Made by a program: the position numbers and the translations under genes
Assembly (NCBI GenBank): GCA_028819075.1
Contig: JAPPMM010000014.1
Span: 1 to 64,000, forward strand
Length of the DNA: 64,000 nucleotides
Source: Gammaproteobacteria bacterium
GTDB taxonomy: Bacteria > Gemmatimonadota > Gemmatimonadetes > Longimicrobiales > Gaopeijiaceae
Direction of reading: 5' to 3'
Part shown: positions 1-64,000 of the stretch, one piece after another
Position numbering within the stretch: position 1 is the first letter of the stretch
How the letters are laid out: every line of letters begins with the position of its first letter
Notes under the pieces: model-generated
The model's database searches: none
Told to the model about the DNA's origin: nothing
The model's input: the letters and a program-made list of their open reading frames with translations, nothing else

Positions 1-97
1 TACGTGACTTCTTGCCTTGATTTGCGATACTTCCGTCATGCCAGCCCGGCGCCTCACCGCTCTCGGTGCTCGCGCGGATTCATCCACGGACTGCTAG

Positions 98-1105
98 TCA
101 TCCCCCGACATAGCGGCAGCGGCCCATGCTGCAGCGAACTCCGGTCAGCTCCTGGCTCAACTGCTTGAGCCGCGCGCGTGCGCCGGCATTGTAGGCCTGG
201 TCGTTGCCCCGGGTGGGCCTGAGCCCGCTGAAGTACTGCCCGCTCTCGTAGTCGTCCGAGTCCACCAGTTGCATCACGGCGTCCGCGCCCTCGTCGATGG
301 TCGAGCGCGGCTCCACGCCCGCCCGGCGCACCATTCCGGTGGGCATGTAGGTAGCCGGATGCAGTGAGCCCACCACGATGCCGGTGCCCTCAAGGTCTTC
401 GGCCAGGTCGAGCGTGAACATGACCTGTGCGAGCTTGCTCTGGGCGTAGGCGCGCCCTCCGCTGAAGTCCTTCTCGATCATGACGTCGTCGAAGTCGATG
501 GGCGTCTGGGCCCCCGAGGAGACGTTCACGATGCGCGCCGGCGCGCTGTCCAGCAGCCGCGGCATCAGCATGTGGGTCAGCAGGAAGGTGGAGAGGTAGT
601 TGACCTGGAAGCGATACTCGTGGCCGTCCTCGGTCAGCAGCCTTTCATTCGGCGCCGACCCGAAGCCGGCGTTGTTGATGAGGAGGTCCATGCGGCCGTA
701 GTCGGCGAGCAGCGTCTCCGCGAACCGGCGCACGTCCGCGAGCGAGGCCAGGTCGGCGCGGTAGAAGCGCGCGCTGCCCGGCCCTTCGGTGTTGATGGCG
801 TCCACCACCTCCGCGCCCCGCTCCTCGTTGCGCCCGTGCACGATCACGTGATGACCCCGGGCTCCCAGCCTGAGCGCCAGTTCCCTTCCCAGCCCCGACG
901 TGGATCCGGTCACCAGCGCCACCTGCTGATCGGAAGCAGGGACGGCGGGCGCCTGGGCGAAGGCGTGGCTCGAAGAGCCGGCCCAGACGGCAACGAGCAA
1001 GGGAGCCGCGAGCAGGGGGCAACCGCGCCACGAGGCAGCCTTCACCGGCTCTCTCCCGATTTGAACAGAGCGCCAATGTGCCGACTGCTGCCTGATCCTC
1101 GTCAT
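98..1105 (-). CDS. SDR-family NAD(P)-dependent oxidoreductase
   Basis: Short-chain dehydrogenase/reductase of 335 residues. The cofactor glycine motif TGSTSGLG is at residues 66-73, NNAG at 144-147, and the catalytic Ser (about 196) and Tyr220-x3-Lys224 (YAQSK) are all present, so the enzyme should be active. Its layout resembles the retinol-dehydrogenase/WW-oxidoreductase-like SDRs, but the substrate cannot be told. The first about 55 residues are unusual: a hydrophobic stretch at about 30-50 ending in AFAQA looks like a secretion signal, odd for an NAD(P)-dependent enzyme. The ATG at 1105 has a good AGGAG site; a GTG at 1045 with GGGAGAG upstream is a second possible start that would place the hydrophobic stretch at the N-terminus. 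Confidence 0.85.
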   Translation of the reverse strand: MTRIRQQSAHWRSVQIGREPVKAASWRGCPLLAAPLLVAVWAGSSSHAFAQAPAVPASDQQVALVTGSTSGLGRELALRLGARGHHVIVHGRNEERGAEVVDAINTEGPGSARFYRADLASLADVRRFAETLLADYGRMDLLINNAGFGSAPNERLLTEDGHEYRFQVNYLSTFLLTHMLMPRLLDSAPARIVNVSSGAQTPIDFDDVMIEKDFSGGRAYAQSKLAQVMFTLDLAEDLEGTGIVVGSLHPATYMPTGMVRRAGVEPRSTIDEGADAVMQLVDSDDYESGQYFSGLRPTRGNDQAYNAGARARLKQLSQELTGVRCSMGRCRYVGG

Positions 1106-1275
1106 GACATACTCTCCTTCCCGGGCCGTGTCCTAGACTCGGCAGCAAGTTAGACGCGGCCATCCCGGGGCGACAGAGGCCACGCCCGAGCCAACCCTCC
1201 CCACGGTGCGAAACCGTCCGCAACCCGGCCTCGTACGGGCCGCCGATTCTTCAACAGACAACGGGAGGGGCGGGG

Positions 1276-3954
1276 ATGAAGAGGAGACACGTGGGATACA
1301 TGCTCGGACTGATGGTTGCGCTGGCGGGCCCCGGCGCGGAGATCCGGGCCCAGGAACAGGGATCCGCGCCATCGTCGGGCGGCGCGCCGGTCGTACCCGG
1401 ATGCTGTGACAGCGAGGACGTGCCGATTCTCCCGGCGACTCGGGTCGCCGATGCGGACGTCACGGTGGACGGCGCCATGGAGGAAGCCGCGTGGGCAGCG
1501 GCCGCCGTGGCAACCCGGTTCACCCAGTTCGAGCCCGACGAAGGCCAACCCGCGACGCAGCGCACGGAGGCGCGCGTCCTCTACGGAGCCACTGCGCTGT
1601 TCGTGTTCATGCGTGCGCACGACACCAGTCCCGGCGAGATCGCGAGCCAATTGACGCGGCGCGATCAACAGTCGTATTCGGATCTGCTGGGCGTGGTCAT
1701 CGACTCCTACTTCGACCGCCGCACGGCCTTCCAGTTCGTGGTGAACCCCGCCGGCGTGAAGCAGGACGTCTACAGGTTCGACGACACCGGTGAGGACGCC
1801 GGATGGGACGCGGTCTGGGACGTCGCGACCGCGCGCGACGATGCGGGATGGAGCGCAGAGTTCCGCATCCCCTACTCGCAACTGCGCTTCCGGGACCGGG
1901 AGGAACAGACCTGGGGCATCAACTTCATGCGCCACCTCGCGCGCCGGGAGGAACTCTCGGCGTGGGCGCCCACCACCCGCGCCGACGGCGGCATCGTGTC
2001 GCGCTTCGGGGAGTTGCGCGGGCTGCAAGACCTGGATCCACCCCGGCGGCTGGAGGTCCTTCCGTACTCGCTGGCCAGCCTCAGGCGCGCCCCCGGAGAC
2101 GAGGCCAACCCGTTCTATCGACCGAACGACGCGCTGGGATCGGTCGGCGCCGACCTCAAGTACGGGGTGACTTCCGACATCACCCTCGACGTGACCATCA
2201 ACCCGGACTTCGGGCAGGTTGAAGCAGACCCCGCCCAAGTGAACCTGACCGCGTTCGAGACGTTTTTCCCGGAGCGTCGGCCCTTCTTCGTCGAGGGCGC
2301 GGGCATCTTCAATTTCGGCATCGCGCTGGGAGACGGGGACCAGGCCAACGAGTCGCTGTTCTACTCGCGCAGGATCGGGCGCGCGCCCCAGGGATGGGCC
2401 GATCCGCAGGGGGGATACGCGGACGCCGACGACCAGACCACGATCCTGGGCGCCTGGAAGCTCTCCGGCAAAACGGCGGGCGGATGGTCGATCGGGGCGT
2501 TGCACGCCATGACCTCCGAAGAGCGCGCCGATATCGCGCCGGGGACGGGCAGTTCGTTCCAGCAGCCTGTAGAGCCGTTCTCCAACCATGGGGTCCTGAG
2601 GCTGCAGAAGGACTTCGCGGAGGGCCGTTCGGCCGTGGGATTCATTGGCACCACCGTGAATCGCAACGCGGGAGTCGCCGAGGAGTTGCGGCTGAGGTCC
2701 GCGGCCTACACCGGCGGCGTCGACTTCAGGCACCGCTTCGGGGGCGACGCCTGGCAGCTCGAAGGGCACGTCCTCGGCTCTCACGTGCGGGGTTCGCCGG
2801 ACGCCATCGCCCGAACGCAGCGTTCGCCGGCCCGGTATTTCCAGCGTCCCGATGCGGGACATGTGAACTATGACGCCGAGCGCACCAGCCTGGCGGGAGG
2901 CGCGGCCAACTTCGGCATCATGAAGTTCGCCGGAAGCCCCTGGCGCGTCGGCACCGGATTCCAGACGCGTACGCCCGGCTTCGAGGTCAACGACATGGGC
3001 TACCAGCGCGACGCGGACTATCTCGTGCACTGGGTGTGGGGCGGATATCACAATTCCACGCCCCAGGGCCCCTTCCGCAACTGGTTCGTCAACCTCAACG
3101 CCTGGAACGTCTGGAACTACGATCGGGATCGTGCCGGGACCGGAGGCAACGTCAACGTTAATTTCCAGCTCCGGAACTTCTGGCACGGTTACGCGGGCGT
3201 AAACCAGGAGCTGGGGGCCTGGTCCGCCGGCATGCTGCGGGGCGGGCCGCTCGTCCGAACCGAAGGGCAGACCAACTTTTGGGGGGGATTCGGCAGCGAC
3301 GCCCGCAAGCCAGTCCGGATCAACGTCAACTCCTGGGGCAACGTTCGCCCCGAGAGCGATTCGTGGTCCTTCGGCGTTGCGCCCACGCTACGCGTGCGGC
3401 CATCGGGCAGAGCCACCTTCAACCTCGGCGTCATGGTGAGCCGCAACCTCGACGACCGCCAGTGGGTCCGGCGTATCAATACCGACGCTCCCAACTACCT
3501 CTTCGGGCGCATCAACCAGACCACCGTGGGGCTGACCGCCCGCATGGACTACGCCTTCACGCCCAACCTCTCGCTGCAGGTGTACGCCCAGCCCTTCGTG
3601 GGGTCCGGGAGCTACAGCGAGTTCAAGCGTGTGGCCGACCCGCGCGCGGAGCGCTACGCCGACAGGTTCGAAGCCGTGGAGGTGCTCCCCGAGGACAGCC
3701 GCTATCTGGCCGAACTGGGCGGGAGCCCGGTGTCGTTCGGGAATCCCGATTTCAGCTTCAGGCAGTTCCGGTCCAATACGGTGCTCAGGTGGGAGTACTC
3801 GCCGGGGTCCGTGCTCTACCTCGTCTGGTCGCAGGGCCGCAATCACAGCGCCGGCACCGGGCAGTTCGACTTCGACTCGGACCTCGGTGAACTCTTCGGC
3901 GTCATGCCGGACAACATCTTCATGGTTAAGCTCAGTTACTGGCTGTCGCGGTAG
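1276..3954 (+). CDS. DUF5916 domain outer-membrane protein
   Basis: 892-residue secreted protein. A Sec signal (MKRRHVGYMLGLMVALAGPG) is followed by a CBM9-like beta-sandwich at about 40-220 (motif VDGAMEEAAWAAA near the start) and then a long region rich in alternating aromatic and polar strands ending in a C-terminal Tyr/Trp-type strand, typical of an outer-membrane beta-barrel. This matches the DUF5916 family, common in Bacteroidota and Gemmatimonadota and of unknown function. The start has a strong purine-rich site (gggaggggcgggg) just upstream. It stands alone, divergent from the SDR gene, with no obvious functional partner. Confidence 0.85.
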   Translation: MKRRHVGYMLGLMVALAGPGAEIRAQEQGSAPSSGGAPVVPGCCDSEDVPILPATRVADADVTVDGAMEEAAWAAAAVATRFTQFEPDEGQPATQRTEARVLYGATALFVFMRAHDTSPGEIASQLTRRDQQSYSDLLGVVIDSYFDRRTAFQFVVNPAGVKQDVYRFDDTGEDAGWDAVWDVATARDDAGWSAEFRIPYSQLRFRDREEQTWGINFMRHLARREELSAWAPTTRADGGIVSRFGELRGLQDLDPPRRLEVLPYSLASLRRAPGDEANPFYRPNDALGSVGADLKYGVTSDITLDVTINPDFGQVEADPAQVNLTAFETFFPERRPFFVEGAGIFNFGIALGDGDQANESLFYSRRIGRAPQGWADPQGGYADADDQTTILGAWKLSGKTAGGWSIGALHAMTSEERADIAPGTGSSFQQPVEPFSNHGVLRLQKDFAEGRSAVGFIGTTVNRNAGVAEELRLRSAAYTGGVDFRHRFGGDAWQLEGHVLGSHVRGSPDAIARTQRSPARYFQRPDAGHVNYDAERTSLAGGAANFGIMKFAGSPWRVGTGFQTRTPGFEVNDMGYQRDADYLVHWVWGGYHNSTPQGPFRNWFVNLNAWNVWNYDRDRAGTGGNVNVNFQLRNFWHGYAGVNQELGAWSAGMLRGGPLVRTEGQTNFWGGFGSDARKPVRINVNSWGNVRPESDSWSFGVAPTLRVRPSGRATFNLGVMVSRNLDDRQWVRRINTDAPNYLFGRINQTTVGLTARMDYAFTPNLSLQVYAQPFVGSGSYSEFKRVADPRAERYADRFEAVEVLPEDSRYLAELGGSPVSFGNPDFSFRQFRSNTVLRWEYSPGSVLYLVWSQGRNHSAGTGQFDFDSDLGELFGVMPDNIFMVKLSYWLSR

Positions 3955-4059
3955 CGGGGCGGCCACGAAGCAGGTGGACTCGCGGCCGCGGTACCGGGCG
4001 GCCCGGCGGGGAGGTCGGCGTTGGGCCTCCATCGGGAACTCGAGCAGGATCCGGCGGGC

Positions 4060-4722
4060 ATGTTCTCACGGAAGACGAAGCGGGAACGGTTCGCCGACCG
4101 GCGGGCCAGGATGGTTGCGAGGCAGTTGCGGCGCAGGAACATCCGGGACGAGGACGTGCTCGCGGCCATGGGCGAGGTTCCGCGCGAGCACTTCCTGCCC
4201 CGGGAGCAACGCGCGGCGGCCTACCAGGACCGCGCCCTTCCGTTGACGGGTGGGCAGACGATGTCGCAGCCCTACATGGTGGCCGCGATGACCGAGGCTC
4301 TGGAGCTGTCGCCCGGGCAGCGCGTACTGGAAGTCGGGACCGGCAGCGGCTATCAGACCGCGATTCTCGCGCGTCTCGCCGCGGAGGTCTTTACCATCGA
4401 GCGCCTGCCCGGGATGGCCGCAGGGGCGCGCGGGCTCCTGCGGGACGCAGGATGCGACAATGTGCACGTGCGCGTCGGCGACGGCACGCTGGGCTGGCCG
4501 GAAAAGGCACCCTTCGACGCGATCCTGGTCACGGCCGCGGCGCCGGCCGCCCCGCGCTCCCTGGAAGAACAACTCCGCCCGGACGGCGGGTGCATGGTCA
4601 TTCCGGTCGGGTCGCGTCGGATTCAGCAACTGGTGCGCATCCGGCGAACGCCCGCCGGGACGACCACGGAACGGCTGATGGAGTGCGCGTTCGTGCCCCT
4701 GATGGGAGCGGAGGGCTGGTAG
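4060..4722 (+). CDS. pcm: Protein-L-isoaspartate O-methyltransferase
   Basis: SAM-dependent methyltransferase that repairs isoaspartyl residues in damaged proteins in the cytoplasm. The typical opening (ARQLRRRNIRDEDVLAAM then VPREHFLP) and the SAM motif LEVGTGSGYQTAILA are clear, and the middle carries the family's TVTAAAP-like segment (LVTAAAPAAP). From the ATG at 4060 it is 220 residues, the usual length. A TTG at 4021 in the same frame would add 13 residues and an ATG at 4111 would remove 17; the ATG at 4060 is the most ordinary choice but the ribosome site is weak. It follows the DUF5916 gene by about 100 bp. Confidence 0.9.
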   Translation: MFSRKTKRERFADRRARMVARQLRRRNIRDEDVLAAMGEVPREHFLPREQRAAAYQDRALPLTGGQTMSQPYMVAAMTEALELSPGQRVLEVGTGSGYQTAILARLAAEVFTIERLPGMAAGARGLLRDAGCDNVHVRVGDGTLGWPEKAPFDAILVTAAAPAAPRSLEEQLRPDGGCMVIPVGSRRIQQLVRIRRTPAGTTTERLMECAFVPLMGAEGW

Positions 4723-4810
4723 CGCGGGCGCAGGGGGGCGCGAGCTCGGAGCGCCGGGGTCGACGTCCGCCCAAAGCGAGTCCGGAGGTCGGGCGGGGTG
4801 CGGCTGGCGG

Positions 4811-5572
4811 CTAGGAGCCGGACGCGCGCAGCTTTTCCAGGGCCGCCATCTCCGCCTTTCCCAACTCCCGCCACTCCCCGCGAGCGAGGCCCCGAAACCG
4901 GATGGGACCGAAGCGCACGCGCTCGAGCCGGCGCACCGGGTGGCCGACCGCCCGGCACATCCGCCGCACCTCCCGCTTGCGCCCTTCCGTCAGGACCAGT
5001 TCGAGGACGGCGCACGGCGGATCGCGAGCCAGCACGCGGGCGCGCCTCGCCCGCGCGACGCCGTCCTCCAGCTTCACCCCGGACACCAGACGTCTGAGAG
5101 CGGCGGCCGAGGGAGTTCCGGTGACCCGCGCCCGGTATTCGCGCTCGACGCGGTAGCGGGGATGCGCGAGCAGGTGCGCCACCTCCCCGTCGTTGGTGAA
5201 GAGCAGCAACCCCTCGGTGGCCTGGTCCAGCCGGCCCACATGAATGAGCCCGCGCAGCGATTCGGGCAGCAGATCGTACACGGTGTCGCGGCCCCGGTCG
5301 TCGCGGCGCGTGGTGAGGAATCCCGCCGGCTTGTTCAGCATCACCCAGCGGACCGGTCCCGGCCGCACGCGGGCACCGTCGACGACCACTTCGTCGACTT
5401 CCGGGCGCACGCGCGTTCCGAGCACGGTCGCCGTCCGGCCGTTCACCCGCACCCGTCCCGAAACGATCAGCGCTTCGGCCCGGCGGCGCGAGGCGACGCC
5501 CGCCCGGGCGATGAACTTCTGCAGCCGCTCGCCTCGATCCGGCCCGGTGACGGCGTCCGCTGGCCCGGTCAC
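4811..5572 (-). CDS. rluB: RsuA/RluB-family rRNA pseudouridine synthase
   Basis: 253 residues. An N-terminal S4 RNA-binding domain (ERLQKFIARAGVASRR, about residues 14-75) is followed by the pseudouridine synthase domain with the catalytic-Asp motif GRLDQATEGLLLFTNDG and the family's opening LNKPAGFLTT. It modifies uridine in 23S or 16S rRNA; RluB is the most likely subgroup, and the symbol is tentative. The GTG start overlaps the scpB stop by 4 nt, and scpA-scpB followed by this enzyme is a conserved gene order in many bacteria. Confidence 0.88.
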   Translation of the reverse strand: MTGPADAVTGPDRGERLQKFIARAGVASRRRAEALIVSGRVRVNGRTATVLGTRVRPEVDEVVVDGARVRPGPVRWVMLNKPAGFLTTRRDDRGRDTVYDLLPESLRGLIHVGRLDQATEGLLLFTNDGEVAHLLAHPRYRVEREYRARVTGTPSAAALRRLVSGVKLEDGVARARRARVLARDPPCAVLELVLTEGRKREVRRMCRAVGHPVRRLERVRFGPIRFRGLARGEWRELGKAEMAALEKLRASGS

Positions 5573-6141
5573 TCGGCGGCCGGCTGCTCCTCTGCCGGCT
5601 CGACCTCGAGCGGCCCCGGCTCCCGGAGCACGACCGGGAGCTCCGCCGGTCGCGGCAGCTCGTCGAGCGACTGCAGGCCGAAGTGTTCGAGAAAGTGACC
5701 GGTGGTCCCGTAGAGAAGCGGTCTGCCGATCCCTTCTCCGCGTCCGGTGACTTCGATCAGGTCGCGGTCGACGAGGGTGCGAATCACGCCCGCGCAGTTC
5801 ACCCCGCGGATGTACTCCATCTCGATGCGGCCCACGGGCTGGCGGTAGGCGACGATGGCCAGCGTCTCCAGCGCCGGCCTGGAGAGGCGTGCCGGCCGCG
5901 GTACCGTGTCGAATCGCTCCAGGTAGGGCGCGAACTCCGGGCGGGTCAGCAACTGATGCCCGCCGGCGATCTCCACCAGTTGGAAGGCCCGTTCGCCATC
6001 GTCGTACTCGCGCCCGAGCGCCGCGATGGCCTCGGCGACCACGTCTTCGTCGAGGCTCTCGTCCGCGCGCGCGATCTCCTCCGCGGTCAGCGGGGCATCG
6101 CTCGAGAACAGGATCGCCTCGACCACCTGCGCCGGGTTCAC
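5569..6141 (-). CDS. scpB: Segregation and condensation protein B
   Basis: 190-residue kleisin-interacting subunit of the SMC-ScpAB condensin complex that compacts and segregates chromosomes. Two winged-helix units are recognisable, with the conserved stretch RPALETLAIVAYRQPVGR at about residues 88-105 and IRGVNCAGVIRTL just after. The C-terminal about 30 residues are acidic and variable. The start is the GTG at 6141, overlapping the scpA stop by 4 nt; the open frame extends further upstream but that part is antisense to scpA coding sequence and does not look like protein. Its own stop overlaps the pseudouridine synthase start. Confidence 0.93.
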   Translation of the reverse strand: MNPAQVVEAILFSSDAPLTAEEIARADESLDEDVVAEAIAALGREYDDGERAFQLVEIAGGHQLLTRPEFAPYLERFDTVPRPARLSRPALETLAIVAYRQPVGRIEMEYIRGVNCAGVIRTLVDRDLIEVTGRGEGIGRPLLYGTTGHFLEHFGLQSLDELPRPAELPVVLREPGPLEVEPAEEQPAAE

Positions 6142-6920
6142 GCAGCTTCCCCGCCGGCGTTCTCGGATTCCACCGCCGAGGCAGCCCGCCGATAGAGCCA
6201 GAGCTCGGCGAAGGGCCGGGTCTGGCGCAGGCGCACCTGTCGGCGGCGGGCGAGTTCGAGCCCGGCCAGCAGCGTCATGACCCCGTGCATGCGCGCGCGC
6301 CAGGAGCCGATCAGGCGGGAGAACTCGATGCGCCCGACGGCGCGCAGCCGATCGCGGATCAGGGCGATCTTCTCCTCCATCGACACCAGGCGGGTCTGTA
6401 CGCGGGGGGGGACATGGGGCCGCGGAAGCTCGACTGCGAGCGCGGCTTCCCAAACCTCGTCCCACGTCGTGTCCAGCGGCGTGTCACGGGGCGCGGGGCG
6501 CGGACGCGGCGGCACGTAGCCCTTCGCCCAGCGGCGCATCCTGCGCGCCTCCATGATCTCCAGCCGGGACGAGATCTCGCGTACCTGCTCGTACTCCAGC
6601 AGACGCCGGACCAGCTCGGCGCGGGGATCCTCGTCCTCCTCCTCCCTGCGGTGCGGAAGCAGCAGGCGCGCCTTGATGCCGATCAGGATTGCGGCCATCT
6701 CGACGAACTCCCCGGCGCCCTCGAGTTCCTCCGCCCCGATCCCGCCGACGACCTTCAGGAACTGGTCGGTGATGGTGGCGACGGGGATGTCGAAGATGTC
6801 GATGTCCTGCTGCCGGATGAGGTGCAGCAGCAGGTCCAGTGGCCCCTGGAAGCGCTCCAGCGCGACCACGAACAGCTCCCGGCGCTCTCTCGCGGCGACG
6901 TCGAAGGGTGTCAGAGCCAC
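6138..6920 (-). CDS. scpA: Segregation and condensation protein A
   Basis: 260-residue kleisin that bridges the SMC heads with ScpB. The N-terminal signature FQGPLDLLLHLIRQQDIDIFDIP and the following AGEFVEMAAILIGIKARLLLP helix are characteristic. The start is inferred as the GTG at 6920, giving VALTPFDVAA and overlapping the end of the upstream protease gene by 10 nt; this is the first start in frame before the signature. The C-terminal winged helix (VGRIEFSRLIGSWRARMHG) is present. Co-translated with scpB through a GTGA overlap. Confidence 0.92.
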   Translation of the reverse strand: MALTPFDVAARERRELFVVALERFQGPLDLLLHLIRQQDIDIFDIPVATITDQFLKVVGGIGAEELEGAGEFVEMAAILIGIKARLLLPHRREEEDEDPRAELVRRLLEYEQVREISSRLEIMEARRMRRWAKGYVPPRPRPAPRDTPLDTTWDEVWEAALAVELPRPHVPPRVQTRLVSMEEKIALIRDRLRAVGRIEFSRLIGSWRARMHGVMTLLAGLELARRRQVRLRQTRPFAELWLYRRAASAVESENAGGEAA

Positions 6921-7570
6921 AGGTCGATGAAGTCCTGGGCCGCTCCCATGAAAAAGCGAACCGGTGCCAGGACGATGGAGAAGAACGGACCCGGGAACAG
7001 GAAGAACACGGCGAGGAGGATGAGCATGCCGTAGCGTCCCAGACGACGGTAGGCGACGCCGAGGCGCGTGGGCAGCAGGTGGTAGAGGACGTGAGATCCG
7101 TCGAGGGGCGGGATGGGGACCAGGTTGAAGAACGCGAGCACGAGATTGATCAGGATGCCCAGCTCCGCGATGCGCACCGCCACGTCCATCGCCCCGGCCA
7201 GTGCCCCGCCGCTCACCTGAGCGGTCTTCACCAGCAGGGCGGCGAGCAGGGTGAACCCGACCGCCAGGATCAGGTTGGCGGCGATGCCGGCCAGCGATAC
7301 GCGGATGTCGCCGCCCCGGTAGTTGTGATACTTGCGGGGGTTGACGGGCACCGGCTTCGCCCAGCCGAAGAGGAACCCGGCGTTCATGAAGTAGAGGCCG
7401 AGCGGCACCAGGATCGACCCGATGAGATCGATGTGCGGGAGCGGGTTGAGAGTTATGCGCCCGAGCGTGTAGGCGGTGTCGTCGCCCTCGCGCAGCGCGA
7501 CCCAGGCGTGCGCGACTTCGTGGACGATGATGGATAGGAGCAGGACGGGAATCAGCAGGAGAATGTCCAT
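6911..7570 (-). CDS. Site-2 protease family (M50) membrane metalloprotease
   Basis: 219-residue integral membrane zinc protease. The HExxH motif is at residues 17-21 inside the first hydrophobic helix, and the second zinc-ligand motif NLVPIPPLDG at 149-158 supplies the Asp. About five membrane helices are predicted by eye. It is of the compact YwhC-like group without a PDZ domain, whose substrates are mostly unknown. This gene commonly precedes scpA, as here; its last codons overlap the scpA start. Confidence 0.9.
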   Translation of the reverse strand: MDILLLIPVLLLSIIVHEVAHAWVALREGDDTAYTLGRITLNPLPHIDLIGSILVPLGLYFMNAGFLFGWAKPVPVNPRKYHNYRGGDIRVSLAGIAANLILAVGFTLLAALLVKTAQVSGGALAGAMDVAVRIAELGILINLVLAFFNLVPIPPLDGSHVLYHLLPTRLGVAYRRLGRYGMLILLAVFFLFPGPFFSIVLAPVRFFMGAAQDFIDLWL

Positions 7571-7597
7571 TGCACCCGGAAGCTACCCGCGGGTGCA
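7571..7597. repeat. 7-bp inverted repeat beside protease start
   Basis: TGCACCC at 7571-7577 pairs perfectly with GGGTGCA at 7591-7597, with a 13-nt spacer. It begins immediately upstream of the site-2 protease start codon (7570, minus strand), so it would lie in that gene's leader. It could be a regulatory hairpin or operator; no function can be assigned. Confidence 0.4.
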
Positions 7598-7613
7598 CCC
7601 GACCGCTACCCGG

Positions 7614-7642
7614 TTGATTCCCAAGGCGCATTTGGGTATCCT
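7614..7642 (+). promoter_or_regulatory. Putative sigma70 promoter for rpsT
   Basis: TTGATT at 7614-7619 and TATCCT at 7637-7642 are separated by exactly 17 nt, a good match to a -35/-10 pair. It lies about 40 bp before the rpsT start codon. The spacer itself holds a small CCCAA...TTGGG dyad. Confidence 0.5.
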
Positions 7643-7684
7643 CCGCAGCTTGCAGAAGAAGGACCGCACGATCCGGGGAACAGG

Positions 7685-7939
7685 ATGCCGAACGTCAAGA
7701 GCGCGATAAAGCGGATGAACAAGAGTCGGGAGCAGAACGCCCGCAACCGCGCGAAGCGCTCCCGTCTGCGCACAGCGCTCAAGAAGGTGCGCGAAGCCAC
7801 CGATGCCGAAACCGCCCAGACCTGTTTTCGCGAGGCCCAGGTCCTGCTGGATCGGGCCGCAACGTCCCGCCTGCTGCACCCGAACGCCGTCGCCCGCATG
7901 AAGAGCGCGCTGGCACGTCAGGTGAACTCCCTGGGTTGA
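7685..7939 (+). CDS. rpsT: 30S ribosomal protein S20
   Basis: 84-residue, Lys/Arg-rich, all-helical protein that binds 16S rRNA in the small subunit. The opening MPNVKSAIKRMNKSREQNARN and the later LHPNAVARMKSALARQV match the S20 family over its full length. The ATG is preceded by ggggaacagg. A single-gene unit, with a promoter candidate upstream and a terminator immediately downstream. Confidence 0.97.
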   Translation: MPNVKSAIKRMNKSREQNARNRAKRSRLRTALKKVREATDAETAQTCFREAQVLLDRAATSRLLHPNAVARMKSALARQVNSLG

Positions 7940-7942
7940 GGT

Positions 7943-7960
7943 AAGCCCCCGGGGCTTTCT
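7943..7960 (+). terminator. Putative rho-independent terminator of rpsT
   Basis: AAGCC at 7943-7947 and GGCTT at 7953-7957 flank a C/G-rich loop, and TTTCTT follows. It starts 4 bp after the rpsT stop. The stem is short but very GC-rich. Confidence 0.5.
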
Positions 7961-8069
7961 TGCCCCATCGCCTCCGCGCCCCAAGCTTTCCCGTGCACTT
8001 GTTGTCGGCGCATGGGGCCGCACCACGCCTCCGGCCACCGATGTCGTCGATCCGGCCCGGAGCGCACCC

Positions 8070-9794
8070 ATGACGACCTCGCCCACCCCGCAGGACCGCT
8101 CGGCACGCATTCCTCCCGCCCTTGCCTTCTGTTGCTTCCTGGCCATCGCGGTCGTCTTCGGCCTTCTGTTCGCGACCTCGGCGGCTACGCCGCAGGAGTG
8201 GCGGCACCACGGGGGCAACCCGGCCGAGACCTACTACAGCACGCTCGACCAGATCGACGCCGCCAACGTTGCCGGGCTTGAGGTCGCGTGGAGCTGGGAG
8301 ATTCCCAAGGCCGGCGCCCGGATCGAAGCCACGCCTCTGATCGCCGACGGCGTCCTCTACGCGACGGGCCCGTTCAGCGTGGTCTTCGCGCTGGATGCCG
8401 CCACGGGCGACGAGATCTGGCGCTGGGACCCCGGCATTCCCACCGAGGACCGCGGCGGCCCGCGCACCTGCTGCGGCGACGTCAACCGGGGCGCCGCGCT
8501 GCACGGCGACAAGGTCATCGCGGGGCTCCTGGACGGGCGGCTGGTTGCGCTCAACCGGGCGGACGGATCGATCGCGTGGTCAACGCAGACCACCCCTCCC
8601 GGGTCCGACTATTCCGTAACCGGCGCGCCCCGGGTCATGGGCGACATCGTGGTCATCGGCAACGCCGGCGCGGAGTACGGGGTGCGCGGCTACGTCACCG
8701 CCTACGATGCCGACACGGGGGAGCAGCTTTGGCGGACCTACACCGTCCCCGGCAACCCGGCGCTCGGGTTCGAGAGCGACGCCATGCGGGCCGCGGCCGA
8801 GACCTGGACGGGCGAGTGGTGGATCGTCGGAGGCGGCGGCACCGTGTGGGACGGGATGGCCGCCGACCCCGATGCCGGCCTCCTGTACATCGGCACCGGC
8901 AACGGATCGCCCTGGAGCCGCGACAACCGCAGCCCCGGCGGCGGCGACAACCTCTACCTCTCCTCGATTCTCGCTCTCGACCCCGCGGACGGCGCCCTGC
9001 GCTGGCACTACCAGACCACCCCCGGCGACGACTGGGACTACACCGCCACCCAGCCGCTGATGCTGCTGGACCTGACCATCGACGGGCGCGAGCGCGAGGT
9101 CATCGTCCAGGCGCCCAAGAACGGCTTCTTCTACGTCATCGACCGGCATACCGGTGAGTTCATCTCCGCCGAAGCCTTCGCCGACGACCTCACCTGGGCC
9201 ACCCACGTCGACCCGGAGACCGGCCGCCCGGTGGAGACCCCGGAGGCGCGTTACGGCAAGACGGGCGCGGTGTGGCTGTCGCCCAGCCCCGGCGGCGCGC
9301 ACAACTGGCATCCCATGTCGTGGAATCCGGAGACCGGCCTCGTCTATCTGCCCGCCAGGAACAACATCTCCTTCTTCGAGAAGGAAGAGGGTTTCGAGTA
9401 CACCGCAGGCGTCTGGAACACCGGCACCGTGCGCGGCGCCGACGCCGGTCCCCGTCCCGAGCGCCCGCCGCTCAAGGGCCCCGCCAACCTGCTTCTGGCC
9501 TGGGATCCCGCCGAGAACCGGGAAGTCTGGCGCGTGCCGGCGGAGGGAGGTCACGGCGGCACGGTGTCCACCGGCGGCGGCCTGGTGTTCTGGGGCACCG
9601 GTTCGCGGCTGGTGGCCCTCGACGCCCACGATGGGCGGGAGCTCTGGGCGACGGAACTGGACGGGCGTCCCGGCTCTCCGGTGACCTACTCCGCAGGCGG
9701 GCGACAGTACGTGGTGATCGGTTCCGGGCAGGCGAGCGGGAGGGTCCTCCCGCGGCTGTGGGCGTTCGCGCTGCCGGAAGGGTCTGCCCGTTAG
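8070..9794 (+). CDS. PQQ-dependent beta-propeller dehydrogenase, no haem domain
   Basis: 574-residue quinoprotein-alcohol-dehydrogenase-like protein. A membrane or signal segment at about 12-36 places it in the periplasm. Propeller motifs recur (for example ALDAATGDEIWRWDPG), adjacent cysteines (TCCGDVNRG) match the vicinal disulfide of PQQ dehydrogenases, and the GGGDNLYLSSI segment and GDDWDYTATQP tryptophan motif match the catalytic/PQQ region. Unlike the related gene at 38795-40987 it ends after the propeller, with no CxxCH. The substrate (alcohol or sugar) cannot be told, nor whether it uses calcium or a lanthanide. Its stop shares 4 nt with the convergent pyrC stop. Confidence 0.88.
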   Translation: MTTSPTPQDRSARIPPALAFCCFLAIAVVFGLLFATSAATPQEWRHHGGNPAETYYSTLDQIDAANVAGLEVAWSWEIPKAGARIEATPLIADGVLYATGPFSVVFALDAATGDEIWRWDPGIPTEDRGGPRTCCGDVNRGAALHGDKVIAGLLDGRLVALNRADGSIAWSTQTTPPGSDYSVTGAPRVMGDIVVIGNAGAEYGVRGYVTAYDADTGEQLWRTYTVPGNPALGFESDAMRAAAETWTGEWWIVGGGGTVWDGMAADPDAGLLYIGTGNGSPWSRDNRSPGGGDNLYLSSILALDPADGALRWHYQTTPGDDWDYTATQPLMLLDLTIDGREREVIVQAPKNGFFYVIDRHTGEFISAEAFADDLTWATHVDPETGRPVETPEARYGKTGAVWLSPSPGGAHNWHPMSWNPETGLVYLPARNNISFFEKEEGFEYTAGVWNTGTVRGADAGPRPERPPLKGPANLLLAWDPAENREVWRVPAEGGHGGTVSTGGGLVFWGTGSRLVALDAHDGRELWATELDGRPGSPVTYSAGGRQYVVIGSGQASGRVLPRLWAFALPEGSAR

Positions 9795-11083
9795 CCTCCG
9801 TCCCTCCAGACGACCTCCCCGCGGACGACGGTCATCACAGCCTTCCCGGTGAGTTCCAGCCCGGAGAAGGGCGTGTTGCGGCTCTTGGAGAGGAAGCGCG
9901 CCGGGTCCACGGCCCAGGTGCGGGCGGGGTCGATCAGGGTCACGTCGGCCACGCTGCCCGGGACCAGGGTTCCACCCGGCAGGTTGAAGGCGCGCGCGGG
10001 TGAGAGGCTCATGCGCTCGATGGCCGTCGGGAGGTCGATGACGCCCTCGCCGACCAGATGGGTGAGCACGAGCCCGACCGCGGTCTCCAGCCCCACGATG
10101 CCGAAGGGCGCGTCGTCGAAGGCGGACTCCTTCTCGTCGTAGTGGTGGGGGGCGTGGTCGGTCGCGATCACGTCCAGGGTGCCGTCGGCGAGGCCCGCGC
10201 GCACGGCGGCCACGTCCGCGTCGGTGCGGAGCGGCGGGTTCATCTTGGCGTCGGTGCGGTACCCCTCCACCGCCGCTTCGGTGAGGATGAGGTGGTGCGG
10301 GGACGCCTCCGCGGTCGCGCGCACCCCGCGCGCCTTCGCCTGCCGGATCGCTTCGACTCCCCACGCTGTGGAGACGTGCTGGAGGTGGATGCGGCCACCG
10401 GTGAGTTCGGCCAGCAGCAGGTCGCGTACGATGTGGATGTCCTCCGACGCGTTGGGCTTGCCCACCAGGCCGAGGCGGGCGGACACGAGACCTTCGTTCA
10501 TGCTGCCGTCGCGTGAGAGACCCAGGTCCTCGGGGTGGTCGGCGACCGGAATGCCGAACGGCAGGGCGTACTCGAGCGCGAGCCGCATCAGCCCTGAGTC
10601 CATGACCGGATGGCCGTCGTCGGTGATGCCGACCGCGCCCGCCGCCACCATCTCGCCGATCTCCGCCAGCCTCTTCCCTTCCTGGCGGACGGAGATGGCC
10701 CCCAGCGGGTAGACGCGCGCGCCTCCCGCCCGCCGCCCTTCCGCCACCACGAAGCCCACCGAGGCGGGATCGTCGATGGGCGGGCTGGTGTTGGGCATCG
10801 CGCACACGGAGGTGAAGCCCCCCGCGGCTGCGGCGCGCGCGCCGGTGGCGATGGTCTCCTTGTGCTCCCCGCCCGGCTCGCGCAGGTGCACGTGCACGTC
10901 GATCAGGCCGGGCGCGACCACCAGCCCGCCCGCCTCCACGACCTGCGCATCGGCCGGACCCTCCACCCTGCCACCGCACTCGGCCACCCGCCCGCCAAGC
11001 AGAAGCAGGTCGCCGGTGGCGTCCATGCCCGCGGCCGGGTCGATGATCCTCCCTCCACGAATCCACAGCGGGCGCGGGCTCAC
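9791..11083 (-). CDS. pyrC: Dihydroorotase
   Basis: 430-residue class I dihydroorotase, third step of pyrimidine synthesis (carbamoyl-aspartate to dihydroorotate). The zinc-binding [10 protein letters not shown] motif sits at about residues 62-71, and TDHAPHH occurs late in the barrel, so metal ligands appear complete. The start is the GTG at 11083, which overlaps the pyrB stop by 4 nt; the frame is open upstream but that part is antisense-like pyrB sequence. Last gene of a pyrR-pyrB-pyrC operon. Confidence 0.93.
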
Positions 11084-12060
11084 GCGACCTCCTCCGCCTT
11101 GGCCGCCTCGGCCTTCTCGGGCCGCCCGCCCGCCAGCAGGTAGAGCACGGCCATGCGCACCGCCACCCCGTTGGTCACCTGCTCGAGGATCACCGAGTGG
11201 GGGCCATCGGCCACGTCGCTGTCGATCTCCACCCCCCGGTTCATGGGTCCCGGGTGCAGGATGAGGAGCGGCTCGGGCGCCGCCGCCAGCCGCGCGCGCG
11301 AGACCCCCCAGATGCGGTTGTACTCGCGCAGGCTGGGCACGAAGCCGGCTTCCATGCGCTCGAGCTGGAGGCGCAGCACGTTCAGGGCGTGAGCCCACTC
11401 GATCGCCTCCTCCACGCGATGAAAGATGCGCACCCCGAGTTCGCGCATGTGCGGCGGGATCAGCGTCGGAGGACCGCACACGCCGACTTCGGCGCCCAGC
11501 GTCAGCAGTCCGAAGATGTTGGAGCGGGCCACCCGCGAGTGGCGCACGTCCCCCACGATGCACACCCGCCGGCCGGCGATGGCGCCCAGGTGGTCGCGCA
11601 GCGTAAGCATGTCCAGCAGCGCCTGGGTGGGGTGCTCGTGGGCGCCGTCCCCCGCGTTGATCACGCTGGAGGGAATGCGCTCCGCCAGGAAGCGGGCCGC
11701 GCCCGACGCCCAGTGCCGCATCACCACCATGTCGATCTTCATGGCCTCGAGGTTGCGGGCGGTGTCCACCAGCGTCTCTCCCTTCGCCACCGACGAGCGG
11801 CTCGCGCCGATGTTGACGGTATCCGCCGCAAGGCGCTTCTCCGCAAACTCGAACGATATGCGTGTACGCGTGGACGCCTCGAAGAAGAGGTTGACGATGG
11901 TAATCCCGCGCAGGGTCGGCACCTTCTTGATGCGCCGCTCTGAGATTTCCTTGAACGGCTCCGCGGTGTCGAGGATGCTGGTGATCTGCCGGGCGCTGAG
12001 ATGTTCGATGCCGACGAGGTCCTTGCCCAGCGCCGGAGCAGCGGCGGCGGAACGGCTCAC
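11080..12060 (-). CDS. pyrB: Aspartate carbamoyltransferase catalytic subunit
   Basis: 326 residues; condenses carbamoyl phosphate and aspartate, the first committed step of pyrimidine synthesis. The carbamoyl-phosphate loop [13 protein letters not shown], the second motif [10 protein letters not shown] and the C-terminal [12 protein letters not shown] are all intact. The GTG start at 12060 overlaps the pyrR stop by 4 nt. No pyrI regulatory-subunit gene is in the window, which fits control by PyrR instead. The about 15 C-terminal residues are Glu/Lys/Ala-rich and extra to the fold. Confidence 0.95.
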
Positions 12061-12617
12061 GCAGCCTCCGGCGATGTCGTGACGACGTCCACGCCGAGCA
12101 CCCCGTCGATGTCGGGCACCAGGACGTCGACGCGCTGATGCGGGAGCACCGTCACCGCCCGGCCCACGATGTCGGGCTGGATGGGCAGTTCGCGGCCCGC
12201 GCGGTCCACGAGGGCGCAGTAGTAGATGCGGGACGCGCGCCCCCAATCCATCAGCTCGTTCATGGCGGCGCGGGCGGTGCGCCCCGTGAAGATGACGTCG
12301 TCCACGACCACCACCGCGCGGTTGTCGATGCCTCCCGGGGGCAGCTTCGACTCACCGATCACGGGCCTGGGCCCGATCGCCATCAGGTCGTCACGGTACA
12401 GGGTGATGTCGATGGACCCGCGGGGCACGCGGACGCCGGCCGCGCGTTCGATCTCGTCCTGCAGCAGCCGCGCGATCTGGACGCCCCGGCGGTGGATCCC
12501 CATCAGCGCGAGGCGCTCCGTTCCCTCGTTGCGCTCCAGGATCTCGCGCGCCATGCGGGCGATCGCCCGTCCCACTGCGTCTTCTCGCATGATCGGGATG
12601 CGGAACTGATTGGGCAT
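12057..12617 (-). CDS. pyrR: Pyrimidine operon regulator / uracil phosphoribosyltransferase PyrR
   Basis: 186 residues. PRPP-binding loop [16 protein letters not shown] at about 102-116 and the phosphoribosyltransferase fold throughout; [12 protein letters not shown] near 38-49 is characteristic of PyrR. In other bacteria PyrR binds pyr mRNA when UMP is high and terminates transcription, and has weak UPRT activity. It leads the pyrRBC operon. I looked for a typical PyrR-binding anti-antiterminator hairpin in the about 170 bp upstream and could not recognise one. Confidence 0.94.
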
Positions 12618-12791
12618 GGTCGGCTGTTGCGTTCGGTCGCGGAAACTCGGGGCCGAAGATACGGGCGCATGTTCGCCGGTGGCAACGCTCCCCGTGCCGC
12701 GATACCTTGCCAGCGGCTGTTCCCGACAGCCGCGCGCGGGTCTCCGGGCGCCCGCGCCCGGTCATCTCCCAATCCCTTGCGAGGACTCCCG

Positions 12792-14735
12792 ATGCGGCGC
12801 ATACCGTTCGCTCTCCTGCTCGTCCTGTCGATCCTGACTTCCGGTGCCGGCCGCCTCGTGGCCCAGGAGGTCGAAGAGTATCCGGCCGTCGTCATGGGAG
12901 GATTGCCGTTCACGCTCACGCTGGCGGGTGCACCCGAAGAGTCGAGCTGGTTCGAGGTCCGCTCCGCCGGCGGCACCCTGCTTCGCTCCGGCGCCGTCGA
13001 CGCCGGCCAGTCGCTGGCGGTGGCCGATCTGTTCGTGGAGTCGCGGGCGGATCTGCCCCTGGAGGTGCGCGTGGGCGCGGCGACCGAGACCGTGGAGGCG
13101 CACTACGCACCCGCGTGGTATTCCATCGTGCCGCCGCTGGTCGCCATCCTGCTCGCACTGATCTTCCGCGAGGTGCTGGCCGCGCTGTTCGCGGGGGTCT
13201 GGCTGGGCGCGCTGGCGGTGGCGGGCTTCAACCCGCTCGCCGCCACCTGGCGCACGGTGGACACCTTCATCGTGCCCGCGCTGGCCGACGATTCGGGGCA
13301 GACGCAGATCGTGGTGTTCTCGCTATTGCTTGGCGGGATGGTGGGCATCATCGCCCGCAACGGGGGCACGCTCGGCATCGTCGAGGCCGTGTCGCCGGTC
13401 GCCACCACGCCGCGCCGGGGGAAGCTCGCCACCTGGCTCGCGGGGCTGACCATATTCTTCGACGACTACGCCAACACCCTGATCGTGGGCACCACCATGC
13501 GCCCCATCACCGACCGGCTCCGCATCTCCCGGGAGAAGCTGGCGTACCTGGTCGACTCGACGGCGGCGCCGGTGGCGGCCATCGTCCCGATCTCGACATG
13601 GGTCGGCTACGAAATATCGCTCATCGACCAGGGGCTGCAGCTCGCGGCGGAGCAGCACGCGTCCACGAACCCGGAGCTCGCTGCGTCGCTCACGTCGTCG
13701 AGCGCCTTCGCCGTGTTCCTCAGCACCATCCCGTACCTCTTCTATCCCCTGCTGGCGCTGGTCTTCGTGGCGCTGGTGAGCTACACCAACCGGGACCTGG
13801 GCGAGATGGCGACGGCGGAGCGGCGCGCCGCCACAGGGGGGGGATTGACCCGGCCCGGATCGACCCCGGTCACCGACACGACGGACACGCTGCTGCAACC
13901 GGTCGAGGGCGCCCCGCGGCGGTGGTGGAACGCCGCCCTTCCCGTGCTCACCGTCGTCCTCACCGTGCTGATCGGCTTGTACGTGTCCGGAAGCGCGGCG
14001 ACAGGTCCGGGAGCGCCGCTGATGGACATCCTGGGGCAGGCGGATCCCTACGCCACCCTGCTGTGGGGTTCGCTGGCGGGGTGCCTGATGGCGATGGCCC
14101 TGTCGCTGGGACAGCGCATCCTCACGCTGCAGGAGACCCTGTCGTCCCTGGTCGCGGGGATGAAGGCGATGATGACCGCGATGCTGGTCCTCGTCTTCGC
14201 CTGGTCGCTGGGGGCAATCACGGGGGAGATCGGGACCGCGGATTTTCTGGCCCGGATCCTGGGGGATGCCATTCCCTTCGAGCTGATCCCCGTGCTGGTG
14301 TTCACCACCGCAGCCGCCATGGCGTTCGCAACCGGCACCTCGTTTGCGACCATGGCCATCCTGATCCCGCTGGTGATCCCCCTGACCATCACCCTCGGGG
14401 GAAGCGTCGGCTTCGACGGAGGCAGCGCGGAGGTCATCCTGCTCGGGGCGACCGGATCGGTGCTGGCGGGCGCCATCTTCGGAGACCACTGCTCGCCCAT
14501 CTCCGACACGACCGTGCTCTCCTCCACGGCGTCCGGCTGCGACCACATCGATCACGTGCGCACGCAGCTGCCCTATGCCCTGCTGGTTGGCGTGGTGGGC
14601 ATGGCGCTCGGCAACGTCGGCACCGCATACGGCCTGCCGCCGTGGCTGGCGCTGTTGCTCGGCGTGGCCGTGCTGTGGGCCGTCCTGCGCTTCCGGGGAA
14701 CGTCGGTCGAGGCGGGGGTGCCGGGACAGGGGTAG
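12792..14735 (+). CDS. NhaC-family Na+/H+ antiporter with secreted N-terminal domain
   Basis: 647 residues. A Sec-like signal (residues 1-24, ending RLVAQ) and about 80 residues that look like a small beta domain come before the first transport helix (about 116-135). The rest is a multi-helix NhaC-type carrier with the conserved FFDDYANTLIVGTTMRP segment and the late GDHCSPISDTT motif, which fit the Na+/H+ or Na+/organic-acid antiporter group. The start is the ATG at 12792; the frame is open far upstream, but that part is antisense to pyrR. A periplasmic domain before the transport domain is atypical of the classical NhaC. Confidence 0.85.
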   Translation: MRRIPFALLLVLSILTSGAGRLVAQEVEEYPAVVMGGLPFTLTLAGAPEESSWFEVRSAGGTLLRSGAVDAGQSLAVADLFVESRADLPLEVRVGAATETVEAHYAPAWYSIVPPLVAILLALIFREVLAALFAGVWLGALAVAGFNPLAATWRTVDTFIVPALADDSGQTQIVVFSLLLGGMVGIIARNGGTLGIVEAVSPVATTPRRGKLATWLAGLTIFFDDYANTLIVGTTMRPITDRLRISREKLAYLVDSTAAPVAAIVPISTWVGYEISLIDQGLQLAAEQHASTNPELAASLTSSSAFAVFLSTIPYLFYPLLALVFVALVSYTNRDLGEMATAERRAATGGGLTRPGSTPVTDTTDTLLQPVEGAPRRWWNAALPVLTVVLTVLIGLYVSGSAATGPGAPLMDILGQADPYATLLWGSLAGCLMAMALSLGQRILTLQETLSSLVAGMKAMMTAMLVLVFAWSLGAITGEIGTADFLARILGDAIPFELIPVLVFTTAAAMAFATGTSFATMAILIPLVIPLTITLGGSVGFDGGSAEVILLGATGSVLAGAIFGDHCSPISDTTVLSSTASGCDHIDHVRTQLPYALLVGVVGMALGNVGTAYGLPPWLALLLGVAVLWAVLRFRGTSVEAGVPGQG

Positions 14736-14766
14736 CCCACGCGCCCCGTCGGCGGGCGCCCCTCCC

Positions 14767-15252
14767 CTAGCGGCGCGCCCTGAAGAACGACCGCAGCAGC
14801 TCCCCGGAGGGCTCCGCGAGCACCCCTGGCGTGAGCTCGACCGAGTGGTTGAGACGCGGATCCTGGACCAGGTTGTCCAGGCTGCCCGCCATCCCCGCCT
14901 TGGGGTCGGAGGCCCCGAAGACCAGGCGCGTGACGCGCGCGAGGACGATGGCGCCGGCGCACTGCGCGCAGGGCTCGAGGGTCACGAAGAGCGTGGCGCC
15001 CGGCAGGATCCTGAGCCCGAGCCTGCGGGCGGCCGCACGCAACACCACGACTTCCGCGTGCGCGGTGGGATCCGCATCGGCGCGCGTCCGGTTATGCCCC
15101 TCGGCCACGACCTGGCCGTCCAGCACCAGGACGGCTCCAACGGGGACCTCGGAGCGAGCTTCCGCCAGCCGGGCCATCTCCAGCGCGCGAGCCATGAAGG
15201 CCTGGTCCCCGGGCCGGCAAGTACTCGTCCCACGTGAAGAGCCGACAGCCAC
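14767..15252 (-). CDS. tadA: tRNA-specific adenosine deaminase
   Basis: 161-residue zinc deaminase that converts A34 to inosine in tRNA-Arg(ACG). Zinc/catalytic motifs HAE at residues 65-67 and PCAQC at 94-98 are intact, with EVPVGAVLV before them as in TadA. The start is uncertain: GTG at 15252 keeps the DQAFM helix and leaves a 25-bp gap after the LexA-like gene; the ATG at 15321 would overlap that gene by 44 bp; the ATG at 15195 would cut off part of the first helix. Probably co-transcribed with the upstream regulator. Confidence 0.88.
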   Translation of the reverse strand: MAVGSSRGTSTCRPGDQAFMARALEMARLAEARSEVPVGAVLVLDGQVVAEGHNRTRADADPTAHAEVVVLRAAARRLGLRILPGATLFVTLEPCAQCAGAIVLARVTRLVFGASDPKAGMAGSLDNLVQDPRLNHSVELTPGVLAEPSGELLRSFFRARR

Positions 15253-15277
15253 TGAACTGCGCGCAGCGCGTGGACTG

Positions 15278-16009
15278 CTAGCGCTGCTGCCGGCCACGCC
15301 TCCCGCGTCCCTCGCGGGCATCTGCGATTCGCCGGGAACCTCGGCGCCAGCGGCGGCCCGAGGGGGTGTCGCCGGATGCGTCCGTGCCGGGGGCCTCTCC
15401 CACCTGGCGCAGGCACGCCGTCACTCTCCCGGCCACCGCCATGGCCTCCAGGCGCATCGCGGGAATCGCGGCGGCCTCCGGTGAACCGGGATGCAGGAGA
15501 TCTCCAGCGTGATCGTAGCGATAGAAGCCCGCCCCGTCGGCCACATGCACGGCGAGGATGTCGCCATCGCGGATCTCCGGCGCCAGGACGGGCTGCACCA
15601 GCAGGAGATCACCGTCCTCGTATCCCAGCGCGCCCGCGTCGTCGCCGGAAACCCTTACGAAAAACGATCCCGCCGCACCCGCCAGGCGGCGGTCGATGGC
15701 GTAGGACTGCGGCGGCTCCGCCTCGCGGCCATCGCCGCGCCGTTGTGCGATCCGCGTGTAGCAGGGCACCGAGCGCGTCTCGGCGTTGAGGTCCAGGCCC
15801 ACGATGCGCGCGCCTCGCGACCGGGACGGGTCGCGCTCCAGGTAGCCCTTCGCGGCGAGCGCCTTGAGGTGTTCGGAGACGGTCTTGGTGCTCTTAATGC
15901 CGAATTTCGCCCCGATCTCGCGAACCGACGGCTGGTAGGTGTGGCGACGCAGATAGGACTCCATGTAGTCCAGAATGCGGCGCTCAATCTCGTTTGGAGG
16001 TGGGAGCAT
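15278..16009 (-). CDS. lexA: LexA-like repressor lacking autocleavage residues
   Basis: 243 residues. The N-terminal winged helix is typical LexA (QPSVREIGAKFGIKSTKTVSEHLKALAAKGYL, residues 26-57) and should bind DNA. The C-terminal S24-like fold is recognisable (SFFVRVSGDD at 115-124, DGDLLLVQP at 132-140, GDILAV at 149-154) but altered. The Ser of the usual GDSM motif is Asp124, there is no Lys anywhere after residue 54, so the catalytic Lys is absent, and the Ala-Gly cleavage site is replaced by IAQRRGDG (87-94). It should therefore not self-cleave with RecA. The last 25 residues are Arg-rich. Divergent from the efflux operon and followed by tadA. Confidence 0.8.
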   Translation of the reverse strand: MLPPPNEIERRILDYMESYLRRHTYQPSVREIGAKFGIKSTKTVSEHLKALAAKGYLERDPSRSRGARIVGLDLNAETRSVPCYTRIAQRRGDGREAEPPQSYAIDRRLAGAAGSFFVRVSGDDAGALGYEDGDLLLVQPVLAPEIRDGDILAVHVADGAGFYRYDHAGDLLHPGSPEAAAIPAMRLEAMAVAGRVTACLRQVGEAPGTDASGDTPSGRRWRRGSRRIADAREGRGRRGRQQR

Positions 16010-16333
16010 GGACAGTGGTTCGGCGCGCCCGTCGATTCAGTTGGCTGGTCCGCCGACCGACTCCGCGGCAGACCGGAAAGGGAGAAATACTAGGCCGCGC
16101 AGCGGTGGAGAGCAAGCACGGAATCCCGTACTGCCATGGCCGCGCCCGCGCCTTCCCGCCACCTTGTCCGTGGCGCGTCGATCGGCAACCCTTTGATGGC
16201 ATCCGATCATCGAAAATGTCCAGTTGGAAGATCGTTTCAGTGTGCCGTGGGGTACACCCTGCGGATGCCCTTGGCGCCACCTCGCACCGCGGACAACGGC
16301 CCGTAGAGCCAGCGAACCGAAGGAACACGGCCC
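16010..16333. other. 324-bp divergent intergenic region
   Basis: Lies between the LexA-like gene (minus) and the efflux adaptor gene (plus), so it should hold promoters for both. I see no clear GAAC-N4-GTTC or CTGT-N8-ACAG LexA box, no convincing -35/-10 pair and no short gene. Slightly AT-richer sequence at about 16195-16240 is the most likely promoter zone. Confidence 0.4.
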
Positions 16334-17536
16334 ATGAGCTTTTCGAAGACGACGCTGGGAGTCACGACCGTGGTGATCATCGTAGTCCTGCTCGGTGGGG
16401 GGATCTACCTGAGGCTGCGCCCCACCCCGGAGGAAGAGGACGCCGCAGCCTCTGCTGAAGCGACGACGCTCGAAGTGCCGGAAGCCTCGCTGGAGAGCTT
16501 CGCCCGGCGCGCGCAACCGGTCAGCGGGGCGCGCGTGCTGCGCGATACGCTCTGGATCCGCATCACGGCCTCCGGGGGCGCGGCCGCGTTTCGGCGCGCC
16601 ACTCTCTCGGCTCGGGTTGCCGGCCAGGTGCGGGAGGTGCGGGTGCGCGAGAACGACCCGGTTGATTCCGACGCCTTCCTCATCCAGATCGATACCACCG
16701 AGTACGCGCTGGCGCTGGCGCGCGCCAACAGCGCCCTCACCCAGGCGCAGGCCGACTACGAACAGCTCGTGCTCTTCGACGACGAAATCGCCGATCCCGA
16801 AGTGCGGGCTGAGCGGGCGCGGGTCGCTCGCTCGCGAAGCGGGCTGAACGAGGCCACGTTGAACGTCCGCCAGGCGGAGCTGGAACTCTCGTGGACGCGC
16901 ATCGGCGCTCCCTTCGCCGGGCGGGTCGCCGACCTTCGGGTCGTGCCGGGTCAGTTCGTGACCGAGGCCGAAGAACTGGTCACCGTCGTGGAGCTGGACC
17001 CGATCAAGGTCGAGGCCCAGGTGCTGGAGGGGGAGATCGGACTCCTGGAGGAGGGCCGGCGCGCCACGATGACCTTCGCCGCGTTCCCGGGCGAGACCTT
17101 CACCGGCACGGTGGAAACGATCAACCCGGTCATCGACCTCGAAACCCGCTCGGCACGCGTGACCGTGCTGCTCGCCAACCCCGGCGGCAGGATCAAGCCC
17201 GGGATGTACGCCAGCGTCTCGCTGGACGCGCAGCATTTCACGGAGCGCATCCTGGTTCCGCGCTCGGCCGTGCTGGAGCGCGACCGGCGCACCATGCTCT
17301 TCGTCTTCAACGAGGAGGAGGGGGAGATCGGCCGCACGGAGTGGCGCTACGTCACTACGGGGCTCGAGAACGACCGGGTGGTCGAGATCGTGGAAAACCC
17401 GGAAACCTCGATGGTCGGTCCCGGCGAGATCGTGCTCGTCGACGGCCACCATTTCCTCGGGCACGATGCAGCCGTCCAGCTTGCGGAGGGCGACATGCCG
17501 GCGGGGGCGGGATCTTCCGGCGGGTCGGGACGATGA
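16334..17536 (+). CDS. RND efflux periplasmic adaptor (HlyD/AcrA type)
   Basis: 400 residues. A single N-terminal membrane anchor (residues about 8-27) is followed by the membrane-fusion layout: lipoyl half (ATLSARVAGQVREVRVREND), an alpha-hairpin coiled coil (about 130-180), the second lipoyl half (LELSWTRIGAPFAGRVADL), and beta-barrel and membrane-proximal domains. It links inner-membrane RND pumps to a TolC-type channel. First gene of an operon; its stop overlaps the next start by 4 nt (ATGA). Confidence 0.92.
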   Translation: MSFSKTTLGVTTVVIIVVLLGGGIYLRLRPTPEEEDAAASAEATTLEVPEASLESFARRAQPVSGARVLRDTLWIRITASGGAAAFRRATLSARVAGQVREVRVRENDPVDSDAFLIQIDTTEYALALARANSALTQAQADYEQLVLFDDEIADPEVRAERARVARSRSGLNEATLNVRQAELELSWTRIGAPFAGRVADLRVVPGQFVTEAEELVTVVELDPIKVEAQVLEGEIGLLEEGRRATMTFAAFPGETFTGTVETINPVIDLETRSARVTVLLANPGGRIKPGMYASVSLDAQHFTERILVPRSAVLERDRRTMLFVFNEEEGEIGRTEWRYVTTGLENDRVVEIVENPETSMVGPGEIVLVDGHHFLGHDAAVQLAEGDMPAGAGSSGGSGR

Positions 17537-18912
17537 GGCGCCGGGAGGCGCTGCCGGGCGTCGTTGCGGGGTGCTTCCTCGCCGCAGTGCTCGCGGCGGC
17601 CCCACTCAAGGCGCAGGCGCCGCGCGTGCTTTCGCTCGATGAAGCGCTCGAATTAGCGAGCCAGAACAACCCCCTGTTGCGCCAGGCCATGAACGAACTG
17701 GACCTGACGCCAGCGAGCATGCGGGCTGCGTGGGGCGCCTTCCTGCCGAGGCTCGACCTGGGTATGGGCACCAACGTCAATCTCAACCGGCGTTTGCAGG
17801 CAGAGGACTTCTTCGGCAATCCGATCGCCAATCCCAATGTGGAATGGGTCACCGCCTCTCGTTCGAGCCAGGACATCTCGGCTCGCTTCAGCCTGTTCGA
17901 GGGTGGCAGGCGCTTCCATGAGCGCGGAGCGGAGCGCGCGCGGGGAATCGCCCGCGAGCGGAGGGTCGATGCGGAGACGACCGCCACGTGGGGGCGCGTC
18001 GCCACGAGCTTCTACGAGACCATCCGGCAGTCGGACCTTCTCGAACTGGAGATGGCGATCCTCGAGGGCAAGCGGCTGGATCAGGAGAGCACGACGAGGC
18101 TGTTCGAACTCGCGGTCGGCAGCCGGGTCGACGTCCTGGCCGCCGAACTGGAGGTCCAGCGGCAGGAGCGGGCGGTTCGCCAGGCGGAGAACGAGCACGC
18201 CAAGGCCGTGCTGTCTCTGCGCGCGGAGATCGTCGGGCCGGACATGGGCGAATTCACCACTCGCGGCATCGCTCCCGAACCATTCGATCCGGCCGCACTG
18301 GACGAGGTCGCGCTCATCGGCAGGGCGCTGGAACAGAGCCCCCTCATCCAGCAGAATCGGGCAGAGGTGGATGTGAGCCGGGCATCGCTGAGCGCGGTCC
18401 GTAGCGCGCGCCTGCCGACGATCAGCCTGAGCACCGCCTTCTTCCAGAGCGCCAACGCCCTGGAATACGCGGCCACCTTCCAACCCTTCTCCAGCGAATC
18501 CCGCTACGCCAGCGCCAGTCTGTCCCTGTCTCTGCCCGTCTTTACGGGTTTTTCCGCCGAGCGCAATATTGCCGACGCTCAGGTTCAACTGGCCAACGCC
18601 GAGGAAGGAGTCCGCCAGACCCGCCTGGAAATCGAACGGGACGTTCGCTCCCGCCTCATCGACCTGCGCGGCGCCTGGGACAGCTACCGGCTGGCGGAAC
18701 GGTCGAGCGAGATCGCGGAGGAGCGCCTCAGGCTGGCGCGAGAGGGATACCGCCTGACGACGATTCCCTTCTCCGAACTGCAACTTGCGATCGAGGGCGC
18801 GGCCAACGAGCGGCGCACCGCGATCAACGCTCGCTACGACTTCGTCGCCGCCCGCATCGCCCTCGAGCAGGTCGTGGGCGGGCCCCTGGACGGCGGCACG
18901 CCGCTTCCCTGA
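17533..18912 (+). CDS. TolC-family outer-membrane efflux channel
   Basis: 459 residues with a cleavable signal (residues 1-27, ending PLKAQA). The two-repeat OEP pattern is visible: SLDEALELASQNNPLLRQA at the mature start and long amphipathic helices (ERRVDAETTATWGRVATSFYETIRQ; NIADAQVQLANAEEGVRQT) that form the periplasmic tunnel, with beta-strand segments between. The start is the ATG at 17533 overlapping the adaptor stop; the frame runs open upstream but that is a shadow of the adaptor. Three nt separate it from the next pump gene. Confidence 0.92.
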   Translation: MRRREALPGVVAGCFLAAVLAAAPLKAQAPRVLSLDEALELASQNNPLLRQAMNELDLTPASMRAAWGAFLPRLDLGMGTNVNLNRRLQAEDFFGNPIANPNVEWVTASRSSQDISARFSLFEGGRRFHERGAERARGIARERRVDAETTATWGRVATSFYETIRQSDLLELEMAILEGKRLDQESTTRLFELAVGSRVDVLAAELEVQRQERAVRQAENEHAKAVLSLRAEIVGPDMGEFTTRGIAPEPFDPAALDEVALIGRALEQSPLIQQNRAEVDVSRASLSAVRSARLPTISLSTAFFQSANALEYAATFQPFSSESRYASASLSLSLPVFTGFSAERNIADAQVQLANAEEGVRQTRLEIERDVRSRLIDLRGAWDSYRLAERSSEIAEERLRLAREGYRLTTIPFSELQLAIEGAANERRTAINARYDFVAARIALEQVVGGPLDGGTPLP

Positions 18913-18915
18913 CGC

Positions 18916-21900
18916 ATGTCGATCCCCCGCATCTCGACGCGGCGGCCCGTTGCCGTGGCCATGCTCTTCCTGGCCATCTCCCTGCTTGGCATCATCTCCT
19001 TCCTGCGGCTGCCGATCGACCTGCTTCCCGACGTGAGCTACCCGCGCCTGGTGGTCTACACGACCTATCCCGACGTAGCGCCGGCGGAAGTGGAGCGGCT
19101 CATCACCGAGTTGGTGGAGGCCCAGGGAGCTGCGGTGCCCGGGGTCGAGAAGGTGACATCGGTGTCGCGCGACGGTGTCAGCCTGGTGACGCTGCGTTTC
19201 GCCTGGGGCACGGACATGGATTTCGCCATGCTCAACGTGCGCGAGCGCGTCGACAACATCCGCGAGTTCCTTCCCGAGACCTCGGAGCGGCCGCGCATCC
19301 TGCGCATCGATCCCGAGTCCGAACCCATCATGGTGCTCTCCGTTGCCGGAGGCGCCGACCTGTGGGCGACCAAGGACTTCGTGGAGACGGTGTTCCGGCG
19401 CAGGCTCGAGCAGCTCGACGGTGTGGCGCAGGCGGCGGTCACGGGCGGACTGGACCGCGAGATCCAGGTGGAAGTGGATCCAGATCTGCTCCTCTCGTAC
19501 GGGCTCGAGATGGAGGACGTGGCGGTCGCCCTCGACCGCGCGAACTTTTCCGCACCGGGCGGATCCATCTTGCGCGGGCGCTACCGCTACCCGCTGCGCA
19601 CCCTGGGCGAGTTCCAGACCGTGGGCGAGATCGGCGAGGTCGTCGTGGGACGCCAGCAGACCGAGACGGGCGGACAGCAGGAGGAGGAGGGCAGCTTTCG
19701 CCTGGTGCGCATGGACGACGTGGCCCGGGTGGTCGACGGATTCGCCGACCGGGAGTCCATCGCCCGATACAACGGCACGGAGGCGGTGGGGCTGCTGGTG
19801 TACAAGGAGTCCGGGGCCAACACCGTGGCGGTGGCCGACGAGATCCGCGACGCGCTCGGCATTCTGGCGCTCGAGTTTCCCGACATCACCGTGGACATCG
19901 CCTACTCGCAGGCGGGCTTCATCTCCGACTCCATCAGCAACGTGGTGCAGGCCCTGGTGTTCGGGGGCATGCTGGCGTTCCTGGTGCTCTTTTTCTTCCT
20001 GCGCGACCCGCGCTACCCGTTCGCCATCGCGCTCGCGATTCCGATCTCCGTCGTGGGCGCCTTTGCGCTCATGGAGGCGTTCGGGGTTTCCCTCAACATC
20101 ATGAGCCTCGGAGGGATGGCGCTCGGCGTGGGGATGCTGGTCGACAACTCCATCATCGTGCTCGAGAACATCTTCCGGCACCGGGAAGCGGGCGTCCCGT
20201 CGGCGGAGGCGTCCGCCCTCGGGGGCGAGGAGGTCCAGGGGGCGATCACGGCTTCGACCCTCACGACCATCTCGGTGTTCGGGCCGATCATCTACATCGA
20301 GGGGGTGGCGGGCGAACTGTTCGGCGACCTGTCGCTCGCGGTGGCCTTCTCCCTGCTGGCCAGCCTGCTGGTGGCGCTGACCCTGCTGCCGGGGATGGCG
20401 GCGCGCTTCGTGGACCGGGCACGGGCGCCCGATCGAGCCGAACGCACCCGGCCGGAGCTCCGGCGGGGGGTGCTGGCCAGGATCGGGCGGGCGCTTCGGT
20501 GGGTCGTGGTGCTCCCCTTCCGGCTGATCGCGGGAGCCTTCGCGCTGGGGCGCGCGCTGGTGGGCTTCTGGTGGGAGGGACTCGCCGGCGTGTGCAGCCG
20601 CCTGTTCGGGCCGCTGCTCGCCGCCTTCGACCGCGGGTTCCAGCGTTTCGCCGACCGTTATCACCGACTCCTCGAGATTTCACTCGACCACCGCGGGCGG
20701 GTGATGGCGGTTTCCGCCGCCGCGCTGGCCGCCACGCTGGCGCTCGCGCTGGCCCTGGATCGAGACCTGCTGCCCGACGTCGACCAGGGCGGGTTCCGCG
20801 TGCGTCTCGAGCTGCCGGAGGGTACCGCGCTGGCCGCGACCGCGCTGGCGGTGGAGGAGATCGAACGGACGCTTCGCGACGATCCCGGCGTCGAGACCGT
20901 CTTCTCTCGCGTGGGCGAGGACGTCCGATCCTACATGGAGAGCGAGGAGACGTCGGGCGCGCACACGGGCACCCTCGAGGTCCGCGTGCACCCGGGGATC
21001 GCGACGGACGACGTGCTGGAGCGGGTGCGCGCGGTCGAGGCCCGCTTCCCACCCGGGACGCTCGCCTTCGAGGCGGGACAGGCGACCGCTCTGGGCACGG
21101 TACTGGGCGGCGCCGACGCCGACATCGCGGTGCGCATCCGCGGCGAGAACCTCGCGGAGAGCTACGCCTACGCCGAGACCGTTCGCGAAGAGCTGTCGAC
21201 GCTGGCGGACGTCGGCAACGTGCGCGTGGGCACCGGCCGCGGTCAGCCGCAGGTCCAGGTCGAGATCCTGCGCGACGTGGCCGCGCGTCACAACGTGGAT
21301 CCGCGCCTGATCGCGGAGGAGATCGAGCGCGCCATGCGCGGCGACCGGGCCACCGAGTTCGTCGACTTCGACCGCAAGATCGACGTGGTGGTGAGGCTGC
21401 CCGACGCGCTGCGCTTTTCCGCCGAGACGCTCGACGCCCTGCAGGTGCGCGGCGTGCCCCTGCGGGAGCTGGTCACCGTGCGCGAGGCGGTGGGCCCGGC
21501 GGAGATTCACCGCGAGGACCAGGGGCGCGTAGTCACCGTCTACGCCGACGTGATCTCCGGCGGCCTCAACCGTGCCATCGCCACGGTGGACGACGAACTG
21601 GCTGCGCTTCCGCCGCCGTTCGACGTGCGCGTCGACGTGGGCGGGGAAAACGAGGAGATGCGCCGCTCGTTCCGCGACCTCGCCTTCGCGTTTGCGCTCG
21701 CCCTGGTACTTGTCTACATGATCCTGGCGGCACAGTTCGAGTCCTTCAGACACCCGGTGATCATTCTCATTTCGGTTCCGCTCGCGCTCTCCGGCGCAGT
21801 GCTGGCGCTGGCGCTCTCGGGCCAGAGCCTGAACACCATGAGCCTGATCGGGGTCGTCATCCTGGTGGGCATCGTGGTCAACGACGCGATCGTGAAAGTG

Positions 21901-22221
21901 GAGTTCATCAATCAGGCACGCGCCCGGGGCGCCGCGTTGCGGGAGGCGATCCTGGAAGCCGGGAGAGTCCGCCTGCGGCCCATCGTCATGACCACGGTGA
22001 CCACCGTCTGCGGGCTTACGCCGCTGGCACTGGGCATCGGGCGCGGGGCCGACCTGCGCGCGCCGCTCGCCATCGCCGTGATCGGGGGGCTGGTTGTGGC
22101 CACCGCGCTCACACTCATCGTGGTGCCGGTGGTGTACTCGGTGGTCGAGAGCGGCCACGCGCGGTTGCGGGGGAGGGCTCGCGCGCCTCGCCCGGCCCGG
22201 GCGGCGGAGGTGCTCCCGTGA
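18916..22221 (+). CDS. RND efflux permease (first of pair)
   Basis: 1101-residue inner-membrane proton-driven exporter of the hydrophobe/amphiphile (AcrB-like) group. It starts with the classic ISTRRPVAVAMLFLAI helix, and TM4 carries LGVGMLVDNSIIVLENIFRHR, with DN in place of the DD pair of AcrB, as in many non-proteobacterial homologs. Two periplasmic loops and twelve helices are in place. An insertion of about 90 residues between the N- and C-terminal halves (about 500-590) is Arg- and aromatic-rich and looks like amphipathic helices, longer than the usual linker. Confidence 0.93.
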   Translation: MSIPRISTRRPVAVAMLFLAISLLGIISFLRLPIDLLPDVSYPRLVVYTTYPDVAPAEVERLITELVEAQGAAVPGVEKVTSVSRDGVSLVTLRFAWGTDMDFAMLNVRERVDNIREFLPETSERPRILRIDPESEPIMVLSVAGGADLWATKDFVETVFRRRLEQLDGVAQAAVTGGLDREIQVEVDPDLLLSYGLEMEDVAVALDRANFSAPGGSILRGRYRYPLRTLGEFQTVGEIGEVVVGRQQTETGGQQEEEGSFRLVRMDDVARVVDGFADRESIARYNGTEAVGLLVYKESGANTVAVADEIRDALGILALEFPDITVDIAYSQAGFISDSISNVVQALVFGGMLAFLVLFFFLRDPRYPFAIALAIPISVVGAFALMEAFGVSLNIMSLGGMALGVGMLVDNSIIVLENIFRHREAGVPSAEASALGGEEVQGAITASTLTTISVFGPIIYIEGVAGELFGDLSLAVAFSLLASLLVALTLLPGMAARFVDRARAPDRAERTRPELRRGVLARIGRALRWVVVLPFRLIAGAFALGRALVGFWWEGLAGVCSRLFGPLLAAFDRGFQRFADRYHRLLEISLDHRGRVMAVSAAALAATLALALALDRDLLPDVDQGGFRVRLELPEGTALAATALAVEEIERTLRDDPGVETVFSRVGEDVRSYMESEETSGAHTGTLEVRVHPGIATDDVLERVRAVEARFPPGTLAFEAGQATALGTVLGGADADIAVRIRGENLAESYAYAETVREELSTLADVGNVRVGTGRGQPQVQVEILRDVAARHNVDPRLIAEEIERAMRGDRATEFVDFDRKIDVVVRLPDALRFSAETLDALQVRGVPLRELVTVREAVGPAEIHREDQGRVVTVYADVISGGLNRAIATVDDELAALPPPFDVRVDVGGENEEMRRSFRDLAFAFALALVLVYMILAAQFESFRHPVIILISVPLALSGAVLALALSGQSLNTMSLIGVVILVGIVVNDAIVKVEFINQARARGAALREAILEAGRVRLRPIVMTTVTTVCGLTPLALGIGRGADLRAPLAIAVIGGLVVATALTLIVVPVVYSVVESGHARLRGRARAPRPARAAEVLP

Positions 22222-22282
22222 GCGCGGCCGGCGGTTCCGGGCGTTCCGGCATCGTGCCCGCGCCGGCGGCGGAGGTGGCGCG

Positions 22283-25200
22283 GTGATCGCCGGGAGCATC
22301 CGGCGGCCGGTGGCGGTGGCCATGGGCTGCCTGGCGGTCGCCCTCATGGGAGCCAGCGCCTGGCGCAATATCCCCATCGAACTGCTGCCGGAAACCCAAC
22401 TGCCGCGGCTCAACGTGGAAGCGCGCTGGCCCGGCGCCTCCCCGGAGACGGTGGAAGCGTTCCTGACCTCCCCCATAGAAGCCGCCGTCCAGCAGGTCAA
22501 GGGAGTCGAGAAGGTCATCTCCCTCTCCCGGGAATTCCAGGGAACGGGAACATCCAGCATCGAGGTCCACTTCAGCCGTGACACGGACATGGACTTCGCG
22601 CGCCTTGACCTCTCCGAGCGGCTTTCGGCCCTCGAGGAGGAGCTGCCCGCGGCCGTACAGCGGATTCTCGTGCAGCCGTACGTCCCGCCCGAGTTCGAGT
22701 CCCGCAGCCAGCGCGGCTTCCTGCGCTACACCTACACCGGCCCCTATACGCTGGAGGCGCTCCGGGCCGATCTCGACGACCGGGTGGTGCCGGATCTCAC
22801 GCAGATCGAGGGCGTGGCGCTGGTGCAGGCGAGCGGAGGACGCGAACGCCTCATAGAGATCGAGCTCAACGAGGATCGAGTCAGCTCGCTCGGGCTTTCG
22901 CCGGGTGTGGTCAACCGTCGGATCAACGACCTCGATCTTGTGCGCGAGGCGGGGGCCGTCCGGGCTGGCGATCAGGAATGGTCGGTCACCATCCAGAACC
23001 GCGTTGCGCGCGCCGACGAGATCCGGAATACGGTGCTGCTCGAGAACGGCGGAACACTGGTGCGCGTCTCCGATGTGGCGGATGTGCGCGACAGCTACGA
23101 GGAACCCCGAACCTACAACCGTATCAACGCCCAGCCCTCGGTCTCGTTCCTGGTGATCCGCGAGATCGGAGCCAACACGGTGCGCGCGGCGGACGCGGTC
23201 AAGGCCCGGGTGGCGCAACTGCAACGCGCGGGCCTCGCCGGAACCAGCCTGATCCTCGACTACGACGAGAGCGAGCAGATCAAGGAGCAGCTGACCGATC
23301 TGCGCACGAGGGCGCTCATCTCCGCATTTGTCATTTTCTCGGTGCTGCTCCTCTTCCTGCGCTCGTTCCGCTTCGCGGGGGTCGTCTTCATGACGATCGC
23401 GTTCTCGGTGCTGATCTCCCTGAATCTGATCTACTTCGGGGGCATGACCCTCAACCTGCTCACGCTCATGGGGCTGGCGATGGGGTTCGGTCTGATCGTG
23501 GACAACGCCATCGTGGTTCTGGAGAGCGTGTTCCGCCGCTGGCAGGCGGGACGGAACGCCGTGGGTGCGGCAACCGAGGGCGCCCGCCAAGTGGTGCTGC
23601 CGATCCTCACCTCCACTGCCACCACCCTCATCGTCTTCGTGCCCTTCGTGTACCTGCAGGGGGAGCTGCGGGTGTTCTACGTGCCTCTGGCGATCGTGGT
23701 GGCGCTGACGCTGGGGGCCTCGCTGCTGGTGGCGTTCACCTTCATTCCGGCACTGGCTGCGCGCGTCCTGCCCCGGGTGCGGAGGGACGAAGCCGCGACC
23801 AGTGCAGCCCATCGAAGCCAGCCCCGTGCCGCGGGGGCCGTCCCCGAGTCCGGCGACCCGGGCGACGCGCACTCCGCAGGTGCGCCGGTCGGGCGCGGAC
23901 GGAAGACGCCGCTCTATACCCGCCTCTATTCCACCATCATCGGCTTCACCCTGCGCCGTGCCTGGCTCGCGGTGACGGTGGCGGTGCTGGCCTTCGGCGG
24001 GTCGTGGTATCTGTTCGAGAACCACGTCACCCGGGGCGTGCTCTGGGGCGGGGGAATGGGCGGCCTGGACACCTACGTCCTCATCAATATCGAGCTGCCG
24101 CGCGGCTCCGACCTCGAGCGGACCGACAATCTGGTTCGCTCGTTCGAAGAACGGCTGGCCGCGATTCCGGAGGTGGAACGCTTCACGTCGAGGGTGACCG
24201 GCACCTACGGGCAGATCACCGTCAACTTCCCCGATTCGCTCGAGAACACCGGCATCCCGATGGCCATCAAGGAACAGATGTTCAGCCACAGCCTGGGCTT
24301 CACCGGGGCCGAGGTGCGGGTGATCGGCCGCGGCCTGGGATTCTACGGCGGAGGCGGAGGCGCCTCGCCGAACTATTCCATGAAAGTACTTGGGTACAAC
24401 TACGAACAGGTGCGCGAGATCGCCGAAGATCTGGGCGACCGGCTCGCACGGGTGCCGCGGGTGCGCACCATCGACACCAACTCCGCCGGGCGATTCGTCC
24501 GCGAGCGCGCGACCGAGTTCGTGGTCGAGATCGAACGGGACCAGCTGGCGCGCCACGACATGTCGGTGCAGGAGCTGGTCGCGCGCATGAACGCGGCCGT
24601 CAGGGGCCAGACCAGCGAGGCGCAACTCAAGATCGGCGGCGACGAGGTGCGCTACGAGGTAAAGCTGGAGGGATACCGCGACACCGATGTGCAGGAGTTG
24701 CTCGAAACCATCATCGCCACCTCAACCGGCACCGGCATCCGTCTGGGCGACGTGGTCTCGATCGCCCCCGTGGACGTGCTCGCCTGGATCCGCCGCGAGG
24801 ACCAGCAGTACGAGCGCACCGTGGCGTACGAGTTCGCGGGTCCGCGCCGGCTGGGCGACCAGTACTACGACGGCATCGTCGAGTCCACCGAACTCCCGGT
24901 CGGCTACGTGATCGAAGAGGATCAGGGATTCCGGTGGAGCGAAGAGGACCGTCGCCAGATCTACGCGGTGCTGGCGGTGTCGATCCTCCTCATCTACATG
25001 GTGACCGCCGCGCTCTTCGAGTCGGTGCGCCTGCCCCTGTGCGTCCTGCTCACGGTGCCGATGGCGCTGATCGGGGTATTCCTGATGTTCTTCTACACGG
25101 GCGCATCGTTCACCCGGGAGGCGTACGTGGGGGTCATCATGATGGGCGGCATCGTGGTCAACAACGCGATCCTGCTGGTGGACAACATCAACCGCGTGCG

Positions 25201-25486
25201 GCGCGAATCCGGGGGTGATCTGCATGCTGCCATTCTCGCCGGCACCCTCGAGCGGGTGCGGCCGATCCTGATGACCACCGCCACCACGGTGCTCGGGCTG
25301 CTCCCGCTGGTGCTTTTCTCCGAGACGGCCGACTCCACCATCTGGAACGCGCTCGGCTACGCGCTCATCGGCGGGCTGCTGTCGTCCACGGTCTTCGTGC
25401 TGGCCACCACCCCGGCCATCTACCTGCTCATCGAGGGCCGGGGCGCACGAGCCGGGCAGGTGGCCGCGCGGGCGCCGGCCGCCTGA
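22283..25486 (+). CDS. RND efflux permease (second of pair)
   Basis: 1067 residues, related to but clearly different from the pump encoded just upstream. It opens with IAGSIRRPVAVAMGCLAVAL; TM4 contains GFGLIVDNAIVVLESVFRR and the C-terminal half GGIVVNNAILLVDNINRVRR. The cytoplasmic linker between halves (about 510-545) is Gly/Ala/Pro-rich and low-complexity. The start is taken as the GTG at 22283, 61 bp after the first pump, because the hydrophobic first helix begins there. The pair may form a mixed trimer as MdtB/MdtC do, or two pumps may share one adaptor and channel. Confidence 0.92.
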   Translation: MIAGSIRRPVAVAMGCLAVALMGASAWRNIPIELLPETQLPRLNVEARWPGASPETVEAFLTSPIEAAVQQVKGVEKVISLSREFQGTGTSSIEVHFSRDTDMDFARLDLSERLSALEEELPAAVQRILVQPYVPPEFESRSQRGFLRYTYTGPYTLEALRADLDDRVVPDLTQIEGVALVQASGGRERLIEIELNEDRVSSLGLSPGVVNRRINDLDLVREAGAVRAGDQEWSVTIQNRVARADEIRNTVLLENGGTLVRVSDVADVRDSYEEPRTYNRINAQPSVSFLVIREIGANTVRAADAVKARVAQLQRAGLAGTSLILDYDESEQIKEQLTDLRTRALISAFVIFSVLLLFLRSFRFAGVVFMTIAFSVLISLNLIYFGGMTLNLLTLMGLAMGFGLIVDNAIVVLESVFRRWQAGRNAVGAATEGARQVVLPILTSTATTLIVFVPFVYLQGELRVFYVPLAIVVALTLGASLLVAFTFIPALAARVLPRVRRDEAATSAAHRSQPRAAGAVPESGDPGDAHSAGAPVGRGRKTPLYTRLYSTIIGFTLRRAWLAVTVAVLAFGGSWYLFENHVTRGVLWGGGMGGLDTYVLINIELPRGSDLERTDNLVRSFEERLAAIPEVERFTSRVTGTYGQITVNFPDSLENTGIPMAIKEQMFSHSLGFTGAEVRVIGRGLGFYGGGGGASPNYSMKVLGYNYEQVREIAEDLGDRLARVPRVRTIDTNSAGRFVRERATEFVVEIERDQLARHDMSVQELVARMNAAVRGQTSEAQLKIGGDEVRYEVKLEGYRDTDVQELLETIIATSTGTGIRLGDVVSIAPVDVLAWIRREDQQYERTVAYEFAGPRRLGDQYYDGIVESTELPVGYVIEEDQGFRWSEEDRRQIYAVLAVSILLIYMVTAALFESVRLPLCVLLTVPMALIGVFLMFFYTGASFTREAYVGVIMMGGIVVNNAILLVDNINRVRRESGGDLHAAILAGTLERVRPILMTTATTVLGLLPLVLFSETADSTIWNALGYALIGGLLSSTVFVLATTPAIYLLIEGRGARAGQVAARAPAA

Positions 25487-25489
25487 TCC

Positions 25490-26965
25490 GTGCGCGTTCG
25501 CTTCGCTCCGTCGCCGACGGGGTTTCTGCATGTCGGCGGCGCCCGCACCGCGCTTTTCAACTGGCTGCTCGCGCGCCGGAGCGGCGGGACCTTCGTGCTG
25601 CGCATCGAAGACACCGACCGCGCCCGCTCGAGCGAGGCGATGACCGGGGCCATTCTGCACGGGCTGGAGTGGCTCGGCATCGACTGGGACGAGGGGCCCT
25701 TCTTCCAGAGCGACCGGGTGGGCGAGCACACGGCCGCCGGCCGCAAGCTGCTGGCCGGCGGGCATGCGTACCGGGACTTCTCCACGCCCGAAGAACTCGC
25801 CCGCGACCGCGCCAACATCGCCGTCCTGGCGGGCGAGGCCACCCGGGCGGCCCGGCGGCGGGCGGAGGCGCTGGCGCCCGGCGAAGCCGAAGAGCGCGCC
25901 GCGGCGGGCGAACCGCACGCGATGCGCTTCCTCGTCCCGGAGGGCTCGACCGAATGGGAGGACGCCGTCCACGGCCGCATGCGCTTCCGCAACCGGGACA
26001 TCGACGACCTGGTCATTCTGCGCGCCGACGGCAGCCCGACCTACAACCTCGCGGTGGTCTGCGACGATGCCCACGCGCGCATCGACATGGTGCTCCGGGG
26101 CGACGACCACCTGTCCAATACGCCCAAGCAGATCCTTCTGGCGCGGGCCCTGGGCTTCCCGGTGCCGCGCTTCGGCCACGTGCCGCTCATCCTGGGACGG
26201 GACGGCAAGCGCCTCTCCAAGCGCCACGGCGCCACCGATATCGCCGAGTATCGGCGCGACATTCTGCCGGAGGCGATGGTCAACTTCCTGGCCCTGCTCG
26301 GCTGGTCCCCCGGCGACGACCGCGAGGTGATGGAGCTGGACGAGATCGTCCGGCGCTTCTCGCTCAAGCGCATCCTGCGCAAGGGCTCGGTGTTCGACGC
26401 CGACAAGCTCGCCTGGCTCAACGGCCGCCACCTGTCGCGCATGGATCTCGCCCGGCTGGGGTCGCTCGTGAAGGCGCAGCTCCCGCAGGCAGCGGATGCG
26501 ACGATCAAGGACCGGCCGGGCTGGTACGAAGGCCTGCTCGACCTGCTGCGCACGCGGGCGCGCAGCCTGGACGCGCTGGCCCGCAACGTGTTGCTCTACC
26601 TGCCGGGCGAGATCTCTTACGAACCCAAGGCTGTACGCAAGCACTGGAAGCGCCGAGCGCAGGTAGAGGAGTATCTGAACGCCCTCCGCCGGAGGTTCGA
26701 GCACTGCGAGTGGCAGCCCGAGCCGCTGGAGAGCTCGCTCCGGAGTCTCGCCGAGGAGTTCGGCGTGGGCGCGGGGCGCCTGATCCATCCGCTCCGGGTG
26801 GCGCTCACCGGCCAGGCCGCGAGCCCCGGCATCTTCGACGTGCTGTACCACCTCGGGAAGCCCGTCTCCCTCGACCGCATCGGGCGCGCGCTGGAGACGC
26901 TGGCCGCAGGAGAGGCCGATCCCGCGCCCGCCGGCCAGACCGCTGCCGCGCCGGGTAGCCGGTGA
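25490..26965 (+). CDS. gltX: Glutamyl-tRNA synthetase
   Basis: 491-residue class I aminoacyl-tRNA synthetase. The HIGH-type motif is HVGG at residues 14-17, the KMSKS-type motif is KRLSKRHGA at about 240, and RIEDTDRARS and ILRADGSPTYNLAVVCDD are family landmarks. The C-terminal anticodon-binding domain is complete. GTG start 3 nt after the second pump stop, so it is likely transcribed with the efflux genes. Whether it also charges tRNA-Gln cannot be decided here; no gatCAB gene is in the window. Confidence 0.96.
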   Translation: MRVRFAPSPTGFLHVGGARTALFNWLLARRSGGTFVLRIEDTDRARSSEAMTGAILHGLEWLGIDWDEGPFFQSDRVGEHTAAGRKLLAGGHAYRDFSTPEELARDRANIAVLAGEATRAARRRAEALAPGEAEERAAAGEPHAMRFLVPEGSTEWEDAVHGRMRFRNRDIDDLVILRADGSPTYNLAVVCDDAHARIDMVLRGDDHLSNTPKQILLARALGFPVPRFGHVPLILGRDGKRLSKRHGATDIAEYRRDILPEAMVNFLALLGWSPGDDREVMELDEIVRRFSLKRILRKGSVFDADKLAWLNGRHLSRMDLARLGSLVKAQLPQAADATIKDRPGWYEGLLDLLRTRARSLDALARNVLLYLPGEISYEPKAVRKHWKRRAQVEEYLNALRRRFEHCEWQPEPLESSLRSLAEEFGVGAGRLIHPLRVALTGQAASPGIFDVLYHLGKPVSLDRIGRALETLAAGEADPAPAGQTAAAPGSR

Positions 26966-27669
26966 GGCCGGTGATGCGCAAACGAGTGCCTACCGGACGG
27001 ACGAGGCGACCAGACCCGGCGGTGTGGTATCCGGGGCGCCGGAGGCGAACAGCACGGTCGGCCGCCTTCGCGGTGGCCGCGATGACGACGCTGATCGCCC
27101 TCGCGCCTCCTGCGCTTTCGGCGCAACGGGCCAACCGCAAGGCCGTCGAGGTCATTTTCGACGTGCTGCCGCCAGGCGAGCAGCCCACCTTCTTCGCCGA
27201 ACAGGTCGGGCGCCCACCCGGCGCCACCGGCCGCGCCCTGCTGGACGACGAGAACCGGAGCGCGCTGGAGCAGCTCGGCTACGTCGAGGTCGCCGCGGTC
27301 GAGGACGTGCTGCTCTGCCCCGACTTCCCGTCCCCCGAGGGTTGCCGCATCCGGGACGCGGGCGTGCTCTACCAGCTCGTCATGCCCGAACCCATCGCCG
27401 GCGGACGGCTCTCGATGCGCGTGGTTCGTCTGATCGACGGGGCCGGCACCAACGGCCTGATCCGCCGCGAAGTGTGGGACATCCTGATGGTGCCCGACGC
27501 CGAGATGGGATGGCGGGCCGTGCGCACGCGCCTCGACGCCACCAGCGATGGCCCTTGGGCCCCGCCGCCCGGTTCGTACGGGCTCGAAGGAGGACGCGTC
27601 AACATGAACAGATCCACCGCACACGACGATCCGGCCATAGCCGGCATTTCGGGCGGCTCCAGGCGGTGA
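26962..27669 (+). CDS. Secreted protein of unknown function
   Basis: 235 residues, no recognised family. A basic N-terminus (MRPVMRKRVPTGRTRR) and a hydrophobic stretch at about 33-53 ending in PALSAQ suggest export. The mature part is a single mixed domain with two Cys (about 113 and 123), possibly a disulfide, and a repeated VVRLIDG/RREVWDI pattern of beta character. The GTG start overlaps the gltX stop by 4 nt; an ATG at 26974 is an alternative. Its own stop overlaps the TPR gene start, so translation is probably coupled through gltX, this gene and the next. Confidence 0.65.
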   Translation: MRPVMRKRVPTGRTRRPDPAVWYPGRRRRTARSAAFAVAAMTTLIALAPPALSAQRANRKAVEVIFDVLPPGEQPTFFAEQVGRPPGATGRALLDDENRSALEQLGYVEVAAVEDVLLCPDFPSPEGCRIRDAGVLYQLVMPEPIAGGRLSMRVVRLIDGAGTNGLIRREVWDILMVPDAEMGWRAVRTRLDATSDGPWAPPPGSYGLEGGRVNMNRSTAHDDPAIAGISGGSRR

Positions 27670-28244
27670 GCGGGGCGGAGAAGCACGCGCGGGCACTCAT
27701 CGTGAAGGCGTGGCGATCGCGCTGGGAGGCGCTGCAATCGCCACCGGCCGACGAGGCGGACCTGGGTGTCCTCATGGCACGGATCGAGGCCGACCTCGTC
27801 AGGGCCTGCGAGATCTCCCGGCAGGCAGGTGCGAGCAAGGAGCTGTCCGCCGCGCTGGGCAAGCTCGGCCACGTCGCGCTGGACCTGGGCCACCCGGACA
27901 AGGCCCGGACTCTGTTCGAGGAGTCGGTCGCGGCCGCGCGGGAGACCCGCGATCCGCTGCGGCTCGCACACGCGGTGCGGCACCTTGGCCAGGTGAACCA
28001 GCGCCTTGGTCGGCTCGATTCAGCGGGACGGTGTTACGAGGAGGCGCTCGACCTGTACGATCGCGACAGGACGGCCCATCCCCTGGACCACGCCAACGCC
28101 GTTCGGCCCATGGCCCTGCTCAGGGAGGAACTCGGCGACGCTGAAGGGGCGCGGCACCTGTGGCGCAGGGCCGCGAAGCTGTACCGAGCCGCCGGTGTCG
28201 AGGAGGGTGTGCGCGAATGCGAAACGCATCTGTCGAGCCCGTAG
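27666..28244 (+). CDS. Tetratricopeptide-repeat protein
   Basis: 192 residues, no signal peptide, so probably cytoplasmic. At least three TPR units are visible between residues 55 and 185 (LSAALGKLGHVALDLGHPDK; LAHAVRHLGQVNQRLGRLDS; HANAVRPMALLREELGDAEG), each a helix pair of about 40 residues with the Gly/Ala/Tyr positions of the motif. Such proteins are scaffolds; the partner is unknown. GTG start overlapping the previous stop by 4 nt; the frame is open upstream as a shadow of the preceding gene. Confidence 0.7.
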   Translation: MSGAEKHARALIVKAWRSRWEALQSPPADEADLGVLMARIEADLVRACEISRQAGASKELSAALGKLGHVALDLGHPDKARTLFEESVAAARETRDPLRLAHAVRHLGQVNQRLGRLDSAGRCYEEALDLYDRDRTAHPLDHANAVRPMALLREELGDAEGARHLWRRAAKLYRAAGVEEGVRECETHLSSP

Positions 28245-28263
28245 CCTCCGCCCCGCCTCCGGC

Positions 28264-29508
28264 TCAGGCGCCCGCGCCCGCGCCCGCCGTCTCCTTCATC
28301 CCGTACCGGCGACGCACGTAGTCGTCCACGATCTCCTTGAACTCGTCCGCCAGGCCTTCGCCCTTGAGCGTGCAGTAGTGGGCTCCGTCCACGTAGACCG
28401 GGGCCTTGGGCTCCTCGAAGGTGCCGGGCAGCGAGATGCCGATATCGGCGTGCTTCGACTCCCCGGGACCGTTCACCACGCAGCCCATGACCGCGACGCG
28501 CATCTCCTCGACCCCGGGATGCATCGACTTCCAGACCGGCATCTGCGCGCGCAGATAGCCCTGGATGTCCTCCGCGAGCTCCTGGAAGAAAACGCTGGTG
28601 GTCCGTCCGCATCCCGGACATGAGGTGACCTGGGGCTCGAAGTTGCGGATCTCGAGCGACTGCAGGATCTGCTTCGCGACTTGCACTTCCTCGGTTCGGT
28701 CCCCACCCGGACGGGGCGTCAGCGAGACGCGGATGGTGTCGCCGATCCCCTCGAGCAGCAGCGGGGCCAGCCCCGCGGCGCTGGCTACGATGCCCGGAAT
28801 GCCCATGCCGGCTTCCGTCAGCCCGAGGTGAAGCGCGTAGTCGCTCAGGGGCGCCAGCTTGCGATAAACGGTCACAAGGTCCTGCACCTTGGAGACCTTC
28901 GCGCTTATCACGATGCGGTCGTGGCCCAGCCCGACCTCCTCGGCGAGGACGGAGGAGCGCATTCCGCTCTCCACCATCGCATCCAGGACCACCTCTCCGG
29001 CGTCACGGGGCCGCGCGCGCTTCGCGTTCTCGTCCATGAGCTCGGTCAGCAGCCGCCGGTCCAGCGAGCCCCAGTTGACGCCGATGCGCACAGGCTTGTC
29101 GTATTCGATGGCCAGCCGAATGATGCTGCTGAAGTTCTCGTCGCGCCGCTTGGCGCCGACGTTGCCGGGGTTGATGCGGTACTTGGCGAGGGCGCGCGCA
29201 CACGCCGGATGCTCGGCGAGCAGGATGTGCCCGTTGTAGTGGAAGTCGCCCACGATCGGCACCTCCACGCCCTGGTCGCGCAGGCGCGCCACGATCTCGG
29301 GGACCGCGCGGGCGGCCGGGTGGTGGTTGACCGTGATCCGCACCAGCTCGCTCCCGGCGGCGGCCAGGGCGGCGACCTGCGCGGCGGTGGCCGCGGCGTC
29401 GGCGGTGTCGGTGTTGGTCATCGACTGCACGACGACCGGGTGATCCCCCCCGACCATGACTCCGCCGATATCCACGGCCGCCGAGGGCCTGCGTTTCACG
29501 TGACTCAT
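28264..29508 (-). CDS. ispG: 4-hydroxy-3-methylbut-2-enyl-diphosphate synthase
   Basis: 414 residues from the chosen start. Penultimate step of the non-mevalonate isoprenoid pathway, reducing MEcPP to HMBPP with a 4Fe-4S cluster. The cluster ligands are in CPGCGR and in GCVVNGPGE near the C-terminus, and the TIM-barrel opening [13 protein letters not shown] and YRINPGNVG are family marks. The ATG at 29508 is preferred because ggaag lies just before it; an ATG at 29535 would add nine residues. It is the short bacterial form without the extra plant-type domain. Confidence 0.95.
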
Positions 29509-29620
29509 GGCGCTTCCATCGCTCCGGGTTGTCATTCGCGCTCAATGGTGACAAATCTAGCACCCGGACGGCGGCCATACATGCGTGGCTGAATCTCCCC
29601 CCAATCCAGTGAGGAAACGA

Positions 29621-29815
29621 ATGTCACAAGTGACCATCCGCGTCATCAGGAACGGACCCTGTCGAATCGATGGCGAAATCGAACTCCAGAACGACGCGGG
29701 AGACCCCATCGCGACGCGTCCCGGCAAGGCGACCTTCCTTTGCCGCTGCGGGGGCTCGGCGAACAAGCCTTTCTGCGACGGCAGCCACAAGCGCAACGGC
29801 TTCGAGGCGGACTGA
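29621..29815 (+). CDS. CDGSH iron-sulfur domain protein
   Basis: 64-residue small protein. The 2Fe-2S binding pattern C41-x-C43...C52-D-G-S-H56 is complete (CRCGGSANKPFCDGSH), and the N-terminal half is a beta strand pair typical of the single-motif bacterial form. These proteins are redox or cluster-transfer factors of poorly known role. The ATG at 29621 has a GAGG site and gives the normal length. Its stop overlaps the next start by 1 nt (TGATG), suggesting coupled expression. Confidence 0.9.
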   Translation: MSQVTIRVIRNGPCRIDGEIELQNDAGDPIATRPGKATFLCRCGGSANKPFCDGSHKRNGFEAD

Positions 29816-30885
29816 TGGACCGCGCGAGGCTCAGCCCCCAAGCCGTGACGCTTGCCTCGCTATTGGCGCTCCTGGCCGCATGCGGTGATGGATCCGCCCC
29901 CGGAGGCTCATCCGCCGCAGATGGCACCGCCGGCGGAGCGGGAATCGGCCTGTCCGCGATTGAATCCGTCCAGGCCACCACCGGCGACGCCTCCGGGCTC
30001 GCCGCGCGCGTAACGGCCCGGCTCGACGGCCTCCCGGCCCGCACCTCGCTCTTCGCCCGGCACCTGCCGTCGGGCCGCGAAATCGCCATCCGCGCCGACG
30101 AGCCGATGAACGCGCTCAGCGTCATCAAGATCCCGGTCATGGTGCTCGCGTACCGCGACGCGGAGGCGGGCAGGCTCGACCTCGATGAGCGCTACCGCAT
30201 CCGGCCCGAGGATCTGCGCCGGGGAAGCGGCCTGCTCCAGACCTTCGCGCCCGGGTTGGAGCCGACCTGGCGCGACCTGATCACCCAGATGATCATCACC
30301 AGCGACAACACCGCCACCGACATCATGATCGCGCGCCTCGGCCAGGAGCGCGTCAACGAAATGCTGTCGGAACTTGGCTACGAGCAGACCCGCCTGCGCG
30401 CCACCATCGGCGATCTCTTCCGCCGGGTGTGGGTCATGGCCGACCCCGCCAACGAGGCGCTGTCCCACCGCGAGGTCTTCGAGCGCGGCTTCCCCTCCGA
30501 CCCCGAGGCGTCCGCGCGCACCTTCCGCTTCGAGGGCGACCCGGAGGAATGGCTGGGCAGCATCACCGCCCGCGAGATCGCGGGCCTGCTGGCGCAGATC
30601 CACAACGCCGAGGTGGCGTCGCGCGCGTCGAGCGACGAAATGATCCGCATCCTGGAGCGCCAGTTCTACAGCACGCGCCTGCCCCGCTATATCCGTTTCC
30701 GCGCCTCCGTGGCCCACAAGACCGGCGACTGGCCGCCCTATGCCGGCAACGACGTGGGGATCCTGTACTACGAAGGCGGACCCACCGTGATCGCGGTCTT
30801 CACCAACCAGAACACGGGCGACTTCATCGAGCTGGAGTCCACGCTGGGCCGCATCGCCGAGGACATCGTCAACAGTTGGCGCTAG
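29815..30885 (+). CDS. Beta-lactamase-like serine hydrolase lipoprotein
   Basis: 356 residues with a lipobox (LLALLAAC, Cys23), so a membrane-anchored periplasmic protein. Class A beta-lactamase/transpeptidase motifs are present: SVIK at 102-105 (nucleophile Ser102), SDN at 163-165 and KTG at 302-304. The omega-loop Glu of true class A beta-lactamases could not be placed with confidence and the protein is about 60 residues longer than typical, so it may be a peptidase or esterase rather than a resistance enzyme. It follows the CDGSH gene without a gap. Confidence 0.82.
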   Translation: MDRARLSPQAVTLASLLALLAACGDGSAPGGSSAADGTAGGAGIGLSAIESVQATTGDASGLAARVTARLDGLPARTSLFARHLPSGREIAIRADEPMNALSVIKIPVMVLAYRDAEAGRLDLDERYRIRPEDLRRGSGLLQTFAPGLEPTWRDLITQMIITSDNTATDIMIARLGQERVNEMLSELGYEQTRLRATIGDLFRRVWVMADPANEALSHREVFERGFPSDPEASARTFRFEGDPEEWLGSITAREIAGLLAQIHNAEVASRASSDEMIRILERQFYSTRLPRYIRFRASVAHKTGDWPPYAGNDVGILYYEGGPTVIAVFTNQNTGDFIELESTLGRIAEDIVNSWR

Positions 30886-30914
30886 CTGGGCCGCGATCCT
30901 CCCGCGGCAGGCAT

Positions 30915-30954
30915 ACCCACTACCGGTAGGGGCATCCCACTACCGGTAGTGGGT
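30915..30954. repeat. Near-perfect 40-bp stem-loop (REP-like)
   Basis: ACCCACTACCGGTAG at 30915-30929 is exactly complementary to CTACCGGTAGTGGGT at 30940-30954, and the central GGGCATCCCA adds three more pairs with one bulge. The right half alone, 30936-30953, is a perfect 18-bp palindrome. It lies between two convergent genes and has no T-run, so it could act as a bidirectional terminator, an mRNA 3'-end stabiliser or a protein-binding element. A related element lies at 53127-53170. Confidence 0.75.
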
Positions 30955-30963
30955 GTTCAGGGC

Positions 30964-31446
30964 TCATTGGCCGCCGGGGCTCGTGAACAGCGGATCGACG
31001 CGGGCGTAGCTTGCCTCCATGCCCTGCTCCATCCCGGTTTCGATCATCGTCTCTCGGGTCGCCTCATCGGCGAAGACCATGCGCATTGTCAGGAGAGCGC
31101 CTTCGCCGTCGGCTTCGAACCGGGTCTCAACGCGGTATTCGGCCGTCGCGTCGTCCAGCTCCATCCGCTCGCTGTGGACGATGCGCGCGCCGGGCTCGAT
31201 CTCGAGCATCTCACCCGTGATCCCGAACCGCTGGCCATCTTCATGCTGCCATTCGTAATGGATACGCCCCCCGGGCCTGGCCTCGTTCACGCACACCGTC
31301 ATTGACCATCCAGGCGGCCCGAGCACCCACTGCCGGATGAGCTCCGGGTCGGTGTGCGCGCGGTAGAGCGCCTCGGGCGAGGCCTTGAAACGGCGCGTTG
31401 CGACGATGTCCGTCTCCCCGTCCCCGGTGAGCGCCAGGTTGCTCAT
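30964..31446 (-). CDS. SRPBCC/AHSA1-family protein
   Basis: 160-residue START-like lipid- or ligand-binding fold. The family opening (ATRRFKASPEALYRAHTDPELIRQWVLGPPG), the GGRIHYEW strand and the C-terminal helix TMIETGMEQGMEASYARVD are clear. Such single-domain AHSA1 relatives often accompany ArsR regulators or toxicant-response genes, but none is adjacent here. The ATG at 31446 has a gaaggggg site; a start at 31473 is possible. Function unknown beyond the fold. Confidence 0.85.
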   Translation of the reverse strand: MSNLALTGDGETDIVATRRFKASPEALYRAHTDPELIRQWVLGPPGWSMTVCVNEARPGGRIHYEWQHEDGQRFGITGEMLEIEPGARIVHSERMELDDATAEYRVETRFEADGEGALLTMRMVFADEATRETMIETGMEQGMEASYARVDPLFTSPGGQ

Positions 31447-31607
31447 TCGGCCCCCTTCGTGTGTGCAGATCACTTGGCTCCACTACGACAGCTGCCCCTT
31501 GGGAAAGCCTGGCGAGGATGGGCTGTAGACGGCAAGGTCCTGCAGGCCCACCGCGGAGTGGCCATCGAGGAAATGGTGATGATCGATCTCCCGTCTTCCC
31601 TGGTCCC

Positions 31608-31659
31608 TTGACTCGCTCGGCCGCTTCCCCTACTGTTGCATCTGTAGTACATGACTACA
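31608..31659 (+). promoter_or_regulatory. Promoter and operator of the GntR-ABC operon
   Basis: TTGACT at 31608-31613 and TACTGT at 31631-31636 are spaced by 17 nt, a strong sigma70-type promoter. Directly after it, at the expected transcription start, the inverted repeat TGTAGT (31643-31648) / ACTACA (31654-31659) has a 5-nt centre; a wider ACTGTTG/CAACAGT pair flanks it. This placement fits repression by the GntR/YtrA-type protein encoded 15 bp downstream. Confidence 0.65.
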
Positions 31660-31673
31660 ACAGTTGAGGCGCC

Positions 31674-32078
31674 ATGAAGATCAGACTCAGCCACGCCGAC
31701 GGCCGACCGCTGTACGTCCAGATCATGGACGCGGTGCGCAGCGGTCTCGTTCGGGGAAGTCTCCGTCCCGAGGATCCGCTCCCTTCGGTGCGCGATCTCT
31801 CCTCGAGTCTCCGCGTGAATCCGCGGACCGTATCGCAGGCGTATGCGGCGCTCGAGCGCGACGGCGTGGTACAGGTGCGGCACGGGAAGGGCACGTTCGT
31901 GGCGCCGGGGGTGCGGCCGGAGGAAAAGGAGCGGCCGCGCCTTGCGAGGGAGGTGGCGAGGCGGGCCCTGGCTGACGCCTCGCGGAACGGACTCGCGCTG
32001 GCCGATCTGATGACGGCGCTGCGGGAGGTGGAGGGTGGAGATGCTCATGGTGACGGAAGGAAGGAGGACGGACGATGA
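31674..32078 (+). CDS. GntR-family (YtrA-type) transcriptional regulator
   Basis: 134 residues: an N-terminal winged helix (RPLYVQIMDAVRSGLVRGSL, then LPSVRDLSSSLRVNPRTVSQAYAALERDGVVQ) and only a short helical tail after residue 80, as in the YtrA subfamily that controls neighbouring ABC transporters. Probably represses its own operon through the palindrome just upstream. Its stop overlaps the ATPase start by 4 nt. Confidence 0.88.
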   Translation: MKIRLSHADGRPLYVQIMDAVRSGLVRGSLRPEDPLPSVRDLSSSLRVNPRTVSQAYAALERDGVVQVRHGKGTFVAPGVRPEEKERPRLAREVARRALADASRNGLALADLMTALREVEGGDAHGDGRKEDGR

Positions 32079-33016
32079 CGGACACAGCTACCGCGGCGCT
32101 TCCCATCGACCTCGGGAACGGTCCATTCGCGGTGACGACACGGGGGCTGGCGAAGCAGTTCGGTTCTACACGCGCTCTGGACGGCCTGGATCTGCAGGTT
32201 CCGGAAGGGTCCGTATACGTGCTCGTGGGTCCCAACGGCGCGGGCAAGAGCACGCTGATTCGGACCCTCATGGGTCTCGTGCGATACCAGGACGGAGCGG
32301 TCAGCGTGCTGGGGCGGGACCCGGCCGACCGGGGAGCCGAAGTGCGCGCGGGTATCGGCTATGTACCTGAGGACTACCGGGTCGGCTACGCCTGGATGAC
32401 GGTGGGCCGGCTGCTGGAGCACCAGGCGGTCTACCACCCGTCCTGGGACGCGGAGTATGCCCGCGGATTGAGGGCCAGGTACGGGATCGATCCCCGACGC
32501 AAGTGCCACACGCTGTCGAAGGGTGAGAGCCGACGCGTGCAGCTCGTTCTGGCACTGGCGCACAGGCCGCCGCTGCTCCTTCTGGACGAGCCGACCGACG
32601 GCCTGGACCATGTGGTGCGCGACGAGACCTTGAGCATCCTCAGCGAACACCTCGCCGATTCTCCGACCACCGTTGTGATCTCCACGCACCGGGTCTACGA
32701 GGTGGAGCCCTTGGTGGATCACGTGGGCGTGCTATCGGAGGGACGGCTCCTGGGCCAACTGCCGCGCGACGAGTTGTACGGGGGCCTGTTGCGCTACTGG
32801 GCGGATGTTCCCGAAGGCTGGAGGGGACCCGGCGAGTTGGCGGGGCGCGTGGTCAGGCGCAGCGACGCGGCCCGCGCGATCGAATGGACGGTGTGGGGCG
32901 ACCGTGACGCCGTTACGCGCGGCCTGTCGCAGGCGGGCGCGGCGGTGCGGGAAGTCGCTCCCCTGTCGGTGGACGAAGCAGCGCTGGCTCTACTCTCCGA
33001 AAGGGAGGCAACATGA
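32075..33016 (+). CDS. ABC transporter ATP-binding protein
   Basis: 313 residues. Walker A GPNGAGKST at 52-60, signature LSKGE at 147-151, Walker B LLLLDEP at 167-173, and the switch His in STH. The about 90 residues after the ATPase core form an extra domain seen in YtrB/drug-export type ATPases. It should power the membrane protein encoded next, probably an exporter or a stress-response transporter as in YtrA-controlled operons. ATG with AAGGAGG about 10 nt upstream. Confidence 0.9.
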   Translation: MTDTATAALPIDLGNGPFAVTTRGLAKQFGSTRALDGLDLQVPEGSVYVLVGPNGAGKSTLIRTLMGLVRYQDGAVSVLGRDPADRGAEVRAGIGYVPEDYRVGYAWMTVGRLLEHQAVYHPSWDAEYARGLRARYGIDPRRKCHTLSKGESRRVQLVLALAHRPPLLLLDEPTDGLDHVVRDETLSILSEHLADSPTTVVISTHRVYEVEPLVDHVGVLSEGRLLGQLPRDELYGGLLRYWADVPEGWRGPGELAGRVVRRSDAARAIEWTVWGDRDAVTRGLSQAGAAVREVAPLSVDEAALALLSEREAT

Positions 33017-33888
33017 CGGACTCGACCGCAGGCCGCATACCCGCAATGAAGGCGGTGTGGGGCGAACAGCTTCGCGTGGTCGGGCTCGCGATCCGCCGCG
33101 AGGGCGCCCTGGCAGCCCTGGCGCTGGCGCTCGGCTCGGTGGCCCTCATCGCCTTCAGCAGAATGCCTGTCCTGCAGGCGATGGTCGATGGGGAGATCGG
33201 TGAACTCGTCTTCGATCCCGGGGAGCCGCCCTGGGGCTTCTTCGGCGTGCTCGGCGCCCTGCTGCTTCCGCTCGTGGTGTGGAAGGGCGAGCGGCGGTTC
33301 GGCGACACCCCGCTGTGGTCGATGCCCGTCGATCACCGGAGACACGCGCTTCTCAAGGTCGCGGCCGGATGGGTCTGGCTCATGGCGATCCTGGGTGCGG
33401 CTCTCGTTTGGGTCACGCTCACGACGCTGGCGAGCGGCGGGTCCCTGGGGGTCGACGAGGTTCGCCTGCTTGTCCTCGACCCGGCGGGAGCCACCGCGGG
33501 CACGCCGGGTGCCGTGCAATCGGTGAACTGGACCACTCCGTGGTGGGAGTGGGCACTCCCGTTCACCTCGGCGACCGCAGCCTACCTGCTTGCCAGCACC
33601 CTTGTGCTCGCCACACGCCGCCCGCTGTTCTGGGCCGCCGGGCTGTGGGTCGCGGGCGGGGTCGTGCTGGGCATCGCCGACTTCCGGGACATCGACTGGA
33701 TTCAGCGGGTCAGCGACTTCGTTGCCTGGTACATCGGTGGAGGCTCGTTCGCATGGGGGATGAGCGGTGGGAGGGAGGTGTGGACGCTCCTGCCGAACGT
33801 GAAGATGTGGACGGCATTATCCGCGTTCTGGATCGGCCTGGGGCTGGCGGGGGTGCTGGCGGCGTCGAGCCGAGCACGGAATCACTGA
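33013..33888 (+). CDS. ABC transporter membrane subunit
   Basis: 291 residues with about six hydrophobic segments (about 25-50, 70-90, 115-140, 180-200, 205-225 and 265-285), no signal peptide, and no strong sequence family; it resembles the ABC-2-type permeases that partner YtrB-like ATPases. The start overlaps the ATPase stop by 4 nt, which supports a two-component transporter. The substrate is unknown. It ends 23 bp from the convergent KDG kinase gene. Confidence 0.75.
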   Translation: MTDSTAGRIPAMKAVWGEQLRVVGLAIRREGALAALALALGSVALIAFSRMPVLQAMVDGEIGELVFDPGEPPWGFFGVLGALLLPLVVWKGERRFGDTPLWSMPVDHRRHALLKVAAGWVWLMAILGAALVWVTLTTLASGGSLGVDEVRLLVLDPAGATAGTPGAVQSVNWTTPWWEWALPFTSATAAYLLASTLVLATRRPLFWAAGLWVAGGVVLGIADFRDIDWIQRVSDFVAWYIGGGSFAWGMSGGREVWTLLPNVKMWTALSAFWIGLGLAGVLAASSRARNH

Positions 33889-33911
33889 CCCGGGCGGCAC
33901 ACTCTGGATCG

Positions 33912-34949
33912 TTACCGCTGCACGCGCCCGCTGGCACCCCCACTCATGAGAGCCTCGACTTCGGTCACGCCCACCCGGTGGAAGTCGCCCGGGACCGAGT
34001 GCTTCAGGCACCCGGCCGCCGTCGCGAACTCCAAAGCGCTGCGGTCGTCCGCATGGGTCGCGAGACCGTAGATGAACCCCGCGGCGAAGGCGTCGCCGGT
34101 TCCGACGCGGTCGACGATGTCCGGCACCTCGTATCTGCCGCTCACCATGAAGTCCCGGCCGTCGTGCAGGCAGGCGCCCCAGGTGTTGTCGTCGGCGCTC
34201 CGGCTCTCGCGCAGGGTGATGACCTGCTTCTCCAGGTTCGGAAAGGCGGCCAGCACCCGCTCGGCCAGCACCCGGTAGCGCTCATGATCCAGGGCGCCGG
34301 CCTCTACGTCCACGTTCGATGCGATCCCGAGCGAGCGCTGGCAGTCCTCCTCGTTCGCGATGCCGATCTGCACGTGCGCCACCAGCTCGCGCATCACCTC
34401 CGGGGCGGTTTTCCCGTACTTCCAGAGCTTGCTCCGGTAGTTGTAGTCGCACGAGACGGTCACCCCCCGCTCTCTCGCCCGGCGGACCGCCTGCAGGGAG
34501 AGTTCGGCGGCGGCGGAGCTGAGCGCCGGCGTGATGCCGGTGATGTGGAACCAGTCCGCACCCTCCAAGACGGCATCCCAGTCAAAGTCGCCTCGGCCGG
34601 CGCAGGCGATGGACGAGTTCGCGCGGTCGTAGACCACCCGGCTGGGCCGCTGGTTCGCTCCCGTCTCCAGGTAGTAGATGCCCATGCGCTCACCTCCCCG
34701 CCGGATGTGCCGGGTGTCCACGCCGAAGCGGCGCAGTTCGCCGATGGCCGCATCGGCGATCGGGTTCGCGGGCAGGACCGTGCAGAAGGCCGCGTCCAGC
34801 CCGAAGTTGGTGAGCGAGACCGCCACGTTGCTCTCGGCCCCGCCGAAGGTCGCCTCGAGACGCGGGCTCTGGAGCAACCGCTCGCGTCCCGGGGCCCGGA
34901 GCCGCAGCATGAGCTCGCCGAAGGTCACGATGCGCATGGGGGAGGTCAT
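33912..34949 (-). CDS. kdgK: 2-keto-3-deoxygluconate kinase (PfkB family)
   Basis: 345 residues. Phosphorylates KDG to KDPG. The PfkB opening ([30 protein letters not shown]) and the ATP-site signature [13 protein letters not shown] with the catalytic Asp are intact. The neighbouring KDPG aldolase and mannonate dehydratase make KDG the natural substrate. The ATG at 34949 overlaps the aldolase stop by 4 nt; a second ATG lies 12 nt inside. Last gene of the long minus-strand operon. Confidence 0.92.
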
Positions 34950-35584
34950 GGGCGCTCTCTCCGGACGACGGCGACGGTCCGCGCGGCCTCGTCGCGGATC
35001 CGGTCGAAGGCGCCCGCGTCGATCGACGCGGGCGGCGCGAGCCAGGAACCGCCGCACGCCAGCACCCGATCGAGCTTGAGGTAACCGGGGAGGTGCTCGC
35101 GCTTCACTCCTCCGGTGGGGATGAACCTCAGGCCGGGGAAAGGCGCCGAGATCGCCTTGAGGAAGGACGCTCCTCCGAGGGGCCCGGCGGGAAAGAACTT
35201 CAGCACGTCGAGCCCCGCCTCGAGGGCGCTCTGAATCTCGGTGGGCGTGCATACGCCGGGATAGACGGGGAGTTCGTGCGCCCGGCAATAGTCGACCACG
35301 CGGGCATCGAAGCCCGGGGAGACCACGAATCGCGCCCCCGCCTCCCTCGCGGCCTCCGCCTGCCCGGGTGTGAGGACGGTGCCGGCGCCCGGCAGGACGT
35401 CGGGGACCTCCGCCGCGATGCGGCGCAGCGCCTCCGCGGCCCCGGAAGTCCTGAACGTGATCTCGGCGCACGGAAGGCCGCCCTCGGCCAGTGCGCGCGC
35501 CAGCGGCACCGCGCGGCGCGGGTCGCGGATGACGACCACGGGGACCACGCCCAGCCGGCCGATCCGTTCGTTCAGGGACGTCAT
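34946..35584 (-). CDS. eda: KDPG/KHG aldolase
   Basis: 212 residues. Class I aldolase splitting KDPG to pyruvate and glyceraldehyde-3-phosphate. The catalytic Glu segment CAEITFRT and the Schiff-base Lys in LKFFPAG are present, as is [12 protein letters not shown]. The start overlaps the uxuA stop by 4 nt and its stop overlaps the kinase start by 4 nt, so the last three steps of the uronate pathway are tightly coupled. Confidence 0.95.
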
Positions 35585-36639
35585 CGCGATCCACGCTTCT
35601 CGCGGACCGCCATCCCTTCCACCCCTTCCCACAGCCCCTGCAGGTACATCGCCCCGAGCGCTCGATCGTACAGGCCGTAGCCCGGCTGGCCCGTCTCGCC
35701 CCAGATCATGCGTCCGTGGTCGGGGCGCATCGGCCCGGCAAACTCCACCTCGCGCAGCGCGCGGACCACCTCCAGCAGGTCGACATCCCCCAGCCGCGAC
35801 GGGTGGGGACTCTCGTGGAAGCGCCGATCGCCGGTCACGCGGACGTTGCGGCAATGCGCGAAGTGGATCCTCGAACCCAGGCGGCGGATGATCGCGGGCA
35901 GGTCGTTGTCGGGACGGGCGCCCAGGGAGCCGGTGCAGAAGGTGATCCCGTTGGCGGGCCGATCCACCAGCCCCAGCAGCCGCTCGAGCGCCGGACCATC
36001 TGTGACGACGCGCGGCAGCCCGAAGACGGACCACGGCGGATCGTCCGGATGCATCGCCATCAGCACACCGGACTCCTCCGCCACGGGTACCACGGCCTCC
36101 AGGAAGTACCCCAGGTTCTCCCAGAGCTGCTCCTCTTCCATCGCGCGGAAGGCGGCGAGCAGCTCGGAAAGCCGTTCGGGCTGGACGGGCGACCACGCCG
36201 GAAGCGCGGCCGGGCCCCGCGCGGGATCAAGCGCGGCCAGCTCCTCCGGGTCGTACGCGAGCGTGGCCGACCCGTCCGCCAGCCGCTTGTCGATGCTCGT
36301 GCGGGTCCAGTCGAGCACGGGCATGAAGTTGTAGCAGATGACCGGCACGCCGATCTCGCCCACGGCGCGCACGCTCTCGCAGTAACGCTCGATGAACCGA
36401 TCCCTCGAGGGCCGCCCCAGCTTGATGTCGTCGTGGACGGGAATGCTCTCCACCACCGCGAAGCGGAGCCCCGCGTCGTCGATCGCCTCGCCCAGCCGGC
36501 TCAGCTCGTCCCGCGGCCACGCTTCCCCCGCGGGGATGTCGTGCAGCGCGCTGACCACCCCCTCGACGCCGGGGATCTGGCGAATCCGCGACAGGCTCAC
36601 CGAATCCCCGGGACCGAACCAGCGGAAGCTCATCAGCAT
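35581..36639 (-). CDS. uxuA: Mannonate dehydratase
   Basis: 352 residues. Removes water from D-mannonate to give 2-keto-3-deoxygluconate. The opening [14 protein letters not shown] with [15 protein letters not shown] and the metal-site motifs ([32 protein letters not shown]) match UxuA throughout; the length fits the shorter form of the family. It begins 7 bp after the SDR gene. Confidence 0.95.
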
Positions 36640-36646
36640 GGGCGCC

Positions 36647-37462
36647 TCAGATGCCGCTGAAGGCGCTGAAGCCCCCGTCGACGGGGATCACGGCGCCGGT
36701 GACGAACGACGCGGCGTCGCTCGCAAGCCAGCGGACTACCCCCGCCACCTCCGCGGGCCTCCCCAGCCGCCCCATCGGGGTGTGTTCGATGATGCGCCTG
36801 GCCCGCGCGGTGTAGCTCCCGTCAGGCTTCACCAGCACGGCCCGGTTCTGCTCCGCCAGGAAGAAGCCGGGCGCGACCGCATTGACTCGGAGACCGTCCC
36901 CGTGCCGGCGGGACAGTTCGACCGCCATCCAGCGCGTGAAGTTCTCGATGGCGGCCTTGGCGGCCGAGTAGGCCATGACGCCCGTGAGAACCCGAAGCGC
37001 CGCCATCGACGAGATGTTCACGATGCAGCCGGCGCCCCGAGCGGCCATCGCCTCACCGAAGACCATGGACGGTACGACCGAGCCGTGGAGGTTCAGGCGG
37101 AGGGCCTCGTCGAAGGCATCTGCGGGAACCGCGAAAATGCTCCCCTCGTCGCTGCGCGCACGCTTCATGTTCCCCCCCGCGGCGTTGACCAGCACATCCA
37201 CCGCTCCCCACCGGTCCAGGAGCTCGCGACGTGCCCGGCGAAGCGCCTCTTCGTCCAGCACGTCCGCCTCCAGCGCGATGGCTCCACCGATCCCGGCAGC
37301 CTTCGCTTCAGCCTGCTCGCGGCGGCGGCCCAGCACCGCAACCCGCGACCCCGCACGCCCCAGCTCCGCGGCGATCGCTCCGCCCAGCACGCCGTAGCCG
37401 CCGCACACCACCGCCACCCTGCCGGTGAGGTCGAACGGATCGGTCTCCCCGCCCGAACTCAC
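36647..37462 (-). CDS. SDR oxidoreductase, probable mannonate/fructuronate reductase
   Basis: 271 residues. The cofactor motif GGYGVLGG is at 21-28 and YSAAK supplies the catalytic Tyr and Lys. This group of SDRs, with GGxGVLGGAIA, is often found beside uxuA where the classical UxuB is missing, so D-fructuronate/D-mannonate interconversion is the best guess from context; it is an inference. The GTG start at 37462 overlaps the amidohydrolase stop by 4 nt. Confidence 0.85.
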   Translation of the reverse strand: MSSGGETDPFDLTGRVAVVCGGYGVLGGAIAAELGRAGSRVAVLGRRREQAEAKAAGIGGAIALEADVLDEEALRRARRELLDRWGAVDVLVNAAGGNMKRARSDEGSIFAVPADAFDEALRLNLHGSVVPSMVFGEAMAARGAGCIVNISSMAALRVLTGVMAYSAAKAAIENFTRWMAVELSRRHGDGLRVNAVAPGFFLAEQNRAVLVKPDGSYTARARRIIEHTPMGRLGRPAEVAGVVRWLASDAASFVTGAVIPVDGGFSAFSGI

Positions 37463-38769
37463 CCGCCCCGCTCTGCGAGCTGACGCTCGATGGAATCGCG
37501 CATGTAGGGAAGATGCCGGAGCGCGTTCTCGAAGTAGATCTTGCGCAGCACTTCGTCCGGAAGGCCGATCCCGTAGATGTTGTAGCGCCCGTGGCCCGGC
37601 GAGCCGCCGGGGGTGCGGACCTGGGCCGGATGAAAGAAGTGCTCGTCGAACGTCTCCAGGAAGCGCCAGTGCGGGGTCCAGAAGTCGTCGATCGTGCGGC
37701 GCCGGTTGCCGTCGGTGCCGAAGAGGATGCGGTCCTGGTACTTGAGGAAGAACTCTCTCCACAGGCGGGGCGCGCGGCCCAGGTCCTGAATCGCGGCGGA
37801 TGTCTCCAGGTCGGCGTTCGGATAGGTGTCCAGCAGCGTTCCGAGCCTCCCCGGGTCGTAGTAGAGCATCGCCATATGCCCGAGCACGAAGCGCGTGCGC
37901 GGATGCTTGGCGAGCATCCTCTCGCGCGCGACCTCGATCACCTCGCGGGGCGGGCCCGACTCGTAGAGATTGCCGCTCTTGTCCCCCGGATGCCGCCACA
38001 GGCCGGCCTCGTAGCGCTCGTTGAGAGGACCGATGGGATAGAAGCGTCCGACCGAGTCGCTGGTGTGAATCATGATCGGCTTGTCGTGCTTCGCGGCCAT
38101 CGCCCACACGGCATCGAGGCGCGGATCGTCGGCCTGGATGAAGCTGCCGTCCGGGTTGCGCGCGCCCTGGCCCAGTGCCTTGGACACCTTCAGGCCGCCG
38201 GCGCCGGCCAGAAAGCCGCGTTCCAGCTCCCCGGCCATCCACTCTGACCAGCCGGGCTCGTTGATGCCGTCGAGGTTCAGGGTGACGAAGTTCACGACCC
38301 GGTCCCGGTACGCCTGCCCCGCCGCCAGCGTGGAGTCGAGGTGGGCCCCGGTGCCGCCGTTCAGGTTGATGATCGCGCCCATGCCGATGGAGTCCATGAG
38401 GGCGACCATGCTCTCGTACGCCTCGGAGGTGGTGAGTTCGCCGGCGTGCACGTGGAAGTCGATGGCCGGGAATCCTGCCCGCGTGATGTTGGTTCTCGGG
38501 AGCCGGAGCAGGATATAGGGCATGGGCGGCTGCTCGTATCCGACCGGTTCCCAGCCCTCCGGAGGCAGGGTCGCCTCCAGAGGCGGCATCGGCGGGATCC
38601 AGACGGCGCCTTCGGCCATCCCCTCGGGCGCGCGCGGGATCACCGGAATGGGGGTTCCGTCGCGGGCCCTTATGGTGTCGTTGCCCTGCCGGGCTGCGGC
38701 CGGCTGGCCCGGGAGAACGGCGAACAGCGCCGCGGCGAACAGGGCATGAGTCACGAACGAACAACGCAT
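37459..38769 (-). CDS. Secreted amidohydrolase (PF04909 type)
   Basis: 436 residues with a signal peptide (1-26, ending PAAARQ). TIM-barrel amidohydrolase-2 features: first metal motif IDFHVHAGE at about residues 102-110, MIHTSDS and VLGHMAM as later ligands, and LFGTDGN near the C-terminus for the catalytic Asp. This superfamily branch contains decarboxylases and sugar lactonases (fuconolactonase, rhamnonolactonase). Next to a PQQ dehydrogenase and mannonate dehydratase, a periplasmic lactonase role is attractive but unproven. Confidence 0.82.
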   Translation of the reverse strand: MRCSFVTHALFAAALFAVLPGQPAAARQGNDTIRARDGTPIPVIPRAPEGMAEGAVWIPPMPPLEATLPPEGWEPVGYEQPPMPYILLRLPRTNITRAGFPAIDFHVHAGELTTSEAYESMVALMDSIGMGAIINLNGGTGAHLDSTLAAGQAYRDRVVNFVTLNLDGINEPGWSEWMAGELERGFLAGAGGLKVSKALGQGARNPDGSFIQADDPRLDAVWAMAAKHDKPIMIHTSDSVGRFYPIGPLNERYEAGLWRHPGDKSGNLYESGPPREVIEVARERMLAKHPRTRFVLGHMAMLYYDPGRLGTLLDTYPNADLETSAAIQDLGRAPRLWREFFLKYQDRILFGTDGNRRRTIDDFWTPHWRFLETFDEHFFHPAQVRTPGGSPGHGRYNIYGIGLPDEVLRKIYFENALRHLPYMRDSIERQLAERGG

Positions 38770-38794
38770 GGGTCCTACCTCCTGTCCCGCTCCC

Positions 38795-40987
38795 TCAACC
38801 TCTCGGGAGGGCGCGTGTCATGTAGTCGACGATCGCCGCGCGCTGCTCCGGCGTGGTCGCGTTGATGAAGCCGCGGGCGTACTTCTCGCCCACGAACAGC
38901 CGCCACTCTTCGGCGCTGCGGCGGTTGTTGATGATCCGGTCGGCCGAGTGGCACCGCGTGCAGGCTTCGCGCGCCAGATCGCTCCCGGGCAGATCCGGCA
39001 GCTCCGCTCCACCCATGCCGCCCAGGAACCCGTCGGGAGGCGGCTCGACCGGGGGAGGCGGCGGGGGCGCCTGCGGCTCCATCGACGGCGCGGGCAGGTC
39101 CGCGTCCAGCGCGAAGGTGTAGACCCGGCCCGGCGCGTAGCTGCCGCCCCGGCCGGTCACCACCGAGACGTATTGCCGGCCGTCCAGCATGTACGTCACG
39201 GGATTGGCGAAGCCGGGCGCGAGCGGGTATTCCCACAGCATCTCGCCGTCGTCCGCGCGATAGGCGTTGAAGGACCCGCCCCCGTTCCCGTGGAACACCA
39301 GGTTGCCGGCGGTGGTCAGCGTACCGCCGGAGACGCCCCGCTGCTCGAAGCGGTGCCGCCAGCGCTCCTCCCGGGCGACCGGATCCCACGCGGCCAGAAA
39401 GGCACCGGAGCCCCCCATCCCGACCACCATGGGGTCGATCTCGCGATCCCGGGGCCCGGCCTGGGGCAGGACGGCGGGAAGCTCGGCGGCCACGTCGACG
39501 CCCCTGATCGGCCCTGCGGCCGGCCGGCGGCGTCCCATCCCGAAGCCCGGCTGCCCGGGCTCGATCGCGAAGTCCGGATCCACGGAGTACCAGCGGGAGG
39601 TCTCCTGCCCGGGCAGGTAGACGAGGCCGGTGGCCGGATTCCACGAGGTGGCATGCCAGTTGTGGGCGCCATCGGAGCCGGGAGAGATGAGCGCGCCCTC
39701 GATGCCGTAACGCGCGAAGTCGGTCTCGATCGGGCGCCCGGTCTCCGGGTCGTACCCCATCGCCCAGGTCACCCGCGCGAACGGCTCCGCGGAGATGAAC
39801 TCGCCGGTCACGCGATCGATCACGTAGAAGAAGCCGTTCTTGGGCGCCTGCATGATGACCTGCCGCTCGCGCCCGCCGATGACCAGATCCGCGAGGATGA
39901 GGGGCTGGGTGGCGGCGTAGTCCCAGTCGTCGCCGGGCGTGGTCTGGTAGTGCCAGACGTACTCGCCCGTGCGCGGGCGCACCGCCATGATCGAGGTGAG
40001 ATAGAGGTTGTCGCCGCCCGCCGGGCTCCGGATATCGCGCGCCCAGGGCCCTCCGTTGCCCACCCCGAAGTAGAGCAGGTCCAGCTCCGGATCCCAGGCC
40101 ATCCCGTCCCACACCGTCCCGCCGCCCCCGTACCGCCACCAGGCGCCGGTCCAGGTCTCGGCCGCCCGCTCCAGGGCCTCGCTCTCGAAGGGCTCGGTGG
40201 GATCGCCCGGCACCGTGTAGAAGCGCCAGATCAGCTCGCCGGTCTGCGCGTCATAGGCCGACACGAAGCCGCGCACGCCGAACTCGGCGCCGCTGATTCC
40301 CGTGATCACCATGCCGTCGACGATGCGCGGGGCGCCGGTGATGCTGTAGTCGTCGAGCGGGCTCCGCACCTGCACCCGCCACACCTCCTCCCCCGTTCCC
40401 GCGTCCAGCGCGGCCAGGCTCCCGTTCAGGAGCCCCACGTAGACCTTGCCGTCGTAGAGGGCCACGCCCCGGTTGACCGGGCCGCAGCACAGGCTCGGCC
40501 CCCGCCGGTGCCGGATGCCGCGCGCGTCGGTGACGTACTGGGTCTGCGGGATCCCCGGGTCCCAGCGCCACTTCTCCTCGCCGGTGCGTGCGTCGACGGC
40601 GAAGACGACGCTCCAGGTGAGCGTGCCGTACATGGTGCCGCCCGCGACGATCGGCGTCCCCTCCAGTTGGCCCGGGTACGAGCCGGTGTCGTAGCTCCAG
40701 GCCAGGCCGAGCCGGTCCACGTTGCCGGCGTCGACCTGGTCGAGGGGGCTGTGGTGGGTGCCGTCCTGGTCGCGGCCGTAGTTGAGCCACTCCCCGGCGG
40801 GCGGGTTGAGCAGGATCTCCTGGTGCGGGTAGCCTCCCGACTCCTGCTCTCCGGCGATAAACGCGCCGGCACCGGCCACCACGGCCAGGAGAAGCCACAT
40901 CCTTCGGTTGCGAATCAAGCCCGGGACCTCGCGCGGTTGGGTGCGTGTCTCATGCCGAAATAGTATGCCCGCGGCCGCGTCACGCAC
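38795..40987 (-). CDS. PQQ-dependent dehydrogenase with C-terminal cytochrome c tail
   Basis: 730 residues. A hydrophobic anchor or signal (about 30-45) is followed by the eight-bladed propeller with adjacent cysteines (SLCCGPVNRG), the GGDNLYLTSI segment and GDDWDYAATQP, then a Pro-rich linker and a short domain with one CxxCH (ACTRCH) for covalent haem c. Electrons would go from substrate to PQQ to haem. The substrate, a sugar or alcohol, is unknown. The GTG at 40987 overlaps the upstream stop by 8 nt; TTG at 40918 or ATG at 40900 are possible starts closer to the anchor. Confidence 0.88.
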   Translation of the reverse strand: MRDAAAGILFRHETRTQPREVPGLIRNRRMWLLLAVVAGAGAFIAGEQESGGYPHQEILLNPPAGEWLNYGRDQDGTHHSPLDQVDAGNVDRLGLAWSYDTGSYPGQLEGTPIVAGGTMYGTLTWSVVFAVDARTGEEKWRWDPGIPQTQYVTDARGIRHRRGPSLCCGPVNRGVALYDGKVYVGLLNGSLAALDAGTGEEVWRVQVRSPLDDYSITGAPRIVDGMVITGISGAEFGVRGFVSAYDAQTGELIWRFYTVPGDPTEPFESEALERAAETWTGAWWRYGGGGTVWDGMAWDPELDLLYFGVGNGGPWARDIRSPAGGDNLYLTSIMAVRPRTGEYVWHYQTTPGDDWDYAATQPLILADLVIGGRERQVIMQAPKNGFFYVIDRVTGEFISAEPFARVTWAMGYDPETGRPIETDFARYGIEGALISPGSDGAHNWHATSWNPATGLVYLPGQETSRWYSVDPDFAIEPGQPGFGMGRRRPAAGPIRGVDVAAELPAVLPQAGPRDREIDPMVVGMGGSGAFLAAWDPVAREERWRHRFEQRGVSGGTLTTAGNLVFHGNGGGSFNAYRADDGEMLWEYPLAPGFANPVTYMLDGRQYVSVVTGRGGSYAPGRVYTFALDADLPAPSMEPQAPPPPPPVEPPPDGFLGGMGGAELPDLPGSDLAREACTRCHSADRIINNRRSAEEWRLFVGEKYARGFINATTPEQRAAIVDYMTRALPRG

Positions 40988-43643
40988 ACGGCAGGCCGTC
41001 CATCCGCCACCCCGACGACTGCAGCCGGTCGATCAGGTAGGGGAGCCCGAAGGCGTGGGTCCAGCCGAAAACCCGGACTCCGCTTGAGAACGCCCAGTTG
41101 GGCATGCGCCCGCCGGCGAAGGGATCGCTCTCCCGGCCGGGCAGGCTGCTCACCGCCTCCATCTGCGTGACGAGTTCGCGCTGGGTCGTGTAGCTGTCGA
41201 ACGGCCGCGCCATCTCATCGATTCGCAGGTACGCCGCCCGCCGGCACGCTTCGGTAAGGAACTCCGGGCCGCCGGTCAGGTCGTACCCGACCACCAGCGG
41301 GTGGATGCTCGCCAGATACGACTCCATGTCGTGGTCGAGGGGAGGGGTAGCGAGCAGGCTGCGGGCGTGCTCGATCTGACCGAGTTCCACCTCCCGGTCG
41401 TCGAACAACTGGAGGTACTTGCCCAGCCCGTGGGTGAGGTAGTGCTGGGAGTAGCCGAAGCGGTCGATGACCATGCGGCCGCCCTGCGTCCTCTGCAGCT
41501 CCAGAACCCGGTTCAACCGGTCCTCGAGTTCCTCGCGATGGATGTCCTCCCGGGTCACGTCGTAGAGTTCGGCCAGGTTCCACACCGACAGATAGAGCCT
41601 GCGCCCGGTGAGCCCGTGCTCCCCGAAGACCCGCTTGCGGTAGTAGTCCCCCGTCAGCCGGGCCACCTCGAGTCCCCGGTGATACCCGCTCAGGTAGTAG
41701 CTTGCCAGCCAGCCCGCGATCCAGACGTGGGCCGAGTACAGCGCGACCGCCTGCTGGTTGGTGTGGCGGGTGCCCATCCCCACGTACGGGCTTCCCTCCG
41801 GCTCTTCGAGCGATGTCCAGTAGTCGAGCGCGGCATTGGTGTCGCCCCGGTAGACCGGGCCCGCGGGCCAGTGCAGGTTGTCCACGTCCATGGTGTGGCG
41901 GCTCATGGCCTCGGCCTGGAGGTAGTCGTCCCGGCTGCCCGTCCGCATGAAGTTGAACCACCACTGGAAGTCCTGCGCCGGCTCGTTGTTGCCCCACTGC
42001 ACCCAGCCGCCCCCGCGGTAATAGGTCTTCAGGTCGCCGTAGTCGAACATCCCGTACCAGGGCGCCCAGTCGCGGTTGAAGTGCATGTAGCGGAACTTGT
42101 ACTGAAGACCCCGTTCCAGCGCCGGAATCCCGTTGTCGGCAGTCGCGAAGGTGCCGTAGACCCCCGAATCCCGGTACCACGCAGGCGGCGCGTGGGCGAC
42201 GGGCGGATCGAGGACCGCGAGGGCGGACGCCCTCACGGCCGCCAGATCGGCGTCGCCGTCGTGGAAGTCGAGCACCAGCTCGGTCGTCTTGGTGATGCCC
42301 CGCGCGAAATTGCCGACCATACCCCCGTCGGCCTGGGGGCTCGCCCGCTGGAAGCCTTTCGGCGGATGGTCCGGAGGCCAGGCATAGGCATGCATCCGGC
42401 GCGCCTCCAGATCCACGGCGAGGCGATTGGGGTATTCCTCCAGCATCCCGCGCATGCCGATGCTGATGCCCCTCTCTCCGTCGGAGAGGTCGATCCACCC
42501 CTCGGCGCGTTCGGCCTCGGCGATTACGCGGTCCGACGCCACGATGGCCGAGAATCCCCCGATCCGTTCATCCGGGCCGGACTCGGGGATGGGTGGGACG
42601 CCGTCCGCGTCCGGGCCGGTCTGGAGCACCGAGAAGGTGGAAGCGCCCTCGGTGTTCTCCTCCAAGAAGATCGGTTCGCCGCTCTCCCACCAACGGCCCG
42701 CGCGGAGCGCGGTGCGGAACACCGGGTCCGCGCCCAGACGGTACGCGAGTCCGATCCCGGCCGAGGCGATCATGTCGTCGGGCCGGGTGATGCCGGCGTC
42801 CATCGAGCGTTCGAACTCGTCGACGATCAGCTCCCCCTGGGTGGCCACGTCGCGATGCTGCCGGCCATCCAGCGGGGCGCCCTGGTCCGGGTTTCCCGTG
42901 TAGGTGATGGTGTGGAGAACCTTCAGGTGCGCCCTTCCCGCGTACGCGTGGATGTAGGTGACGAAGGGGGAGGGAGGGTGTTCGGGCCGCTGGTAGCGGT
43001 ACTCTCCCTCGATCCGCAGGATGGCGTGCATGGGCCCCGAGCCCCTCTCGACGAACGTCTGATGGATCACGGCCGACGAGGCATCCACGCCATCGGCGTC
43101 CACGAGGTCCAGAAACGACCCGCGCGCGCCGATCCCCGCGGCGATCACGTGCCCGGGCCCGAAGCCGTCGCCCGCCGGGTTGAACTCGACCCGGTCGATG
43201 AACCCGCTTCCGCCCTTCTGCACCCGCAGGCGCAGCGGCCCGGTATCGATCTCGGCGAACCCGTTCTGCCGCTGGTTGTTCACAAACCGGATCGGAGACT
43301 CGACCTCCACGGTGCGCCGCACCTCCGGCCCGTGCTCTACCGTGTACCGTCCGGAGCCATCGGTGAAGAAATCGACCCAGATCCACTTGAGGCTCCCGTC
43401 CGCCAGGCCCCAGGTGGTCACCGGGGTGATCTGGGAGGGGATCTCTTCGCCGGCGCCGTTGCGTACCCGCACGTTCTCCGTGGAGACCAGCTCCCCCTGC
43501 GGAAACGGAATACCGAACGTGACGGGCGCCCCCGGACGCTCCCCCTCGACCGTGATCGGGATCGGTGCCGCGCGCGGGGAGCACGCGAGGAGCAATGCGC
43601 CCGCGGTCAACGCGGCGACGAGGAGGAGTTTCTGCGCGTTCAT
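40980..43643 (-). CDS. PcRGLX/YetA-like exo-rhamnogalacturonan lyase (PL26-like)
   Basis: 887-residue lipoprotein (lipobox GALLLACS). The RIFT-type N-terminal domain (PITVEGERPGAPVTFGIPFPQGEL), a middle beta domain and a long C-terminal helical toroid with many Trp/Tyr/His residues match the family of fungal PcRGLX and Bacillus YetA. Known members cleave rhamnogalacturonan from its ends by beta-elimination, releasing an unsaturated uronic acid. This assignment is by recognised pattern; the exact glycan is not certain. It lies 4 bp after the NagB-like gene. Confidence 0.72.
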   Translation of the reverse strand: MNAQKLLLVAALTAGALLLACSPRAAPIPITVEGERPGAPVTFGIPFPQGELVSTENVRVRNGAGEEIPSQITPVTTWGLADGSLKWIWVDFFTDGSGRYTVEHGPEVRRTVEVESPIRFVNNQRQNGFAEIDTGPLRLRVQKGGSGFIDRVEFNPAGDGFGPGHVIAAGIGARGSFLDLVDADGVDASSAVIHQTFVERGSGPMHAILRIEGEYRYQRPEHPPSPFVTYIHAYAGRAHLKVLHTITYTGNPDQGAPLDGRQHRDVATQGELIVDEFERSMDAGITRPDDMIASAGIGLAYRLGADPVFRTALRAGRWWESGEPIFLEENTEGASTFSVLQTGPDADGVPPIPESGPDERIGGFSAIVASDRVIAEAERAEGWIDLSDGERGISIGMRGMLEEYPNRLAVDLEARRMHAYAWPPDHPPKGFQRASPQADGGMVGNFARGITKTTELVLDFHDGDADLAAVRASALAVLDPPVAHAPPAWYRDSGVYGTFATADNGIPALERGLQYKFRYMHFNRDWAPWYGMFDYGDLKTYYRGGGWVQWGNNEPAQDFQWWFNFMRTGSRDDYLQAEAMSRHTMDVDNLHWPAGPVYRGDTNAALDYWTSLEEPEGSPYVGMGTRHTNQQAVALYSAHVWIAGWLASYYLSGYHRGLEVARLTGDYYRKRVFGEHGLTGRRLYLSVWNLAELYDVTREDIHREELEDRLNRVLELQRTQGGRMVIDRFGYSQHYLTHGLGKYLQLFDDREVELGQIEHARSLLATPPLDHDMESYLASIHPLVVGYDLTGGPEFLTEACRRAAYLRIDEMARPFDSYTTQRELVTQMEAVSSLPGRESDPFAGGRMPNWAFSSGVRVFGWTHAFGLPYLIDRLQSSGWRMDGLPCA

Positions 43644-43647
43644 GGCT

Positions 43648-44484
43648 TCACACGCGGGCCGCCGAGGCGGGGTCCAGGAGAAGTGTGGCGTTGTGGTGTC
43701 GGCGCAGAATCGACGCCGGACACGCGGTTGCGATCGGGCCGTTGAGCGCGTCGTGCACGGCGTCCGCCTTGCGCTCTCCCGGCACCACGCAGCTGATGAC
43801 CGCGCTGCTCATGATGGCCGGAACCGTCAGGGTGAGCGCGCGCCTTGGGGTCTCGTCGAACGAGGAGAACCAGCCGTCGTGCATCTGCTGCAGGCGGCAG
43901 GCATCGTCGAGTTCGACCTCCTTCACCAGGAGCGGATCGTCGAAATCGGCCACGGGGGGATCGTTGAAGGCGATGTGCCCGTTCTCGCCGATGCCGATGC
44001 AGGCCACGTCCAGCGGGTGCGCCTGGAGGAGCGACTCGTATCGCTCGATCTCTCCCTGCAGATCATCCGCATCACCGCGCATCAGGTGCACGCAACCCGG
44101 CCGCGCCGCGTCCAGTATGTGCTCGCGCAGGAACCTGCGGAAGCTCGCGGGATGCTCCTCCGGGAGTTCCGTGTACTCGTCGAGGTGGAAGACGGTGACC
44201 CTCGCCCAGTCGATGGCCTTCCGCCCCAGGGCTCCCAGGAAGGACAACTGAGACACCGCAGCGGCAAACACCAGATTGGCTTCCCCTCTGCTCGCGATCG
44301 CGGAGGCCAGCCCCCTCTCGACGCGCGCGGCGGCCGCCTCCCCCAGCTCCCCGGGCGTCCCGTACACCTCCACGCGGAGCGCGCCCCTGCGGAACGACCG
44401 GATGGGTTCCACCTCCCGGCTGCGAGCGCGTCCCGCCCGAGGATCCTCCCTCGACGCACGTCCCTGGAGCGACGTTGCCTTCAT
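43648..44484 (-). CDS. nagB: NagB-like glucosamine-6-phosphate deaminase homolog
   Basis: 278 residues. Active-site motifs of NagB are kept: HLDEYTELP at 100-108 and GIGENGHIAFNDP at 164-176. The phosphate-binding loop, normally TGSTP, reads FAAAVSQLSF at 73-82, as in a subgroup whose true substrate is uncertain, so it may act on something other than glucosamine-6-phosphate. About 30 extra basic residues precede the fold. The ATG at 44484 overlaps the transporter stop by 4 nt. The symbol marks the family only. Confidence 0.8.
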   Translation of the reverse strand: MKATSLQGRASREDPRAGRARSREVEPIRSFRRGALRVEVYGTPGELGEAAAARVERGLASAIASRGEANLVFAAAVSQLSFLGALGRKAIDWARVTVFHLDEYTELPEEHPASFRRFLREHILDAARPGCVHLMRGDADDLQGEIERYESLLQAHPLDVACIGIGENGHIAFNDPPVADFDDPLLVKEVELDDACRLQQMHDGWFSSFDETPRRALTLTVPAIMSSAVISCVVPGERKADAVHDALNGPIATACPASILRRHHNATLLLDPASAARV

Positions 44485-45779
44485 CCCAGGAGTCCCGTGA
44501 CCGCGAACCAGGTCGTGACCAGCGAGAACGCGATCACCGCGATCAGCCCCGCGTTCCATCCCGGCGAAGCCACATGCTCGTTCCCCATCACCTCCCTGCG
44601 GTTCAGCAAGTAGAACGCGGGGATGGCCACGGCGGGCAGGATGGCCGCCTGCAGCGCCATGGCGATCACCATGAGCACCGGCGGCGTCTGCGCCAGGAAC
44701 ACCGAACCGAAGGAGAACAGGAGCCCCAACCCGATCAGGAGCCTCGACGACCGCGAGCGCAGATCCCGTTTCCACCCGGCGTAGTCGGCGACCAGCCAAG
44801 GCGCGATCAGCACCAGGGGAAAGACCGTGGACAGCCCGGCCCCCGAGATGCCGACGATCAGCAGGAAGGCCGCGACGTCGCCCCCGATCGGCTCCAGCAG
44901 CCCGATCATCTCCAGCGTCGACTCCATGGTCATGCCGTGCACGAACAGGGTGCCGGCCGCCACCGCCATGACCATCGCGCTCAGGAAGACCATCACCGAA
45001 GCCGACACCAGCGCGTCCCGCTTCTCGCGGCCGAGATCGTCCACGGTCCACCCCTTCTCGGCCACCACCGTGCTCCGCACGATGAAGACCGCCGCCGAAC
45101 AGGTCGTGCCCGCCATGGCGGCCACCAGGCGGCTGGCGTCCGGCGTGTCCGGGATCGACGGGACCATGCCCGCGACCACCGCGGAGTACGTCGGCGACAC
45201 CATGAAGAAGACGGCGACGAAGCAGAACACCATCAGGATGACGAAGCCGGTCAGGACCTTCTCGAAGAGCCGGTAGTGCCCGAACCAGAGCATGAGGAAG
45301 ATGGCGCTGGCGACCGCCAGCACGATCCAGCCGGTCGGGACCACGAGCGCATCCCCCGGCGAGGCGAGCCGGATCCCCTCCTGGAGCAGCTCCGCAACGA
45401 TCCCCATCACCCCGGTCAGCGCGACCAGCTCGCCCAGCACCAGCGCAGCCAGCACGTACAGCGCCAGGACCTTCCCGACCCTGGGGATCCCGGTCTTGAA
45501 GCTCTGCAGCGCCGTCCGCCCGGTAACCAGCGTCAGGCGCCCGAACCCCACCATCAGGACGTACGTGAAGATCCCCGACAGCACGAGCGCCCAGAGCAGG
45601 TTCATGCCGTACCGGGCGCCCGCCATCCCCATGGTGGTGATGCTGCCCGTGCCGATGTTGTACCCGATCAGGAAAAGCCCCGGCCCCACTGCACTCAGTG
45701 CGACCAGGGTCTTCCCGGAAAGCGACCGCCCTCTCGTGGCGGACTGCTTCACCGGCTGCGTACCGCGGGGCTGATTCAT
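44481..45779 (-). CDS. NRAMP-fold transporter lacking metal-binding motifs
   Basis: 432 residues, about 11 hydrophobic helices with NRAMP family pattern (GPGLFLIGY...GAGxxYGxNLLW, RLTLVTGRTA). The TM1 metal motif DPGN reads NIGT at 41-44, and the TM6 motif MPH reads CSA at 227-229, so the divalent-metal ligands of true NRAMPs are missing. In a carbohydrate operon, an organic solute (sugar acid or amino sugar) or a different ion is more likely than Mn/Fe. Overlaps the neighbours on both sides by 4 nt. Confidence 0.8.
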   Translation of the reverse strand: MNQPRGTQPVKQSATRGRSLSGKTLVALSAVGPGLFLIGYNIGTGSITTMGMAGARYGMNLLWALVLSGIFTYVLMVGFGRLTLVTGRTALQSFKTGIPRVGKVLALYVLAALVLGELVALTGVMGIVAELLQEGIRLASPGDALVVPTGWIVLAVASAIFLMLWFGHYRLFEKVLTGFVILMVFCFVAVFFMVSPTYSAVVAGMVPSIPDTPDASRLVAAMAGTTCSAAVFIVRSTVVAEKGWTVDDLGREKRDALVSASVMVFLSAMVMAVAAGTLFVHGMTMESTLEMIGLLEPIGGDVAAFLLIVGISGAGLSTVFPLVLIAPWLVADYAGWKRDLRSRSSRLLIGLGLLFSFGSVFLAQTPPVLMVIAMALQAAILPAVAIPAFYLLNRREVMGNEHVASPGWNAGLIAVIAFSLVTTWFAVTGLLG

Positions 45780-47653
45780 GGCCTTTGCGCGGCTGGGCCG
45801 TCCCAGGGGAAGTTCAGCGTCGGCTGGTGCTCGTAGCGACGCAGCCCGATCGTCAGCGTGGCCCCGGCGCCCGGCTCCAGGCGCACGTCGAAGTGGGGGG
45901 CATCGATGGGAATCACCCGTTCCCCAAGGGTCACGCGGGTCGCGTGGTGTTCGCCGTATGCCCCCGCCTGCACCGTGACCGTGCGCGCCTCGAGGGGTCC
46001 GACGTTGACGAGGGTGAGCGTGACGCCGTCGGGCGCGATGCGCTCCACCAGCGCGGCCACATCCTCCGGGAGCCCGGCCCGCCCCCGCCCGGGGTCGAAA
46101 TGACGGACCTGCGCGTGGAGCGGGAGGGGCCCGTGCGTGGATCCCCCGGGGTCGTTCGCGCCCAGGGTCAGGTTGATCAGGGCGGTGGTGGAGACCGGGT
46201 TCGCCCCCAAGCTGCCGCTTGCGCGCAGCCGGCGGGCGGCCTGCCGCACGTCGTCAACGGCGTTCCGCAGGGCGGCCACCGGATAGTCCGGGTCCTTCCC
46301 CTCCAGGAAGTCGATCCAGCGGAGATCGGGGTGATGGCGCATGCGCGCCGCCTCCGCCGCCGGAAGGCGCTCCCGGTCCTCCGGCCTCTGCGACCACATG
46401 TAGATGTCGAGCAGCACGTTCACGTGGTTGCCGAGGGCGCCGGAGGGCGGATCCCCCACGGGCGCGTACCCGTACCATCCACCGTCGCCGTGGTAGCGCG
46501 GCAGCAGCACGCGCCCGTCGCCGCCGACGCGGCTCGCTGCGAAGAGGTTGTCGAACTGGCGCCGCAGCACACCCGTGTAGCTCTGGTCGCCCGTCAGCAG
46601 CAGGGCGGCCCCGAAGGCCTCGGGAGACCCCCGAAGCGTGTAGTTGCGCCCGCCGCCGTCCGGGGAGTTCCATCCGAACACGCCGCTGTACCACTTCCCG
46701 TCCCACGCGCCTCCGATGCTGCCGTCCAGACCGATGTTCGACGGAATGTTGCCGCCGGCCGCGTCGATCCGCTCCCGCCACGCGTCCACGTACTCGAGCA
46801 CCCAGGCCCGGTACTTCGCCTCCCCCGTGACCATGTAGGCGTGGAGGGCGAGCATCGTCGCGTTGAGGTTGAGGGGATGGTCTCCCACGATGTTGCCGGA
46901 CTCGATGAACCGCGTTCGCCGGGGCGAGGCGGGGTCCACTTCGGGACCCACCGGACCGTCCCAGTCGTCGACCGTGGCCGGCGTCATCTTCGGGCCCAGG
47001 CTCCCGTTGAACAGGCTGCGGATGATCCTGAGGCCGGGATCGTAGTTGGCCGCAGCGGGATCCTCGTTCATGTAGAAGCCGGCAAAACGCCGGAGGCGTT
47101 CCTCGTAGACGGGGTCGTTCGGCCGGCTCAGGCCGTGGAAGTAGAACGGACCCAGCCCCTCGCCGATGTGCTCCCAGTCATACGAGGTCATGAACTCGCG
47201 CTGGTAGATGCCGTCCCGCGCCATCTCGAGTTCCGGAACCCGCGCCTGCCCGACCTGGCGCAGGTGCCCTTCCCACGCCTTTTCCCAGGTCTCGATGATG
47301 GATTCGGGACCGCCGAGGGCATGCGCCAGAGGCCAGTTGCGGATGTTTTCCATGAGGTCGTCGGGACCGTCGCCGACCCCCCACCTCGGGGTGACCGGCA
47401 GAAACCCGCGCTCGTCCAGGAACGCGTCCGCGTAGAGGGCGACACCCTGTGCGTTGATCTCGAGCAGGGCGCGCTGGGCGAGCGCCCACGCGGGGGCAGG
47501 CAGCGGAGTGTCGATCACGACCGTCCCGGCGGGCCGAGAAACGGACCCTTCTCCGCGGCTCCTGGCGGAGACCTCGTCCCGGAGCGACCCCAGGACGCTC
47601 CCCGACCCGGCGGCGAGGCCCGCCAGGATGAGCGCGACCGTACGAGAGGTCAT
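45776..47653 (-). CDS. Secreted protein of unknown function, probable alpha/alpha-toroid
   Basis: 625 residues. A Sec signal (MTSRTVALILAGLAAGSGSVLG) is followed by about 450 helical residues rich in Trp, Tyr and His (for example DWEHIGEGLGPFYFHG; RYHGDGGWYGYAPVGDPP) in a toroid-like pattern, then a beta-rich tail of about 110 residues. This arrangement resembles polysaccharide lyases and glycosidases, but I recognise no specific family and identify no catalytic pair. Located between SusD and the NRAMP-like gene, so a role in glycan breakdown is likely. Confidence 0.65.
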   Translation of the reverse strand: MTSRTVALILAGLAAGSGSVLGSLRDEVSARSRGEGSVSRPAGTVVIDTPLPAPAWALAQRALLEINAQGVALYADAFLDERGFLPVTPRWGVGDGPDDLMENIRNWPLAHALGGPESIIETWEKAWEGHLRQVGQARVPELEMARDGIYQREFMTSYDWEHIGEGLGPFYFHGLSRPNDPVYEERLRRFAGFYMNEDPAAANYDPGLRIIRSLFNGSLGPKMTPATVDDWDGPVGPEVDPASPRRTRFIESGNIVGDHPLNLNATMLALHAYMVTGEAKYRAWVLEYVDAWRERIDAAGGNIPSNIGLDGSIGGAWDGKWYSGVFGWNSPDGGGRNYTLRGSPEAFGAALLLTGDQSYTGVLRRQFDNLFAASRVGGDGRVLLPRYHGDGGWYGYAPVGDPPSGALGNHVNVLLDIYMWSQRPEDRERLPAAEAARMRHHPDLRWIDFLEGKDPDYPVAALRNAVDDVRQAARRLRASGSLGANPVSTTALINLTLGANDPGGSTHGPLPLHAQVRHFDPGRGRAGLPEDVAALVERIAPDGVTLTLVNVGPLEARTVTVQAGAYGEHHATRVTLGERVIPIDAPHFDVRLEPGAGATLTIGLRRYEHQPTLNFPWDGPAAQRP

Positions 47654-47724
47654 TTGCCCCAGCCTCTGTCAGGTGCCCGGACCGACCCCCGAGAAGACGC
47701 GCGGGCCGGTCCGGGCCTCAGGCC

Positions 47725-49152
47725 TCAGCCCGGGTTCTGCACCATCTCTCCCGGCGACACGTCGATCTCGCGCTGCGGGATCGGATACACCAGCCGGATG
47801 TCCCCGGCCGACAGACCGGCCGCCCTCAGGGGCTCGAAGCTCGACATCACCTGCTGTGCGACCCCGAAACGGAGGAGGTCGGCCCAGCGCTTGCCCTCGG
47901 TGATGAACTCGAGCTGCCGCTCGAACAGCAGCTTCTCCTGGAACGTCCCGGGGGTGCCGGCATCGATGGGCGACGCTCCGGCACGCGCGCGCACCTGGTT
48001 GATCAGCCCGTACGCCTCCCCGCCCTCGCCGAGCGCCTCGGCCAGCATCAGCAGCACGTCCGCGTAGCGGAAGACGGGGAAGTTGTTGTCGGCGTCGGCC
48101 TGCGCGAAGGGGATGCTCTCCCACTTCTTGACGTACACGTTGCCTTCGTCCGAGACGGCGAAGGTCCCGCCCATGCCGCGCGCGTCGTTCTCCGCCATCA
48201 TGTACTGCATCGAGTGGATCTCGTCGATGCCCGGGGAGAGGACCTGGGGCGCGTTGCCCGCACCGACCCCGCCGGATCCGCCGAACGGCGTGTAGTAGTC
48301 GGTGAACTGGCTTCCGGTCCCGGTCCCGCCGGCCTTGTACTGGAGCTCGAAAACCGACTCGGCGTTGTTCTCGTTGGCCACGCCCCAGAGGTCGGCGTAG
48401 TTCGGAAGCAGGGTGTACTGTCCGGAGCTCACCACCCGGCGCAGCGCCTCCGCCGCGGCACCCGACTGGCCGTTGGTCAGATAGACCAGACCCAGCAGGG
48501 CATTGGCGGCGCCGCTGGTGGCGCGCCCCACGTCCGCCCCGCTGTAGGAGGCCGGCAGCAGCCCCTGGGCGGCCTCGAGGTCCTCGGCGATCTGCGTGTA
48601 GACCACGTCCGCGCCCACCTGGTTGACCTCGACGTTGGGCGAAGTCACCGCTTCGAGCTGCAGTGGCACGTTCCCCCAGAGGACGCCGAGGTGGTAGTAG
48701 AACAGCGAACGGATGAAGAGCGCTTCACCGCGGATGCGGCTGGCGACGTTCTGGTCCTCGAGATTGTCCACCCGATCGAGGATGAGGTTGGTGCGCGCGA
48801 TGCCCTGGTACGCCGTCGTCCAGGGAATGGACAACTCCTCCTGCGTCGACAGCTCGGAGAAGTGGGCGATGCGGTGGAACACCTCCGCGAGACCTGTCGC
48901 GCCGCCTCCGTTCATCGTGTTGTCGGAGCGCATCTCGTGCAGGAGGACGTAGGACCGGTTGTAGGCGCCGTTGCTCGCAAGGGTGGCGTAGGCGCCGTTG
49001 ATGGCGACGTCGAAGTCTGTGGGCGTCTGGTAGAAGGCCTCCACGTTCCGCTCGGAGATCGGGCTCAGCAGCGTGAAGTCCTCGCTGCAGGCGGAGAGGA
49101 GGAAAACCACCGGGAGCGTCAGTATGGCTCGTGTTGTCGTTTTCATTTTCAT
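47725..49152 (-). CDS. SusD/RagB-family glycan-binding lipoprotein
   Basis: 475 residues with lipobox (LPVVFLLSAC, Cys22). The TPR-rich SusD core (NGAYATLASNGAYNRSYVLLHEM; RIRGEALFIRSLFYYHLGVLWG) and the C-terminal FRYADVLLMLAEALGE and ERQLEFITEGKRWADLLRFG are typical. It caps the SusC barrel at the outer surface and captures ligand. Six nt after susC. Confidence 0.95.
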   Translation of the reverse strand: MKMKTTTRAILTLPVVFLLSACSEDFTLLSPISERNVEAFYQTPTDFDVAINGAYATLASNGAYNRSYVLLHEMRSDNTMNGGGATGLAEVFHRIAHFSELSTQEELSIPWTTAYQGIARTNLILDRVDNLEDQNVASRIRGEALFIRSLFYYHLGVLWGNVPLQLEAVTSPNVEVNQVGADVVYTQIAEDLEAAQGLLPASYSGADVGRATSGAANALLGLVYLTNGQSGAAAEALRRVVSSGQYTLLPNYADLWGVANENNAESVFELQYKAGGTGTGSQFTDYYTPFGGSGGVGAGNAPQVLSPGIDEIHSMQYMMAENDARGMGGTFAVSDEGNVYVKKWESIPFAQADADNNFPVFRYADVLLMLAEALGEGGEAYGLINQVRARAGASPIDAGTPGTFQEKLLFERQLEFITEGKRWADLLRFGVAQQVMSSFEPLRAAGLSAGDIRLVYPIPQREIDVSPGEMVQNPG

Positions 49153-49158
49153 CCCCCC

Positions 49159-52100
49159 TTAGAATCCGATCTCGGCGCCGAACTGGAACGCCCGCATCAG
49201 CGGATACGCTCCGTAGTCCTGCCCCGGCGTGAGCCCGGTGGACTGGACGCTCGCTTCGGGATTCCAGCCCCAGTAGTCCGTCCACATGAAGACGTTGTTC
49301 ACGGCGCCGAAGACCCGCACGCTGCCCGGCGCCTGGCCGAAGATCCCGCCAACCAGATCCGGCGGCACGTTCCAGGAGAGCGAGATGCTCTTGAAGCTCG
49401 TGTAGGAGCCGTCCTCCATCTGGTAGTTGGACGGCCTGGTGTTCCCGCCGTGGTCCTGCCGGTCGGGCTTGGGGTCCCAGCCGTTGCCCGGCTCCTCCGG
49501 CGACCTCCAGTAGTTGCCGACCAGGTTTCCGTACGCGTTGAAGTTGCCTTGAGCCGTCAGGTGCCGGCGGGTGAGGTTCAGCACCTCGCGCCCGACCACG
49601 CCCTGGAAGAAGACGCTGAGCTCGATATCCCCGAAGGCGAAGCGGTTGAACAGGCCCCACGTCATGTCCGGGTTGTAGCTGCCCAGCTCGGTGCGGTCGT
49701 CGGCGGTGATGCGCCCGTCGCCGTTGACGTCCTTCCACTTGATGTCTCCGGGCGTGACGTTCCGTGAGTCGACGGGGCTGGAGGCGATGTCCGCCTCGCT
49801 CTGGTAGATGCCGTCGTGGACGTAGCCGTAGTAGGCGCCGATCTCGCCCCCGACCTGGGTGATGTGCCGGACGCCCGCCACGCCGGCGGCGAGGATCGGG
49901 TCGCCTTCGGGGCCGAGCTTTACGACCTCGTTGGTGTTCATGCCCAGGCTGAGGTCCGTGGACCACTGGAAGGCGCCGACCAGGTTCCGCGAAGTGATCT
50001 GCGCCTCGAAGCCCGTGTTGCGGACCTCGCCGACGTTGGTCAGGACGGTCGCGAAGCCCGTGGAGGACGGCACGTTCACGTTCAGCAGCAGGTCTTCGGT
50101 GTTCGAGACGTAGTAGTCGAAGGCACCGTAGATACGGTCGGCCAGGATCCCGAAGTCCACGCCCATGTTGAGCTGCCGCGTGGTCTCCCACGTCAGTTCG
50201 CGGTTGCCCAGCGTCCGCGGAGTGGCTCCGGCGACCACGGCGTCGCCCAGCACGTAGGGCTGGCGCCCGACCAGGCCGATGGAGCCGTAGTTCGGGATCT
50301 GGAAGTTCCCGGTGACGCCGTAGCTGACGCGCGGCTTGAGCTGGCTGAAGAAGGTGCTCCCCCGCATGAAGGGCTCCTCGGTCATCTGCCACCCGAGCGA
50401 CAGCGAGGGGAAGTAGCCCGTCTGATTCCCCCACCCGAAGCGCGATGAGCGGTCGGACCGGAAGGTCGCGGTTGCGAGATAGCGGTTCAGGAGGGTGTAG
50501 TTGACCCGTCCCAGCGCGGATACCAGCGACCACTCCGACTGTTGCTGGTCCCCGCCCGTGATCTCGCCGCCGTTGATGGTCCTGACCTGATCGTCCGGGA
50601 AATTCCGGGCTATCACGTCCTGAGTGTCGTCGAACTGATGCTCGGCCGTGTACCCGGCCAGCACGTTGAAGCTGTGCGGGCCTGACGACCTGTTCCAGGT
50701 CAGGGTGTTCTCGAGCAGCCAGTTGCGGCTCTGACCCGAGAGGGCCTGCGCGTACGGGTCGGGGACGTTCCGCCCGCGGTACTGCAGGCGCGTTCCCTGG
50801 TAGAAGTGCCGGTTTCTGGTGTCGTAGTCGTAGCCGAAGAGCGCGCGGTAGCGGAGGTCGTCCCGCAGGTCCAGGTCGGCCGACACGCTGCCGAACACGC
50901 GTCCCGTCTGCAGATCGTCGTCGATGTAGTCGCGGGCGGCCAGGGCGTGATTGGTGCTGGTCATGCCGTTGCCCAGGGCGTTGATGCTGTTCTCGCCCCG
51001 CTGCAGGTAGTTGCCCTCGGCGTCGTAGATGCGCGCCACGGGCGAGGACACCATCGCCGAGTAGATGAGACCCGGCGGCCTGCCGAAGTAGGGCGCGTGC
51101 GCCGCCTTGCGGTCGTGGTCGGCGTAGGCCGAGTTGACGTCCACGTTCAACTGGAGCCGGTCGCTCGGATCCAGGGTCAGGTTGGCGCGCAGCGCGAGCC
51201 TCCGGAAGTTGGAGCCCTTGATGACGCCGGACTGGTCCATGTAGGAGCCCGATACGAAGTACGCGAGATTCTCCGAGCCTCCCCGGACGGAGGCGTCGTA
51301 GTTCTGCAGCACCGCCTCCTCGAGGACGGCGCCGATCCAGTCGCTGTCGGTCCCGTCCCAGTTCACGTAGGCCTCCGGGATCAACTGCGATCCGCTCGCC
51401 CCGTTCTCGGCGCGGCCGGCGTTGTTGTCCGGATTGTAGAGCGGGTTGTAGGCGGGACTCGCGGGATTCAGGGGATCCCGGCCCTGCAGGTAGGAGTTGT
51501 TGCGGGCATCCTTCACGTACTGGATGTTCTCCGCTGCGTTCATCAGGCGCGGCCGATTGAAGGCGGTCTGCACACCGCCGTAGGCCCGGAAGCTCACCTG
51601 CGGCGGCGCGCCGCGCTCCCCGCGCTTGGTCGTGATCAGGATGACGCCGTTGGAGCCGCGCGAGCCGTAGATGGCCGCGGCTGCTGCGTCCTTCAGGACC
51701 TCGATGGTTTCGATATCGTTGGCGTTGAGGTTGGCCAGCGGGTTGGCCCGCGTCACGCCGAAGCTGGCCCTCTGCAGGCTCACCTCGCCTTCGATGTTCA
51801 GGTTCATCGAGTACGGCACGCCGTCGATGACATAGAGGGGCTCTGTGCCGGCGGAGATCGAGCCTCTGCCGCGGACCAGAACCTGCGGAGCCGTGCCCGG
51901 TTCTCCGGACGACTCGGCGACGTTTACGCCGGCCAGCCGCCCCTGAAGCGCGGTCTGCAGGTTGGGCGTCACCGAAGCCTGGGCGATTTCGATGCCCGGG
52001 ACCGAGGTCACCGCGCCCGTCACTTCCCTGCGCAACTGGGTTCCGTACCCGACGACCACCAGCTCGTCCAGGCCGAGCACGGTTCCGGTGAGGGCCACGT

Positions 52101-52392
52101 CCTGCACCACCGCCTCACCCTCCGTGACCGTGATCTCGCGGCGCTCGGTCTCGAAGCCGAGGTACTGGAAGAGGACGACCTGCGGCCCGGAGGGGACGTT
52201 GATCAGGAGGTACCGGCCCTCTTCGTTGGTCAGGCCCCCGATGCCCGTGCCCTCGATGGACACCTGGACGGTGGCGAGCGGTTCTCCGGTCTCGGCGGAT
52301 GTGACGGCGCCGGTCACCTGGGCCTGCAGCGGCAGCGCCGTCGCGAGCACGCCGACGAGCAGTCCAAACGAGTTTCGTAAGTTTGTTCGCAT
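49159..52392 (-). CDS. SusC/RagA-family TonB-linked outer-membrane transporter
   Basis: 1077 residues. Signal peptide to about residue 24, carboxypeptidase-regulatory-like domain (about 25-110), plug with VVVGYGTQLRREVTGAVTSV and LKDAAAAAIYGSRGSNGVILITTK, then a 22-strand barrel. Takes up an oligosaccharide with energy from TonB. The start has GGAGG shortly upstream. First gene of the apparent 12-gene operon. Confidence 0.95.
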   Translation of the reverse strand: MRTNLRNSFGLLVGVLATALPLQAQVTGAVTSAETGEPLATVQVSIEGTGIGGLTNEEGRYLLINVPSGPQVVLFQYLGFETERREITVTEGEAVVQDVALTGTVLGLDELVVVGYGTQLRREVTGAVTSVPGIEIAQASVTPNLQTALQGRLAGVNVAESSGEPGTAPQVLVRGRGSISAGTEPLYVIDGVPYSMNLNIEGEVSLQRASFGVTRANPLANLNANDIETIEVLKDAAAAAIYGSRGSNGVILITTKRGERGAPPQVSFRAYGGVQTAFNRPRLMNAAENIQYVKDARNNSYLQGRDPLNPASPAYNPLYNPDNNAGRAENGASGSQLIPEAYVNWDGTDSDWIGAVLEEAVLQNYDASVRGGSENLAYFVSGSYMDQSGVIKGSNFRRLALRANLTLDPSDRLQLNVDVNSAYADHDRKAAHAPYFGRPPGLIYSAMVSSPVARIYDAEGNYLQRGENSINALGNGMTSTNHALAARDYIDDDLQTGRVFGSVSADLDLRDDLRYRALFGYDYDTRNRHFYQGTRLQYRGRNVPDPYAQALSGQSRNWLLENTLTWNRSSGPHSFNVLAGYTAEHQFDDTQDVIARNFPDDQVRTINGGEITGGDQQQSEWSLVSALGRVNYTLLNRYLATATFRSDRSSRFGWGNQTGYFPSLSLGWQMTEEPFMRGSTFFSQLKPRVSYGVTGNFQIPNYGSIGLVGRQPYVLGDAVVAGATPRTLGNRELTWETTRQLNMGVDFGILADRIYGAFDYYVSNTEDLLLNVNVPSSTGFATVLTNVGEVRNTGFEAQITSRNLVGAFQWSTDLSLGMNTNEVVKLGPEGDPILAAGVAGVRHITQVGGEIGAYYGYVHDGIYQSEADIASSPVDSRNVTPGDIKWKDVNGDGRITADDRTELGSYNPDMTWGLFNRFAFGDIELSVFFQGVVGREVLNLTRRHLTAQGNFNAYGNLVGNYWRSPEEPGNGWDPKPDRQDHGGNTRPSNYQMEDGSYTSFKSISLSWNVPPDLVGGIFGQAPGSVRVFGAVNNVFMWTDYWGWNPEASVQSTGLTPGQDYGAYPLMRAFQFGAEIGF

Positions 52393-52574
52393 AGTTCCTC
52401 CGGGGGAGTAGAGTCGCAGGGGCCGCGAACTGAATCCGCCCTGGGGGCGATCCGAGACTGGGAGATCGGAAGGCTCAGAGCGGCAGTCGCGTATTCCTCG
52501 AAAACTTATGGAGACAAGGCAAGAAACGCACCAGCGGGAAACGCCTTTGAGCGCCCCGTCCCGAGGTCCTGATC

Positions 52575-53096
52575 CTATCTGCGCGTTGTGATCACGATGA
52601 CGCCGTTCGCGCCGCGGCTTCCGTAGATCGCCGTGGCGCCGGCATCCTTCAGGACGTCGATGCGTACGACATCCCTGGGGCTGATGGCCATGAGGGCCGA
52701 GCCGGCCGGCGCCATGATCGTCCGGCCGTCGATCACGAACAGCGGCTCCCCGCCCCCCATGAACGACCCGGCCCCCCGCACCCGGATCGAGACATCGCCA
52801 TTGCCCAGGCGCCGGACGGTCACGCCCGGCAGGCGGCCCTCCATAAGGTCGATGATGCTCGTGACCTCCCGTCCGGCGTCCTCCGCCCTGATGGAGGACA
52901 CCGCGCCCGTCACCTCATCCCGCTCCTGGGTTCCGTAACCGACGCGCACCTGGTCGTCGGAGGCGCCTTCGGGGGTGGACGCGGCATCGGCAGGTGCCGA
53001 GTCGATGCCGGGGGTGGTGGCGCAACCTGCCGCGAAAGCGGCCGCCGTCACCAGGAACATTGCGCGCATGCGCGGGAACGCGGTCGGCGTGCTCAT
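52575..53096 (-). CDS. Barrel-less TonB plug-domain lipoprotein
   Basis: 173 residues. A lipobox (TAAAFAAGC) and a SusC-like plug: VGYGTQERDEVTGAVSSI, IRVRGAGSFMGGGEPLFVIDG and LKDAGATAIYGSRGANGVIVI, after which the protein ends with no barrel. The plug is well preserved, so it is either a regulator or decoy partner of the SusC barrel, or a free-standing ligand or TonB-interaction module. ATG at 53096 with GAGG six nt upstream; a GTG one codon earlier is possible. 182 bp from susC. Confidence 0.8.
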   Translation of the reverse strand: MSTPTAFPRMRAMFLVTAAAFAAGCATTPGIDSAPADAASTPEGASDDQVRVGYGTQERDEVTGAVSSIRAEDAGREVTSIIDLMEGRLPGVTVRRLGNGDVSIRVRGAGSFMGGGEPLFVIDGRTIMAPAGSALMAISPRDVVRIDVLKDAGATAIYGSRGANGVIVITTRR

Positions 53097-53126
53097 CACC
53101 CACCTCTCTTCGCTGGAACCGCGACG

Positions 53127-53170
53127 CCCACTGCCAACGACGGGTAGTGGGTACCTACCACCGGTAGGGG
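53127..53170. repeat. Second stem-loop repeat related to 30915-30954
   Basis: CCCACTGCC (53127-53135) pairs with GGTAGTGGG (53143-53151) with one G-T, and CCTACC (53154-53159) pairs with GGTAGG (53163-53168). Both halves share CCCACTxCC, GGTAGTGGGT and ACCGGTAGGGG with the element at 30915-30954. It lies between two minus-strand genes, downstream of the 422-residue unknown and upstream of the plug lipoprotein. Confidence 0.6.
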
Positions 53171-53186
53171 TGTCGCGTCCCCCTTG

Positions 53187-54455
53187 TCAACTCCCGGAGC
53201 GCATCGCCTGCAGCGCCATCTTGTAGTAGCGCAGCCCCACGTTGGGATCGTAGATGATGAGCCGCGCACCGCGCCGCCCCAGCCGCTCCGGGCTAGCCCC
53301 GGAGTATGCCATCAGGTAGCGTGCGAGCGCCTCGGGATGGTTCGCGGACACGAAGGCCGCCGGATCGGTTCGTCGCTGATCGCCCTGGGAACCCTCGCTG
53401 GCGCCCGATCGGCCCGCCGCTTGGTCCGCCGCATCATCCGCAGCCGCGCCCGATCCACCCGGCCGCCACGCTTCGGCCCGCGTGAACATCGCGTCCATCG
53501 GCAGGTTGGGGGCGTTCGCGTCGGCGAGCTGGATCGAGACCTTCGCCATGATGGCGTTGTGGGGAAAGTTGCAGTGGAAGGAAAGGGGCGAGTACGCCTC
53601 CCGGCCGGGGCGCAGCCGTTCGAATTCCTCCAGCAGATCGTCCCGGTGCTCCGCGAACGCATCGCGGAAGCCCGCGTGCTCTTCCTCGTAGCGCCGAAGC
53701 GCCTCCGGGGGCGCGCCCGCGAAGGCCCAGGGGTCCGGGGTCAGGCCATCGATGAGGGCTTCGAGGACGCGGGTGCGCCGATCGGCCAGTCCCGACCGGC
53801 TCCCCCCGTCCTCCCCCCGCAACCGTACGTACTCCTCCATGAGCGTCGCGACCGAGAAGAGCAGCCACGGGTAGTCGCCGACGTTGTCGCTCCGCATGCG
53901 CCCGAGATCGCGCCGGTAGAGCACCGCAAACCCCCAGCGCAGGTGGCTTCCGAGGATCGCGGCCTCGGCCAGTGCGAAGTGCACCCGGTGGACGCGGTCC
54001 AGGGTGCGGATCTTCTCCAGCAGACGGGGATAGGCGCTCTCGTCGGGGTGGAAGTGGGAGATGGCCATCAGCATCAGGGTCTCGGCGCGCGCGACGAACT
54101 GGTGCCCGCTCCCGTGGGAACCCTGCAGGTGACCGAGCAGCCCGGTGACGCGGTCCAGATTCTCGTTCGGATCGCCTTCGTCCCACGCCCGCATGGCCAT
54201 GACCGCCAGCACGTAGAAGAAGTAGTGGTCCAGCAGCAGCGCCTGGACGCGGGGCGTGGCGCGCGCCGCCGACCATTCCTCGGCGAAGCGGTCCAGCATG
54301 AGCACCGGCGTGTTCTCACGGGTGAAGTGGTGCTCCCGATGGTTCCACGAATGGAGGACGTGGAATCCCTCCTCACGGGTGCGCACGTCGAAGTCGCGCA
54401 CGAAGCCGTCCAGCACGAGCGGGGCGAAACGCCCCCGGAATACATGCGCGCGCAT
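53187..54455 (-). CDS. Protein of unknown function, mostly helical
   Basis: 422 residues from this ATG, no recognised family, no signal peptide at this start. His/Trp/Arg-rich helical text (FHVLHSWNHREHHFTREN; LLDHYFFYVLAVMAMRAW) and a low-complexity Ala/Gly/Ser linker at about 330-360 before the last 65 residues (LARYLMAYSGASPERLG). The frame continues open upstream for over 100 nt with plausible protein sequence, so the true N-terminus may be earlier. 125 bp after the amidohydrolase gene. Confidence 0.6.
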   Translation of the reverse strand: MRAHVFRGRFAPLVLDGFVRDFDVRTREEGFHVLHSWNHREHHFTRENTPVLMLDRFAEEWSAARATPRVQALLLDHYFFYVLAVMAMRAWDEGDPNENLDRVTGLLGHLQGSHGSGHQFVARAETLMLMAISHFHPDESAYPRLLEKIRTLDRVHRVHFALAEAAILGSHLRWGFAVLYRRDLGRMRSDNVGDYPWLLFSVATLMEEYVRLRGEDGGSRSGLADRRTRVLEALIDGLTPDPWAFAGAPPEALRRYEEEHAGFRDAFAEHRDDLLEEFERLRPGREAYSPLSFHCNFPHNAIMAKVSIQLADANAPNLPMDAMFTRAEAWRPGGSGAAADDAADQAAGRSGASEGSQGDQRRTDPAAFVSANHPEALARYLMAYSGASPERLGRRGARLIIYDPNVGLRYYKMALQAMRSGS

Positions 54456-54580
54456 CCCGGCGCGCAGCCGCTGGAGCCCCTTCGCGCCCCCATCCGGCGA
54501 GCACGCGCGCAGAATCTCGCGCCGGGTTCCGCCGGAGAGCGCCCCCGAGAGGAGCGAACAGGCTCCTTCGAAGTCGGTGC

Positions 54581-55861
54581 CTACTGATCCGCCCCCCGGA
54601 AGCGCGCTCCCACCCCCTCGCGATCCATCGCCGTCCCCCGCAGGTACACCGCGTCGATCGCGCGCGTGTTGGTGATGTCGTCCAGCGGATTTGCGTCGAG
54701 CACGATGAAGTCGGCGCTCTTGCCGGCCTCGACCGTCCCCAGATCATCCGCGCCCACGAACTCCGCGGAGGCGCTGGTGGCCGCCACGATCACGTCCGCC
54801 GGGCTCATCCCGCTCCGCACCATGTCGGCCAGCTCCTGGTGCGCTGCCCAGGGCGAGCTGCCGTCGGTGCCGAAGGAGATGGTGATGCCCTCCTGGCTGA
54901 GGCGGTCCAGGTTGCGCGCCTGGATGCCGAAGAAGTCCTGGAGTTCCGGCCGGTCGAACGAGTTGGTCTGCATGAGCTCGACCTGGGGCGCAGGCACCGA
55001 CCCCGCCAGCCAGCCCATGTCCTCCGCCACCCCGGGCGCGGGCAGGTTGGGGACCAGCACCACGTTCGGGCGTTCCTGCCAGAGCGTGACCAGTTCGTCG
55101 TCGACGTCCATGTCCCGGATGCCGTGCGCGAAGGCGTCCACGCCGGCCCGCAGCAGCCCCTTCGCGTCCTCGAGCGTGAAGACGTGGGCGGTCACGCGCA
55201 GGCCGTTGGCGTGCGCCTCGTCGATGACCGCACCATAGAGCTCGGAGGAGAGCCGCTCGTACTGGCCGCTCCGGTCGTCCACCCAGATCTTGACGATGTC
55301 CACCTGGGCGGCGGCCAACTCCCGCACCGCCGCGCGAGCCTCCTCCTCGGTGGTCACCCAATGCGGAATCTCCGTGCGGCCGGGCTCCGGTGAGGTGATG
55401 CCCCGTCCCGCGCTCTGCGAGCGGGCGCCGTCGGGCACCACTTCGCCGCGCATCTGCAAGCCGACGCTCCCATCCTCCGTCCCCAGGCTCACCACCATCG
55501 ACTGGCCGTAGTACGCGTAGTGCTGCAGCTGGTCGGTACGGGTCTCGCGGTCGGAAGCCAGGTGGATGTGCGCGTTCACGATCGCCGGCATGACCGTCTT
55601 GCCGCCGAGGTCCATGTGGGCGGCCCCGGCGGGCCCCTCCACTTCCCCCGCCGCACCAACCGCCGTAAAGCGGCCGTCCTCCACGACGAAGACGGCGTCC
55701 TCGATCACTCCCCCGTCGCCGACGATCACGCGCGCGCCCTCGAAGACCACGGCGTCGGAACTCCCGGCTTCCGGTGCCTCGGCACACGCGGACAACAGCA
55801 GGCCCACGGCGAATGCGGCAGGCAGGATCGGCGCCCCAAACAACTTGTTTCTCGCGTCCAT
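54581..55861 (-). CDS. Amidohydrolase lipoprotein (imidazolonepropionase-like)
   Basis: 426 residues from the chosen start. A lipobox (AVGLLLSAC) puts it in the envelope. The amidohydrolase-1 pattern is clear: IVNAHIHLAS with the HxH metal ligands, DIVKIWVDD with the bridging Lys, RVTAHVF, DAFAHGI and SFGTDGSSP with the catalytic Asp. Relatives are secreted peptidases (prolidase-like) and other cyclic amidases; the substrate is unknown. The ATG at 55861 has GAGG upstream and gives a normal signal; an ATG at 55891 adds ten residues. Confidence 0.85.
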   Translation of the reverse strand: MDARNKLFGAPILPAAFAVGLLLSACAEAPEAGSSDAVVFEGARVIVGDGGVIEDAVFVVEDGRFTAVGAAGEVEGPAGAAHMDLGGKTVMPAIVNAHIHLASDRETRTDQLQHYAYYGQSMVVSLGTEDGSVGLQMRGEVVPDGARSQSAGRGITSPEPGRTEIPHWVTTEEEARAAVRELAAAQVDIVKIWVDDRSGQYERLSSELYGAVIDEAHANGLRVTAHVFTLEDAKGLLRAGVDAFAHGIRDMDVDDELVTLWQERPNVVLVPNLPAPGVAEDMGWLAGSVPAPQVELMQTNSFDRPELQDFFGIQARNLDRLSQEGITISFGTDGSSPWAAHQELADMVRSGMSPADVIVAATSASAEFVGADDLGTVEAGKSADFIVLDANPLDDITNTRAIDAVYLRGTAMDREGVGARFRGADQ

Positions 55862-55892
55862 GCGAACCTCACATCTGAATGGACATTTCATT

Positions 55893-56699
55893 TCACCGCG
55901 CCGGCCGGGTCCAGAGGTTGAGCGGAATCGGCATCATCGGCTTGCGGGCCATCTGCTCCATGAACTGATTGGTGTAGATGCGGATTTCGGAGCCCCAGGA
56001 GAAAACCTCCATCAGATAGATGTCCGAGACCGCATAGGTCTCCAGCTCGTCAAGCCCTCCCCATGCGAGCGCCTCGTCCACATAGACCCAGGGTTCGATG
56101 GCTCGTCCCCGCCGACGCACGCACCGGCTGGCCAAAGCCCCGGGCGGACACGTCACGATGTGCACCATGGTCCGCTGATTCAGGAAGTCCAGCGGGGTGC
56201 CGGTCATCGCGCGAAACAGCTCCTGCCGGTCGTAGGCCTGAGTGGCGAAACCGGCGGCCCTGCGGCGGAAGCGCAGGCGGGCTTCCATCTCCGTTACGTT
56301 CTCGACCGTCGCGGTCACGCCCGCGAGCATGATGGGGCGGGGCGTGAGCGCCACCTGCATCATTCCGCTCGACTCGAGGGTGACGGTGGCGGCGATCGCC
56401 CTCTTCTGGTATCCGAACTGGGTGACCACGAGCAGTTGGGGTCCGGCTTCGACATCCTCCAGCCGGAAGACGCCCTGATCGTCGGTGAGCACCCCCCGGC
56501 GGCCGTTCTCAAGCGAGACGGCGGCGGTCGGAATTGCGGTACCGGTCACGACGTCGTAGACGACGCCCATGATGGTCACCCGCGCGTCGTCGGACTCCGG
56601 CTCCTGGCCGGACACGGCCCCGGGGAGACCCAGAACTGCCGCGATGACCAGCGGGACGGCCAGCCGGGCGGATATCGGGTTGGCGGTGCATCCTTGCAT
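55893..56699 (-). CDS. Carboxypeptidase-regulatory-like plus plug-like secreted protein
   Basis: 268 residues. A signal peptide (to about 35, ending AVSGQE), then a carboxypeptidase-D-regulatory-like beta-sandwich (TIMGVVYDVVTGTAIPTAAVSL... VFRLEDVEAGPQLLVVTQFGYQ) and a degenerate plug-like C-terminal part (PWVYVDEALAWGGLDELETYAVSDIYLMEV), with no barrel. Resembles the N-terminal half of TonB-dependent receptors. The ATG at 56699 follows ggaaagg; an earlier ATG at 56918 would add 73 residues of unlikely sequence. Confidence 0.72.
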   Translation of the reverse strand: MQGCTANPISARLAVPLVIAAVLGLPGAVSGQEPESDDARVTIMGVVYDVVTGTAIPTAAVSLENGRRGVLTDDQGVFRLEDVEAGPQLLVVTQFGYQKRAIAATVTLESSGMMQVALTPRPIMLAGVTATVENVTEMEARLRFRRRAAGFATQAYDRQELFRAMTGTPLDFLNQRTMVHIVTCPPGALASRCVRRRGRAIEPWVYVDEALAWGGLDELETYAVSDIYLMEVFSWGSEIRIYTNQFMEQMARKPMMPIPLNLWTRPAR

Positions 56700-56883
56700 G
56701 ACGTTGGCCTTTCCCTGGAAGTCCGTGGAAGGGTCCGCGCAGCCGAAGGCCGCGGCATTGCGCCTCTTTCTTACTACTACGCCACCGGAAGTGCTCCCGC
56801 CACTCCCGCGAGTAGAATCACCAGTAGATGTCAGTATACGCCAGTACAAACGGTATCCGGAGTCAACGCCCTCCCCCGCGGCA

Positions 56884-58227
56884 TCAATCCCCGGCGAGTC
56901 CCGTCTCGTCGACGGCAAGCAGCGTCAGGAGCAGCACGTTGGCGCCGTTGACGATGTCGGAGTCCTCGGTGCGTTCCTCGGGGGCGTGGCTGATGCCCCC
57001 GATGGAGGGCACGAAGATCATCCCCACCGGGGCGAGCAGGGCGATGCTCTGGGCGTCGTGTCCGGCGCCCGAAGGCATGCGGCGCGAAACCAGGCCGAGT
57101 TCGCGGGCGGAGGCCGCAAAGAGGTCGCGGATGCGCGGGTCGGTGGGAGCGGCGCGGCTGGTGTAGAAGCGCTGGAAGGCAAAGGTCACGCCGGTTTCTT
57201 GCGCGATTCGTTCGCTCCGCGCGCGCACAGCCTCAAAGACGCTCTCGATGCCCGCCATCGACAGATCGCGGATCTCAAGCGAGAGAACCGCCCGCCCGGG
57301 AATCACGTTGGGGACGCCGGGCTCGGCGGCCAGCCGTCCCACCGTCGCTACCTGCCGCCCCGGCATGCCTCGCGCGGTGCGATGCACCATGTCGATGAAG
57401 CGCGCGGCCCCGACCATCGCGTCCTGACGCCGGTCCATGGGAGTGGTGCCGGCGTGGTTGGTCATGCCCTCGACGGCGACGTTCCAGCGCATGATGCCGA
57501 CGATTCCCTCCACCACCCCGATGTCGATGTCGTCGGTCTCCATGACCGCGCCCTGCTCGATGTGCAGCTCGAGGAAGGCGGCGATGGAGCCGGGCTCGCG
57601 GCGGGCGTCCACCAATCGGTCCGGGTCGCCGCCCAGGCGCCGCAGGCCTTCCCCGATGGTGTAGCCCGAGGCGGTCTGGACGTCGCGTTCGAACGGCAGG
57701 AACTCTCCGGCGAGGATGCGGCTGCCCGTCTTGCCGCCTTCCTCGTTGGAGAAGATGGCCACCTCGAGGGGATGGCGGGTGCGGTGGCCGGCCTCGGCGA
57801 GCCGGGTCGCGGCCTCGACAGCGGCCATCGATCCGACCTGGCCATCGAAATTGCCCCCTCCGGGCACCGAGTCGATGTGCGAGCCGAACATCAGCGGCGG
57901 TAGCGAGGAATCCCGGCCCGCCTTGCGCGCGATCAGGTTGCCGGCCAGATCGATGCCGACCTGGAAGCCGGCCGCGCCCAGGTGGCTCGCCACCCAGTCG
58001 AGCGCCTCGATGTTCGCGTCGCTGAAGGCCACCCGATCGATCCCGCCCGCCGCGTTGCGCCCGAAGGCCTCGAGCGCGCGCATGCGCTCGATCAGGCGAC
58101 CGGCATCCACGCGAAGCTCCTGGCGCCCACCGTGGCGCAATCCGCGCGGCAGACTCCTCGTGCCTCCGGGGAGCGCAAGCCCGCCCAGCGCCATCGCACC
58201 CATCCGGGTAAAGTGTCTTCGATTCAT
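56884..58227 (-). CDS. M20-family Zn-dependent hydantoinase/carbamoylase, Tat-exported
   Basis: 447 residues. A twin-arginine signal (MNRRHFTRMGAMALGG) predicts folded export. Metal and active-site motifs of the carbamoylase/allantoate amidohydrolase group are present: GSHIDSVPGGGNFDGQVG, FSNEEGG, LHIEQG and SGAGHDAQ. It would hydrolyse an N-carbamoyl amino acid or an allantoate-like compound outside the cytoplasm. GGAGG lies before two adjacent ATGs (58230 and 58227); spacing favours 58227. Confidence 0.88.
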   Translation of the reverse strand: MNRRHFTRMGAMALGGLALPGGTRSLPRGLRHGGRQELRVDAGRLIERMRALEAFGRNAAGGIDRVAFSDANIEALDWVASHLGAAGFQVGIDLAGNLIARKAGRDSSLPPLMFGSHIDSVPGGGNFDGQVGSMAAVEAATRLAEAGHRTRHPLEVAIFSNEEGGKTGSRILAGEFLPFERDVQTASGYTIGEGLRRLGGDPDRLVDARREPGSIAAFLELHIEQGAVMETDDIDIGVVEGIVGIMRWNVAVEGMTNHAGTTPMDRRQDAMVGAARFIDMVHRTARGMPGRQVATVGRLAAEPGVPNVIPGRAVLSLEIRDLSMAGIESVFEAVRARSERIAQETGVTFAFQRFYTSRAAPTDPRIRDLFAASARELGLVSRRMPSGAGHDAQSIALLAPVGMIFVPSIGGISHAPEERTEDSDIVNGANVLLLTLLAVDETGLAGD

Positions 58228-58385
58228 CATGCGACCTCCGCGCCCATGAGACATTGAGCGAGCCCGACCATGCCACGCAGGTTGCCCGGTCCCGGTTCCC
58301 GCCGCAAGCGGCTGTGGAGCGTGGGCGCGGCCCGGAGCGGACACGTTCCGAACCCGCGCCCGGCGAACGGTGTACTCCCGCAACC

Positions 58386-58862
58386 ATGAGCGACTACGAT
58401 CCGACCCCGAAGAAGCCGGCCGCCTCGGACACGGTCATCACCGAACTGATGATGCCGAACCAGGTGAACAACCTGGGCAACGTCTTCGGCGGAGTGATCC
58501 TCTCCATGGTGGACCGCGCGGCGGCGGTGGCCGCCATCCGTCACGCGGGACGGCCCTGCGTCACCGTGTCCATCGACCGCGTCGACTTCAGGGAGCCCAT
58601 CCGCTCCGGCGAGCTGGTCACCTGTTCGGCGCATGTGAACTACGTGGGCACCACCTCCATCGAGGTCGGCGTTCGGGTCGACGCCGAAAACCCGCTCACC
58701 GGGGTGAAGCGGCATACCAACACCTGCCTCCTCACCTTCGTCGCGATCGACGAAGCCTGCCGTCCCACTCCCGTCCCCCCACTCGACCTCACGGACCCCG
58801 ACGACCGCCGCCGCTACGAGGAAGGCCGCAAGCGCCGGCGCAGGCGGCTGGAGCTGGCGTAG
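58386..58862 (+). CDS. Acyl-CoA thioesterase, YciA/hotdog family
   Basis: 158 residues. The hotdog fold motif MMPNQVNNLGNVFGGVILSMVDRAAAVAA and TVSIDRVDFREPIRSGELV match YciA/acyl-CoA thioester hydrolases; the conserved Asp in MVDRA and the Asn/Gly positions are present. Cleaves acyl-CoA thioesters in the cytoplasm. The tail after 135 is charged. Divergent from the carbamoylase gene. Confidence 0.92.
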   Translation: MSDYDPTPKKPAASDTVITELMMPNQVNNLGNVFGGVILSMVDRAAAVAAIRHAGRPCVTVSIDRVDFREPIRSGELVTCSAHVNYVGTTSIEVGVRVDAENPLTGVKRHTNTCLLTFVAIDEACRPTPVPPLDLTDPDDRRRYEEGRKRRRRRLELA

Positions 58863-58951
58863 GCACAAACCGGTCGCACTCGGCGGAGGACGGTTGCGAC
58901 GGCTGCCACGCCAGCGGCACCGGGCAGCAGACGACGCGTGGCCTGCCGCTC

Positions 58952-58981
58952 TTGTCACTTGCGCCGTCCACCACCTATTAT
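58952..58981 (+). promoter_or_regulatory. Sigma70-type promoter of second susC
   Basis: TTGTCA at 58952-58957 and TATTAT at 58976-58981 with an 18-nt spacer, one of the best -35/-10 matches in the window. About 90 bp before the susC start, so it leaves a leader of roughly 80 nt. Confidence 0.65.
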
Positions 58982-59000
58982 CGCATGTCGCGCTCGGGTC

Positions 59001-59033
59001 ATGTCCGGGTTATGTCCGGGTTTGGTCCGGCGC
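59001..59033 (+). repeat. Three 11-bp tandem repeats in susC leader
   Basis: ATGTCCGGGTT at 59001-59011 is repeated exactly at 59012-59022 and imperfectly (TGGTCCGGCGC) at 59023-59033. The 11-bp period equals about one helical turn. They begin about 20 bp after the -10 box, in the expected untranslated leader, a place where an operator or RNA element would act. Confidence 0.6.
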
Positions 59034-59068
59034 AAGTTCACCACGCGACTCGGGAAAGGAGGAGATCC

Positions 59069-62044
59069 GTGAGACGCAAAACCTTGTTCGCCCTCATCGC
59101 TATAGCGATGGCATCGCCAGCGCTGCTGCAGGCGCAGACGGTGACGGGCACCGTTCGGGACCAGGCCACGGGGGATCCGATCAACGCGGCCCAGGTCTTC
59201 ATCGAGGGGCTCGACATCGGCTCGCTCAGCCAGGCCGACGGCCAGTACCTCATCATCAACGTGCCGGCCGGCTCGCAGACGGTCACCGTGCAGTCCATCG
59301 GCTACCGCTCGGAGTCGGTGGTGGTGAACGTGCCAGCCGACGGCTCGGTCGTTCAGAACTTCTTCCTCGCCTCTCAGGCGCTGCAGCTTGACGAGGTGGT
59401 CGTGACCGGCACGGCGGCGGCGAGCCGCGTGCGCGAGATCGGCAACTCGGTGGCCGTGCTCGATGCGGCCGTCGCTGAGGTTCAGCCGCTCCAGAACGTC
59501 TCCGACCTGCTGCGCGGCCGCCTGGCGGGGGTCGTCATCCAGCAGGGCTCGGGCGACGCCGGCGGCGCCTCCACCATCAAGATCCGCGGCAGCTCCACCA
59601 TGCGCGAGGTCAACGACGGTCCACTCGTCTATATTGATGGCGTCCGGGTGAGCAACCGCATGGAGAGCGGCTCGCGCGATGTCTCCCGCATCGACGACCT
59701 CGACCCGGCGATGATCGAGAGCATCGAGGTCATCAAGGGCCCGGCGGCGGCCACCCTCTACGGGACCGAGGCGGCCAACGGGGTCATCAACATCAAGACC
59801 AAGATGGGGGCCGTCGGCGACGCCCAGTGGAACTTCACCTTCCGCCAGGGTGCGCAGTGGTTCCGGGATCCGGCCGGCCGCACGCCCACCAACTACGGGG
59901 TGAGCAACATCTCGGGCCAACTCGAAGAGATCAACATGTTCCGGGACTACCCGGCAGAGCAGGATCTCATGTTCGACACCGGACACACCCAGTACTACGG
60001 CATCGACCTTTCCGGAGGGTCCGACCTGTTCCAGTACTTCGTGGCCGGATCCGCTTCTTCGGACCGGGGCGTGACCGAGGACAGCTGGGCCAAGAAGTAC
60101 AACGGCCGCGTGAACGTCCAGGCGCAGCCCAGCGAGGACCTGACGCTCTCGGCCAACGCCGGTGTCGCGCTTACGCGCATCCGGCTGGGCGGCGACCAGC
60201 CGTACGAGGAGGCGATCCGCGCCACTCCGACGACTCTCGGCACCCCGCGCAGAGGCTACCGGCGGTACACGCCCGAGGCGATGTATGAGAGGAACAACTA
60301 CTACAACAACGCCAACCGCATGACGGCCGGCCTCACGGCGTCGCATACTCCCTTCGACTGGCTCACCCACCGGTTCACCTTCGGGCTGGACGTGACCGAT
60401 CAGCTCGAAGATCAGTTGCAGCCTTTCCTGACGCCGGAATCGGCGCAGTTCTGGTCGACCAACGCGGCCGCGGGCGGTCGCAGGGCCAATCGTGAGGCGG
60501 TCGTCTACACCACCTGGGACTACGCCGCGTCCGGCACCCGTGACCTGACCGCCGACATCCTCTCCACGACATCGGTCGGATTCCAGGTCTACACCCGGAC
60601 CATCGAAGACGTGACCGCCGACGGCGACCGTTTCCCGGCGCTCGGCCTCTCAAGCGTAAACGCCACCGCCGAGCGGTTCGGGTTCGACGGCTTCGTCGAG
60701 AACAACACCGTCGGCGTCTACCTGCAGCAGCAGTTCGGCTGGCAGGACCGGCTGTTCATCACCGGGGCCGTGCGCGCCGACGACAACAGCGCGTTCGGTG
60801 AGGACTTCGACCTCATCGTCTACCCGAAGGTGAGCGGCTCCTGGGTGGTCGCCGACGGCGGCACCGGGTTTGCCAACTCCTTCCGCCTGCGCGCCGCCTA
60901 CGGCGAGTCGGGCCAGCAGCCCGACGCCTTCGCCGCGCTGCGCACCTTCGCCACGCGCGCGTCGCCCGCGGGCTCGGCGACCGTGAGGCCGAACGATCCC
61001 GGGAACTCGGAGCTGGGTCCCGAGCGCGGCGTCGAGATCGAGGCCGGGTTCGACGCGAGCTTCTTCAACGACCGCGTCACCATCGACTTCACCTACTACG
61101 ACCAGCGCACCAAGGACGCGATCGTGGCGCGCAATCGCGCGCCGTCGACCGGATTCCTCGCCCAGCAGTTCGTCAACATCGGCGAGGTCAGCAACCGGGG
61201 CGTCGAGGTCGGGCTTTCCGCCCGCGTCCTGGAGTCGAACTCGCTGGATTGGGACCTGATCGTCAACGCCAGCACCAACCGGAACCGTGTCGAGAACCTG
61301 GGTCTGCCGTGCAGCGGCAAGCCGGAGCTGAGGGACTCCTGCTTCCTCCAGCTGGGATGGACCACGCGCCACCACGAAGGCTATCCGGTGGGCTCGCTGT
61401 TCGCGCCCAGCGTAGCGTTCGCCGAGTTCCTCCCGGGCTCCGACCAGATCAACCGCCAGACCCTCCTCTGCCACTCGGTGGACGAGGACGACGACGCCCC
61501 GTACATCCCGTGCAACGAAGAGGCATGGATCTACCAGGGGCACCCGGACCCGAACCTCGAGATCTCCGTGGGATCGTCGTTCACGATCGGTGAACGGCTG
61601 ACCCTGGACGCGCTGGTTCAGGGCAAGATCGGCCAGACCAAGTACGACCTGCAGGGCTGGTGGAGGTACGGCGCCATCCAGCAGAGCGAACTCACCGCCT
61701 ACCCGTTCGACCACGACATCCGCCTGGTCGCCGAGGCGCAGTTCGGTTCGACGGGCGAGTATGACCTGTGGGTGAATGAGGCGTCGTTCGTGCGCTTCCG
61801 CGAGCTCTCGCTCACCTACCAGATGCCGCAGGACTGGCTCGGGGTGGTACGGTCCACCCGGGGAAGCCTCAGCCTTTCCGCCCGCAACCTGGCCATGCTC
61901 TGGACCAACTGGCCGGAGTGGCCGCACCACGATCCCGAGGTCGTGGACCCGAGCAACACCTTCTCGGGCAACCGGGAGCCGCAGGAGGACTCCGCGGTTC
62001 CGCCGCTGACCTCCATCACCCTCACTGTCCGCCTGGGCATGTAA
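59069..62044 (+). CDS. SusC/RagA-type TonB-linked outer-membrane transporter (second)
   Basis: 991 residues. Signal (RRKTLFALIAIAMASPALLQAQ), regulatory-like domain (about 24-105), plug (NVSDLLRGRLAGVVIQQGSG; VIKGPAAATLYGTEAANGVI), then the barrel. Only distantly similar to the transporter at 49159-52392. The GTG start at 59069 is supported by an AGGAGGAGAT ribosome site; the frame is open upstream through the thioesterase but that part is shadow. Transports an unknown ligand. Confidence 0.93.
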   Translation: MRRKTLFALIAIAMASPALLQAQTVTGTVRDQATGDPINAAQVFIEGLDIGSLSQADGQYLIINVPAGSQTVTVQSIGYRSESVVVNVPADGSVVQNFFLASQALQLDEVVVTGTAAASRVREIGNSVAVLDAAVAEVQPLQNVSDLLRGRLAGVVIQQGSGDAGGASTIKIRGSSTMREVNDGPLVYIDGVRVSNRMESGSRDVSRIDDLDPAMIESIEVIKGPAAATLYGTEAANGVINIKTKMGAVGDAQWNFTFRQGAQWFRDPAGRTPTNYGVSNISGQLEEINMFRDYPAEQDLMFDTGHTQYYGIDLSGGSDLFQYFVAGSASSDRGVTEDSWAKKYNGRVNVQAQPSEDLTLSANAGVALTRIRLGGDQPYEEAIRATPTTLGTPRRGYRRYTPEAMYERNNYYNNANRMTAGLTASHTPFDWLTHRFTFGLDVTDQLEDQLQPFLTPESAQFWSTNAAAGGRRANREAVVYTTWDYAASGTRDLTADILSTTSVGFQVYTRTIEDVTADGDRFPALGLSSVNATAERFGFDGFVENNTVGVYLQQQFGWQDRLFITGAVRADDNSAFGEDFDLIVYPKVSGSWVVADGGTGFANSFRLRAAYGESGQQPDAFAALRTFATRASPAGSATVRPNDPGNSELGPERGVEIEAGFDASFFNDRVTIDFTYYDQRTKDAIVARNRAPSTGFLAQQFVNIGEVSNRGVEVGLSARVLESNSLDWDLIVNASTNRNRVENLGLPCSGKPELRDSCFLQLGWTTRHHEGYPVGSLFAPSVAFAEFLPGSDQINRQTLLCHSVDEDDDAPYIPCNEEAWIYQGHPDPNLEISVGSSFTIGERLTLDALVQGKIGQTKYDLQGWWRYGAIQQSELTAYPFDHDIRLVAEAQFGSTGEYDLWVNEASFVRFRELSLTYQMPQDWLGVVRSTRGSLSLSARNLAMLWTNWPEWPHHDPEVVDPSNTFSGNREPQEDSAVPPLTSITLTVRLGM

Positions 62045-62056
62045 AGGAGGCTTGTC

Positions 62057-63373
62057 ATGATAAAGCAGATGATCAAGGCTTCCGCCCTCGTCCTCGCGCC
62101 CATTGCGCTGCTCGCGTCGTGCGACGCGCTCGACGAGCTGCTGAGCGTGGAAGAGCCTTCCCGGGTGGTGGCGAGCGACCTGGAGAACCCGAATTCGGCT
62201 AATCTTCTCGTCGCCAGCGTGGCCAACGAGTTCCGCTGCGCCCATACCTATCACGCGACCGCGAGCGCCCTCACCGGAAACGAGTGGCGGGACGCATCCA
62301 ACAATACCATTTCCAACATCTGGGACGCCCGCATCCACGACACCAGCGGCTACGGCTCCCAGTACGCGCAGCGCGACTGCGGGGACACATTCAGCCCGGC
62401 GCTCTACCGCCCCCTCTCCCGGACGCGTTGGCTTGCCGACTACGTGCTCGGCCTGCTCAATGAGTGGACCGACGCCGACGTCCCGGACAGGACGCAGATG
62501 ATTGCCGAGGTGGCGATGTACGCCGGCTACACCTACACGCTGTTCGCCGAATCGATGTGCGAGCTGGTGGTGGTCGAAAACGGCCCCGTCGTGACTCCCG
62601 CCGAGGCCTTCGGCGTGGCGATCGAGCGCTTCGACCAGTCGGCGGCGGCGGGGGCTTCGGGCGATCTGCTCAACGCCGTGCGGGTGGGCAAGGCCCGGAC
62701 TCAGCTCAACCTGGGGCAGACGTCGGCGGCCGCGGGCACCGCAAGCGCGGTGCCTGAGGGCTTCGAGTGGCTGCTCGAGTATTCCGGTGCCGAATCCGTA
62801 ACCAAGAACAAGCAGTGGGAGTTCAACGTCGACAACAACATGGTCACGGTGGCGGAACCCTACCGGGACTTCCCCTGCAACTTCCCCTGGCCCGACGACA
62901 TGATGTCGGAGTGCATGCGGGAGCTGGATCCGCGCGTCGCGGTGACCGACCAGGGGCGGGGCCACCCCAACACCGAGATCGCCCTGTGGTTTGCCGAGAA
63001 GTATCCGAGCGCGGGTTCTCCCGTGCAGCTCGCCAGCTGGGAGGAGGCACAGCTCATCATCGCCGAGGCCGCCATCGAAGCAGGCAACTACGGCCAGGCG
63101 TCATCCATCTTCAACACGCTGCGTGCGAACGCCGGCGCGTCACCCCACATGGCCATGATGGACATGAACGGCATGATGGACCAGCTCATCGAGGAGCGCG
63201 CCGCGGAGCTGTTCCTGGAGGGACACCACCTGTGGGACTTGAGGCGGCTCGGAGTCCGGCCCTATCCGCCGATCGGCCAGGACGACGGCTTCGGCGCCGT
63301 GTACGGCAACCAGCTTTGCTTCGACCTGCCGGCCACGGAGTTCCAGAACAACACCACCATCACGGGCGGCTGA
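62057..63373 (+). CDS. SusD/RagB-family lipoprotein (second)
   Basis: 438 residues. Lipobox IALLASC (Cys22), SusD-like helical repeats (IAEVAMYAGYTYTLFAESMCE; LLNAVRVGKARTQLNLGQTS) and the closing EERAAELFLEGHHLWDLRRLG. It is shorter and more divergent than the first SusD, with several extra Cys (CAHTYHATAS; RDCGDTF; CNFPWP; CMREL). 12 nt after susC, so one unit with it. Confidence 0.92.
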   Translation: MIKQMIKASALVLAPIALLASCDALDELLSVEEPSRVVASDLENPNSANLLVASVANEFRCAHTYHATASALTGNEWRDASNNTISNIWDARIHDTSGYGSQYAQRDCGDTFSPALYRPLSRTRWLADYVLGLLNEWTDADVPDRTQMIAEVAMYAGYTYTLFAESMCELVVVENGPVVTPAEAFGVAIERFDQSAAAGASGDLLNAVRVGKARTQLNLGQTSAAAGTASAVPEGFEWLLEYSGAESVTKNKQWEFNVDNNMVTVAEPYRDFPCNFPWPDDMMSECMRELDPRVAVTDQGRGHPNTEIALWFAEKYPSAGSPVQLASWEEAQLIIAEAAIEAGNYGQASSIFNTLRANAGASPHMAMMDMNGMMDQLIEERAAELFLEGHHLWDLRRLGVRPYPPIGQDDGFGAVYGNQLCFDLPATEFQNNTTITGG

Positions 63374-63443
63374 TGATTCGCCAGTGACCTGCGGCTTCGG
63401 GAAGGAGAGGAGGATCCGGAGGATCTGATTCTCCCCGAAGCGG

Positions 63444-63485
63444 AACCGGAGGTGGGCCCCGGCGGGGCTTGCCTCCGGTTTTTTT
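63444..63485 (+). terminator. Rho-independent terminator of susCD operon
   Basis: AACCGGAGG at 63444-63452 pairs with CCTCCGGTT at 63472-63480, with an inner GC-rich stem, followed directly by TTTTT. A textbook intrinsic terminator about 70 bp after the susD stop. Confidence 0.88.
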
Positions 63486-63514
63486 CTTGGCAGGTCTGCC
63501 GGGCGGGTTGGCTG

Positions 63515-63940
63515 TCAGCGCCCGGTGACGATCAGGATCACCCCGGACTGATGGCCCGTGCCCCAGCGCGTCGTGGCGTCGCCGGGGCCGATGAACTCCA
63601 TCCCCCGCACCTCGCTCAGGGGGACCTGGAAGAGCGCGCTCAAGCCGCCCGGCCGGCGGATGTTGTCGATGTATACGACGGGGTACATGGCGCCGGCGGA
63701 GGTAAGGGAGTTGGAGCCGCGTGAGCGCAGCCACGCCGGCCGGACGCGCCGGAGAAACTGCATCGCGGTGTGCGCGTTCGCCCCTCGTTCGTCGATCTCG
63801 GCCCGCGACACCTCGTTCGGGGGATAGGAACGGACCTGGGCTTCATCGGCGGCGGGCGCATCCGGCGAGTTCCCGGGAGCGCCGCCGGCACCGCCACCGC
63901 AGGCCGCGAGCAGGAGCAGGAGCAGGGCGCAGCCGGCCAC
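63515..63940 (-). CDS. Small plug-like lipoprotein
   Basis: 141 residues. Lipobox LLLLLLAAC (Cys14), a Gly/Ala/Pro linker, and a C-terminal plug-like part (MYPVVYIDNIRRPGGLSALFQVPLSEVRGMEFIGP... GVILIVTGR) that ends without a barrel, like the gene at 52575-53096 but more degenerate. GTG start; convergent with susD across the terminator. Confidence 0.68.
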   Translation of the reverse strand: MAGCALLLLLLAACGGGAGGAPGNSPDAPAADEAQVRSYPPNEVSRAEIDERGANAHTAMQFLRRVRPAWLRSRGSNSLTSAGAMYPVVYIDNIRRPGGLSALFQVPLSEVRGMEFIGPGDATTRWGTGHQSGVILIVTGR

Positions 63941-64000
63941 CTCGGGAGTCCTGACGGCGCTGGAGCCAGGGCAGAAAAACCCGCGAACCGGGGGTCGGAA

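Follow-up and report, generated by a model that had tools for sequence, protein, structure and literature searches.

NRAMPL, a transporter-like protein encoded in the window (the whole stretch of 64,000 nucleotides of DNA that was analyzed), is best explained as a secondary importer with the LeuT fold, belonging to the NRAMP superfamily and predicted to carry a hexuronate-type organic acid and not a metal ion; based on sequence and gene context, we assign this reading a probability of about 0.58. The preliminary description of this DNA had suggested another kind of substrate, perhaps a sugar acid or an amino sugar. This suggestion is partly supported, being the best-supported reading given the alginate, GH88 and 2-keto-3-deoxygluconate (KDG) contexts of related genes, the link to a NagB-like enzyme, and the precedent of PxpT.

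The NRAMPL reading frame is intact and encodes 432 amino acids on the minus strand (Table 1). Its match to PF01566 covers the profile nearly end to end and scores 185 bits vs. the gathering cut-off of 29.8. The NCBIfam MntH models score far under their cut-offs, and the model “Nramp family divalent metal transporter” gives 68.9, somewhat above its cut-off of 50. By sequence, the closest solved structures are EleNRMT (PDB:7qia, 1e-17), the B. fragilis Nramp, and the MntH structures. The AlphaFold2 model, built with nine sequences of the NRAMPL clade (see below), is of medium confidence (pLDDT 68, pTM 0.72) and was used for the fold, not for the geometry of side chains or the pocket. Foldseek places EleNRMT first for this model, then the YcsG model and DraNramp; the amino acid transporters ApcT and AdiC are among the lower-ranked matches. 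By both Pfam and Foldseek, NRAMPL is a member of the NRAMP superfamily (PF01566, LeuT fold), in line with the fold assignment of the preliminary description, which had proposed structure prediction as a check.

Table 1. Features of the NRAMPL locus and of the NRAMPL metal-site region (positions in the window)
Feature	Positions	Strand	Evidence
SusC-like TonB-dependent transporter	49159..52392	-	sequence read; place conserved in relatives
SusD-like lipoprotein	47725..49152	-	sequence read; place conserved in relatives
625-aa protein without family match, upstream of NRAMPL	45776..47653	-	no Pfam/NCBIfam match; missing in some relatives
NRAMPL, NRAMP-like transporter of the IGTGS clade	44481..45779	-	PF01566, 185 bits; AF2 pTM 0.72; Foldseek; tree
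TM1 G43-T44-G45-S46 (GTGS) replacing DPGN	45642..45653	-	alignment; G43 and S46 in 36/36 clade members
TM6 S228-A229-A230 replacing MPH	45090..45098	-	alignment
TM6 Arg235 at the place of canonical His237	45075..45077	-	Arg in 36/36 clade members; His in MntH and PxpT
NagB-like enzyme	43648..44484	-	PF01182, 85 bits; alignment with E. coli NagB; conserved link
PcRGLX-like polysaccharide lyase candidate	40980..43643	-	PF21346/PF21345/PF19501; PDB 5xqo
PQQ-dependent alcohol/sugar dehydrogenase with C-terminal CxxCH (haem c) motif	38795..40987	-	TIGR03075 above cut-off; motif read
Amidohydrolase (Amidohydro_2), probable signal peptide	37459..38769	-	PF04909
SDR of the D-mannonate oxidoreductase (UxuB-type) subfamily	36647..37462	-	NF006132, 338 bits, cut-off 281
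UxuA mannonate dehydratase	35581..36639	-	TIGR00695, 371 bits, cut-off 199.55
KDPG aldolase (Eda)	34946..35584	-	TIGR01182, 237 bits, cut-off 156
PfkB-family kinase, probably 2-keto-3-deoxygluconate kinase	33912..34949	-	PF00294; KDG kinase models best, under their cut-offs

Residue columns were compared in pairwise alignments and in a multiple alignment of 80 rows, with DraNramp numbering for the canonical positions. D56–N59 of DraNramp (DPGN) align with G43–S46 of NRAMPL, and its MPH motif (230–232) aligns with S228–A230. Hence the loss of both motifs, claimed in the preliminary description, is borne out by the alignment, but the replacing residues were misplaced there: the alignment rules out NIGT and CSA, the actual replacements being GTGS, two residues downstream of NIGT, and SAA, one residue downstream of CSA. 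The replacements of D56 by Gly, N59 by Ser, and A227 by Thr are fixed in 36 out of 36 clade members, and His237, kept in MntH and PxpT, is likewise Arg in all 36; the M230 column of the clade contains Ser, Gly or Ala, and the H232 column, mostly Ala, Val or Met. The proton-network columns D131, E134, R352, and R353 are occupied by Leu, Val, Leu, and Ile, respectively, in NRAMPL, and by hydrophobic or small residues throughout the clade.

Thus, DPGN, MPH, and D131/E134/R352/R353, which characterize canonical NRAMP/MntH (SLC11) proteins, are all absent from NRAMPL: the likeness to this group comprises the fold, PF01566, and the topology, whereas all metal-binding and proton-network residues are replaced. 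In the 80-row alignment, no conserved acidic residue is left in the TM1, TM6, and TM3 site columns of the clade, so that the comparison with canonical NRAMPs and a related Mg2+ carrier (EleNRMT), of the kind suggested earlier as a check, shows the metal ligands replaced and none conserved in these columns. EleNRMT, a Mg2+ carrier and the best match by both sequence and Foldseek, also has neither DPGN and MPH nor the proton network, but it belongs to another branch of the tree. Judging by the alignment, the NRAMPL clade has lost more than this known Mg2+ branch, because EleNRMT retains Asp in the D56 column and Glu in the E134 column, and the clade has neither. Chance degeneration of a single gene is excluded because the same substitutions are fixed throughout a deep clade (36/36 members). 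The preliminary picture of an NRAMP fold kept intact apart from its metal motifs needs correction in two respects: the motif positions were misassigned, and the protein belongs to a separate clade and is not a degenerate NRAMP.

This clade comprises 36 rows of the maximum-likelihood tree (support 100/99), with members from Gemmatimonadota, Bacteroidota, Proteobacteria, and one archaeon. The search for relatives covered the own order (154 genomes), the own phylum (298), the phylum of Fodinibius (395), and the class of Emcibacteraceae (289), as well as a GTDB contig scan and plasmid and E. coli collections; the relatives range from 100% to about 35% identity and share the motif IG(T/V)GS. The sub-clades are formed by the window genus with Fodinibius and Emcibacteraceae; the f11 group; Bacteroidota with hexosaminidase/GH88 loci; Bacteroidota with alginate loci; and E. 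coli. The clade excludes canonical MntH, EleNRMT, and the PxpT group; several of these outside rows are on long branches, and we claim no mutual order for them; for EleNRMT, itself on a long branch, the firm point is its exclusion from the clade. “Nramp-related” or “orphan” proteins without both DPGN and MPH are already known (PMC12873925, PMC10606218), and by sequence comparison NRAMPL falls into one distinct, widespread clade among them.

Many other PF01566 genes of the own order belong to the GPGT type, with FIGPGT in TM1 and VPY in TM6; in Bacteroidota, genes of this type directly precede pxpABC (L114, L115, L121, L122, L123) and constitute the PxpT group. In two of these Bacteroidota genomes (L114 and L115), the pxpT-pxpABC operon for 5-oxoproline lies beside a SusCD locus containing NRAMPL. 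Two matches of about 28% were set aside, one from a haloarchaeal plasmid, which is of the GPGT type and adjoins oxoprolinase-family genes, and one from Pseudoalteromonas, which has no catabolic context. The PF01566 search of the window genome found no canonical DPGN NRAMP; its second match (G000:C40:206607) is a 530-aa NRAMP-like orphan, rejected as a spare MntH since its TM1 reads TGIGTSHL, not DPGN. GenBank titles several metagenome-assembled genomes of the window genus Gammaproteobacteria, their relatives being BD2-11/Gemmatimonadetes.

The NRAMPL gene overlaps both of its neighbors, encoding the 625-aa protein and the NagB-like enzyme, by 4 bp, and is translationally coupled inside a SusCD operon whose products break down hexuronates (UxuB, UxuA, KDG kinase, KDPG aldolase). 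With SusC and SusD (52392–47725) in series with the operon and a lyase candidate, this is a SusCD-type polysaccharide utilization locus. NRAMPL is the only polytopic protein, with many hydrophobic segments, in the region of 33.9–52.4 kb. The gene order is maintained in congeneric loci where it is readable, and in some of them the 625-aa gene is absent and SusD is directly followed by NRAMPL. The two neighbors were correctly described before, one as a glycan protein without a known family and the other as NagB-like. For the 625-aa protein, the only PDB hint, N-acylglucosamine 2-epimerase, is not significant (E 1.3), and the AF2 model has pLDDT 33. Just upstream of the full SusC, positions 52575–53099 encode a 174-aa protein consisting of a SusC plug-like domain alone, which is kept in relatives.

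UxuA is present in eight out of eight checked genomes of the window genus, and UxaC, the uronate isomerase, in none of the eight; all eight checked Bacteroidota genomes that have UxuA also have UxaC. From UxuA being present and UxaC absent it follows that fructuronate must arise without UxaC in this genus, or else mannonate is the entry. NagB chemistry converts a 2-amino-aldose to a ketose and ammonia, and by analogy, the same reaction on 2-amino-2-deoxyglucuronate would yield D-fructuronate, the substrate of UxuB. Hence a narrower, tentative guess, about which we are more doubtful than confident, is that the substrate of NRAMPL here may be a 2-amino-2-deoxyhexuronate, which the NagB-like enzyme would deaminate and isomerize directly to D-fructuronate, replacing UxaC. 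The full amino-uronate route is not universal, because Emcibacteraceae (G156) have neither UxaC nor UxuA.

In the alignment with E. coli NagB, the NagB-like proteins retain the catalytic D72 and H143 in all members and keep Lys208, E148 is replaced by Asp, and D141, by Asn. The phosphate-binding loop TGGTP/TGSTP is shortened and replaced by an AxxSQ-type sequence, and Arg172 is replaced by Gln (Leu in one member). In two loci, a NagA-like gene sits between the NRAMPL and NagB-like genes (L044:9211-10545 and L093:8049-9365); both its products score above the TIGR00221 cut-off and carry an N-terminal twin-arginine (Tat)-type leader, and thus would be predicted to act outside the cytoplasm, on unphosphorylated sugars. 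Non-phosphorylated substrates are indicated because this NagA would be located outside the cytoplasm and NagB has lost its phosphate ligands. For 10 of the 22 clade members in the 395 Bacteroidota genomes, a NagB-like gene lies no farther than 10 kb away (about 5e-4 expected per gene); this count is inflated by relatedness yet spans at least two sub-clades; the window genus, Emcibacteraceae, and locus L144 also link the two genes. At 26 out of 36 places, the NagB-like gene occurs without NRAMPL.

Among the other clade members, those in Bacteroidota loci L102, L106, L107, L108, and L110 are surrounded by genes for PL7, PL6, and heparinase/PL17-type lyases, KDG kinase, KDPG aldolase, and SDRs; in L102 and L106, the KDPG aldolase gene ends no more than a few bases from the NRAMPL start. 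In L104, the neighbors are 2-keto-3-deoxygalactonokinase and an aldolase. Further Bacteroidota members occur with genes for GH20/GH67-like, GH88, GH2, and TIM-barrel isomerase proteins (L094–L101, L103, L105). In these alginate and hexosaminidase loci, NRAMPL need not be the sugar carrier, because an MFS or SSF permease is often co-encoded. The main paralog of the f11 genomes (L138–L143) has no evident catabolic neighbors; in most of these genomes, the clade member is followed by a small conserved gene resembling membrane-protein genes. The E. coli member (L125:8052-9281, NZ_AP018784.2), found in 546 of 5,426 complete genomes (about 10% of chromosomes) between dnaB and qorA and named “Nramp family divalent metal transporter” in databases, is accompanied by genes for a CoA-transferase, an enoyl-CoA hydratase, an FAD oxidoreductase, and a regulator of the LacI family, a context of organic-acid catabolism, not sugar. 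As the f11 and E. coli members lie outside sugar loci, the substrate may vary across the clade. That the whole clade consists of hexuronate and amino-hexuronate importers, with a partner NagB-like enzyme making fructuronate directly from non-phosphorylated 2-amino-hexuronate in an uncharted route of amino-uronic acid breakdown that bypasses uronate isomerase, is a prediction we consider rather doubtful.

The precedent for an organic substrate in this family is good but contested. PxpT is needed for the growth of C. glutamicum on 5-oxoproline, as demonstrated by deletion and complementation (PMC13274462), while B. subtilis YcsG, tied to 5-oxoproline use, has been reported to raise cellular Mn2+ and import Mn2+, and was renamed MntG (PMC10448178). 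PxpT and YcsG share with NRAMPL the Pfam family and fold, the replacement of the metal-binding Asp by Gly, Thr at A227, a place in an operon that catabolizes an organic acid, and the database name of a metal transporter. They differ in forming their own clade, with GPGT in TM1 and VPY in TM6 vs. GTGS and (S/G/A)xx, in keeping the second TM6 His, which is Arg in the NRAMPL clade, and in being linked to pxpABC and not to sugar genes; no pxpABC was found in the window operon.

Under the hexuronate reading, the SusCD proteins and the lyase-like enzymes would release acidic sugars and bring them into the periplasm, NRAMPL would move the monomers across the inner membrane, and UxuB, UxuA, KDG kinase, and Eda would convert them to pyruvate and glyceraldehyde-3-phosphate. 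In amino acid transporters of the same superfamily, as seen in LAT1 and AdiC structures, the GSG segment, which TM1 GTGS of NRAMPL resembles, holds the carboxylate by main-chain amides. The unwound GTGS segment may similarly present backbone amides to the substrate carboxylate, and TM6 residues Thr225/Thr226, Ser228, and perhaps Arg235 may complete the pocket. Since the NRAMP proton network is gone, NRAMPL could be a uniporter or use a different ion. In the narrower version of this reading, the NagB-like enzyme would not require the 6-phosphate any more and would act on 2-amino-2-deoxyhexuronate.

An alternative is that NRAMPL remains a divalent-cation carrier similar to EleNRMT, moving Mg2+, Ca2+ or Mn2+ by means of ligands elsewhere, and supplies the metal-dependent UxuA or handles the cations released from polyuronates. 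Both sequence and fold indeed single out a Mg2+ carrier as the closest solved relative, YcsG/MntG is a reported Mn2+ importer (PMC10448178), and the only other PF01566 match in the window genome is a motif-less orphan. We nevertheless regard this as unlikely, as no conserved acidic residue is left in the TM1, TM6, and TM3 columns, with EleNRMT keeping the equivalents of Asp56 and Glu134, the NRMT branch lies elsewhere in the tree, and the surrounding genes are those of organic-acid catabolism, not metal homeostasis.

Other organic substrates can be considered as well. NRAMPL might import simply an amino sugar (glucosamine or galactosamine) that a NagA-like deacetylase releases in the periplasm and the NagB-like enzyme deaminates, with the uronate genes serving the other half of a glycosaminoglycan-like polymer. 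The NagB-like link itself, the adjoining NagA-like genes with the Tat-type leader in L044 and L093, and the GH20- and GH84-type enzymes of Bacteroidota loci are consistent with that, but alginate loci L102, L106, and L107 have the transporter without any NagB-like gene, and no amino-sugar kinase is seen among the identified operon genes in the window, making this substrate quite improbable. We give a still smaller chance to an aldonate, such as mannonate or glucosaminate, which the operon's PQQ dehydrogenase would produce in the periplasm: UxaC, absent here although UxuA is present, would then be unnecessary, and relative L104 adjoins 2-keto-3-deoxygalactonokinase and an aldolase; however, PQQ dehydrogenase of the window type was not found in loci outside this genus, and the UxuB-type SDR would be needed only for fructuronate.

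Already known were the family, its fold, the fact that some members lack the motifs, and, in the case of PxpT, a clade with an organic substrate. An Nramp homolog had been drawn inside the alginate cluster of the Alteromonas AS1/AS2 alginolytic systems in 2019, labeled “metal-ion transporter” in the legend of Fig. S3 (PMC6431674); this figure legend is the only mention of an NRAMP in a polysaccharide utilization locus found in the literature searched. The Alteromonas protein, known from this figure label, shares the alginate context. The open literature searched yielded no description of the sugar-acid clade, of the GTGS/Arg235 signature or of a link to a NagB-like enzyme that is independent of phosphate, and the sugar-acid clade appears to be undescribed so far.

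If the hexuronate reading is true, this would be, with PxpT, the second clade of a “metal” family carrying organic acids, which bears on substrate change in the NRAMP fold and fits the view that this fold began as an organic solute carrier, as did the rest of the superfamily. It would also set right the misleading label of metal transporter that many genomes carry, about 10% of complete E. coli chromosomes among them. For acidic-glycan breakdown, it would supply a missing inner-membrane step together with a testable amino-uronate route.
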